Positions 1 through 64,000 of a stretch of 64,000 bases of DNA are shown here, in pieces (the first letter of the stretch is position 1; each line of letters begins with the position of its first letter). The DNA is taken from assembly GCA_029339195.1 (NCBI GenBank), contig JAPTJF010000176.1:1-64000 (forward strand). The letters run 5' to 3'. The notes below the pieces were generated by a model that worked only from the letters and a program-made list of their open reading frames with translations, searched no databases and was not told the origin of the DNA. The DNA comes from Micractinium sp. NFX-FRZ. Taxonomy: Eukaryota > Chlorophyta > Trebouxiophyceae > Chlorellales > Chlorellaceae. The position numbers and the translations under genes were made by a program.

Positions 1-150
1 GCCTGCCAGGCAGCATTGTGATCGGCTCAGAGAGCTGTCAAGCACAGTCTTTGCAGCACTGCCGCCCGCGCGTGTCTTTCAGCTTGCCTCCCCCCTCACT
101 CTTGTGCATCTTATTCTGTGCACCCGTGGGCGACACGTCACGTCCCGCAG

Positions 151-3100
151 GCACAACGTGGAGGGCTGCCGCATCCTGGTCACCGTGCCCGCCTGCCTGG
201 AGATCCTGCTCATGTCGCCCACGGCCCAGGACTGGGTGCGCCGCATCCGCTACACAATCCTGGATGAGGTGCGGGGGGCGGGGCGGGGCGGGGCGGGGGC
301 TACGAAATGGGTTGCCTTGGGTGGGCTGCCTGGGGATGACAGGGGGATGGCGGAATGGAGCGCCTCTGGCAGCTGAGCGTCGCTCACTGTGTGACTTGGC
401 AAACTGGAAGGGGCTTCCAATGTTGGTGCGAGCCCCCCAGCACATCTGGTAGCTAGCATGGCTGGCAGCAGTTGGCAGGTGGCAGTGCTTGGGGCTGCCA
501 AGGCACCCGTGAGAGTGTGTGTGTGGGGGGGGGGACTGCAAGCCAGGGGTTGTAGGCCCCGCGGGTGCTGCAGTATCAGTGGTCACTGCCGGCCTTCCCT
601 CCCCTTGCCTGCAGGTGCACTGCATGCGCGAGGTTCACCTGGGAGAGGGAGGGGCACGCGACGGGGCAGGTGAGCGGGCGCTGCCGCCGCTTGCAGCCGG
701 CTTGCATTGAACCTGAACCCGTGGAGAGTTGGGAGAGAGGCATGCGTGTGCGGGGTGCATGCAATGCGAGATTTGCAGGCGAGAACTTCCGAGGTGCTTC
801 CTGGCGTGGCGTCCAACAGGACACCTCCGGCTGTGAGGTGCCTGTCTGCCGGTGGCAGCTGACTGGTGGTCTTGGCCTACATTCACCTGCAGGTTCCTCA
901 ACCCCACGCCTTTTGGGCTGCGACCTTTTTTTCCTGATCTTCTTTTGCCCCTCCACCGCAGGCTCCATCTGGGAGCACGTCCTGTGCATGCTGCGCTGCC
1001 CCTTCCTGGCCCTGTCGGCAACCATCGGTGAGTCTAACGGCTTACCAATGCGTTGCCGTGCAGGGTGCCGGCAGCAGGGGCCGTGGGTGGGCAGCCAGCA
1101 GCAGCGGCGGCTGTGCCGGCATGCATGGTTGTATGCCACAGTACAATGCGACCACCCTTACTTCTTCATTGCCCAACCCTGCTGACCATATCAACGTACC
1201 TTCCTGTGCAGGCAACCCGGGGGAGTTCCGTGACTGGCTGGGCAGCGTGAAGCAGCTGCAGGCAGAGCAGGACGGTGCCGCCGGGCGGGCGCCCGCCTGG
1301 GGCGGGCGGCGGCACTACGAGGTGCTCCTGATCCAGCACTCTGTGCGGCACTCCGACCTGCGCATGCACACTTACCTGCCCCGCTGCCTGGCGGGGCCAG
1401 GCCAGGCGGAGCAAGCCGAGGGTTTTGAGGCTGGCGCCGGCAGCGACGGCGAGGATGGCATGGGCGACGGCGGCGCCTGGCAGGTGCCGCTGACGGAGCG
1501 GGTGGCTAGTCTGGAGGGCAGCCTGGTGGGCGGCACCCCTGGGCGCGCCGGCAGCGGCGCCGGCGGCGGCGAGCAGAGGAGCGAGCAGGGGGAGGGGCTG
1601 GGGGCGGGGTGCGGCGAGCTGCAACGCATGAACCCGCTGGCCACTTTGGAGATGGAGGATCTGCAGCAGGTGGGTGTCCGCTGGGCTTCCTGGCAGGCAG
1701 TTGGAGGCAGGTGGCCCGACTGGTTTGGCGCAGGAAGGGCCAGGTGGCGGTGGCAAGGCAGCGACAGCCCCGGCCCGCCAAGGCATGCGACATGAACGCT
1801 GCCACTGCGGCGGCTGCCCACACGGGCGTGACACTGGGGAGCCACCCCACCTTCCTGCCTGCGTGCCTGCTCCTCTTATCGCTTGTTCTTCCTCATGCAG
1901 GGCTGCTTCCCGCCTGAGCTGTCCCTGGAGCCAGCTACACCGACATTCAGCCCCGGATGACCCAGTGTCTTTCTCTCCCTCAATGCATCGTGCAGGGCTG
2001 CTTCCCTCCTGAGCTGTCCCTGGAGCCGGTTGATGTGGAGCAGCTGTGGGATGCAATGAGCTCGGCACTGCAGGCCACACAGGCAGGCTCCGCTGGCGGG
2101 CTGGACTGGCACGCCAACGTGAGTGTGGAGTTGGGGAGGTCGGGCTGAGGGAGATTGGGGGCAGCGAGTGGACAAAGCGTGCTGCACTGGCCTTGAGCAG
2201 CGGCGCGGAGCGGCGTAGCAAGCGCTAGGTGGCAGTGAGCGACATCCAGCCATAGCAGGTAGCAGAATCAGCTTGCCAAGGCAAGTCGTTCTGAAGGGGA
2301 TGTGCTGGTCCCACTCAATTTGGGGGGTGACCCTGTGCCCCTTCCTCTCCCCTGCAGGCTGTGGCACAGCTGGAGGCGCTGGCGCCAGAGCACTACTTTG
2401 CTGCTCTCAGCGCCGGCGGCGGCGCCAGTGGCAGCAGCAGCGCTGCCACCAACCGTGGGCCCTTCATCACTCGGCAACAAGTGCGGCAGTATGAGGCCGC
2501 CCTCAAGGCCCTGCTGCTCAGCTGGGCGACAGGCACCGGCAGCGAGGCTGGAGCGCCCGAGGGCCGCGCCGCGGCTGCCGCTGCACTGAGCGCCATCCGC
2601 GAGCAGTGCTACCAGCAGCCGCCGGAGCACGGCGCGATGCTCAAGGTACGCTGGCCCCTCCTGCTGCCTCCCGCTCACCGCCTCCCTCTTCACTGCTGCC
2701 CACTAGCGCACAACCCTGCAAGGAGGACCAGCAGGCCATGGTGGGCCTGTTGCTGGCTGCACCTCCCGCTGCCTCCCCCTCACCGACCTCTCCACTGCTT
2801 CACTTAACTCTGCAGGACGGGCAGGCCATGGTGGGCCTGGTTCTGGACCTGCTGCGCCGCCGCCTGCTGCCCGCCATCGCCTTCAGCTTTGCGCGGCGCG
2901 TGTGCCACCGGCTGGCGGAGGAGATGGTGGAGTACCTAGAGGCAAGCGGGACTGTTGGCCGGCTGGCTGGGCTGGTGCGGGCTGGGTGGCTGGCTGTCTG
3001 GCTGGGCTGCTACGTGCTAAGCGGTCCAATGGGCTGCACTGGCATGGGGACGGTATCGCCCCTGGTGGGTGGTAAGGGTGGCGCCGCCTCTGGAGGTGCA

Positions 3101-6100
3101 GCTGCTCCACAAGCAGATGAGCAGGCGGGAGGCTGAGGTTTTGCTGGCGGGAGGCGCTGGGCTGCTGACTCCTGCCCTGCTGGCAGCGCTGCCTGCCTAC
3201 CTGCCAACCTGCCTGCATCCCATGTGAGCATGCCCAGCCTATGATGCGCACAGGGGACGCAATGTGCTGGAGTGCAGAGGTACCCCTTTCCCCTGACATG
3301 CCCACTCCCCTCCTTTACCAAAGCAGGCATGTTATAAGCAGGCCCCTCTTCCCTGGCATGTGCCCTCCCCTCTCTACCCCAAGCAGGCCTGCGAGAAGCA
3401 GGACCGGGATGTGAACCATGCCAAGTACCGCACGCTGCAGCAGGAGGCGGAGCGGGCGGCCAAGGCAGCCAAGGCGGCCCGCGACCGCAAGCCCGACAAG
3501 CGGCGTGGCGAGGGGCAGGAGGGCGGGCCACCAGAGGACGCAGAGGGCGGCGCTACCTGGGATGCGGAGGCGGTGCTCCCGGAGTTCAGCTTGGCAGGTG
3601 CGTGGACGGGAGTGAAGGGCAGGACTGGATGGGGTGGAGGGCAAAAGGGTGGGGCCCAGCAGCAGCTGTTGGTGTCAGCCAGCCAGCCAGACGAGTAAAT
3701 CCTGCGCCACTGTGTGTTTCTCGGCCGCTGTGTCCGCTCCGTCGCGACCTCCTCACCCCACTCTTCCCGCTTCCTTTCCACGTTCCTTCCAACCTCGCAA
3801 GAAGCCCAACACACGATCGGCAACGGCAGTCGGCGTGGTACTGTAGGGTGCCTCCTCCTCTCCCCCCCATTCCCACCCCGCCTCCTCCTCTCTCCCCCTG
3901 TCCCTCCCCCTTGTCCTGGCCCGCAGGCAAGCCCAAGCAGCTGTCAGCCCAGGAGGTGGAGGAGCTCATCCAGGATGCGGCGGCCTCAGGCGGCATGGAC
4001 GCCACGAATGATCCGCTGGTGCGCGGCCTGCGCAGGGGCATCGGCATCCACCACGGCGGACTGCCCAAGACGTACCGCCAGGTGGGTGAGGGTGTACTGC
4101 AGATGTTTTAGAAGTATGGTGGCGAAACTACCTGCTTGTTCAGATTGAAAAGGATTCCATGTTCATATTCTAGTAGCGAAGTGGTGGCATGTGCAGGGTG
4201 GCAGGGATGGTTGGGGGTGGAGGCACGGGCAGCAGCCAGCTCAGCTCACCACGCCAGTGGCAGGCACGAGGCGGCGAGTAGAGCTCCGTGCAGCCTCCTC
4301 ATCCGTTTCTGTTGAGGTGTGGCCGTGTCTGGCCGCCCCCAATGCGCCCCCCTTTCTCCTGGAGCCCTGCACAATGGTGTCGTTTGCTGAGGTGTCGCTG
4401 TGGCTGACCCACCCCCTTCACACCTTCACCTCCCCCCCACGGGAGCCCTGCGCAGGCGGTGGAGATCCTGTTCCGTGCGGGGCACCTGCGCGTGGTGGTG
4501 GCCACCGGCACCCTGGCCTTTGGCATCCACATGCCCTGCAAGACCACCATCTTTGCGGGGGACCACCTGTTCCTGTCGGCACTCCAGTTCCGCCAGGTGG
4601 GTGGGTGTGTGTGTGGGTGGGTGCCTGCATACAGCAGGGAGGCAGGCCACCTCTCTTCTTATGAGTGCCGCGGTTCCGCCAGGTGGGTGGCGCCACAGGG
4701 TGGGTGGGTGGGTGGGTGCTTGCAACGATTGCACTGGGCTACATCGAGCAGGGAGGCAGGGCAACCTCCTTTTGTCGGTCGGCGCGGCAGTTCCGCCAGG
4801 TGGGGCGCACAGTGTGGGTGCCTCCCTGGAGTGGGGGGAGGGCAGCGTCACCACACAGCAAGGCGCTGCTCAGGCGAAAAGGGCGCCGACCAGGGCAGTG
4901 GCCACTCACGACGAGGGCTCTCCTGCCTTACCTTGACAGTCACTCATCTGTGGGTGCACAGGCACTGAGTCGAGCCCTGTGCCTGCTGCCTCTGCTGCCT
5001 CTCACCGCCCCTGCCCCGCGCCCCGCCTGCGGCCTGCGCCTCCCTGCAGATGATGGGGCGTGCGGGGCGGCGCGGCTTCGACCCTCTGGGCCACGTGGTC
5101 TTCTTCGGGGTTGGGCCCCGCAAGATCCGCAGCCTGATGGTGAGTGGTTTTTTGTGTGTTTTTTGTGTGTTTTGTGTGTGTGTGTGCGTTTTTCTTTTTC
5201 TTTTTCTTTTTTTGGGTTTGACGCCTGGATATGCCATACCAAGGGCTGAGCTCTGCCAGCGGCTGCATGCTGTGCATGCTCAGGAGGAAGCCAGCGCCGG
5301 GGTGCACAAGCATACACTGTGCTGCAGTGTAGCGTGGCATGAAATTGAAGGGTGCACCGCCCACGCTTCCTGCATCAACGTTAAGTGTGCGCTGCCCCTG
5401 CCCCCTGCCCCCCCGCTGCCTCGACCACAGATCTCTCCCGTGCCCCGCCTGGCGGGCCACTTCCCCCTCACCATCACCATGTGCCTGCGGGCGCTGGCCC
5501 TGAACAGCATCACCGCCAGCGGCGGGGCCGCCGCCTCCGGGGCCCGCGGCCTGGTGGGCGGGCGCGGCGGCCGCGGGAAGGGCGGCGAGGCGCCCGCTGT
5601 GGTCGTCCGCGACACCCTGGCGGGGCTCTTCCAGCGCCCCTTTTACGCCGAGAAGGACGCGGGGCTGCTGCAGCAGGTGCAGCATCTGTTCACCTTCACA
5701 ACGGAGTACCTGGCTCGCACCGGCACGATCAACCTGCGGGGAGAGCCGCTGGGTGAGATTCACCCATCCTTGATTAGTGTTTGCCAGGCCTGGGGGCCGC
5801 CGAGTAGACGAGGAGGCGCACCTTCCCTTGTCTATCTGCCTGCCTGACTGCATGCATGCCTGCCTGCCTGTTTGTATCTGTGAGGCCGCCCAGCTGCTTG
5901 CACCAGTAGATGGCGTTACCTTGGTTGCCCGCTGCAGGGCTGGCCAGCATGCTGTGCCACCTGCACTGGACCCACCCTGCTCTCTGCCCTCTGTACTCAC
6001 AACGTCACCCCTCGTTGCCGCCCCGCCCCTGCAGGGCTGGCGGGCATGCTGTGCCACCTGCACTGGACCGACCCCGCCAACATGGCGCTGGCCAGCCTGC

Positions 6101-8607
6101 TGCGCTGTGGCGTCATGGACCAGATCTGCCAGTGAGTGACGAGGGGCGGGCGGCAGGCAGGGGTGTCGGTTGCATGCATGGCGATCTTGCAGAGTGCACG
6201 TGACCTCACACATGCATGCCCCACCGATGCTGCTCTCGCGCTGCTGGCAAGCTGAGAGAGCGCACTGTGTACCCCTGTCTCTCCCTCTCTCCTGTGCAAG
6301 GGGCTCTGCCGAGGGCATGCCGGACACTACTGTACACGCCCTCATCGCTGCCGGGCTTACGGTCATGCCATTGCCCCCCTTCCCTGCGCGCAGGGGCACC
6401 GACGAGGGCATGCCGGACGCTTCCTTTGCGCCCATTGCTAACGCTTGCCGGTGGTAATGATACGCCCCCCTTCCCCTGTGTGTGCAGGAGCGCCGCCGAG
6501 GGCATGACGGACGCCGCCATTGCCTCCTTTGCTGAACGCTTGCCGCTGCTGGCCATGCTCCCCCCCTCCCCCTGTGTGTGCAGGAGCGCGACCGAGGGCA
6601 TGACGGACGCCGCCTTTGCCCCCATCGCCGAGCGCCTGCTGGTGGTGATGTGCCACCTCTTCCAGCGCCTGCCGCTGCGCGCCGCGCTGGCACGGCCCGA
6701 GCTCTACAGGGACTCTCCCTCCCTGGTGAGCCCCACATTGCAGCATGCCACCCCACGTAGCCCTCTACACTGTTGGTGCAGTACATGGCACCGTGTTCTG
6801 CCGTCTAGTGTTCGACAGTTTTGGTGTGTTACAAAGCACTTCCTTTGGTGTTGTACACACCAGTGTGTTCTGCGGCTACTGTTGAGCCTGCTGGCCTGCT
6901 GGCCTGGCTGCCCCGCATCCTGCTTTCCACACACAAAAAAACCTCTGTCCCTGCCCACAGGTGGTCCTCGAGGAGCTGCCTCCCTCTGTGAGGTCTGCCG
7001 TGCACCAGCACAACAGCGAGGCCCTGCACCTCTTCCTGGACTACGTGCGCTGCTACGTGGAGGGGCTGGCGGAGGGGGCCCTGCAGGAGCACGCAGCGCT
7101 GCCGCTGTCCGGCGTCCGCCTGCCCGTGGCGCCGGCGCCGCCGACAGGTGGGTCTCGGGGGCGGGTGTGGTGTGCACATGCCGATTGATTTGCACCCAGG
7201 AGGGCCGGGCCATGACCATGCCCGCTGCCAGGGAACGTGTGCCAGCACGCCTCCCTCCCCTCCGGTGCCTGCCGCATGAGTTGGGCAGCTGCCAGGGAAT
7301 GAGTGCCTCTTCGCCTCCCTCCCCGTTCCTCCCCCCCTGCAGCCGGCGCTCCGGCTCCCACGCCCCCTGCGGAGGACCCCCCTCTGCCAGGCTCCCTGCG
7401 CAGCCTGCTGGCCGAGCAGCGCGTCCGCTACTCGGTGTGCTCCCCCTTTGCCGCCCTGTCGGGGCGGGGCGACGACTTCAGCAACATGGATGACCTGGTG
7501 CGCAGCGTGCGCAGCGGGGTGCTTCTCGACATTGCCACGCTGCCCACTGTGGGCATGGTGGACCGGCACGGACAGGTGAGGGGCATGGCAAGGTGCAGGT
7601 GGGAGTGGGGTGTGCGGTGGGCGGGGGAAGTAGAGGGAGAGTGGGGTGGGCATGGTGGACCGGCACGGGTAGTTGAGGGCGATGGGTGGTATGAGTGGGT
7701 GGGAGTGGGGTGGGCGCGCTGTGGCCACGCTGCGTGGTATGTGCATCGGGTGACTGAGGTCATGATTAACCAGCGCGCCTACATGGGGGTTGCGCAAGGG
7801 CGCGGGTCTTGGGGGTGTGCATTAGGAGGGGCAGAGCATTGGATGGGAGAGATGGAGGGAGCGTGGGTTGGGGGGCGCATGGGCAGGCTGCAGTGCCAGA
7901 GCAACGTGGCGCACTCATATGTTTGTGGGCGTCAAACCGCAACCGCTCAACACAAAACAAACGTTGGCCGTCGCTCCCACTCAGCCGGCCTGCTCCCGGC
8001 CCTGGTCACACCTCACTGCCTCCGACCCCCGCTGCAGGCGGTGCCCCTCAACCGCTACGCCCTCGACTACTGGAAGCACGGGCAGAAGGCGGCGCTGGTG
8101 GAGGCCAACGGGCTGCGGGAGGGGGACGCCTGGCAGGTGGGGCACTGGCCTGGGGTTGCACTGCTGGGAGGGGAGGGGACACATTGGAAGTGTGCCTGAC
8201 GGGCGGCAGCGCAGTTGCGGGAGGCAAACGGACTGAGGGAGGGGCACGCCTGGCTGTTTTCACAGTGCAGTGGTGGGTGGATGCTGGCTGCGGGCAGTGA
8301 GCGCCTGCAGCAAGTCGCAACGGCCGGGGTTGGCTGCGAATAGTGGCCCGTTGCCCGTGCTGCTCCCACACAGGCAGCCAGTCACTGCACCCACACACAT
8401 TGTCATGCTGCCTGCCTGCCCACCGCCCCGCAGGCCCTCTCTGCGTTCTCCGACATCCTGCGGGTGGTGGCCACCGCCCTGGGCCAGCTGGCGCCAGCTG
8501 GCGCCTTCAGCCCCGTGGTGTACTGCATGGACCGCCTGGCGGGGGAGTACGCGGACAAGTTCAAGACGTTCAACAAGTCGGCTCAGGGAGGCAGGGGCGG
8601 CTATTGA
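151..8607 (+). CDS. DDX60-type Ski2-like DExH RNA helicase, C-terminal part (5' end outside window)
   Basis: Superfamily 2 RNA helicase of the Ski2/DDX60 group, which unwinds RNA and in animals acts in RNA surveillance and antiviral sensing. Exons by eye: 151-268, 615-669, 962-1027, 1212-1669, 1996-2118, 2358-2645, 2816-2941, 3387-3597, 3927-4081, 4456-4596, 5050-5139, 5431-5752, 6035-6131, 6584-6725, 6961-7147, 7343-7575, 8038-8136, 8434-8607. These join in one frame to about 1,027 residues ending in TGA. Seen in order: [13 protein letters not shown] (motif Ib region), DEVH box split over the first two exons, LSATIG (motif III), a charged insert, [30 protein letters not shown] (motif V) and [15 protein letters not shown] (motif VI), then a long C-terminal region typical of DDX60. 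Walker A must lie upstream of the window. The intron after 2941 starts with GC. Many introns hold copies of neighbouring exon edges. The family call is firm; a defence role in the alga is not shown. Confidence 0.9.
1896..2027 (+). repeat. Acceptor-side exon echo in helicase intron
   Basis: The acceptor plus exon start at 1991-2027 (tgcag followed by GGCTGCTTCC...) has a close copy at 1896-1932, inside the same intron, differing by about one base in 37. The downstream copy continues into conserved coding sequence ([10 protein letters not shown]), so the upstream one is the decayed or alternative copy. Confidence 0.85.
2655..2860 (+). repeat. About 97-bp tandem duplication across an intron-exon border
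   Basis: About 55 bp of pyrimidine-rich intron plus the exon start encoding QAMVGL occur twice in direct order, near 2660-2756 and 2757-2858. Only the second copy runs on into the helicase exon ([11 protein letters not shown]). Confidence 0.8.
3283..3405 (+). repeat. About 60-bp tandem intron-exon edge duplication
   Basis: The block beginning cccctttcccctgacatgcc near 3284 and ending aagcagg is repeated from about 3341 as cccctcttccctggcatgtg. The second copy contains the acceptor used for the exon at 3387 (CEKQDRD). Confidence 0.75.
4576..4812 (+). repeat. Three donor-side copies of the exon end FRQ|gtggg
   Basis: The exon end and donor (agttccgccaggtgggtg) at about 4584-4602 recur near 4673-4688 and 4790-4805, with looser similarity around them. 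Only the first can join in phase to the next exon MMGRAGRRG without extra sequence; use of the others is not excluded. Confidence 0.8.
5140..5221 (+). repeat. GT/T-rich low-complexity intron start
   Basis: Directly after the donor at 5139 comes a run of T and TG repeats followed by tctttt repeats. It stands out in a GC-rich region. No gene signal; part of the helicase intron 5140-5430. Confidence 0.8.
5931..6082 (+). repeat. Acceptor-side exon echo ([12 protein letters not shown] exon)
   Basis: The sequence ctgcagggctggccagcatg and what follows at about 5933-5980 closely matches the real exon edge at 6029-6076. Both encode [11 protein letters not shown]. The first copy runs into non-coding sequence. 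Confidence 0.85.
6290..6660 (+). repeat. Four tandem copies of one helicase exon start
   Basis: Four copies of acceptor plus exon start lie head to tail, each holding the core gagggcatg(a/c)cgga. They begin near 6301, 6392, 6489 and 6584. In phase with the upstream exon they read [31 protein letters not shown], [19 protein letters not shown] and [19 protein letters not shown]. The fourth continues into the conserved exon. Copy 2 has an in-frame stop; copy 3 is open straight through into copy 4. Copy 1 has a weak aag acceptor. Confidence 0.88.
7548..7680 (+). repeat. Donor-side exon echo (GMVDRHGQ)
   Basis: The exon end gggcatggtggaccggcacg at about 7551-7570 recurs at about 7649-7668, again followed by a ggtag/gtgag-like stretch. 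The second copy is intronic. Confidence 0.82.
8095..8257 (+). repeat. Donor-side exon echo ([12 protein letters not shown])
   Basis: The exon end encoding [12 protein letters not shown] at 8101-8136 has a decayed copy at about 8219-8254 (gaggcaaacggactgaggga...). It lies in the intron that ends at 8433. Confidence 0.8.
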
Positions 8608-8692
8608 GCTCGAGGGGACTCCAAGGGGCAGGGCCCCGAGGGGCGGCTACTGAGGGGACTGCCCACCAAGGGGCAGGGCCCCGAGAGGCGGC
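8588..8692 (+). repeat. Direct repeats at the helicase stop and 3' UTR
   Basis: The block ggggcagggccccgag occurs twice (about 8625-8640 and 8669-8684), each in a larger copy starting ggggact and ending aggcggc or gggcggc. A partial earlier copy overlaps the stop codon at 8605-8607. Confidence 0.75.
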
Positions 8693-9263
8693 GCCAAGTG
8701 GGACCCAGTGACGTGGCTGACCCAAAAGTCGGCGCTGGGCGGCGCTGATTGGCAGTGGGCTTGGCGTGGCATGCACTGACAGCCCAGCCAGAGTGAGGGT
8801 GACGTGGCGCCCCTCCGCCTCCCTGCTCACCTGTGCCCTGCTGCTGTGCTTGCAGTCTGGTTTGTGATGTGCAGAGCCTGTGGAACGCGCACCGAAGCAA
8901 AATGCCGTTTTGAGAGAGCTGACCTGGCCGGCGGCAGCGGGTGGCAGCTGGGGCGGCACTGCTGGCACTGCCACCTGTCTTTCTGCTGGGATGTATCTAT
9001 CTCCTTGCTCCAAGGGCTGTGAAATCCATTTATGTGAACAAGCAATCGAGAGCCGGGCGCCGTCTTTTACGTGCAGCCGCACTGGCTACGGACAGCGTGA
9101 CCTCCCACACGCCCGGCATGGAAGGCGGCAGCGGAGGGAGAAGCCGGAAGTGAGCTTCCGACGCTACGGCGCGCCCTCCGCTGCACCCGCGTTCGCACGA
9201 GCAGCTAGCTCAGGGGCGGCGGTCGGGCGGCAGTCGCACAGCAAACCGCGCGGCTGGCAGGAA
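8693..9263. other. Intergenic region between helicase and LRR kinase
   Basis: No conserved coding sequence seen on either strand. It should hold the helicase 3' UTR and the promoter and 5' UTR of the next gene. I see no clear TATA box or TGTAA signal. Confidence 0.5.
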
Positions 9264-12200
9264 ATGGGGTGCCCCATGGGCTGCTGGCTATCACTTGTGC
9301 TGGCCCTGGTGCTTCTGCACTTGGAGCAACGGCCAGCACAGGCAGCAACGGTCACAGTGGATGAAGGTAGGCAGGAGTGGCCCGCTTGCTCCGCCCTGCA
9401 CCCCACTTGCTATGGCTGCTTGCTGCCCGCCCCGCGCGCCACCCAGTAACGCCCGCCTGCTGCCCTTGCTACCCATGGCCGCCCTGTCCACCCTGCAGCG
9501 GCAATTATGCGGCAGCTGCGGCTGGCGCTGCACAGCGCAGACGCATCCTGGACTGCCGGCTGGGCGGGGTGGCAGCCCGGCGATCAGCGTGCCCACTGCA
9601 CCTGGGCCTATGTGACCTGCTCGGAGCATGGAGATGTGACCCATCTGTGAGCACACGCCGCCCTGCGTGGCTGGAAAGTGTGTGGACTTTGTGCGACGGA
9701 GTGGGACGGGGCGTGGGGGGTTTTGCAGGCTGGAGAGGGGCGTGGTGGCACAGCAGTGGGTCGCTGGCAGCGGGCTCGGTGCCAGCTGGAGTGTGCGCAG
9801 CACTGCATGGGCAGCCATGAGCATAGATGGCACCAGCCCCCTCCCTGGTGTGCAGGCACCTGGTGGCGCAAGGTCCGATGCAGCTGCACAGCAGGCACAG
9901 CCGGCGCAGCAGCCCCCTTCAGCCTGCGGAGGAGGCCACCCGCAACAGCAGCACTGGGGGCGGCAGCGCGCAAGCAGAGGGCCCTGTTGGGAGCGGCCCG
10001 CTCCTGCCGGACCTAGCGCGGCTCCCGGCGTTGCAAGAGCTCTGGTTGCACAGCAATGCTGGCGTGGAACTGCCACGCGGCTTCCCCATGCAGTGGGGGC
10101 AGCAGGGCGCCTTCCCCCGCCTCACTTGGTGCGTTTGCTGCGTCGGCTTCCCTGGCACTGCCTGCACATGCTTGCAGCTTGCTAGCTCCCATGCCACTCT
10201 TCCTGCCAGTCCTGCCTGCCTGCTTCAATTAAATGATTGATGCAATCAATCATTCAAGTTATAGGCCCCATGGGGAGCCAGCAGCGGCCTGCCTGCCTGA
10301 CGCTGTCCAGCCAGGCAGCGTGCCTTCTGCAGCGTGCAGAGCGTGCACGCCAGCTGCCTGCCTAGCACAGCATGCAAAGTGTGCACGTCAACCGCCTAGC
10401 GCAGCATACACACCCTGCCCAGCATGCCCCTGCCCACCTGCCGCAGGCTGTCCATCCAGGCATTCATGCTGGAGCAGGGTGCGCTGCCAGACATCCAACC
10501 AGGAGCACTGCCCAAGCTGGCCAGCCTGCACCTCAGAATCCCCACACTGCACGCTGCGCTGCCGCCGAGCTGGGGCAGTGCAGGCGTGCTCCCCGCCCTG
10601 CGAGAGCTCTCCCTGGGGCTGGGCTCTCTGGCGGGGCAGCTGCCGCCCGAGTGGGGTGGCAACGGCGGCTTCCCGCGCTTGAGCCGCCTGCTCATATATG
10701 CGGCGGACCCGAGCCATGTCCAGCCGCCGCAGCGTGCGCAGCAGGAGGGCCCGCTGCTGCAGCTGCCGCCCGGCTGGGCCGCAGGCTTCCCCTCCCATCG
10801 CCAGCTCAGCCTGTCAGGGCTGGGCCTCAGCGGCAGCGTGCCGCTCGAGTGGGTCCGCTTTTGGCGCCTGGAACAGCTGTGAGCAAAGCAAGCAATCAAT
10901 CTAGCAAGCAGGGCGCAGCCCAGCTTGTTGTGCAGCCCAGAACCTGCAGCCCTGCGCTTCAAACACCCTTGTCTTTGCATGTTGTGCCCGGCGTGGTGTT
11001 CTGCCGGCTTGCCCCGGCTAGCAAGCACCTGCTCCTGGCCGTGCCCTGCCCTGCATCCCATTGTTGGTTTGACGTGCCCTACCCTGCCCTGCATCCCATT
11101 GTTGGTTTGACGTGCCCTACCCTGCCCTGCCCTGCCCTGCCCTGCCTCAACCCCCACGCCCCTTGGCGGCGCTGCAGAGAGCTGCAAGTCAATGCCCTGT
11201 CGGGGCCGCTTCCCAGGGAGGCGCTGGACAAGCAGTCGGGCCTGAAAGTGTTAAAGGTGAGCCCACGCGTGCGCTTCCTGGTGCCTGCCACTACACGCGG
11301 CAGCAGCACGACCTGCGCCGCGCCCAGCCGACGGGGTGGAAGACCGGGGTGGAAGACTTTCGATGATCTGTGCGCACTCACATGTACGTGACGTCACGCG
11401 TGTGCACTGGCACCACTGCCAGTGCATGCCAGCAGTTGGTGAGGGTCCCGCCAGGCGGTGCCCCATGAGCCGTGTTGCTTGGGACAGAGCTGGGGAAGCC
11501 GGAGATGAGCGCAGCGCAACCACTGCCCCGCTGCATGCTGCCCTGCTGCGTGCTTGCAGCTGTCGGGCAACAAGTTCACGGGGACGCTGCCAGCGGCTTG
11601 GGGTGGCTCCACGCAGGTGCGGAGGCACAGCTGGCAGCTGTGCCCGCTCCACTCCCCAGTTACCACTCCCCAGCGGGTAGCTAGCCCCTGAGGCCCCAAG
11701 GCTGCCGCTGCCAGTGGCAATGCATGCCTGCACTGCCTGCCTCCCTGTGCCCCTTCCTCTCCTCCCCGCCCCGCCCACCAAGCCGACTCGCCTGCCCCTT
11801 GTGTGTGTGCGTGGTTGGTCAAGCAGGCAGAGGTGGTGCTGCTGGCAAACAACTTGCTGGCAGGCCAGGCCTTCCCTTCCAGCTGGACCGCCCCCGGCGC
11901 CTTCGGCACGCTGCTTTCCTTGAATCTCTTGGGCAATGCGGGCCTGGTGGGGAGGGTGCCAACGGACCTCAGCTGGCCCCGCCTCCAGTGCCTGTAAGCC
12001 GGGCCGGGAGCCGCTGCCTGGTGGGGTGAATGAGGCAGAGGTAGCTGCACACGCGACCTCGTGCCCGTACTGCCTCTGCATGCTGCCTGCTGGGAAGCGT
12101 GGGTCAGGCGCTGCCCAGCAAGCTGCGCAGGAGGAGCGCTGAGCGCCACCCAAGGCAGTGCAACGCAACGCAACGCTCTGGCCGCCCCCTCGCTGCAGAA

Positions 12201-15200
12201 TGGTAGAAGGCACGGGCGTGAAGCTCACGCCACATCCGGCGTTTCCTGCCGACCCGTGAGTCGTGCTGCAGCGGTGGCTGGATGCCTCGCAGCTGCTGCA
12301 GTGTAGTGTTATGTGGGGCTGTCGGTACCTGTCACACCCACAGCTGCTTCACCTTGCGGCCGCGGTGATCAGCAGCAGCTGTGTCCTGCTCAACCCGCTC
12401 CATCCCTCCCTCCCTCCCGTGCAGGGCCATCCTCCCCGGCTGCACAACACCACCTATCCCCTGCCAACGAGTCAGGGTGCAAGCCGCCCTGAAGTGTGTC
12501 GGCGACCAGGGCAATGACGGCGGCACCGCGGCAGAACCCCACGCATTGGAGGGTGGCATGGGCGCCGACAGACCAGCCGACGCTGCATTGAGAGGCCGCC
12601 CCGCTGCTCTCATCGGCTTGCTGATGCTGGCTGGCGCGCTGGCGGCAGGCAGCGCACTGGTTTGGCTGTACTCAAGCCGCCTGCGACAGCGGCACCGCTG
12701 GCAAGCGAATGGCAGCAGCGGCGGCGAGCTGGGGAGGAGCAGAAGAGGCACGGCAGGCTGCGCGCAGCCAGGCCCAGCCCGGGCAAGAGCGGCGGGCAGC
12801 CTGCGGTCACGGATGTCTGCTCTGCTCAGCTTGCAGCTCAGAGGGGGACGGACTGTGAGCATACATCCTTTGGCGGTGACGCGTGCGCCGGCAGCACTGG
12901 CCCACACAGCCTCTCCCTGCACCGCCGGCACGCCCACTGGCAGCGGCGCAGAGGCCCTGCCCTTGCTGGCCGTCCCCGAAATTGACAGCACACCTGCCTT
13001 GGAGGCTGCGGCGGGCGATGGCTGGAGGCCGGGCACAGGCAGCGCCGCCGGCAGCCGGGGCAGCCTAGGTAGCAGCAAGCCTGCTGGCGGGGGCGAGTGG
13101 CGGTGGGGCCTCGACACCCTGTCCCTTCAGCTGCCTCCTGAAGAGCTGGAGGCGAGTAGTCCCAAGTGTGCATGCTGCCTTGCAAGCATGTGGGGATGCC
13201 CGCCGCTGCCCGCCGTGACACTCTGGGTGAATGTGCCACCTTTTCCGTTGGAGTGGCTGGAATTCAAGTTGGAGGAGTGGCTTTCAAAGCTGGCGCTCAA
13301 GTGCCATGATGTGCTGCCCTGCCTGCAGTTCATGTTGGACGGACACGGTGACGTGGCAGTGCTGGATGAGGGGGCGCACGCGGTTGTATGCGCCGCCCGC
13401 CTGCGCGGGACCACCGTTGCTGTCAAGGCAAGCCGCTGTGCTTGGGCGCCCAGGCTGTCCACCTGCTGCCTTTCATGCCACATGCCATGCCCCCCGCCCG
13501 TCCTGCCTGCCTGCCAGACTAGCACACCTCTTGCTGTGCTGCTTGCCCTGCTGCCTGCTGCGACGCGCTGCCTATGCGCGTCTGCCCTGCCTGCCTCCCA
13601 CGCAGAGCTCCTCCCCAATTGTGCCTCTTCGGGCTGTAGTCTTCTTCTTCTTCTTCTTCTCCTCCTCCCCAACCTGGCGTGAACTGCCCATGACTGCCCG
13701 GCGCAGGTGTTTGAGCTTCATTCCGGCATGCAGCCTGGCAGGGTGTGGCAGGAGGTGTGGCTGCTGCGCCGCTGCGTGCACGAGCGCATCGTGCCTTGCT
13801 ACGGCGCCGCCATCCAGGTGCGCTTCCACGGGCCGCTGGGCCGCCCGCTTCTGTTGATCAGGTGTGGGGTTGACAGCCTGAGTAAAGGTGCGACACAGAC
13901 CCCCCCACCTTGCTGCTGCCCCCCTCAGCCCCCTCATCCTGAGCACACCAGCAACACGATGAGGACAAGGGCACCCCCCACCATCTCCTTCGCCCCACGT
14001 GCGTGGTAACCGCCCCTTCGTCCCCATTGACCAGGCGGAGCGCGAGAGCTGTGTGTCTCTCGTTGTGTGCCGGGCTGTGCAGGGCGCTTTGTGGCCCCGG
14101 CCAACTGAGATCCCTTGATGTGCCTGCCGCATGGTGTCCCCCCTTACGCATGCACCGCAGGGGCCATTGCTGCTGGTTGTCATGAAGCTGATGCAAGGCG
14201 GCAGCCTTCGGGCGGCGCTGAAGCGGCCGGAGGCGCAAGCAAGGCTGCGCTGGGGCTCCGGGTGCGTCGCCCTGCCCGTCGGTCCGGGGGCCACTACTCT
14301 CGAGGGGGCAGACGAATGTGGGTTCAAGGCGAGGATGGCGACTGCTGTGTATCTGTGTTCGTTGCTGTTGAGGACCCAATTCTCTGCCGACGCTGCGTGC
14401 CGGCCTCTTGCCCTGCCGCCCTCCCCCTTGCAGGGGCGAGCAGGTGGCAGTTGATGTCGCGCAGGGGCTGGCCTTCTTGCACTGCGAGCTTGGGGTGCTT
14501 CACGGAGACATCAAGTGCAGGTGCGCCCGCCATGACGACTGCCCCTCCTGCCATGCCGTGACGCAATGGCGTTGTGGTGCCTAGTGGAGGGTCTACTTAT
14601 AGAGCCTTTCCGCAGGCTTTGTGCAAGTGGCAGTGCTGCTCATTCTCGCCTCCAGTGCCAACCCCACGTGGCAGCGCCATGCTCGCACCATGCTCGCTCC
14701 AGTGCCACACCCGCCCGCCCGGACAACCCCAACCCCGCCCACCGCCACCCGCCCCGCCGCGCCGCTGCTGCCTGCAGCAACGTGCTGCTGTCACATGACT
14801 ACCGTGCCTCTCTCGCTGACCTGGGCCTCTCTCTGGCCATGGGCAGCAAGGCCGCAGTCACCGCGCTGGGATGGAGCCGCTGCTACGCAGGTACGCAGGT
14901 ACCGCTGCATGATGCCGCCGCTCTGTGTGAAATGTGCCGACGCTGGGAGGGTGCCTGCGGCAGCCGGCACCATGCTGCATGCCTCTCTTCCTCTTCCCCT
15001 TCTCTTCATTAGTCGCGTCTGCGCCTGGCCTCTCGGATCCTCTTCACTCATGGTAACGTTGCGGATCATTTCGTTCCGCGATCCACCATTCTATGCTGCA
15101 TGCTTGGCATGCTGAGGGGCTGCCTGCCCAGTAACGGATGCGGGGCCTGGGCGTCATGGCATGTGCCCGGGCCGGGGTGTGTGTGCCCGCACAGCTGCCG

Positions 15201-16074
15201 CTCGCCCGGTGTGGTCAAACCTCATTGTCTGCTCTGCCCGGTGCTGGCCCTGGTATGTGCAGCCCCGGAGCAGCTGATGGGAGAGAGGTGCACCTTGGCG
15301 AGCGACATATACAGGTGGGAATGGTCACAGAAATTAGGTGCATTTGGGAGGTGGGAATGACAAGCGGGGGGGAATGGCAGGAGGGGTATGCGAGCGGGGA
15401 CGTCAGCTGGTGCTGGTGCTGGTGCTGCCAGTGCTGCTGCTGGTGCTGCTCTGCCCACCCGCACACTTCGTCGTGACAGGTGCATGGTGTGCCTGCTGGG
15501 GGCGCCTTTCTGTGTGACACACGCATCAACATACAGCACCAACGTGTTGGGTGCCCGGGCACTCGCACTAAACAATCAATGGTTGACACACCGCACCAGC
15601 CTTCCCCATCTCAAATCACGTGCGCACCACTGCCCATGCGTGGCACCCGCCGGCTGCAGTTTTGGGGTGCTGCTGATCGAGCTGGTCACCCAAGAGCTTG
15701 GCCGGGTGCGAGGCGACTGGCGGCTCCCACGCGTGCCGCAAGATTGCCCGCAGGCAAGGGTGCATCTCTCCAACCTGTTCTTTCCTCTCCATTGATAATG
15801 CCACATGCCACCAGGGATACCGCCGGGTGGCGGATTGGCAGGCTTCGCCCATCTTGCAAGTCCTGAGGTCGTGGCGGCTCTAGCAAAAGAGTGTTCCCCC
15901 ACACCTGAGCCCCTCCCAAGCACTGTCGGCTCGTGCTGCGTGCAGGCGGTGGCCGATCTGATCGCGGCATGCATCGCTCCAGACCCGCAGCAGCGGCCAT
16001 CTGCTGCGCAGGTCTGGAATGGCCTGTGCGCAGCAGCGGAAGCAGCGGGGGCACAAGCGGCAGGCGCGGGATGA
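9264..16074 (+). CDS. Leucine-rich-repeat receptor-like kinase (transmembrane)
   Basis: Predicted cell-surface receptor kinase of about 1,001 residues. Exons: 9264-9366, 9499-9646, 9856-10128, 10447-10878, 11178-11256, 11560-11616, 11827-11993, 12199-12255, 12425-13427, 13707-13817, 14161-14261, 14434-14520, 14778-14890, 15263-15314, 15660-15753, 15946-16074. Seen: signal peptide at residues 1-30; LRRNT-like WQPGDQRAHCTWAYVTC; degenerate plant-type LRRs (LSGNKFTGTLPAAW, LSGLGLSGSVPLEW); one membrane segment near residues 500-523 (LIGLLMLAGALAAGSALVWL) followed by Arg-rich sequence; then a TKL/Raf-like kinase. Kinase landmarks: TVAVK lysine, a C-helix Glu in WQEVWLL, LHGDIKCSNVLL (HGD for HRD), ADLGLS (DLG for DFG), APEQLM. 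The membrane segment and kinase N-lobe share one open exon, so receptor and kinase are one gene. Introns after 13427 and 15753 start with GC. Part of the long exon (from 13224, gtgaatg) could be an alternative intron. The ligand is unknown. Confidence 0.85.
11042..11117 (+). repeat. Two-copy 38-bp tandem repeat in LRR kinase intron
   Basis: gcatcccattgttggtttga occurs at 11053 and again at 11091, inside a 38-bp unit rich in ccctgcc. It is followed by further ccctg runs before the acceptor at 11177. Confidence 0.85.
13641..13672 (+). repeat. (CTT)n/(CTC)n microsatellite
   Basis: A run of cttcttctt passing into cctcctcc within the LRR kinase intron 13428-13706. It is about 35 bp upstream of the acceptor and may serve as a distant pyrimidine tract. 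Confidence 0.9.
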
Positions 16075-16633
16075 CAGGTGTGCGCGTGCTGCAGCTGCGC
16101 AGCAGCCCGTGGGGGCCGCAGCCTCGCGCGGGATCGGCGGCCGGCGCCGCAGCCTCGCGCGGGATCGGCGGCCGGCGGCAGCCAGCACGTCGCTCTTGCA
16201 GCCTCTGCTGGCCAGCAGCGCCTTTGCCCTCCGCGTTGCATTGATACGGCACTCTTGCTGGAATTGTGGTGTTCGCAGTCCCTGCCTGGGCCACAGCCCT
16301 GGGAACCGGACGGCTCCTTCCCCTCCGGATCGGTTTGCAGTCACCAAGAGGTACATTCTGGCGTGTGGTAATTCATCCAACAGCTGAAGGGCGCCGTAGC
16401 GGGGCCTGCATGGGTGGGGCATCGGGTGATGGGGCATCAGGGCCGCTTCTCCGCCGACCGTTCTCGGTACGCTTCATAACGACGCATTGGATCGTAGCCT
16501 GCGCTGCAACACATGCATAACCGAGGCGCCTAGAGAGCGTTTAAGAAGACGGCGGCCGACTTAAAGCCTGCGCCACGCGGGCCCAGCGTCCTTCGGCGAC
16601 CTTCGGCAGAGTCGGGGCAGGAAGGGGCTGAGG
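16075..16633. repeat. Intergenic region with a perfect 31-bp tandem repeat
   Basis: A 31-bp unit starting gccgcagcctcgcgcgggat occurs twice back to back without mismatch at 16115-16145 and 16146-16176, 40 bp after the LRR kinase stop. The rest (16177-16633) should hold the 3' UTR of that gene and the promoter and 5' UTR of the SBP gene; no coding signal seen. Confidence 0.85.
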
Positions 16634-19600
16634 ATGCGGCGGGAACAAGGCCCGGCGCTGCAGGGGCCAGTGGGAGAGCTTGGCCAGGGGCCAGGTCGGG
16701 CGCTGGCGGCGGCAGGGACGGGCGCACCGAAGGGCGGCGCCAGCAGCGCAACCCCTTCAGCACATGCTTCTGACTCGGGCGCCCGGTCGGCACAGGGGTG
16801 CAGCTGGAACACAGCAAACCAGCAGTCGGCCCAGCCATTGCAGTCCTCGTCTCCTGCAGTTGCAGCCGCGGCGGCAGCGGCAGCAGGGGCGGCAGCAGCA
16901 GCGCCCCAGTCGCAGCAGCGCCGCAAGCCGGGCCGGGTGCCACGCAGCAGCATCCTGTGCCAGGTGAGCCGGGCGACCTCTGTTGGCAGCCTGGGGGCAG
17001 GCACGCTGAGCTTGGGGAGTCGTGCCTGCTTTGCACCCCATACGCCGCACGGCGCCCCGCTGTTGACATCATCTCAACTGCACATCATGCTGTGCAAATC
17101 ACCGAGCCCCTGCCCCATCTCCCGGTGCCCCCCTGCCCAGGTGCCTGCCTGCGGCGCCGAGCTGGTGCATGAGAAGGACTACTTCAGGCGGTACCGCATC
17201 TGCAAGCTGCACTGCCAGCTCAGCAGCCTGGAGGTGGACGGCACGGAGCAGCGCTTCTGCCAGCAGTGCGGACGCTTCCACTGCCTCGGTGAGCGGCGGA
17301 GGGCAGCGGGAGTGGAAACAAAGGCAGCGGGAGGAGTGCAGGGTGGTGGAGGGAGGAGGAGGCAGGCAGATGGGCGGGCAGGCGGTCAGGCACCGCCAGC
17401 TTCATCCTGCCGGCCGGGGCCGAAATCCGCTCACCTCACCCCAGTCTCTCTGCGTCTCAGCCGTGTGCGCCACCGCATGCGTTCTTCTCTGCACTCAGTT
17501 GCCAGCACCGCCTCTCTGCCTGGCCACGTGCCCCCTCTGATGGGTGGGCGCACTCGCCATCCTGCCTTGCCGCCTGGTTTGTTTGTGCAGGCCAGTTTGA
17601 GGGCAGCAACCGGAGCTGCATGCAGAAGCTGCAGAAGCACAATGAGCGGCGGCTGCATGCCAAGAGCCAGGCCAGGAGGGCAGGGGCTGGCAGCCCCCGC
17701 AACAATCCGAAGGTAAAAAGTGCCAGCAGGGGCGGGGATGGGAGCCAGCAGCGCTCAAGTTTGCCCAAGGTCCTCATGATACCGCCTTTGAGATGTGCGC
17801 AAGTGTGCCTCTGGTTGGTGGGGGTGGCCTGGGGGCTGGAAAGCCTGGAGGGGCCATGCTGGGTGCGGTCACGAAGCCTGAGCACTGCTGCTGCCACTGA
17901 TCTGCAGACAGTGCGCGCCACCCTGGTGCCGGAGAGGCGAGGGCAGCAGCAACAGGCTCAGATTGAGGGGCCAGCTGGCGCCAGCTCACACCGTAAGCGC
18001 GCCCGGCTGACACCTGGCAGTGGGGCCCTGGCTGGAAGCATCGGCCCAGATGCGGCAGAAGTCGCGGCGGCAGCAGCAGAAGCAGCAGCGACAGCAGTGG
18101 CAGTAGCGGCAGCTCCAGCACCGGTGGCGCCAGCAGCAGCAGCAGTGACAGCAGCAGCTGCAGCAACGACAGTAGCGACCGCTGCGGCGGCGGCAGCAGC
18201 CGTGGGTGCCCTGCCTGCAGCAGGCCCCGTGGAGCATGCACCAGCCGCAGCAGTACCCACGGCAGGGGCAGCAGTAGAACCATCAGCGGGGGGCGCAGCG
18301 GCAGCAGCCTCGACGGGGGAGGCAGCAGCAGCGGCGGCAGCAGGAGCAACAGCAGCAGTGGTGGCCCGAGGTCAAACAGATGAAGGCATCCCCGGCCATC
18401 CGTCCGAGCGGCCCGAGGCAGCAGCGGCAGGGCCGGCACCATCAGCGGCGGTGGTGCCGGCCTTGCTCCCGCTCCATTTGCAGCTGCTCGAGCCTGGGGG
18501 GCTGGATGTGCAGCTGTCCTCGCTGCTGGAGCCCCTGGCGGCGGCGCTGCTCGTGTCGGAAGAGCAGCAGCTGTGGCAGGCTGCCGAGGCTGCCGCACGG
18601 AAGCAGCTGCCCTCACTGCAGGCCAGCCCCAGGCTCGGCCCGCTGCCCAGCCCTGTGCTGTGGGACCTGCACAGCCTTGACGTGCCGTCAGCGGCGCAGC
18701 AGGCGCAGCAGGCACAGCAGGCGCAGCAGGGGCAGCAGTCGCAGCAGGCGCAGCAGCAGCCCGGGTGGGAGGCGCAGCAGGAACCTTGGGTGCCACCGCT
18801 GCCTGCCCCCCAGCCAGAAAAGCAGCTGCACCAGCCAATGCCCGTGCGTGTACGGCCCAGCCGCACGGGCCTGCGCGCATGCACCTTCACCTTCACGGCC
18901 ACGGCTGCAGAGGGCGGGGCGGAGGGCAGCAGGGCCGGGGCATCGGCGCCCGAAGGCTCCCGCAATCCGGCGCCCCGGGAGTCGCAGGTCGGTGCGCTTT
19001 GCCTGCTTGAGAGGCTGCCCCCCGTCTTGAGAAGCCGATGCCAGGTGGTTCATGAGGCATGCCCCCTGCCCTGCCCTGCCCTGCCCTGCTCGCCCGCCCC
19101 GCCCCGCCCCGCCCCGCCCTGCCCTGCCCTGCCCCCGCAGCCCCGCCCTGCCTACCCACCCCGCTTCTTACTCGCCCGTCGAATCCCTGTCCTGCCCTGC
19201 CTACTCTGCCCAGCCCTGCCTGCCCTGCCTCTCCCCGCCCCTCCCTGCCCTGCCCCGCCCTGCCCTGCCTTGCTCCTCCCTGACTGTTTCTCATCCTCCC
19301 TCCCCATTGCTTCCAACAGTCCATGGCACCCCTGGCGCAACCTGGCCCAGCAATGCATGCAGCTGGCACCGCCACTGGCGCGGCCGTGCAGCCGGCACCG
19401 CGCCCGTGCCGTGCCTCTGCCAACGCCTTCCTCCTCCCCCAGCCCAGCCGTGCCACGGAGCGCACTGCCACGGAGCAGCCCCGGCTGGCAGCGGCGGCGG
19501 CGGCGGCGGCTGCGCCCCTGGAGGGCTTGCCGCCCGCGTCTGCGGCACAGGTGCCGGTGCACCACCCTGCCCCGGGAGGCAAAATTGACGAAGCCTTGCT

Positions 19601-20414
19601 GCTGGAGGTGCTGTGCCCGATCACTCAGGAGCCAATGATGGATCCAGTGCTTGCCCAGGACGGTGCGCATGCTGCCCCGCCTGTATGCACACAGGACCCA
19701 CCAGTTGCCACCTGCTGCCTGCTGCCTCCGCCTGCTGCGTGCGCTGTGCGACCGCTAGCTCCTGCTTCGCACGCTGCGCTGCGGAGGCGGCTCCTCGTGC
19801 CTGCCTGCCCATCGCCTCTGCCGCCCTGCCTCCCATGGCCGCCTTTGCTGTCGGTTGAGTTGCTGCCCCTGCTCTCGCATGATCTACCGCCCTCCTTGTG
19901 CAATGCTGCTGCAAAGCGGGCATGGAAAGGCAACACACCAACCAATTGCGCCGCCATGCATGCCGTGCAGGACACACATACGAGCGTTTCGCTATCCTAG
20001 GTGAGTGTGCCTTGCCTGCCGTGGCCTGCTGCCAAGCAGAACCTGGCCTGTGCCGGCCGCACGCCCTGCACCCGCTGCTGGTTGGATCGGCTGGCTAGGC
20101 CTGGCCGGGGGCTTGCACGTGTGCGGCCCAGCGAGCGCCTGCCTAAGCCGGGCCTGCTGCTAGGCGTATGCACTGCCTCTGTGCATCTTTCTCATTGTGC
20201 GGCAGCTCAACATGTTGCAACATAGCGCACCAACACCTCATACATTGATTGTTTTCCCCCTGGCGCTGCAGGCTGGATGCGCTGCCAGCAAGCGTCGGGC
20301 CAGGCGCCCACCTCGCCCCTCACCAACCAGCCGCTGGCCGACCTGTCGCTGCGCCCCAACATCCTGATTGCGCGCCTCACCGCTCGGCTGCGCGGCACCG
20401 GCCGGCTTCCCTGA
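16634..20414 (+). CDS. SBP-box DNA-binding protein, apparently fused to a C-terminal U-box
   Basis: Exons: 16634-16963, 17141-17288, 17591-17712, 17908-18987 (or to 19044, also in phase), 19320-19662, 19971-20000, 20272-20414; about 731 (or 750) residues. SBP domain near residues 105-185: CQVPACG...YRICKLH and FCQQCGRFHCLG...SCMQKLQKHNERR, with all eight zinc ligands and the basic tail. This is the plant and green-algal transcription factor family binding GTAC cores. A long linker follows, with Ala runs (18056-18370) and a Gln run (18690-18770). The last three exons read LLEVLCPITQEPMMDPVLAQ, DGHTYERFAIL and GWMRCQQASGQAPTSPLTNQ, a clear U-box (E2-binding fold of E3 ligases). The long exon has no in-frame stop and splices in phase to the U-box exon, favouring one gene. 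Alternatively a separate U-box gene starts at ATG 19323. Each domain is certain; the fusion is probable. Confidence 0.75.
18987..19319 (+). other. Pyrimidine-rich linker between SBP and U-box exons (probable intron)
   Basis: The stretch is dominated by ccctgcc and ccccgcc repeats and ends ttccaacag, a good acceptor. Donors at 18987 (CAG|GTCGGT) and 19044 (CAG|GTGGTT) both keep phase 0 into 19320. Whether this is an intron or a very short intergenic region decides if the U-box belongs to the SBP gene. Confidence 0.6.
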
Positions 20415-20999
20415 GCTGCCGCTGCTGGGCATGGTGCCTGCAGCCGGCTGCTGTGAGGGCCCCAGCTCTGGTGACCGCTGAACCAGCAAGCACCTGGCGT
20501 GGTGCTTGCTGGTCGTTTTAATGTGGGGTCCCCAGCAACGAGCTGAGGGCTTCGAAGCCCGGCTGCAGCGCCCCGCTGCCACCCACCCCGTCTACTGCTC
20601 CTATGTGTGCATCAATATCTCAGTCGTCTCAATTCTGCTTCCCACGTGATCTTACTCCTGCGTAGTTCGGACATGCAGGTCACCCATTGCCAGCATCAAA
20701 CTGCTCTGCAGCTTGGTATCTACTTATCTATTTCAATTTAAATCAGAGATTTATTGCCGCCCCCACCACTTGGCCGCTGTCCCTACCAGCCTCCTCTTGT
20801 CTCCACGCCTGCATACCCCTCCCGCGACACATTGCAATAACGATGTTCCTACTTGCTTAAGGCTATTATGCTAAAGTACTGCAACCTAGTAATGAGGTCC
20901 CCTGTCTGAAGGGGCAGCCGATGGGAGAGGGTGACCCATGTGAGCGGTGACCGAGCCCGCTGGCCTGGCATGTGCCTGTTGTGTATGCTGTGCATTGAC

Positions 21000-21004
21000 T
21001 TACA
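21000..21004 (-). terminator. Candidate TGTAA poly(A) signal for F1-alpha-like gene
   Basis: TTACA on the + strand gives TGTAA about 220 nt past the stop codon at 21226-21228. TGTAA is the established green-algal poly(A) signal; use here is inferred from position. Confidence 0.45.
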
Positions 21005-21060
21005 TTGCTGCGTAACAAGGTCCGTTGCTTCACCAGTAAGAGCGACCAAGAATGTGTGTG

Positions 21061-21065
21061 TGTAA
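21061..21065 (+). terminator. Candidate TGTAA poly(A) signal for SBP/U-box gene
   Basis: TGTAACC followed by an A run lies about 650 nt past the stop at 20414. It lies slightly past the opposing gene's signal, so the two 3' UTRs could overlap. Confidence 0.4.
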
Positions 21066-21225
21066 CCAAAAAAAGTGGCAACCAAAGTGGAATGAAATGT
21101 TTGTGCGTCTGAGTGTTACGCCCGATCACTAAGAGCAGCACAAAAGGGACCATCTGTCGTCCAACCGTACAGTGCTGTGCAAGGAGGGGGCAGGGAGGAG
21201 CCCCAAGTACTGTGCCCTCCAGCCT

Positions 21226-24200
21226 TCAAGCTGCCGTGCTGCTCAGCTGCTGGCTGCACCGCTGCAGCGCCTCAAGCAGGGCCGCCTCCGCCGCCGCCGT
21301 CAGCCGCTTGCTTTCCGCCACTTCTGCCACCGCCGCGGGCGCCGCCGCCGCCACCGCTGCCGCGAGCTCAGCGAGCCGTGCCGCCGCCTGCGCTGGCGGC
21401 GTGCCGTCCAGAAAGCCGCGCTGCAGGGCCAGCAGCTGCACCACTTGCTCCTCCAGCGTCAGGCTTGTGTGGGGGGGCTGGGGGAGGGCAGCGGCCACCA
21501 CTGCGGCCCGCAGGAGCGAGCGCTCGACTGCGGGGTCGTCGATGGAGGCAGAGAAGCGGGCTGCATCCACCGCCTGAGCCAGCTCCAGCCGAACCTGCAA
21601 CGCAGGCGGGAGGGGGGCAAAGGGAGGTCGACGTTTGTGTGTGGAGGGAACAAGGGAGTGGGGTGCTGCACAGTGGGGTTGTTGAAAGGGGGAGGTGGAG
21701 ACGAGTGGCTTGAGTGCCGAGAGAAGCAGACTAGATAAGGGCGAGCAGAGAAGAGGTAGCGGCAGTGCCGGGCTGCATCAACCGCTGCGGGGAGGAAGGG
21801 GGAAGGGGGGTGGGTGGGTGAGGTGAAGAGCCGCCGCAGTGTCATTCCTGGTTTGCCTTCACGCACACATGCAGGCACACATAATTCCACCAAGCAATCA
21901 AGCAATGATACAGCTACAATGTGCCCCCCTCCTCCCCACGGGCAGCACCTCCACGGGCAGGGAAGGAAACGTGTGTCCGCCCTAAGCCCGCCTCGCGCCA
22001 AACACCAGTGAAACACAAAACACATTTTTTTGTGTAGCCTAAAAACTTCGTTTTTTAGATTCCTGGCCAAAAAGCCAGCCGCCGCCTCTCACCAGTGGGG
22101 CCAGCACCTCCATGGCAGGGAAGTACGCGCGCGAGCCGATGCGTGAGATGGACAGCTGCGGGTCAACTGTCACGCCGCCGGTGGCTGCAAGCAAGGGCAG
22201 GGGGACGGTACACAGGGAGGAGGGTGTGGGAGGGTGTGGGAGGAGGCGGTTGGGCATGAGGAGGCCGCTCAGAAGCATGTGGGAGGAAGCGATGGGGCAT
22301 TGGGGGGGGGAGGGGGGGGGTCACCGCCAGCCCATCCGGTGGCTGCCCAAGGGAGAGGAGGCCCACTTTCACCCAGCTGGCACATGATTGGCACAACTGG
22401 CCACCCCCGACACCACCCACCCCCACCCCCACTTCCTTCCTTCACACAGGCAGCCTTCCTACCGCCGCCTCACCTGCATCCCGCCCTGCTTGGAGGACCA
22501 ACCCCCACCTCCTCCCTCAACTATACAACATAGAAACCGGAGCCATGTCTTTCTTGAGAGAACCCCAACCCTTCCACCCACCGCCTCACCCGCGTCGCGC
22601 CCCGCCTTGAGCACCACCTGCCCATCGGTGATGGACATCAGCTCCTCCACCACCTCGGTCCTCAGCTCCTGGGGCCCCAGCTGCCGCCCCGCCCCCGACA
22701 GCTCCTTGGCATCCACAGCAGCCAGCAGCTTGGCCTTCTGGTCGGGGGAGAGGTGCTTGTAGGCCTCGATCTTCTTGCGCGCACGCCGAGCCTCGCCTGC
22801 ACAGGGGGCGGACGGCGGCGGGCGTTAGCACAGGACACAGCAGCTTGAACTGCTGCCTTGGAGGAGAGGGCTTTGTGGGCTTTGGTTCTCTTCCGCCTCC
22901 CGTGCAGAAGGAGAGGGGCTCAAGGGAGTGTGGGCGGGAAGCAGTGTGGAGGATGGTGGCGGGAGAGGCGCGCAGCTTGCCAGCAAGGCGTGCGGCATGG
23001 AGCCCACACAAGCCCCTGCCTGCCCCTGCAGCGCTGCCGCAAGGCATGCGCCGCTGCGGCCTCCCCGTGCCCCCACTCCTGCAAGTGCCCCCACTCCTGC
23101 CGTTACCACCACCCCAGCCACTGTGACCAACCCCTCCTGCGCATGCGCGTTGGCTTCACTGGCTGGGCTCACCGCTGGCGGGCTGCCCGGGCGTGACCAT
23201 GAGCAGCGTCATGGTGCCGCCCCGCAGGCGGCGGTGCATCTTGGCGGCGCGCTGGATGAGGCTGGAGATGAACCTGCAGGGGAGGGAGGAAGATAGGTGG
23301 AGACCATGCACCGGCTTTCAAGGCAGCTGGCAAATGGTGGCAGTGGCCAAACGCAAGGTGGCACGAGGGTGGTTGAGGATGCACCTGCCAGTCAGGAGGA
23401 AGGTAGCAGGCATGCCGACAGGTGAGGCAGAACGGGAGAGAGGGAAGGGCTGGTGCGGCAGCGGGGCAGCAGGGGAGGGCACTCGGGGCCCGCCTGGCCG
23501 GGCCAACTCCACACGCACCTGCAGTCGCTGTCGCCTTCTCACCCTCACAATTGCAACTGTGTCACCGCTGCCCACAACAATCTGCACTCACATTCCGCAA
23601 GTCACCAGCAACCTCCCCCGCTAGTCCACACGCCCTCACCTGCGCCGCTGTGCCGCCGCTGCCGACACCAGCATTCCCTCATACTCCACAAGGTCCTCAG
23701 GTGACTCTGCTGCTGAGCTGGCGCCCTCCTCGTCCGACGCCGCCGCTGAGCTGGCGGGCGGCGCCGCCGCTGAGCTGGCGCCCGCCTCCTGAGCCACCGC
23801 CGTCGCCTTCTGCATCTCCTCCAGGTCGGTCTCGGTGGCTGCCAGGGCGGGGAAGGGAGGGGGAGAGAGAGAGGGAGAGTCAGGCTGCTGGTGATGATCA
23901 TAACAGGGGTGGTGGGGGTGGCAAAGGGAGGCACAAACCAGCCAGCAAAGAAGAAAGCGGGTGCATGAACTTGCGCAAGTCGCTGATGGGTGTGAGGCAT
24001 CAAAAGTTATGGGGCGCGGCAAAGCAAACACGTCTCAGTCAAGTCCTGAGCTCATGTGCACATTGGGCCTGGCGGCCATGGGGCAAAGGGATGGGCGTGG
24101 TGGGAGGGCGGCATGTGTGCGGGAAGGAGGTGGGGGGCGGGGCAAGTTCATGAGCAAGGTGGAACGGGAACAGACATGCGGGCAAGGTGCTGTGCGCTGC

Positions 24201-27029
24201 GGGCGAGAAGGCACACCGGGCTCGGTGACACCGTGAGGACAGACACTACAACCCCAACAGCTTGTTGCGCACCTGCTTGCAGGGCGGAGCCTAGGGTTGC
24301 CATTGCATAAGTGATCATCTCCCACATGCGCACCTGCAGGGCAGGATGGGAGCGTGAACAACAAGGACAGCTACGGCATTGGCAGCACAGCAGCCAGTGC
24401 AACGGCAGCCGCCGCCCGTGTCTTCTGTGCCTGCTGTGCCCTGCCCTGCGCGCTCAGCGCACACACCATGACGGACACGTCGTTCAGCACCACCAGCGAG
24501 TGCCCGCCCTCATCGCGCACGCGCTCCCCAATGCTGCACGCCGTGAGCACAGCCGCGTACTGCTCGCCCAGGGGCCTGCAGTGCAGGGGCGGCACGTGTG
24601 GCAGGAGATGTCAGAGATGACGGCAGCGGCGGCCAGTCAGCCACAAGGCTGTAGACTTGAGGCATGGTTCAGCAACCGAGCCCCGCCCACTTTCAGATGC
24701 ATAACATACATGCCCGCACCTGTCGCCCGTGGCCGCCACCACGGTCGTGTACTCCAGGCAGCCAAGCGAGCGAAGCTGATCCACCGTGCGGGCCAGCTGC
24801 TCGGGGCTGGAGCCGACGGCGGCGTACACGCAGCGCACCCCGGTGCCCTTCTGCCCCAGCACCGCGTCGATGCACAGCTGCGGGGAGGGGAGAGGGGCGG
24901 GGGCAAAGCGGGGGGAGAAGGGGAGGTGGGAGGGAGACAGTGCGGGCAGCGTGCGGCTGGAACTAGCAGGTGCCCTGCTGCAGCAAAACACAATGTTCAT
25001 GCGCAGCTGCGAGGATGGGAGGCGACGGGATGTGTGTTGATGGAGGGGCGGGCCGTGAAAACGTGCAGCACGGAGGTCGGCGAGCAACGGCATGGGGTGT
25101 ATGCGCGGGTGCACGCAGGCGGGCAGGCGGGTGGGAAGCCCAGCTGGCTGGCAGGCAGCACCTGTGTCTTGCCGCTGCCCTGCGGCCCCACAATCTGCTG
25201 CGCCTGGCCGCGCCCCAGCGGTGTGAGGATGTCAAATGCCTGCGGGGCAGCATGGGTAAGAACAGAGGAAAGAGAGGAAGTTTGGCCCAGGGGAGTGAGG
25301 AGGTAAAAACCTTGTGGAGGGCAGCACACGAATGTGTGGAGGGAGGGCAGGAGAGGTACGTTTCTTTATCTCAACCCGTGCCTCCTCAAGGCCTGCTTGA
25401 CGTCCAGCAGCGCGGCCTAACCCCCGCCTCGACCCCCTGCCGGGCCCCTGCCTGACCTTACCTTCACTCCCGTGAGCAGCGGCTCGTTGATCTGCTCCCG
25501 GCTGTCCATGTCCGGCTGCCCATTCAGCAGCGGCAGCACCTGGTCTGTGCCGATGGGCAGCGCCGCTGCCGCCGCTGCCGCCGCCACTTGCTGCTGCTCC
25601 CCCGCGCTGCCGCTGCCGCTGCCGTTGGCACCGCTGCCGCTGCTGCCGCTGCTGCTGCTGCTGCTGCTGTGGTCGGCGGGCTGCACTCCGGGGTAGGGCC
25701 TGCCCAGGAAGTCCACCACTTGCCCCACCAACGCATCACCCACTGCAGGATTTTAGAAGGGAAGGTATGGCAGGTAGGCAGGCAGACGGGCAGGCAGGCA
25801 GGCAGGCAGTTGACGCACATGCTGATGCAGATGCCATTGCTGCGCTGCACGCTTCAGATGCATACAGGCACGCAGGCCGAGCGCCGTGGCAAGCGGGTGA
25901 GGGCAGGCTGGAAAGAGTGCAAGCAAGCGCCTGTGTGCATGCAGAGGACGAGAGGGCAGCGCCCGGCAGGTGGCGCCCGCCCGTACAAGCAGCGCCAGGC
26001 TGGCGCCCACCTGGCACCATCATCTGCTCGTACTCCCGCTTCGTGGTGGGCCCCTCTTCCCCGTCCAGCACCTGCAGCATTGGTTTTATGATGTTGAGAA
26101 AACTCCTGTTGTTGCAGCAGTGTGTGAGCATGCAATCGCAGTGAGTGGGGCACCGCAGCAGCGGCGGCATCGAGTGCATACCAGCCCAAGACGCGCCTGC
26201 CCACTCGGTAGGTATCATGTGCTGGTGGTGCCTAGCTCACCTGCAGTATGCCCAGCACCTGGCACTCCACGCCATCGCCCACAGACACCAGGTCCGCTCC
26301 GCCCAGCAGCAGGGCAAAGACGACGTTGTCGGAACGCCTCCACAGCATGACGCTGCGGGGGAGGGCGCGAGGCGGGAGGGTCGGGGGGAAAGCCCGTCAG
26401 CGGCGGGAGGTGGTGCCAAGCTGGGCGCATGCGGTAGCACGTGCAGTGCAAAAAAACTTCGGCCAACTGAGCGGGTACCACCAGGCCAAGACGCAAGCCT
26501 TGTGCAAGGACGCCGCCTACACTCAGGCGCAAGCCAGGGAACCCTGACACCTCGAAAGGTGCACCGAGACGCGCACCCGCGTGCGCCGCTGGAGAAGGCA
26601 AGGCAGGTGCCCACATCGGCATCGTTGTTCAGGCCCTCGATGATGGCCACATTATCCTGGGCATACAGCACCTGCGGCAGACGGGGCAGCTGGTGAGCAG
26701 CCTGGCCGCCGGGCCGTGGGTGCGCGCGGCCGGCAGGGCAGCGGCAGCGGCAGCGGTGCTGCTGCGCGCTCCCTCACCCTGCCGACGTCCACTTGGGAGG
26801 CGGCGATTTGTCGTTGGACCTCCAGCTGGCTGGGCTTGAGCGTGCGCTGCTTGAAGATGCTCATTTCCTGCTCCCAGTCCTCCACCAGCTCGCCCTCGCC
26901 GTCCTGCGCCCTTGGGCGCCCCTGAAGCCGAGCGCCATTGCTCTGGAGATTGCAGCGCCGCGTCCGAGCTGGCGCAAGGGCCCTGGGCAGCCCGCAGAAC
27001 CTCCCTGCGCAAGTGGCAGGCTGCAGCAT
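21226..27029 (-). CDS. Divergent nuclear F1-ATPase alpha-subunit-like protein
   Basis: Fourteen exons in reverse order: 26778-27029, 26577-26671, 26241-26352, 26011-26071, 25462-25742, 25162-25239, 24720-24877, 24467-24575, 24273-24333, 23640-23838, 23173-23273, 22590-22796, 22093-22184, 21226-21594. They join in one frame to about 724 residues; F1 alpha is usually 500-550. The N-terminus (about 40 residues, Arg/Ala-rich, few acids) looks like an organelle transit peptide. Seen: VMLWRRSDNVVFALL barrel region, VGDALVGQVVDFLGRPYPG, INEPLLTGVKAFDILTPLGR, P-loop GPQGSGKT (canonical alpha has GDRQTGKT), AATGDRPLGEQYAAVL, and LVVLNDVSVM where alpha has a DD Walker B. Extra length comes from Ser/Gly/Ala inserts in two exons. 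It is probably not the standard ATP synthase subunit but a derived paralogue; its role is unknown. Start chosen as the first ATG before the transit-like stretch. It shares its upstream region with the TPR gene. Confidence 0.82.
21558..21790 (-). repeat. Acceptor-side exon echo (AVDAAR)
   Basis: Exon sequence encoding AQAVDAARFSAS (about 21548-21584) has a copy at about 21764-21785 in the upstream intron, reading AVDAARHCRY and preceded by a ccccgcag acceptor-like end. Confidence 0.75.
21930..22128 (-). repeat. Donor-side exon echo (FPAMEVLAPL)
   Basis: The exon end ttccctgccatggaggtgct (minus strand, about 22100-22120) recurs as ttccctgcccgtggaggtgc about 150 bp further into the following intron, near 21945-21967. 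Confidence 0.75.
22456..22617 (-). repeat. Donor-side exon echo (VLKAGRDA)
   Basis: The exon end and donor at about 22571-22617 (minus strand: GGTGCTCAAGGCGGGGCGCG, then a gtgagg donor) is copied at about 22456-22503, where it is followed by the same gtgaggcgg...ggaagg. Confidence 0.8.
23273..23405 (-). repeat. Weak acceptor-side exon echo (RFISSLIQRA)
   Basis: On the minus strand, cag followed by GTGCATCCTCAACCACCCTC near 23385-23366 resembles the real edge cag plus GTTCATCTCCAGCCTCATCC at 23273. The match is visible but decayed. Confidence 0.5.
24841..25021 (-). repeat. Acceptor-side exon echo (QLCIDAVLGQKG)
   Basis: About 52 bp spanning the acceptor and exon start at 24841-24893 recurs at 24970-25021. 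The exon reads QLCIDAVLGQKGTG; the copy reads QLRMNIVFCCSRAP. Both are preceded on the minus strand by a pyrimidine-rich stretch ending in gcag. Confidence 0.82.
25200..25325 (-). repeat. Acceptor-side exon echo (AFDILTPLGR)
   Basis: The exon start reads PQAFDILTPLGRGQAQQ across the splice site (about 25200-25245). A copy about 75 bp upstream (25275-25320) reads PQGFYLLTPLGQTSS. Confidence 0.8.
25571..25672 (-). repeat. Trinucleotide-rich low-complexity insert in F1-alpha-like exon
   Basis: Runs of gctgct and gccgct triplets code for Ser/Gly and Ala-rich sequence between the GRPYPG and VLPLLNGQ segments. It is an in-frame insertion relative to ordinary alpha subunits. Confidence 0.75.
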
Positions 27030-27780
27030 GGCCCGGGCGACAATTGGAGTTGCAGCACCACCCAATGTGCAGCCAATAACTGCAGCGACGGCCAGGGAGC
27101 TGGCTGGGCTGCCCCGCCCACTCGCCGCCTCAGCACAGCGGGCGGCAGCACGGCGACAGCTCGAGCGCTCCCCGATTGCGGCAGTCCCCTGCTCGCAACC
27201 CGATTGCCTTCGAAAAGTATACTCAAGCTAAATCTGATCTGCACGGGTAGGTTTAACGGTTCAGTGCATCATTGGGGACGGGTAGCCATTTGACGAGTGC
27301 GGCTGGGGGAGTGTGCCGCTGTCAAGCGGGAAGGACGTCCAACGCGGAGGACATGTCCTGCCTGCATACCCCCGATGAGGGAACCACAGTGGTTGCTGCA
27401 ACACGGCCCCAGTTTTGGGGAGCCAACATGAAGTGGCACCTGTCAGAGCATGCGCTTTGAGAACGCAGCATGAGTGGCCAGCAAGCGTCACAGCCAGGGA
27501 CATGGGTTCCTTGGGGAGCGCTCAAGCCCACAAAAGGTTGCAGCTTCCACGCAGACGTCCGCATGACTTCTGCATACACATGGGTGAGGAGGGGATTAAA
27601 ACCGGTTGCATGTGAGTTCAGGTACACCCGGAGCATGCTGAGCACGGCGCACCGCCAGGTCACCACGAGCGGCGGGAAAGGAAGGAATGCGCCTTGCGAT
27701 GCCAGCGATCAGTACATCGTTGGACCTTGTGCACTTCTCTCACATCCAACAACACCCCGCCGAAGCCTGGAGCTGCTGGA
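27030..27780. promoter_or_regulatory. Divergent upstream region shared by F1-alpha-like and TPR genes
   Basis: About 750 bp between two start codons pointing away from each other. It is more AT-rich near 27200-27240. No clear TATA box; no conserved coding sequence. Both promoters and 5' UTRs must lie here. Confidence 0.6.
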
Positions 27781-30285
27781 ATGGAGAGCCTGCGAGTGCA
27801 GACCTCCCTCCTGCGCCACCAGGCGACTCGGGATCGGCTCTTCGTTAGTACAACGGGTCGCCGCTCTTTATCAGCGGATCGCCGTGGCGCCTGCACTCCA
27901 TCCGCTGGCCTGGCTGGAAGGTGTGGCGGCAGTGGTGGTAGCCCCGGCGGCGGCTTTGCCAGCAGCGCTGCGGCAGCTGGGCGTGCAATCTGCCCGTTGC
28001 CGGCTGGCTGGACCAATCTGTTGACTACGACGCATGCCTCCCCACTTCTGGCCCCCGCCTGCAGGCGGGCGCTGCTTGCAGGGGCCGGGGGAGGCCTGGC
28101 GCTTGGAGTGGGCGTGTTGGCTGTGGGCGGTGCGGTGGCGATGGCGGCGGCAGCAGCAGGGACAGACCCCAATGCACTCGTGCGCACTGGGATGAACAAG
28201 TTTCGGCAGGTGGGCCTGTTGCAGAGTTGTCAGCCTTGAGGTTATTTGCACCTTGCATTCATGACTTGCTTCAACTGGAGCCCGCCAATGCCAGCAAGCA
28301 ACGAGTTGAGCTGGCAGGAGGGGGGGGGGTGCAACCGACACCACATCAGTTCCTTGTGGCTCGGAAATACCCTTCATGTGCCGCACTCACGTGCACGGAT
28401 GCTTCTTCACTCTATGTGCAGAATGACGTGGAGGGGTCGGTGGCGGACTTTGACGCTGCCCTGGCGGCACGCGCCGCCATCCGGCCCTACCTCTGGCAGC
28501 GCGGGCTGAGCCTGTACTATCTGCAAGAATACCAGGAGGGGGCGCAGCAGGTGAGAGGGGTTGGGTAGCGGTGATGTTGGAGGTCAGTGCTGATGTGGGT
28601 AGTCAATGACGTGGTGGATGGGCATGTGGGCAGCTGGCATGTGGGGCCCCTTCCTCCCCTCTTCATCACCCTCACCCCCCCCCCCCCCACCCCCCCCCCT
28701 GTCTCTCACCCCCTTCTTTCCACCCGCAGTTTCGAGACGACGGTGCGATCAGGATGTGGGCCTGCCTGCCTGCCTACCCGCCTGTGCCTGCTGCGTGTGC
28801 CCACCACCAGGCGGCGCAGCTGCCATGGCATTGCGTGGTTGTGCTGCGCCCCCCTGCTGCACAACCAGCCCTGTCCCCTGCCCCCACATGCAAGTTGCCA
28901 CCCTCCCTCCTCCCTCTGAGCCTCCCCCTGTGCCTGTTCCTCTCCACCTGCCTCTCCCCGCAGTTGCGGTGAACCCTAATGACACAGAGGAAAGCATTTG
29001 GGCGTTCCTCTGTGAGGCGCAGATGGTGGGGGCAGACGCGGCTCGCCAGCAGTTCCTGCAGGTGCGAGGGGCCAGGCTTTGGTGGTCCTCCTGCCTGTCT
29101 CTTTTACCTTTCAAAACAATCCGCGGGCGCTGGGCGCTGGCCACTGGTGCTTTGTTGGGGCACGGGGCGGTGGGCCCTGGTGTGACGGGCTCTGTGCAGT
29201 GGGCAGCGGTGCGATGTTGGGGCATAGAGACATATCTTGAGCCCGTTGTGTGACACAGTGGGGATGGCTCATCTGCCAGCAGTTCCTGCAGGTGTGCGGC
29301 GCGTGGAGGGGCACTGGGCAATGGGCGCTTGTGGCTATTGATCTGCAGCTCTTGCAGTCGTCTGGGAGGCAGGCAGACAGGCAGAGATGCAGGCACTCGC
29401 TGCATGCAGGCGCGCGGGCTGCTGCTGCCCCTGGCCCTCCCGCTTCAGCAGCACCGCCTGCTTGGTGCTATTCTGCCGCAGGTGGGGCGGGACCCGCGGC
29501 CGGTCATGCGAGCGGCGTACGAGTGCTTCAAAACGGGAGCACAGCCAGAGGCCATTCTGCAGGTGGGTGGGCACTGATGCAGTCAGGCGGGCATGAGTGT
29601 GGGCAGGTGGGCACTGTTGTGGTCAGGCGGGCATGACTGTGGGCAGGTGGGCGGCCCTGCGGGTGGGCGATGCATCCAGGCATTCCTGTTACCAGGGACC
29701 CTCGCCACTGGTGTTGCAGCTGGGACTGCCCCGCCCGCCCGCCCCGGCCCAGGGGTCTCCACCTGCATGACGCCAGCAGTGCATGCTGTTGATGGTGCCA
29801 GCACGCCACCGCCACCACCATCCGCTGCTGATTGCTGCCCCTGTGCTGGCCTGGCCACGCAGGCTGCGGGCGGCGACAAGCAGGGGCATGACGCATTCTA
29901 CGCGCTCCTCTATGTCGGGCTGTGGCACGAGGCGCACGGCAACGCCCAGGCGGCACAGGACGCGATTGTGCAGGTACTGCTGGCAGCCTCTGCCAGCATG
30001 GGTGGCTGCCAGCCTCACACCTCTGCCTGCCTGAAGGCCTGCAAGCCTGCCTGCCCTGCCTCATACCTGGCTGCCTGAACACGAGACCTACACAAAGGCC
30101 GCCTCCCTGCTGCATGCCTCCCTGCCTGCCATCCCTCTATCCTGCTGGCAGAGTTTGTGCCACCTGACACCGGCACTCCTGCTGCCTGCCTGCAGTCGGC
30201 CCGCACCGCCTACGCCAAGCAGTCTGGGGACTACATGGCTGCGCTGGCTGCGGTGCACTGCCAGCGGCGGGGCTGGGAGGTGTGA
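27781..30285 (+). CDS. TPR-like protein, probably plastid- or mitochondrion-targeted
   Basis: Seven exons: 27781-28209, 28422-28550, 28730-28742, 28964-29061, 29482-29562, 29863-29973, 30196-30285; one frame, about 316 residues. The first about 95 residues are Arg/Ser/Ala/Gly-rich and acid-poor, like a transit peptide, followed by a hydrophobic segment (LALGVGVLAVGGAVAMAAAA) that could be a thylakoid-transfer or membrane signal. The rest is helical and TPR-like: GMNKFRQNDVEGSVADFDAA, AIRPYLWQRGLSLYYLQEYQ, FRDDVAVNPNDTEESIWAFL, HDAFYALLYVGLWHEAHGN. The same arrangement occurs in plant chloroplast TPR-like proteins of unknown biochemical role. ATG 27781 is the first in-frame ATG. The third exon is only 13 nt and carries FRDD plus the first base of a Val codon; without it the frame breaks. 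Confidence 0.8.
28672..28701 (+). repeat. C homopolymer tract
   Basis: Two long C runs separated by a single a, about 30 bp upstream of the 13-nt exon. They probably form part of its polypyrimidine tract and are a likely spot for sequencing error. Confidence 0.85.
29041..29330 (+). repeat. Donor-side exon echo (QQFLQ|gt)
   Basis: The exon end gccagcagttcctgcaggtg (about 29045-29064) recurs exactly at about 29275-29294 and is followed by a related stretch (ggggcactgggc...gggcgct). The second copy lies in the intron ending at 29481. Confidence 0.82.
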
Positions 30286-30856
30286 CAGCCAAGAGGCATG
30301 GCTTGATGGCTCATGATTGGCAGGCCCCTCCTGACTGGCCGCCACGCCCCCAGCTGCTGCTGCTCGGGTGCTGCTGTTGACCCGCCCCGACCCTCTCAAT
30401 CTCTCGCCTCAAACTGCTCATCACATTCCATCATCAAACCCTGCTCTCCGTTCCCTCTGAATCCTCGGTTTCAAGCACTGCAACGCATTCTGCCTGGCTC
30501 TACCGACCCTGCATGTGTCGCCCAGGGCATTAATCTGCTTCCCCTGTGTGCTCAGCTAAGCGTGTTTACAAGCGGACCGGTGGGTCGTGATCCCGACTGC
30601 TTGCATGGGTGCGCACGCGAGGCGCGCACGGCGGCGCACCGCCCTCCCGTGGGGGCCGGCACGCCGCAGACGTGGGTGGGGTGCGCAACGGCGGCAGCAG
30701 CAGAGCGCGCCCGTTCGCTCGCCGCCCGCCGCCGCCGCACCAGCTGCTGCTGCCCGGGCGGGGCTGCCTGCCTGCCTCCTCAGTGCGCGCGACGCCGGCG
30801 CCGGCTGCACTCTTGCATCCCGCGTTGACGTGGCACGCGCTGGCGTGGCGAGGCGT
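30286..30856. other. Convergent intergenic region between TPR and eS6 genes
   Basis: 3' flanks of two converging genes; no conserved coding sequence seen. A candidate eS6 poly(A) signal lies at 30566-30570. Confidence 0.55.
30566..30570 (-). terminator. Candidate TGTAA poly(A) signal for eS6
   Basis: TTACA on the + strand reads TGTAA on the minus strand, about 290 nt past the eS6 stop codon. Confidence 0.45.
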
Positions 30857-33800
30857 TTATGCCTCCTTGGAGGCAACGGAGGCCATGCGCACGGCCCGCT
30901 TCTTGGCCAGCGACTCGGAGCGGCGCTCGCGCTGCTCCTTCAGGCGCTGCAGGGACGAAAACACACAGGGAACGAGGAGAAGGGCGGGCGGGTGGGGGTG
31001 AGGGAGGGTCGAGGGTTGAGCTGCCAAGCCGGTTGCCGCGGGTGGGGGTGGCGTGATAAAGAGCAGGCCGTGCAGTCGAGCAACGCTCTCGGAGAACTCC
31101 CTCTGCTCCTGCCGTACTCAATGGTGTATGATTTGTGTAAACAACCAGCCTGGCAGCTACACAACCAAGCCGGCGGCCTCCACCGCCTTGCACCCCACTG
31201 CCTACTCACCCAACCAACCATCACCCACCCACACAAGCGCGCATGTACTGCCATGTCCGCACCTGCACCAGCAGCTTGTGGTAGTCGGCAGCCTCCGCCT
31301 TCTTGCGGGTGATGCGCTCCTTCTTGATCGCAGCCCTCCGGCGCTTGCGCTGCAGCACCTGCGGCGTCACCAGGCGCTGGATCTTGGGGCACTTCACGCT
31401 GGTCTTGCCGTTCTGCGGCAGGGGCGGGTGGGGGGAGGGGAGGGAGGAAAGGAGGGGAAGCAGGGAAAGCAGTCAGGGCGGGCACGAGGGGATGGGGCAT
31501 GGCACACAAGAGGCCCAAGAGCCACGGGCACAGGCATGCCACATCCCCAGGATGACGATGCGCCACCTCAACAGCGGCACTTCTCGACCATGCCAGTTCA
31601 GTGCCTGCGCCAGCTCAGCGGCACGCCAGCCCAACGGCACCCCTTCCCCTCACCTTCTCCACCTTCTTGCCGTAGATCTTCACGTAGTGGCGCACGTCGT
31701 CGTCCTTGGTCAGGTTGAACATCTTGCGGATCTGCGGGGAGGAAAAAAACGGGGGGGAATGGAAGCAGGGGGGAAAACGAGTGTGCGGTCAGGGCGAGGC
31801 GGGAAGCTGCCTTCTATCAACCCAGCCAAACCACCTGCGCCGTGCGCTGCTGCACCGCTCGCTGTACAAACACACCCGCACCGTCCTGGCGCTCCTCTCC
31901 CCCCGTTGACAAGGACAAGGGCAGAAACACATGGCGTGTTGCACCCCGCGCCCAAAACCCGCGGCACCCGCCCACCTTGGAGGCGCGCTTGGGGCCGCGC
32001 TGGCGGGGCTTCTCCTCGTCGGTCAGGCCCGGCAGCTCCGCCTCGCCCTTCTTCACAATCACCAGGTTGAGCACAGAGAGGTCCTGGGAGACGATGCAGC
32101 CGCGCACCGACTTCCGGCGGCGCTCGCCGTTGCGGCGCCCATAGCCGCGGAAGCACTGGTCGCCGGGGCTCATCAGCACCTGCGCGGCAGCAGGAGCAGC
32201 AGCAGCGATAGCATTGGGTGAGCGTGGCCGGTGGGGCAGCAGGTGTGGGAAAACGGTCTGCGACGGCAGGGCCCCTGGCTCGCTGGCGTAGAGCTGGAGT
32301 GACGGGGCGCAGGCTGCCTGAGGGGCGCGTTGAGTTCTGGTTGGCAGGAGGCCGCACGGCAGGCGCCAGCACAGCGTGTGCCAAGCTGAGCGGCTGCTGT
32401 GAACAATAACTGCCAGCGCCGGCACGCCTCCCTGGGAGATTGCGCCTGCCCAACTTGAAAAGCCGCGTGCCACTGACACACAGAGCTGCGCTCCCCAGGC
32501 TGCACTGCCCCACCAGCATGCCCAAGCCAGCGACACACGTGCAACGCCGAGGCCGCTCCACCGCTGCCTCTGCTGCATAGCTGCTTCCAAGGCTGGGCGG
32601 CTCAGCTCAACTGCCGAGCTCTGACCCGCTGCGACCTAGAAGTATTGCACATCAGACCTTGGAGCTTTGCTGAGCTAACCGATGGCCTGCCACTGCCTGT
32701 GCTGTTAGCCCAACTCCGCCAGTGCTGCTATGCACGCACACATGCGCACAGCCCCTCAGCCTGCCCTTCTCGCCCCATTTGAGGGCTGCACGTGCCCAGA
32801 GCAGCAGCTGCTGCCGCGCACCTGCACGCGGCCGTTGGTCAGCACACCCTGCTTCATGGGGAAGCCCTGCTTGTCCTGGCCGCCCATGATTTTGAAGACG
32901 TAGCCCTTGAACTCCTGCGGGTGCAAACGGCGGGGGAAGGAAGGGAAAGGGATGCACAGAGACGGGTGAAAGGTGTGAGTAGGGCAGCAAGGCAGAGGAG
33001 GGAGAAACAGGATGCGGGGCAGTGCAGTGCAGTGCATGTGCGGGGAGGACTGCACCATGTGGACCGTGAAAGCGGGCCAGGCGTGAGCTCTGGCATGCTG
33101 GCATTGCAACCCAAAGACGGCGCCGCGCCTCCAGCTGCACCCACTGACGCATGTCGCATCTGCACAGCTAGACAGATCGCTGGGAGCTGCTGCCGGCGTG
33201 CACCCGCGCTCCGCCACCCCCCCGCGCTCCACACATCGCCGTCGCTGTTGCTGCCAATCCGCAGACCCAGCTGCCGCCGCGCCGCTCCAGCATGGGCAGG
33301 TTCTTCCCGTCGACCGATTACACCTCACAGGCAGCAAATGCAGAGGCCGTGTGTTGCGCACAGGCAAGGCAGGCAGCTGGCAGCTGGCCGGGCGGGCAGC
33401 TGGCAGGTGGGCGGGCGCACCTCGCCCAGGGCCTCGCCATCAACCTCCTGCGACACGCGCTTGTCGTAGAAGGCGCGCCTGCAGGGCGAAAGCAGAAACG
33501 AGGACAACGACAGATGTTAAACGAGATGGTCGCCGGGGCCCAAGTGCTGCCTGCAGCCTCGTCGAGGCTGCCGCTCCGGGTGTGCCCCACACAGGGGGGT
33601 GCTGACTTTGTCATTCCCTACTCACAGCTTGGAGTCATCCTCAATCTCCAGCTTCTTCTGGCACCCAGTGCTGGGGAACGCGATGTTGAGCTGCAGCGAA
33701 CAAGGGCACAGACACGGCATGGCAGGCGGGGACGCGGCGGTGAGGCGGGAGCAGGCGCGGCGGCGGCACACATCCCGCCGCGGGCAACAGGCAGCACCGA

Positions 33801-34071
33801 TAGGCCAGCGGCCCGGCGCCAGCGTTCTGCGCAGCCTGCCCGACACTGGCGGCAGCCAGCGGTGGCCTGGGCGCACAGCCGCTGCCTTAGCATGCCCATG
33901 CCTCTGCCCCTCCAGGAGACGGCATGACGGCTGCAGGAGCTGCTCTCACACCCCTGCCCTCTGGTACTCTTCCAGCCGCCGCCAGGGAGCCCCATCTCTG
34001 CCTCCCCCATCGGGCAGCACGCCGCTGGCTGGCGAATGCAGCGTTGCCGCGCCTCCTGGCGCACCTTCATC
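30857..34071 (-). CDS. RPS6: 40S ribosomal protein eS6
   Basis: Component of the small cytosolic ribosomal subunit and, in many eukaryotes, the target of S6 kinase. Eight exons in reverse order: 34066-34071, 33626-33690, 33421-33478, 32822-32914, 31976-32179, 31654-31731, 31263-31412, 30857-30946. They join without a break to 247 residues, against about 249 usual. Seen: [100 protein letters not shown], and a basic C-terminal helix. Coding exon 1 holds only ATGAAG, followed by a 375-nt intron; this start is fixed by the universal MKLN beginning of eS6. The C-terminal tail ends SVASKEA and keeps Ser residues near RRSES. It shares a 533-bp upstream region with the JmjC gene. Confidence 0.97.
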
Positions 34072-34604
34072 GCGCCAGACCGCCTCCAGCTCCTGAAAAC
34101 GGCCAAGAAAAGGACCGGGGCAGGCGGCCGCCGCGGGCTGAGGCCCATGCTGTGGACCCATGGCAGCACGCCAGAGGCTCCTCCCCTGGCTTGGGGTGTT
34201 CAATTTCGGCCCAGATTGCGGACCCATCGTGTAACCTACACTTTGCGTGTTCTTCCCTCAAACCCACGCCGCGAAAGAGCTCGATAACCCCAAAACACTG
34301 CTCGGAAGCCCGGCTCGCACGGCGCGAGGTGCGGGGCCGTTTCCCAACTCCCGAAAGTGATGTCGATACCCGAACAATAGCGGCGACCTTGATTGGAGTG
34401 GGCGACACAGCGTGGGGCACGTCTCCCGTCTTGCAAACTGAACCACGGGGCCCACCCTCGCTGTCGCGCCGCGCAACCGCTTCTGCAAGTGCTTGGCGGC
34501 CATTTGGTTCGAGCGACGCACTGCGCCCTGCTCCCTGGCGCAGGGGTCTCTCAGCGCGCCTGCGGGCGCTGTGGCAACGCTAGTGCGGGCCAGCAGCAGG
34601 CGCC
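34072..34604. promoter_or_regulatory. Divergent upstream region shared by eS6 and JmjC genes
   Basis: 533 bp between two head-to-head start codons, one a highly expressed ribosomal protein gene. No obvious TATA box. No conserved coding sequence on either strand. Confidence 0.6.
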
Positions 34605-45167
<10,563 letters not shown>

Positions 45168-45615
45168 GCTGGCGACAGGCCAGTCCAGCCAGTGCTCGAA
45201 TCCCATGCTGTCCAGCGGTTCCCACCCTCGTTTGGCAGCGCCGTCCACAGTGCCACACCCCTCCCATACAGCAGCAGAGACCGTATCTCACACAGACACC
45301 CGCACGCAGCACAGGCATACCTGCCTCGCGCTCACACCCGCACCCATACCATACTCATGACGGCGCTGTGCCCTCCCTGCCAGCCCCCCTGAATCCCCTA
45401 GTCGAGTGTATCGATTTGACACCGCCCGACTTCCCTATTACTGTGTGAAATGCATCGACCCTTCCTTTGCCCCCTGCTCCCCTTCTACCCTGACGCATTC
45501 ATCAGCAGGCACGTGGGTCCTGCCTGCACAGGAGGCGGGGCGGCCTGCTGCCCCCTTTCGACGTGCACTGTATGCCTCGCCAGTTTGTGCGCTCGGTATG
45601 TACACTGAACTCCCC

Positions 45616-45620
45616 TGTAA
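45616..45620 (+). terminator. Candidate TGTAA poly(A) signal for JmjC gene
   Basis: TGTAA about 450 nt past the stop codon at 45165-45167, in the sense orientation. Confidence 0.45.
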
Positions 45621-46819
45621 GAGCTTGACAACACAGTGCGAAAGCTAATCCCGCAGCTCACAGCTGTGTGCGCTGCTGACACGGCTGCATAACATGTGGT
45701 CTGACCACACTTGCAATGCACCGAGTCGAGGGTGGCTGGCAGCGGGATGTCACTCTGCTGCTGACCAAACCCAGGTGGGCAGCACAAAACCAACAGTGGC
45801 GCTTCCTGCATGCATGCGTGCGCCCGAGACAATGCTGCATGTCCACCCTCTCACAACAATCGAAGGGCAGATGCAAGCCTGCAAACTCCTGCCCATGAGC
45901 CAGCCATGCTGCGGTGGTCAGGCAGCTGCTGAGGCTGCCGGTACCGGTGACACTGCAGTACCATGGGCGCCCCACTCACCAACCCGGCCTAGGCTGCCGG
46001 CATCTTCGGTTTCGACCCGTAAAACTGTCCCGACTATAGGTGGGCGTCCCGCACGCGTCCACGGAGCATTTACGTAAAGTTGCGCGAGCATCGGGACGCG
46101 CGGCGGCCGTCCGCTGATTCGGGTTGAGTCTGCTATGTAGCGAGGCTGAACAAAATCGCATAACCAAGAAGCACGGTAGGCTCTTAGCCAAATTATTGCG
46201 TTCTGACGGTGTAACCTGCAGTGGTACTGGCAGTTTTACCTGCTGTGTGACAGGCTGCCCATGGGCAAGGAGCTGGTACTGCAACAGGCAGCAGCCAGGG
46301 CCCCTCATTCGTCCCCTCCCTGGAGGCGTACACGCTAGCGACAAAGCAGCCTGTGGCCACGCCACAGGGGGCTGATTTGCACCTGCTAGCGCGACGGCAC
46401 ACGAAGGGGTGAGTCGGGGTGCTGAGGTGGCCCCCAGGTGGGTCAGGGTGGCCCCGCCAAGGCGGTTGGTACCTGCAACCGCAGCTACTGTGCGCCAGCC
46501 TCACCAGCACTTGCCTGCAACCTATTCCTCTGCTTTGCAACGCATACATTTCAGACCGGAAACGCTCAGGCGCGGTGCAAGAAATGGCTAATGCATGCGA
46601 ACTGGCCCGGCGGTGATGCCGGCTTTCCTGCTCTGCTCTTCAAGATGTAGCGGTAATCCGGTCACTGCCAGGCCAGGAGGCACCCCTGCACTCCCCCACG
46701 CCCCTGGTATCGTTCCGTCCAGCCAGCACGCCTACCACCGCACCTCCTGAAATGGCGAGGCCGCCGAAATGTGCCAAAATGCGCCTGCCTGCGGGCAGCC
46801 CAGCTTCCGAGTCACATGG

Positions 46820-46849
46820 AGAAGCCCGCTTGCATGCAAGCGGGCTTCT
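46820..46849. repeat. 30-bp perfect palindrome
   Basis: agaagcccgcttgca followed directly by its exact reverse complement tgcaagcgggcttct. There is no spacer and no mismatch over 15 bp per arm. It is followed at once by short cagcgctggg direct repeats (46853-46873). Confidence 0.95.
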
Positions 46850-47273
46850 GCGCAGCGCTGGGCAGCGCTGGGCAGTTTGGCTTGCCAGCCTTCAAATGGC
46901 CCACACTGGGTGTTACTTGGCTGTAATCGAGGCGCTTCCGTGCAACCGAACAGTAAAAACATGAAACCAGTCGGTGACAGGGCGGAGTGCCGTGGAGGCG
47001 GGCACCAGTTGCCTCAGTAGTTGCGACTGCAGCTGGCAAGGTGGCCGCCAAGCCGCCCTGTGGCACGCCACACAGCACAGCCAGAAAAGTACGCCTGTAA
47101 CCGTGCCCTCGTTAGCATCGCTATCTGAAAGCTGTTACCCGCTTGCACACCAGCCAAGCGCATTGCCCTTGTGCATCGGTACCTGCCTGCCGTGTTGAAC
47201 AGGCACATCGTGGCAGGCACTGGTGGAGCTGGCCACCCGCCCAAAGTGCAGTACAATCTTCCCTCCATTTCAC

Positions 47274-47690
47274 GGCTATTTAAGGATTTGCAGTTGTTCT
47301 CAGACGGGCGGAGGTCGGGCTTGGGAGCCATGCTCGACCCAAGGCATAAAAGCCCTCCCCCACCCACAGCACTGCAGGGAACCTGGACTTGGGTGGAACT
47401 GGCAGTTGTCAACGGTATGGAGCGCGCCCGGCCAGGGGCGCTTCGGAGCCCCGAAGTGAATCACGTGTACGCCGTCTCTAAGGTTTTAACCGAACGCGCG
47501 GTGCACCTAGTAGCGTACCGCCGCGGCTGCCATGCAGGCCGGTACTGCAGCGTGGGACGCGAAGCAGGACCACCCCGCGGCCCATAAATGCGCGCGGTTC
47601 TCTCACACTTCAGCCGCTATTCTGCTTCATTTCGCAGCCTTACTGTACAGCCTTACAGCCTGCCTGGCGCCCTCAGTCGCCTCAAGACTA
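47274..47690 (+). promoter_or_regulatory. Putative promoter of the Cys-rich secreted protein gene
   Basis: TATA-like elements are visible at about 47274-47283 (ctatttaagg) and 47582-47590 (ccataaatg), the second about 110 bp before ATG 47696. Position and AT content against a GC-rich background are the only support. Confidence 0.4.
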
Positions 47691-47695
47691 GTGTG

Positions 47696-50600
47696 ATGAA
47701 GGTCCCCAAGTCGCTGGCGGCCGCGGCGGCACTGCTGCTGCTTGCAACAGCCACCATTGCTCATGGGTGAGTCTGGGAGTGGAGCCCAGGTGCTTCGCAA
47801 AGGCGGCGGTGCCGATGCTGCACCACATGGTGCGGCGTGATGCGAGTGGATAGGATATGTGGGTGGCCGCGGGGCAGCGCCTCCCAGCAGAGAATGTTAC
47901 AATTGGTCACGCCGATGCAGTGACAGAAGGGCGTCCGCGCGGGAGAGCTCCAGGAAGCTCGGCAGCGGGCTGCCCTTCGTTCAGTACTTACCACAGTACC
48001 ACTCACTCAGCACCTCCTTCTCACTTCTGCAGGGCTGTGCCCAACCAGGGTGGAGCCACAGGTAGGCCAGCAAGCAAGCCCCAAACCCCAATCTTGCAGG
48101 CTGCAGGCGGCCATCCGCCGCACACCCAGCTTCCTAAGCAACCCCCACCTCAGCCTGCCCACACACCTGCCCTGCCTGACCACCACTTCACTATCCCGGG
48201 CAACTGCTGCGCTGCTGCCCTGCCTGCCCACCACATCCCTATGCGACCCTTTGCTGTGCTGCTGCCCTGCCGCCACCTGTCTGGCCGCCTTTACTGCCAC
48301 AGCCGACCCAGGCAACAACACACCACTCACCCTGAACTGTCCCCCGCCCATCCCTGCTGCAGGCGCTCGCCGCCTGCTTGCCTCCAAGCTCGGCCGCCAC
48401 GCCATGCCAGGTGGGTGCAGCTCACCACTCGTCAGACCCAGCGCTCGGCAGGGCCACGCCGCACCCTCTTCTTGGCCGGCTCCACCCCCCCGGCCATGCC
48501 GCACCCTGCACCTTCCCCGCCCGCCCCCCTGAACCCGCACTGCTCTGCCACCTGCACCTTGTCCCATTGCGCCGCCTGCTCCCCGCCCGCCGCGCCGCCT
48601 GCGCATGCTGCCTGTGATGGCAGCAAACCTGCACCTTGAGCCTGACCCCGCCCCAGCGCCCCGCCTGCCCTTCTGCCGTCCAACCGACACCCCTGCCCAC
48701 AACGCCCTGGTTTTCTCTGCCCAGCGTGCTGCCGGCCATGCGCGGCAGCCTGCACTGTACACTGTAGCGCCTGCGCCGCCTGTCGGCCTGCCTGACCCCT
48801 CAGCCTGCTGCCGACGTGGCTGCGCTGCCTGCCTCACCCACCCTCACTCCTCCTGCCCGCTTCTCCTCACTGCGCCTCTTGTGCCCCCTCCCCTCTCCAT
48901 CTGAGTGCCTGCAGAGGTTCAGAGCCAGAGCGAGCCCGCCCCCATCCCCTCCTTCGCCAGGCACCTGCTCGGTACGCGCCCGCCGGCGCCTGCCCAATTT
49001 GCGCCCGTCCGCTCACCCGCCGGCCTGCATGCGCACGTGCCTTGCACCCGCCTGTGCGCTCACCGCTGCCCGCCGCAGTGCCCACCCGCGCCACAGTGAT
49101 GCTGTGCAGGGCCGGCAGGCCCGCCTGCCACCCACCCTGCTTGGCCCGCTCCTGCTGCATTCGATCGACCTCCCGGGCCACCCACCCCCTGCCCCTGCGT
49201 GCCCGCTCCCCTGCTCTGCAGGCCAGTGCAATTATACCTGCGACCCCAGCTGCCTTGAGTGCACCGGCGCCACGCTGGACGTTGCCACCGGAAACTACCT
49301 CGCCACCATCTCTGCTGCAAAGTGCAAGGCCGGCGACAAAATCAGCTGGATGTGCTGCCGCTCCGGCTGCACCTCTTGGAACAAGGGCGATGAGCTGACC
49401 TCCAGAACTTTCACCGTCACCGACCAATTCTTCACCGTCCAGACCCATGACGGCAACGCATTCGGCGACGTCGTCTGTGGCGCCAAGAACACCCCCACCC
49501 AATGCTGCGGCGGCGACGGGCAGGGGTGCACCCTGAACGGGGCCAGCCCGGTCAGCGGCGTGTGCAACAAGGTGTTCGACCTGGCCAACGACTGTGGCGT
49601 GACGCTGCCCCCCCCAGAGGAGGAGGGCTGCAGTGATGACTCCGCCTGCGCGACAGATACCAGCATCACAATCCTCCCTATCGAGGTGTGCGCGGTGCGC
49701 AAGTGCAACACGGTGACGGGCGTGTGCTACAAGGGCTTCAAGGACGAGGTGAGGCGCCCGCCTGTGTGCCTGCCCGCCTGCCATGCCCGTGCCTGTCCAC
49801 GTCAGCGCCCGCGGTCGGGCAGGGTGCGGGAGAGGGTATTGCAGGAAGTTTGTGGCCGCCAGGCATGCCCACACCTCAGCACATGCATGAACAGCACGGC
49901 AGATTTGGCCTGGCCAGACCTGGGCCTGGCGCTGCAAACCAAGCTTAGCATAGCCCTCTCACTCACTTGCCTGGCCCCCTGCCTGCATTGCAGACCAACG
50001 TGTGTGGTGCAACTCCAGTGGGTCTCTGCGAGGACCAAGCCACCTGCTCTGGCGACACCTTCACCTGCCCTGCCAACCCCCCCAAGCCATCGGTAAGGCC
50101 CGCGTGTGCCCCTCGTTGTGCCTGCCCGCCTGCCTTTGCCCTAGGCGCAAGGGGGCGTGCCCCTGGAGCAAGTAGGGCACAAGAGCACCCCACACTCTTC
50201 GTGATCTCCCGAGCGCCCCGTGTTCACATCTCCATCCTCTCTTACAGCCTGTGCTGCCACCACTTGCTGTGCTGCCGGCTGAAGTAAAAGACAGTGAAGT
50301 GCAGCATTTCAACCTCACGGTTGCGCCCTTGGCCCCCTTCCATCTCCTGCAGACCGAGCAGTGCCGTGCCGCTCAGAGTGACTGCGACCTCCCGGCCATG
50401 TGCACAGGCAACTCACTGGCATGCCCTGCCACCAACCCCAACAAGCCATCGGTGAGGCCTGCATACCAGCCTGCCGGTCAAAGGATGCGTAGTGTGCCCT
50501 GCTGTGCTGCGCCGGGCTGTCCCTTTCGGCGCCACGCATTGCCATGGTGGGTCATGTTGTCCTGATATGCCTGATAATCTTGCCACGCTGTCGGAGACAC

Positions 50601-53540
50601 GGGACAGTGAAGCGCGGCAATTCAAGCTCACTGTGGCAGGAGTGCCCCCCCCTGTTCTTATCTACTGCAGACCGTAGAGTGCCGTGCTGCCCAGAGCGAC
50701 TGCGATCTCCCGGCCACGTGCACAGGCACCTCACCAACATGCCCTGCCACCANNNNNNNNNNNNNNNNNNNNNNNNNNNNNNNNNNNNNNNNNNNNNNNN
50801 NNNNNNNNNNNNNNNNNNNNNNNNNNNNNNNNNNNNNNNNNNNNNNNNNNNNAGAGTGCCGTGCTGCCCAGAGCGACTGCGATCTCCCGGCCACGTGCAC
50901 AGGCACCTCACCAACATGCCCTGCCACCAACCCCAACAAGCCATCGGTGAGGCCCGCCTGCCAGCCTGCCGGGCAAACGATGCGTGGTGTGCCCTGCATG
51001 CCGTGCCCTTTGTTAGGTGCAGCACAGTGCCATTCTGTGGCAAGCTGTCATGCTGTACCATGTTGTGCCTGGATATGTGGAGTCATTACCACGCAGGCCG
51101 AGCAGCAGGGAGTGCTGTGCAGCGCCCACGCTCGCCATGACCCCCCATCGCCCCCTTGTGTCCCTCCCCCACCTCTTCTGCAGACGGAGCAGTGCCGCGC
51201 TCCTCAGAGCGACTGCGATCTCCCGGCCACGTGCACCGGCACCTCACCAACATGCCCTGCTACCAACCCCAACAAGCCATCGGTGAGGCCCGCCTGCCAG
51301 CTTGCCGGGCAAAGGATGCGTGGTGTGCCCTGCATGCCGTGCCCACGCAAACCGAGCAGCAGGGAGTGCTGCTCAGCGCCACCGCTCGCCATGACCCCTC
51401 ATCGCCCCCCTGTGTCCATCCACTGCAGACCGAGCAGTGCCGCGCTCCTCAGAGCGACTGCGATCTCCCGGCCACGTGCACAGGCACGTCACCGACATGC
51501 CCCGCCACCAACCCCAACAAGCCATCGGTGAGGCCCGCCTGCCAGCCTGCCGGGCAAAGGATGCGTGGTGTGCCTGCCTGCATTTCCATGCTGTGTGCTG
51601 TGCTGTGACATGCATTGCCTCAATGTCATGTCTCGATGTACTACGACGATGTTGCAACGCAGACTGATTTGCAGGCAGTGCTACACAGCGTCTTTCCAAG
51701 CTTTCCATGACCCACTCACCCACCCCCTGTTTCCGCCTGTTCTCTCCTGCAGACTGTGGAGTGCCGTGGTGCACTGAATGACTGCGACCTGCCGGCCATG
51801 TGCACAGGCACCACACCAACATGCCCTGCCACCAACCCCAACAAGCCGTCGGTGAGGCCCGCCTGCCAGCCTGCATATCCGCCGAGCCCCCTCATTGATT
51901 ATTGCCTGCCGTCGTCCATACACGTTCGCTTGCCCGCCAGCCCCCGCACCTTCTTTCCAATGCAGGACGGTGGCAGGTTGGGGGCGGCACGCTCCCTAGT
52001 CAGGGGCGGGCATGCCGCTGTCGAGGGAGCCCCGCTTGTAACTCACATCTGCCCCTCACCCCTTCCTACACCCCTGCAGACTGCCAAGTGCCGCGATGCT
52101 GCCGATGATTGCGATCTGGACGCCTACTGCACCGGCAGCGCACCGGGCTGCCCTGCCAACCCCTTCCGTCCTACCACCTACAAGTGCCGTGACATTGAGG
52201 CCGGATCTGACTGTGAGCTTCACAGCTTCACTGCACCTGCATCCAACGCGTGCCAGCCCCCGCCAGCTTCCATGTGGCTCCTGAGTGCTGTACATTCTCT
52301 TCTGTGTACGCCGCTCTTCTGCAATGGAATGAGTTGCACCCACCCCACCCCATCCCCATCCCCATCTGATCGCTCCCTATCTCAAAGACCGGCAACCCAC
52401 CTTCTCCTGCTCCACTTTGCAGGCGACGTCGCCGATTACTGCACTGGCACCGCGGCCAACTGCCCCAACAACTTCAAGCCTTCCACCGTCGTCTGCCGCG
52501 CCAAGTATGCAGCGTGTGACGTGGCGGAGACGTGCACTGGCTCCAGCGCCTTCTGCCCAACAGACGCCGCTGCTCCCAAGGTAGGGGCCGGATTGTTGAC
52601 GAGCCGGCAACACATCGCAGCGCATTTGGTAGACCTGGCAGCCCAGGCGTGGGACCTGCATCGCATATGTGCCTCTGCCTGCATCAAGGCCTTCATCTGG
52701 AGCTCCTGCCCTTGTTGCAAAGGGGGGACCCTCCCACTCAACCCATCCTCGCCCGACTGCTCCCCCCGGTTCCACTTTGCCTTAGCCTTCCAATCCTCTC
52801 CTCCCCCCATCCCTTGCAGGCCAAGGCTTTCAAGTGCGGTAACGATTGCTACATCTGCGGCGGCCCTGCTAGCCTCCTCATCCCCACAGGCGGCGGCAAC
52901 CAGCACCGCTTCGGCCTCTGCGGCATGGGTGAGCCTTCCTGTGGGACCAGTTGTATTTGGGAAGAGGGGGAAGAGAAGGGAAGGGGATGCTTTCTTTCTG
53001 GCTTCCTCTCATGAGGAAGGATGACGTTGTGGGGCTGTTGCCGCTTGCGTGAGACCTGCACTGAGTGCATGGTTTGTTGACTGCCTTCCTTCTGCCGCTT
53101 CTGGCTGCGCACTTTGCCGACGTCAGCCCTTCAGATGCCTAGGGAGAAAAGCTTTTTGCAGCGAGGAGTGCCTTGGGCAGTAGCAGCTCTAGAAGGGTCC
53201 GGCCTGGGGGGAAATTTCACTCGTCCTGCACCTGCACCCGCTGCTGCCCTGTCACACTACATCTCGAACCGACCACTGTGCGGCTCCCGGCTGCTAACCA
53301 CCTGGCATGGGCCCACTCCTGCCCGCAGGCAGTTGCCTCACCAAGACGCAGCTGATGCCTGGCACTGACAACTACACCAAGTACTGCACCCAGTGCATCC
53401 CCCCCGGCCCCGACGGCCAGTACAAGTGCCCCAACAACCGCAGCCTCAGCAACTGGCAGTACGGCTGCGTGCAGGGCGGCACCACGGCAGTGTGCACCGA
53501 CACAACGACCACTTTTGTTGGCCCCGTCTGCCCCGCATAA
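47696..53540 (+). CDS. Secreted Cys-rich protein with tandem half-disintegrin modules (contains assembly gap)
   Basis: Signal peptide at residues 1-22 (KSLAAAAALLLLATATIAHG). Exons read: 47696-47766, 48033-48061, 48363-48410, 49222-49748, 49994-50092, 50353-50451, 50671 to gap to 50946, 51184-51282, 51429-51527, 51753-51851, 52080-52212, 52423-52580, 52820-52928, 53329-53540 (TAA). The 49222 exon gives a novel Cys-rich domain (CNYTCDPSCLECTGATLDVA...). The six or seven following exons are each 99 nt, phase 0, coding for 33-residue modules such as CRAAQSDCDLPATCTGTSPT then CPATNPNKPS, matching the C-terminal half of ADAM-type disintegrin domains. Two diverged modules (DCDLDAYCTG, DCDVADYCTG) and a Cys-rich tail follow. 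No protease domain, RGD loop or membrane anchor is seen; extracellular matrix or adhesion is a guess. Exons between 48411 and 49221 may be missed. Confidence 0.78.
49994..51851 (+). repeat. Tandem array of 99-nt exon plus intron units
   Basis: Exons at 49994-50092, 50353-50451, 50671-(gap)-50946, 51184-51282, 51429-51527 and 51753-51851 are all 99 nt and phase 0. Intron starts are also alike: gtgaggcccgcctgccagcc recurs, followed by a shared gcaaaggatgcgtggtgtgc block after four of the exons. The duplicated unit is therefore exon plus intron. The first copy is the most diverged. Confidence 0.9.
50753..50852. other. Assembly gap of exactly 100 N
   Basis: One hundred Ns inside a 99-nt module exon. 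The 77 bases before (50676-50752) are identical to the 77 bases after (50853-50929). Removing the gap and one 77-bp copy restores an intact 99-nt exon (82 + 17 nt). Confidence 0.98.
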
Positions 53541-56037
53541 GCACCCAGGTGAGGCAGCAGCTGCAGGAGGGATGAGCATGCGCCCTTGCACATGGGCATT
53601 GGCTGCCTTGAAGGAGGGGCGGGGGGAGGCTTGATGTGGTGGTGGACACACCTCACTGCTTCCTCGCCATGGGCTACGCATGCACCATATAGCCGGCTGT
53701 GTATGCATGTATTAGCGTGGGGGAATGGGGGAGTATCGTTCGGTTTGCTTGGCAGGGGGTCACGTATTTGCTGGCGCACGTGCTGTCCTACGCTCGATAT
53801 CACAAGAGGGGCTGCACAGCAGGGCATGCAGCCGCCCATTGCAGGGAACTGAGACTAGCATGTGTGGGCATGCAGCCGCCCATTGCAGGGAACTGAGACT
53901 AGCATGTGTGTGTGCGCCTTCTGCTGCTCTTCAGGGCACGCTCGGCTGTCGGCTGTCGGACAAGCATGGGGGTTCGCTGCCGCGCTGCTCAGTAGCACGG
54001 CGCCTGCCGCCCATCCGAGATCACAAACGCCAACCGCACCCGCCCAACCGCACCCGCCCTCACCCCTCACACACACACCATACTTGTCCCCCAAGCACCC
54101 CTCCACCACCGCCCATTGGGTGGCACCCATCCCGCAAGCACATGCCCACCTCCTCCCTTCACCCAGCGTCGCCTTCACAACCCCAGCCACCTCTGCTCAC
54201 CCATCCCACTCACTTCCGAAAGACAACAGAAAGCGCAGTCTGATACATAATAACTCTCGAGCCTGTCCCGTTTTCAGTTTGGTGTGCTCCTGTGCCGCGC
54301 AAGCCGCCCCTTGCAGCAAGCCTACTCAGTCGACACTGCCCCCAATCGTGTTTCATTCCAAGCGCTTTGCATGCCTAACCGCGAGACGTCAGCCCTCAGT
54401 CCCCCATGTTCCCTGACGCATGACATTGCCATGCCAGTGTCCTATAGATCTCTCTTGATGCGTGCGTGTTGTGCACCACTCTGTCGTCGCGCTCGCCGGC
54501 AAAGCGACTGGCTCACCCCTTCTTTTTTGACCCGCCCCCTCGGACAATCTCGCGGTCGCCAAGCAGACCTTCTCCAGGCCAGGCTGGCCGCCTTTGTTGC
54601 TGATGAAATCTGGCAGCCCCTTCCCATTCCACACCTCGCCTTTCACTCACTCCCACCTTCTCACGGGTCAACAGCGCCCACTGTGCTGCCCTTGGAAGCT
54701 CACTCTGGTGCCGCCCCCCATCTCTGCCCCTCACCGCACTGCCCACCCCTTCACCCTTAGTGTTCACTCTTGCTCGACTGCGACGATTAGGGCGTGGCCG
54801 TGTAACTCCCCCTTCAATAGCGTCCTCGGGCTGGGTGATTGCCTTTGCAAGTGCAGACATAAAATGACGGGAAGAGTATGGGCAGTGACCCGCTGCAAAT
54901 GTTGCTGCGCATAATGTGCATGGACCCCTTCCCTGCCGCCATGCCTGGGCTGTCCCTCCCCTTACAAGTGGGGCCAACCCGAAATCACAACAAAAGGGGC
55001 CGCGCCGGCTGCAAAGGCAGGCAGGGCACGGAGGAGAGGTGGGCCCGGCAGTGCCGCCTGTGCGCTGGCAGCCGCAGAGGGGGGCGTCAGTTCTCGGAGG
55101 CTCCAGTGCCAGTGTCGGCGCTGGCCAAAGCGCTGTCCAGCGCGCGACATTTCAACGAACAGGCGGATCCAGGGCCCGCTTTAGAGTTGGTAGGTGGGGA
55201 GAGGTCCGGCGGCAGGCTTTCTTGCAAGCAAGCAGCCTGCCGCCGCCGGCGCATGCGCATCTCCCCCAAAGTCACCCGCTGTGTGTCAAGTCTTCTTGAT
55301 GTCATCGCACGGCTGGATTCACGGCATTCTAAACTCCTCTGAGTTTCACAACCGGGCAGGCAGGGGCTCGCGGTCCGTTCCCAGGTGAAGCCCGTCTCTC
55401 TCTTTCGGTCTGCGCGCTCTCGTGCCACAGTGCAGCCGGGCACCATCCCGGCATCCCATACTGAGCTCGCCAAGGGGTTGCGCCCGCCTGGTGGGGGATT
55501 CAGGTGTGCTGCCGCCAGCTGCCCCGCTGCCGCCGCAGCTCTTTACAGTGCCGCTGCCGCCCCTGCCTGCATGAGTTGCAGTGGCTTGCAGAAGGCAGTG
55601 GGGGGGAGGCATTGTGGACATCATCTAACTGAAGTGTCTGAGCTTAGCATGTGAGCAGACGGCAACAATGCGTGCTGCCCTGGAACCTGACAGCCTGCAG
55701 TACCGTCTCACCCATCGGTGCACTCAGTGGCCTTAGCTGGAGGCAAGTGGTCCTGGCAGTTTCTATGTGCCAGAGAGTTGGACGCCCGCCTCTGCGGCGG
55801 CCTGAGTGCCTGGCCCATGCAGAACAAGGCGCTCTCTTGCCATTGCCGCCCGCAGCTGGTGCTGTCAATCAGGGGCCCTCCTGATCCAGGCACCAGTCTG
55901 CAAATTCTGGCGGGCCCTGCTCAAGCGGGCACCAATCCCCGTGCCTGGTGGTGTGTGCATGGTGTCCGCACCCGCCATTGCGGTTCACGGCCCGGTGAAA
56001 GGTGAATCACTTGCGCCTGCTGCCGTGTGTGCAGAGC
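53541..56037. other. Gene-poor 2.5-kb intergenic region
   Basis: 3' UTR of the Cys-rich gene, then no recognisable coding sequence on either strand. TGTAA at 54801-54805 is far (1.26 kb) from the stop. A tgtgtgcag just before ATG 56038 could be an acceptor, so a 5' exon of the next gene may lie here. Confidence 0.5.
53824..53911 (+). repeat. Two-copy 44-bp direct repeat
   Basis: gcatgcagccgcccattgca begins at 53824 and again at 53868. The 44-bp units agree to their ends (gagactagcatgtgtg). Located about 280 bp after the stop of the Cys-rich gene. Confidence 0.92.
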
Positions 56038-58882
56038 ATGATGGCAAGGATGGAGCAGGCAACGGCAGGACTTGAGCCAAGCAGCACCCAGGCCCATCGT
56101 GCTGCCCCTCGGCGCTCAGTCTGGCTTCCCTGGCTCCTCGTCGCGATCGCCGTGGCAGCCCAGCCGCTGCTGCTGCCGCGCATGCAGCAGGCGCACGGCG
56201 GCGAGGCAGCAGCACCTGCCCCCGCGCTGGCACAGTCAACTGGCAAGCCCGAATGCACGCTGACGTTCTATCACCTGATGGGCAACCACCCCTCTCTGGA
56301 ATGGGTGTACAGTGACGTCATGCGGGAGGCCTACCCACGCTGCCGCTGTGTTCTGGACCTGCGCACCAAGGCAGACTTCCTGGCTGCGCAGCCAGAGGCG
56401 CTTGCGCACTCCATCCTCCTGGTCGATTGTGAGTGGGCACATCTCTGCAGGGTGTGGCCAAGGGGTGTGCCACCATGGGTTGTGCCTGGCTGGCTGGGTG
56501 CTTGCAGCAGTGGACAAGATGATAGTCACCAATTGTGTGCGGATGTCTCTCGTCGTGTCTGCAGCATGGTCGGACCCAGAGATGCGGCAGAAGCTGAGCC
56601 AGGCAATAAAGTGCGGTGCAGCCGCCAGCATGGGCGCTTTCCACCTCACCGATGAGCAGCGCATGCAGGGCACGTCCTGGTGCGCTTGCTTGAGACGGCT
56701 GCAGGGGCGTGCCTTCTTCTCTGCTCTCGAATCTTCCCTGCCCTCTTTTTTCTATAGCCCTTTTCTACTCCGGGGGCGGGCTGTAGTTGCGGGCAGTGCA
56801 GGCCAAGCCTGCAACACGTGTGCGCGCTGCGCCGCTGCCTGCCTACCCGCCTGCCTGCCTGCCTCGTGTGTGCCCCGCTGCTTGCCTCTGTTCTTGCTGG
56901 CAGGCGCCTGCAGAGTCGGCCCCGTTGCCTCGATGCATTGCCCACCGTTTGTGCAGGTACAGCGCCTTGGCATTTGTGTACCGCCACTACTACCGCCCGG
57001 GGCGTGACAGCCTGGCACACCTGCTGCCAAACTCCTCCTCTTCACCTGGAGCCTCCTTTCCCTCTGCCGCCGCCGCCACCAGCGCCTCTTCTAATGCCTC
57101 CGGCGCCTCGGTCCCCGCTGGGGACGCATTCTGGTTCCCAGTAGGGTACAACTCCCTCTTCACGCCATCGGCGGGCTTCCAGGTCGGGTTGGGTCGGGCT
57201 GCCGCAGCCTGCATGCGAGCGCTGCCCGTAGATGAGCTGGCAGCTGTTGCCATGTCGGCTCTGCAGCGCAGTCTCGGGCACTGCAAACCACGTGGGTCTG
57301 CACGCTGGCTTTTGGGCGTCTGCGGACCTCGATCCTTTACCGTGCCCTTACCCCATCTACCCTCCTTACCTCCCTTCAGGGCATCCCGCCTGGCGCCTAC
57401 CACTCCAAGCTCATGGGTCCCATTCACCCCTTCTCTTGCAGGCCAGGAGCCTGGCGTCCCGCTTCAAGCTCTGGCTGTTTGCAGGAGACCTGCTGGGCAA
57501 GCCAGACCGCCAGGCTTTCGTGGACGCGCTGAAAGAGCACCCCCAGGCGGGGCGAGTGGAGCAGCTGGGTGAGCACTGCACCTGACCTGTCTCTGTGCCT
57601 GTGTGTGAGTCCTGCACTGGACATGTTTGTCTGTATGTGTGTGAGGCTTGCACTTGGGCAGCTTGTACAGCGTACATGCACAGGGTGCCTTGCACGAAGC
57701 TGGCGTGCGTGTTGCACCACGGCAGCGGCCCCCAACGCCCACCCCATGCCGCGCCTGCCCCCGGCGGGTGCCGAGGTGCCTCCCCATCCTCCCCCGCCCC
57801 ACCCTGCCCCCACCGCGCGCGCAGGGCTGCTGCAAACGTACCAGGGTTTTGGCGGCTACACCCGGTGGGATGCCCTGAACCCTTGGCAGTACAGCGCGGC
57901 ACTGTACGACACCGTCTTCGCTCCCTGCCCCACAGGTGCGCTTCTGGCAGGCCTCTTGGCATCCCATTCATGCGTGAGCAGTACATGTGGTATTGTTGCG
58001 CAGTACATGTGGTATTGTTGCGCAGTACATGTGCTATTGTTACGCAGTGCTGGTGCTCCAAGGTCTGGGAGGGCTAGCCACGGAAGCTAATCACGGGGGG
58101 TAACCACAGGGGGCAGCGGTACCGGCGGAAGATGTGCCCAGTGCATGCCCTGTGCTGCGCATCGGTTGTGCGGCCCACCATCCCAAAGCAACACCGCTGC
58201 AAACACTGCTGCACCGCACCCACGGTTTTCTGTTTTCATGCTGCCTCCTGCTGCCTGCACAGGCAGCGGGGAGTCGCTGCGCATGTGGGAGGCGCTCGAG
58301 GCGGGGGCCATCCCCGTGCTGCCCCGGCACGATCAGTTTGATCACCTGGAGGTACTTGGCGGGGGCAGGCAGTGATTGCGGGCGCGTGCATGCGTCTCTG
58401 CTCGGCGTGGCATGGTGTGTTCTTGTGCCTGTTTGCTGAAGGTGGCCAGCCCTCCACCGCACACCTGCTTGACCCAGTGTGCCTCACACTTTTGACTGCA
58501 TGGCGATGCTGCACCCCATGCTGTGCCTGCTGTGCAGGCCCTGGGTCTGGACATCCCCCAGCTGCCCTCCTGGTCCGACTTTTCTGACTTCATACTGCAA
58601 CAGCAAGACAAGCTGGAGGTAAGAACCCTGTACTGTATGTACGTCCATGAACCGTGGAGCGCTCATCATGTAGCCACCTTCCGCCAGCCGTGTCAGGTAC
58701 TGTTAGCCGATAGGGCGGCACTCTGCCCAGGGTCCCGCCCCTGAAACCGCCCTCCCCCTCAACTCCCCCCGGCGGCGCAGGAGTGGGAGCAGCGGCGGTG
58801 GAAGTTGCTGCGGCGGTATGCTGAGATCAAGGCAGCGCTTCGGGCGCACGTGGCCGGCCAAGTCTGCGCGCTCGCCCCGTGA
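56038..58882 (+). CDS. Type II membrane exostosin/GT47-like glycosyltransferase
   Basis: Eight exons: 56038-56428, 56565-56679, 56957-57182, 57442-57568, 57825-57935, 58263-58351, 58538-58618, 58781-58882; one frame, about 413 residues. A short basic N-terminal tail is followed by one membrane segment near residues 28-46 (LPWLLVAIAVAAQPLLL), the layout of Golgi type II glycosyltransferases. The lumenal part has LTFYHLMGNHPSLEWVYSDV, SLASRFKLWLFAGDLLGKPD, FAPCPTG, then GSGESLRMWEALEAGAIPVL near residue 324. The last motif is the nucleotide-sugar binding signature of exostosin-type (GT47) enzymes. It probably adds a sugar to wall or secreted glycans; donor and acceptor are unknown. Start is MMARMEQ at 56038; the second ATG at 56041 is equally possible, and an upstream exon cannot be excluded. 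Confidence 0.8.
57974..58050 (+). repeat. Three-copy 22-bp tandem repeat in GT47-like gene intron
   Basis: gcagtacatgtggtattgtt with the following gc occurs three times in a row (third copy with two changes). It lies in the intron 57936-58262, shortly after the donor. Confidence 0.9.
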
Positions 58883-59623
58883 TGCACCAGCACTGGTTTC
58901 TTTCCAAACGGGTTGATGGCAGCACCCCACACAACGGTGGCAGGAGTGCCCAGCTGCCGCAGAGCTGGTTCGCATTTAAGCCCTCCCAGAATTGCATCAT
59001 GACAGGCGCTCGACCACCTCTAACTGTCATGGGATGGGCTCCCCTCGCCCCCTTATCACTGCCTTTGCCATGTGCACTTTTTTTTAAAGTGAAATGCGAT
59101 GACCAGCGCACGGCCGTGTCACTTCCCCTTCTTCGCCAAGCAGTCTTGTCTTGTGAACAACACTTTGCTACACACCGGTATCGACAGCCGTGGGCAGGAA
59201 TGTGGGGCGACAAGAAGGGCGGGGACTCGTGAGCAAGTTTGAGCGCAAAGCGGAGGGAAGGGAAGGAAGGGGCTTGCTGAGCAGACCATGCAGCAAGTGA
59301 TTACAGCTGGTTGACACAGTATCACAACAAGCAGGGCAGCATGCAAGTGTTTGGGAACGGAGAGGCTGTGCAAGTGCTGACTGCGTGGGCTGGCAGCTGC
59401 TACCGTGGTGACCAGCACTTTTCTGGCGAGGCAGCAACTTTCTCAGCTGCTGGCTGCCATCCAGCGGATGGAAGCCAGAATGGTTTGCTGCTTCAACCCT
59501 TTTGCACCACATCGGCATCCACTCTCACATGGACCTCCTCCGCTGCGCCTCCTCTCCTGGCTTATTCTTACAACCTGGTCAAGCAGCAGGCAAATGGGTG
59601 CACGCAGCGCTGCCCCCACCCCA
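58883..59623. other. Convergent intergenic region
   Basis: 3' flanks of the GT47-like gene (+) and CIA30 (-). TGTAA on the minus strand at 59568-59572, about 52 nt past the CIA30 stop, is a candidate poly(A) signal. No gene seen. Confidence 0.55.
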
Positions 59624-62016
59624 TCACTTCTTCTCCTCCCACCACCCTTTCTGCGCGCCGCCCTCGCCGCCGCCCTCGCTGCCCTCGCCGCCGAAGCCAT
59701 GCGCCGCAGCCTCCGGCTGCGGTATCCGCGTGTTGCGTGCCGCGATCCAGTCCAGCCCCAGGGAGTAGGGCCCTGCCGGCTGCAGCTGATCCCCTCCAGC
59801 CAGAGAGATGCCTAGGGAGGTGATGCGCTTGGCATTCACCTCCACCATCTCCTCCACCACCTTGCCCTTCCAGGTGAGCAGGAAGCGGGACAGCGGGATC
59901 TCCACCTCGCTCCACTCGCCCTTGCTGCGGGGACGCAGGGGGGCCAGGGGGCGCACGGAGGCACGCGGGGGGTGGGGGTGGGTGCGCAGCGGGAGGGATG
60001 GAGCTGGCAGACAAAGGGGGGCGTGGGGCAGACAGCAAGGTGCAGCAAGGTCTTGAACGGGGCATGGAAGTTTGAGGATGCGGCTCCCCTGCAGTCATGC
60101 GCAAGCCCCTGCATGCCCACCATCCAGCTCTGTCAGCCCGCTGCCGGTGCTCGCTTTGCAAACCCTGCAGACACCCGCTTTCGCTGCCCCCAACTGACCG
60201 CCCACCACACAATAGGAGGGCTAGCCATGCCGTGCACACAGCAGAACAGCCTGCCCTGCACACAGCGGGAGTTCCATCAGGTGTTTGGCAAGGTGGCCGC
60301 CCAAGGACGGCCCACTCAGCCTCTCCTTTTTCCAAAAGCTCACCGCGCAAACAGGAAAGCCTGCCAGACATCGTGACTCTTCTCGTCCACCAGCCAGTTC
60401 TCGCAGCGGATGCTGGCAATGTACTGCCGCCCATCACCCCGCACCCTGCGGTACAGGCAGGGCCACAAGTGGGAGAGGTGCATCGGCCAGTTTCGAAATA
60501 GTTGCTGGCAAATGCACTGCCCCCCGTCGAACCGCACCTTGCAGTACAATAACGGTGGGACAGGAGGGGGGTGGGGAGCATCAACTGCCGCCTATCAACC
60601 CGCACCCTGTACGGTACACTCAAGGTGGCAAAAGGGGATGGGTGGCAGCATCAGCCGCGCGCGTGCCTTTCAACCCGCCCCAGTGCGGACCCATGAGATG
60701 AAAAGAGGGGGAGAGTGCGAGCATCAGCAGTTCATAAAACCGCCTACCGCCCAGCGCCCTGTGCGGTACAATCGGGGAAGGCAACGGAGGGTGCATGAGC
60801 TGGGCTGTACTGCAGCCACAGCATTCGCACCAGATGCGGTACAACCAAGATGCCCACAGGGGGAGCGCGGGCCGCATGTACTGCCACCTATCACCCCTCA
60901 CCATGCAAGCGCATGGGCGCAGGGGAGAAGGTGGGAGCAGGCATGCTGTGTTGTATTTTCATGCTTGTGGCAGCACAGCAGGACAGCACAGCAGCATGGC
61001 ACAGCAGCACAGCAACACAGAAACACAGCAGCAGCACTGAGGCAGCACTGAGGGTCACAGCAAGCGCTGGCAGGCACAGGGAGGCAGTGGGGCAGACACT
61101 AAGCATGCAGACAGCCTCCCATCCCAGCCCTCCCACCTGGCACCAAATCCAGCAGCGCCCCTGCCCCTGCCTGCGGCCGCATTGTTAACCCCGCACCCAG
61201 ACATCACAGCCCCGCGGCCACTCCAAATGGCAGCCCAGACAGAGCACCTACCTGAACACCAGTGCATCAAAGTCCTCCAAATCCAGCGGCCCCTCTGGCC
61301 CCCGAGGCCGCGTCGTCATCCCAGCAAACCCGCTGCGCCGCAGACGCGCATGCGCATCCTCCCCCACTTCTGTGCTAAAGTTGCCTGCCAGAAGCGCAGT
61401 GCCCTGCGGGACAAGAGTGTATCAGGTGAAGGTTGGAACCAGGCGGGGGCAGTGCCGGCGGGGGAGGAGTGCGGGTGTGCTGGGGGGTAGCCTGGCGGGC
61501 AGGCGGCATGCCTCCGGCGGGCAAGGTTGGGTGTAGGCTGTGGGGCGCAATTTGCGCCCTGCTCACGCTTGCCAACATCACTGGGTTCTGAAATCGTGTT
61601 TCCAGCTTGTATTGACTGCCTGTGTCCTTCCCACTTGCCGACCCCCCCACCTGCTGCTCCTCAGCTGGCTTCAGTTCTGCCGTCGACTTGCCACCCAGCT
61701 CAGCATCTGAGAAGGTGCTCCACTGTGCCAGGTCTTCTGGTGTCTTGAACTGGTAAAGCAGGCGAGAAGCCTCGCCGTACGGGCCCCGGCGTGCTGCGAA
61801 GCAGGCAGGTCGAAAGCGTTCGATGTGGGGAGGCAGGCGGCAGCAGGCGGCAGCGGCGGCAGCAGGGCGGCAGGCGGCGGCTGCACGCAGCGCCGGACCC
61901 TAGCTGCCTTCGCACTCGATCACAAACTTCCTGCGCACTGCGCGAATGCCCGAAAGGTTCCCACCTCGCTCGATAAACTCGTCGGTGCTGCGCAGCAGCC
62001 TCCTGAGGAGCGACAT
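59624..62016 (-). CDS. CIA30/NDUFAF1-type mitochondrial complex I assembly factor
   Basis: Helps assemble the membrane arm of NADH:ubiquinone oxidoreductase in mitochondria. Exons in reverse: 61965-62016 (GT donor) or 61908-62016 (GC donor), 61651-61793, 61252-61403, 60344-60445, 59624-59924; 249 or 268 residues, near the plant-type length. Seen: LLYQFKTPEDLAQWSTFSDA, GGKSTAELKP, FRVRGDGRQYIASIRCENW, SHDVWQAFLFARKGEW, VEIPLSRFLLTWKGKV, GISLAGGDQLQPAGPYSLGL then DWIAAR. This is the galactose-binding-like CIA30 fold in its plant form. A Gly/Glu-rich tail follows. The N-terminus (MSLLRRLLRSTDEF) is short and basic, fitting mitochondrial import. The two donor choices for exon 1 both keep phase; the GT one is more usual. 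The intron between the 61252 and 60344 exons holds many decayed copies of the next exon edge. Confidence 0.88.
60425..60960 (-). repeat. Stack of about six decayed copies of the CIA30 exon start
   Basis: The exon edge on the minus strand (accgcag, then GGTGCGGGGTGATGGGCGGC) at about 60445-60424 recurs, progressively altered, near 60530, 60585, 60675, 60760, 60825 and 60890. Each copy combines a (g)tacngca(a)g-like end with g(g)tgcgg..gat.ggcggcagt. The nearest copy still reads VRFDGGQCICQQLFRNW against VRGDGRQYIASIRCENW. Confidence 0.8.
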
Positions 62017-62982
62017 GGGCAGGGCGGCGGCACCTATGGTCTGGAGAGGACAGGTGAATGTCGACGGGTGAATAATGGTGGTTCTGCACCTCCGCCATGG
62101 CGCCAGCTCAGCCCCGCCGCCAGCTGCTGCAGACAAACCCACGCTCTCAGCATAGCCCCCAACACCTGTGTCAGTGTTACATTCACATCTGGCTGGCAAT
62201 TCACTCCGCTAGGCGTCATTCGCTATCCGCCTGGGCCGGGTCCAGCCATTATCAGCATGGGGCGCCGGCGCCGGTGGACGCACGCCAGAAGTTTAAGCCC
62301 AAGGCCCAGCACCTGCAACGCTGACCTCTTTTGTCTAGCCTTGATGCACAGACATGAGAAGGTGGAGGCATGGCAATATGAAGCAGGCAGTTGCAGCGCT
62401 GGTACTTCAGTGCTCGGCCACACTGGTGCTGGCACTTCAAAGAGCTGCCGACCCACCGTCAACCCGGAAGCTCGTCAATCATTGAAGCCAAAGCCTTCAA
62501 GAACTGAATGAATCCGCAAAGCAGCTGTTCAGTCGATCAGTCCATGGATTAAGGAGATGCCCAGCAGCAGCGGGCAGGCACTGCACGGCTAAGCAGCCGC
62601 CTGCTCTCGAACCGTTCCAGCGACTGCGGGAATGTCCACCTCTGCTGCTACGCGTGCTCGCTCCGCACGTGATTTTGGTTGGCAAGAAAAGAACTCCCGA
62701 AAGTCACACAGTGGATGGGTGCTGAGCAGGCGTGCGGGGTGCGACGCCTCCAGCTCCCACCGCTCACCGGCCGCCAGGCTGGCTATCCCAAACCTCGGCG
62801 CTGTTGCGTCTCCGTTTCGCACGAACACTGGCAGCGTCTCTCCAATGCGCAAAATCGACTGCTGAGGCGAGCAGACGCCCCAGTGAAAACCCTTGAAAAG
62901 AGAGCCAGCGAGCGCGCAGCGCTGGGACCAGCGCGATGCGCTGAACAGAGATCTGAGCCTCCCCTGAGGCTCCAGCAGCGCC
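62017..62982. promoter_or_regulatory. Divergent upstream region shared by CIA30 and VPS13-like genes
   Basis: About 970 bp between two start codons pointing away from each other. No convincing coding sequence. The CIA30 frame stays open upstream of its ATG to about 62199, so its true start could be earlier. Confidence 0.55.
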
Positions 62983-64000
62983 ATGTTTGAAGGCTTTTTG
63001 CACGAGGCCCTGGCCAACAGTCTGGGCCGCATCCTGGACATATCGCGGGAGCAGCTGCGCATCAGCCTGTGGAGCGGTGAGTGAAAATTGCCTGGCCGCA
63101 GCTGTGGGGTGCTGCGGGCAACTCCGACCAACCTACTGCCGCCGGTGCCGCCAGCGCCGCCGCTGTTGGGCCGCCCTCTCTGCCTGGCACCTCACACGCT
63201 CCTTACGCGCCTGCCCCATGAAGCCTGGCGCACCGGACTGACACTGGAGAACGTGGGACTGCGGGCGGATGCCTTTGAGCACCTGCAGCTGCCGCTGACT
63301 CTGCGCAGTGGGCGCATCGGGCGCATTCAGGCGCAGGTGGGTGCTGCCTGCCGCCTGCTGTGTAGCAACATAGGCTGCACTGCTGGCGCTCCGTGCATCA
63401 TGCTGCACGCCTTACCACCAGCCCTGTGGTCTGCCTCCCACCCGTGTTGCCGCTGCACCTCCTGGTGGGTGCTGCAGGTGCCCTGGCGCGCCCTGCGCTC
63501 TCCTGTGGTGGTGGAGTTGGAGGATGTCCATATCTGTGTGGCATTGAGGCGTGGCGAGGAGCTGACAGAGGGCCCTGCAGCTGAGCGCGCCTGGCTGGCC
63601 AAGCAGGCTGAGCTGGCAGCAGCTGAACTGGCAGCGCTGGCAGCCGCCAGCGGTGGCGCCGATGGTGGCAGCGGCGGCGGCGGCGGCGGGCGTGGTGCGG
63701 GCGTGCTGTGGTCGTTTGTGCAGCACGTGCTGGCTATGCTGGTCAACCGCCTGCAGCTGTCGGTCAGCAGCGTGCACATTGAATTCGAGGTGGGTGCTGA
63801 TTTGAGGTTGCGCGTAGCGGGGGCACCAACTGCTGCACCATTGCAGTGATGTCCATGTGCCATGAAGCGGCGCACCAAATGTGTTGTGTTGTGGCTTTGC
63901 GATTGCCCAGCCGGGCGCTGCGCTTGACGGGTTGCCTGGGAGCAAGGAGGGGCCTGCCTCAATGCACCTGCCTCAGTGCCCTTCCCCGCTCCCTCATTCT
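62983..64000 (+). CDS. VPS13-type lipid-transfer protein, N-terminal part (continues beyond window)
   Basis: Bridge-like lipid-transfer proteins of the VPS13 family move phospholipids between organelles at contact sites. Exons seen: 62983-63076, 63224-63336, 63478-63789, then an intron with the gene running off the window. The product starts MFEGFLHEALANSLGRILDI, the typical chorein-N start, then LENVGLRADAFEHLQLPLTL, RSGRIGRIQAQVPWRALRSP, VVVELEDVHICVAL, and after a Gly-rich insert FVQHVLAMLVNRLQLSVSSV then HIEFEV. The order and spacing match VPS13 well; the insert (GGSGGGGGGRG) is longer than in yeast and animals. The start is secure because the family begins MFEx. The acceptor at 63223 (atgaag) lacks a strong pyrimidine tract but is the only one keeping phase. 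Confidence 0.9.

Follow-up and report, generated by a model that had tools for sequence, protein, structure and literature searches.

A second copy of an exon inside the adjacent intron is the familiar arrangement of tandem exon duplication and of mutually exclusive exons. The copies described here, which we call echoes, share with it the presence of exon sequence in the neighbouring intron, but they usually comprise one exon edge, carry no visible coding constraint, and have splice sites that decay. Internal gene duplication, the subject of Gao and Lynch in 2009, is reportedly frequent in eukaryotes and is said to concern duplicated exons and introns in annotated genes; like the echoes it lies within genes, although its units would be unlike decaying copies of exon edges inside introns. 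Tandem duplication is also a route of intron gain; a 2012 review lists 188 such gains from seven taxa, together with a single demonstration in vivo (PMC3443670). In the potato RdRp gene a stretch spanning intron and exon was duplicated, the branch site, polypyrimidine tract, and 3' splice site were inherited with it, and a new intron was made; an 83-bp tandem duplication within one intron of that gene is mentioned as well (PMC4974935, accessible part). The potato case as given there and the echoes are alike in being short direct tandem duplications that carry splice signals, but the former created a new intron whereas the inner copy of an algal echo joins the old intron and decays. Introner elements, which supply introns with sequence throughout a genome and have been reported from green algae (PMC9860276), consist of one element copied into many introns, whereas an echo resembles its own exon alone. 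Because the intron-gain route is established and the potato case is alike, the kind of event, duplication of a splice border, is known; what is new is how densely it occurs, the spacing found on both sides, and the uncoupling of the exon half from the intron half. We found no title or abstract in the open literature on decaying exon-edge copies within introns (subscription journals lay mostly outside the search), and no published count there of border copies left inside introns, which here affect about one predicted intron in ten. An earlier note on this DNA, whose author knew of no description at such density, is in this respect matched by our search.

The window, by which we mean the whole stretch of 64,000 nucleotides analysed from contig 176 of Micractinium sp. 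NFX-FRZ, is part of a genome assembly of 66,065,352 bases in 838 contigs. Together with 24 stretches of 10 kb (L002-L019 and L021-L026, drawn from 22 other contigs and contig 176; L020, of 124 bp, was left out) it makes up 304 kb, or some 0.46% of the genome; L012 borders on the window, as L002 does on L003. Gene models were predicted without RNA by a gene finder self-trained on this sample for codon use and for donor and acceptor matrices, which arrived at an acceptor consensus of TGCAG and at 622 introns with a median length of 237 bp. Both flanking exons were present for 595 of these; 587 were at least 60 bp long and free of N, and 585 did not exceed 1500 bp. The predicted ATP synthase alpha-like protein in the window is 79% identical to that of Micractinium tetrahymenae and 74% identical to its Chlorella sorokiniana counterpart, which marks the alga as a trebouxiophyte of Chlorella type. 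Among the other models, the one at 30857-34503 on the minus strand encodes what we take to be ribosomal protein eS6, and the one at 16634-20414 predicts a protein rich in alanine and glutamine runs, with a C-terminal end that is presumably U-box-like and a presumed SBP-like zinc domain.

For the test, 60 bases from the end or the start of each flanking exon were aligned with the interior of the intron, and an echo was called at a score of at least 18, with permuted exon edges, reverse complements, and the exon edges of other introns in the same gene serving as controls. A same-strand copy of the intron's own edge reached this score in 51 of the 585 predicted introns of the window and the 24 stretches (8.7%), with 28 edges downstream and 28 upstream, and permuted edges did so at rates of 0.14% downstream and 0.05% upstream, or about 0.2% overall. 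The extra exon-edge copies that the earlier note had described are thus borne out across the sampled genome, and the check it had proposed, a comparison of introns with their own flanking exon against shuffled exon-intron pairs, gives, when run with permuted edges, an own-edge excess on the 304 kb. Its alternative outcome, a similarity no higher than with unrelated exon edges, is not what we see, as the edges of other introns in the same gene pass at 0.1% downstream and 0.2% upstream. The copies also keep the same orientation, as had been claimed, with no inverted excess over chance (0.0% downstream and 0.2% upstream for reverse complements). Lowering the required score to 14 lets 18.6% of introns through, where chance alone would give about 3%, and subtracting chance at this looser threshold gives, by hand calculation, about 15% of introns with a border copy. 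When both flanking exons are required to be at least 60 bp long, echoes are found in 41 of 402 introns, compared with a maximum of three in any of 20 permutations.

The process had been proposed to be general in this genome, and we concur: at least one echo is present in 18 of the 25 sampled sequences, and the window (9.3%) and the rest (8.6%) are alike. The pattern holds genome-wide, at about one predicted intron in ten. Its frequency varies among genes beyond chance (permutation p = 0.014), with the helicase gene described below (seven of 17 introns) at the high end. Usually one edge is copied; both are echoed in five introns, and a second copy of the same edge accompanies 11 of the 69 echoes. 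The frequency would surprise a specialist in intron evolution, and it makes the rate and fate of border duplications measurable even though the mechanism is ordinary in kind; a genome in which some 9% of predicted introns have readable border duplications would make it possible to date and count the events and to look for their effects on splicing.

The helicase gene runs in from beyond the window, and its features there are as follows.
151..8607, plus strand: DDX60-like DExD/H helicase gene, 3' part with the start outside the window; 18 exons, 17 introns
1893..1932, plus strand: echo of the acceptor edge 1988-2027; 38/40, spacing 95
2654..2756, plus strand: echo of the acceptor edge 2759-2846 with its intron half; spacing 90-105
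3283..3345, plus strand: 60-bp tandem duplicate of 3343-3405, mostly intron, reaching the exon weakly
4667..4687, plus strand: short echo of the donor edge 4581-4601; spacing 86
4778..4804, plus strand: second short echo of the donor edge, 4575-4601; spacing 203
5929..5980, plus strand: echo of the acceptor edge 6026-6077; 47/52, spacing 97
6299..6328, plus strand: first of three echoes of the acceptor edge at 6582
6371..6457, plus strand: second of the three
6465..6551, plus strand: third of the three, 85% identical to 6561-6647
7646..7685, plus strand: echo of the donor edge 7549-7588; 35/40, spacing 97
8209..8254, plus strand: echo of the donor edge 8089-8134; 37/46, spacing 120

The best named homologs of the predicted protein, at 39-43% identity, come from Apatococcus, Coccomyxa, and Myrmecia; fungal and animal proteins rank next, and those of animals bear the name DDX60; in Pfam, Helicase_C scores above the cut-off and DEAD below it. 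Clear echoes are present in seven of the 17 introns, with one partial case (3284) and one marginal case (intron 1028-1211, score 17). Eight helicase sites had been named beforehand, of which seven stand and that near 3284 stands in part, being mainly an intron-only duplication of 60 bp. At the site near 2716, positions 2724-2756 match 2814-2846 at 29 of 33 bases with a spacing of 90, and the intron half 2654-2680 matches 2759-2785. The donor edge copied near 4673 and 4790 reads GTTCCGCCAG up to the border and GTGGG beyond it, and its copies are 18-27 bp long. Three echoes and the real exon edge make up the site at 6301-6489, with spacings of 93, 94, and 96, and the third echo takes in 23 bp of the intron tail. 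Beyond the echo at 7646-7685, similarity in the intron picks up again at a spacing of 100.

Joined without the echoes, the 18 exons form one open frame of 1038 aa, and five of the seven echo junctions align to at least one of three algal homologs without an echo-sized gap (the other two, 2645/2816 and 6131/6584, show poor conservation and alignment and carry little weight). With the frame open and those five junctions free of echo-sized gaps, there is no sign of the echoes in the protein. Frame and homologs place the helicase echoes within single introns, with no new intron created; elsewhere that placement rests on predicted gene models. The gene finder put a false micro-exon at 4791-4799 in intron 4597-5049 and called the echo at 6394-6450 an exon, which is why automatic counts for this gene differ from hand counts, and which is a caution for gene finders in general.

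Outside the helicase gene the pattern recurs in the window, as had been stated, with echoes at a score of at least 17 in introns 21595-22092, 23274-23639, 38876-39161, 39384-39670, and 60446-61251 (two).
21940..21965, minus strand: weak echo of a donor edge; 23/25, spacing 159
23557..23601, minus strand: echo of the donor edge near 23648-23692; 33/45, spacing 91
39061..39093, plus strand: echo of the acceptor edge 39164-39196; 27/33, spacing 103
39438..39486, plus strand: weak echo (score 17) of the donor edge before 39384; 36/48, spacing 105
60481..60538, minus strand: echo of the acceptor edge near 60388-60445, with a second copy in the intron; 44/57, spacing 93
61143..61180, minus strand: weak echo (score 18) of a donor edge; 30/35, spacing 134

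Two sources of repeated sequence unrelated to splice borders have to be considered. That introner-like or other mobile elements fill the echo introns would be in keeping with the reports of introners from green algae (PMC9860276), but each echo resembles its own exon and not the exon edges of other introns, and we regard mobile elements as a most improbable source. A DNA search of window positions 1200-4600 (six complete introns) against the genome, skipping simple repeats, matched the introns nowhere else, the one other match being a 47-bp stretch of coding region. Among the 587 introns only 12 intron-intron pairs were obtained at E<=1e-6, 28-70 bp long, six of them involving a single L010 intron and one a duplicated gene region. 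Introners or paralogs as the source of the echoes were accordingly set aside, with no repeat family found and introns rarely alike. An intronic repeat cluster at L018 9604-9765, with a 64-bp tandem pair (92%) and inverted-repeat-like ends (AGTGGCAGGCTT...AAGCCTGCCACT), is possibly a small mobile element.

Errors of assembly are the other source, and one window repeat is of this type: an identical run of 77 bases flanks the 100-N gap at 50753-50852 (50676-50929 overall), and since the same 77 bases stand on both sides of the gap, the apparent perfect repeat with a spacing of 177 bp (50676/50853) is an artefact and probably represents unmerged contig ends. The echo pairs, however, have diverged, by a mean of 16% in the exon part, the introns tested are free of N, and the echoes are spread over 18 of the 25 sequences, so that we give next to no credence to an assembly origin for them.

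The anatomy of the echoes is regular. Of the 69 echoes, the 37 at acceptor edges have a median spacing of 107 and the 32 at donor edges one of 109.5, and 49 of the 69 fall between 80 and 135 bp compared with 23% under uniform placement (p ~5e-17). Four acceptor-side cases with spacings above 200 were omitted from the codon, intron-half, and splice-site tests, and one further case from the test of intron-half similarity, which leaves 64. The exon part is 17-60 bp long with identities of 71-100%, at least 95% in 13 of 64, corresponding to a divergence of 0-29% with a mean of 16% (83.6% identity). Introns with echoes are longer than others by a mean of 72 bp (95% interval 34-112) and a median of 82 bp (interval 53-123), in line with the earlier suggestion that introns lengthen by this process, here by some 70-80 bp.

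Differences between echo and exon are spread over the codon positions as 143:122:146, in 842:834:828 sites (2504 in total), and because the three positions have changed about equally, the echoes look like neutral debris. The synonymous share of the changes is 0.324, compared with 0.267 expected, and the base-change spectrum implies, by hand calculation, about 68% G+C at equilibrium, the introns having 64%. Splice dinucleotides are retained at 17 of 28 echo borders for AG and 16 of 23 for GT/GC, compared with about 0.70 expected from the 83.6% identity. The notion that the echoes are in truth exons, alternative or duplicated, that have been mistaken for intron therefore seems very unlikely to us, with changes about equal over the codon positions and the helicase frame complete without any echo. 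Some echoes do retain strong acceptor or donor scores, and stop-making changes are few (3 of 411 against about 13 expected if neutral), which is the one hint of constraint. Spacings that are a multiple of three can be cited on the same side at acceptor edges (14 of 27 with spacing up to 140), although that in-frame excess is weak and is absent at donor edges (9 of 27). Codon positions give a coding reading no support, and the proposal that exons multiply by this route finds none either, the differences being even over codon positions and the splice dinucleotides kept as neutral decay predicts.

We think it rather likely that short tandem duplications across splice borders left the echoes behind and that the outer copy keeps the mRNA intact. 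A duplicated unit, mostly of about 80-135 bp, would by chance straddle a splice site and leave two exon edges, each with a splice site. If the outer copy were still spliced, the mRNA would be unchanged; the inner copy would turn into intron and decay neutrally while selection held the exon copy constant, and the intron would gain about one unit per event. Duplications internal to an exon would be lost unless the protein tolerated them. Those internal to an intron would survive but fade about twice as fast as border copies, because both of their copies drift. Repeated events would give rise to arrays such as those of three or four units that are present at window 6299-6647 and L019 5892-6313. 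We infer that the duplications arise by fill-in of staggered breaks or by replication slippage, and that the outer splice site is the one used in genes other than the helicase. The echoes would then account in concrete terms for intron growth and would also supply decoy splice sites.

The duplication reading predicts a copied intron half, and at an empirical p of at most 0.04 the intron half is similar in 25 of 64 echoes. Similarity extends over much of the unit at L019 5892, L024 5285, L022 2963, L026 8728, window 6451, and window 2646, in agreement with the earlier statement that the copies include intron bases. However, for echoes selected on exon bases 10-60 (24 at acceptor and 22 at donor edges), the intron side has dropped to an ungapped identity of 0.3-0.4 by about 20 bp from the border, the baseline being 0.28. 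Neutral unit-length simulations were restricted to spacings up to 140 and intron parts of at least 30 (52 and 47 echoes). In the first set the real intron half is weaker than simulated, with a mean percentile of 0.24 and 31% of cases below 0.05. In the second, 11 of 47 echoes have an exon identity of at least 0.94, and their intron half scores 0.21 per base compared with 0.66-0.67 predicted, the most decayed class scoring 0.17 per base. If all echoes were old, 2.0 of 47 would be expected at this exon identity rather than the 11 observed (p = 3e-6). Plain young tandem duplication for all echoes is thus contradicted for the best-preserved ones. The tandem-duplication route put forward in the earlier note survives in its direct copies, their spacing, the longer introns, and the intron half in 25 of 64, and falls short in the decayed intron half of the best-preserved echoes.

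These best-preserved echoes invite the reading that a block of 30-60 bp spanning the edge was inserted about 35-70 bp from the border, by routes such as template switching or polymerase-theta-like templated insertion, and that a unit-length duplication never existed. The 11 with a weak intron half fit it, as do near-perfect blocks that are sharply bounded with unrelated spacers: 1893-1932 (38/40), L011 3891-4077 (43/47), L023 419-655 (30/33), and L014 8673-9030 (58/60). The rest of the intron holds nothing comparable for the first two and one weak 17-bp match for L023 419-655; at 1893-1932 no other direct similarity reaches a score of 10 except one 18-bp match from upstream exon to intron. Yet the sharply bounded blocks show the same spacing (93-132) as the full-unit cases, and the intron half is similar in 25 of 64. 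Templated insertions are expected to be often inverted, and an inverted excess is absent. The median gain of 82 bp (53-123) accords better with a unit than with a 40-bp block, although the interval of the mean (34-112) reaches block size. We consider such spaced copying possible but on balance unlikely.

Repeat pairs were collected with our own diagonal scan, which replaced a BLAST-based scan that gave no pairs at spacings below 50. In an ungapped scan of the 304 kb, fresh intron-only duplicates of 15-64 bp are common, but there is only one fresh full-length duplicate at spacings of 70-140, at window 6462-6535 (spacing 96), a point also in favour of spaced copying. This single case counts against the plain duplication model because a steady process should leave more. 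It also qualifies the earlier view that copying is recurrent, which the divergence of 0-29% and the second copies at 11 of 69 echoes support. At spacings of 60-150 and identities of at least 0.8, copies that include exon outnumber intron-only copies 56 to 17, compared with 1.2 to 1 expected by opportunity, or roughly 1.6-2.3 to 1, by hand estimate, once the faster fading of intron-only pairs is allowed for. Picked by the intron half, about a dozen pairs lie at spacings of 60-140, a small set in which several have an exon counterpart and several do not. A characteristic mutation size of about 100 bp is not established genome-wide, since intron-only pairs are mostly 20-60 bp; by reasoning, the spacing peak at borders may result from a size spectrum that falls off combined with the requirement that a unit reach into exon and intron alike.

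The discordance between halves could also arise if the duplicates were old, with the exon block and splice site kept by gene conversion from exon to echo, or by selection for a role in splicing, while the intron half drifted. At L024 5285, L009 2715, and L019 5892 the exon half is 100% identical over 23, 27, and 33 bp, and the intron half next to it is at about 70-77%. At L019 5892-6313, where two echoes precede the real acceptor edge and the nearer equals the exon over 33 bases with a diverged tail, the two echo tails are by eye about as close to each other as the nearer tail is to the exon's own, which suggests maintenance. A third-position excess is absent, and conversion would erase such an excess. 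On the other hand, the discordance is clear at few loci, and low-complexity intron tails may simply change faster, by slippage. Selection on the echo is not visible, since the differences are spread over the codon positions and the splice dinucleotides, retained in 17 of 28 and 16 of 23 cases, have been lost about as often as under neutral decay. Maintenance of this kind we judge rather improbable as an account of the echoes, although the subset with a near-perfect exon block and a decayed intron half may owe its state to exon-to-echo gene conversion or to shorter copying.

The two departures can be combined in a bolder and, we think, unlikely proposal, namely that splice borders in this lineage are hot spots of a distinct process that copies 30-60 bp of edge with its splice site about 100 bp into the intron, where conversion then keeps it. 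If true, exons would keep feeding almost functional splice sites into the introns beside them, so that new splice sites and exons were always in supply. Our reading of the data is instead that tandem duplication, filtered by splicing, is the principal process, and that part of the echoes either persist longer than it explains or stem from a second mode that makes shorter copies.

Other tandem repeats in the sample differ from the border echoes. A 52-bp tandem array lies within an intron at L011 4638-4768. Perfect tandem duplicates of 44 and 38 bp, at 53819-53910 and 11044-11130 in predicted non-coding sequence of the window, are a sign of recent short tandem duplication, of a size unlike the usual echo spacing. 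At 50026-52600, exons that are cysteine-rich as read are repeated together with their introns at spacings of about 245-336 and with up to 95% identity, in what appears from the sequence to be a tandem duplication of whole exon-intron units, distinct from the border echoes.
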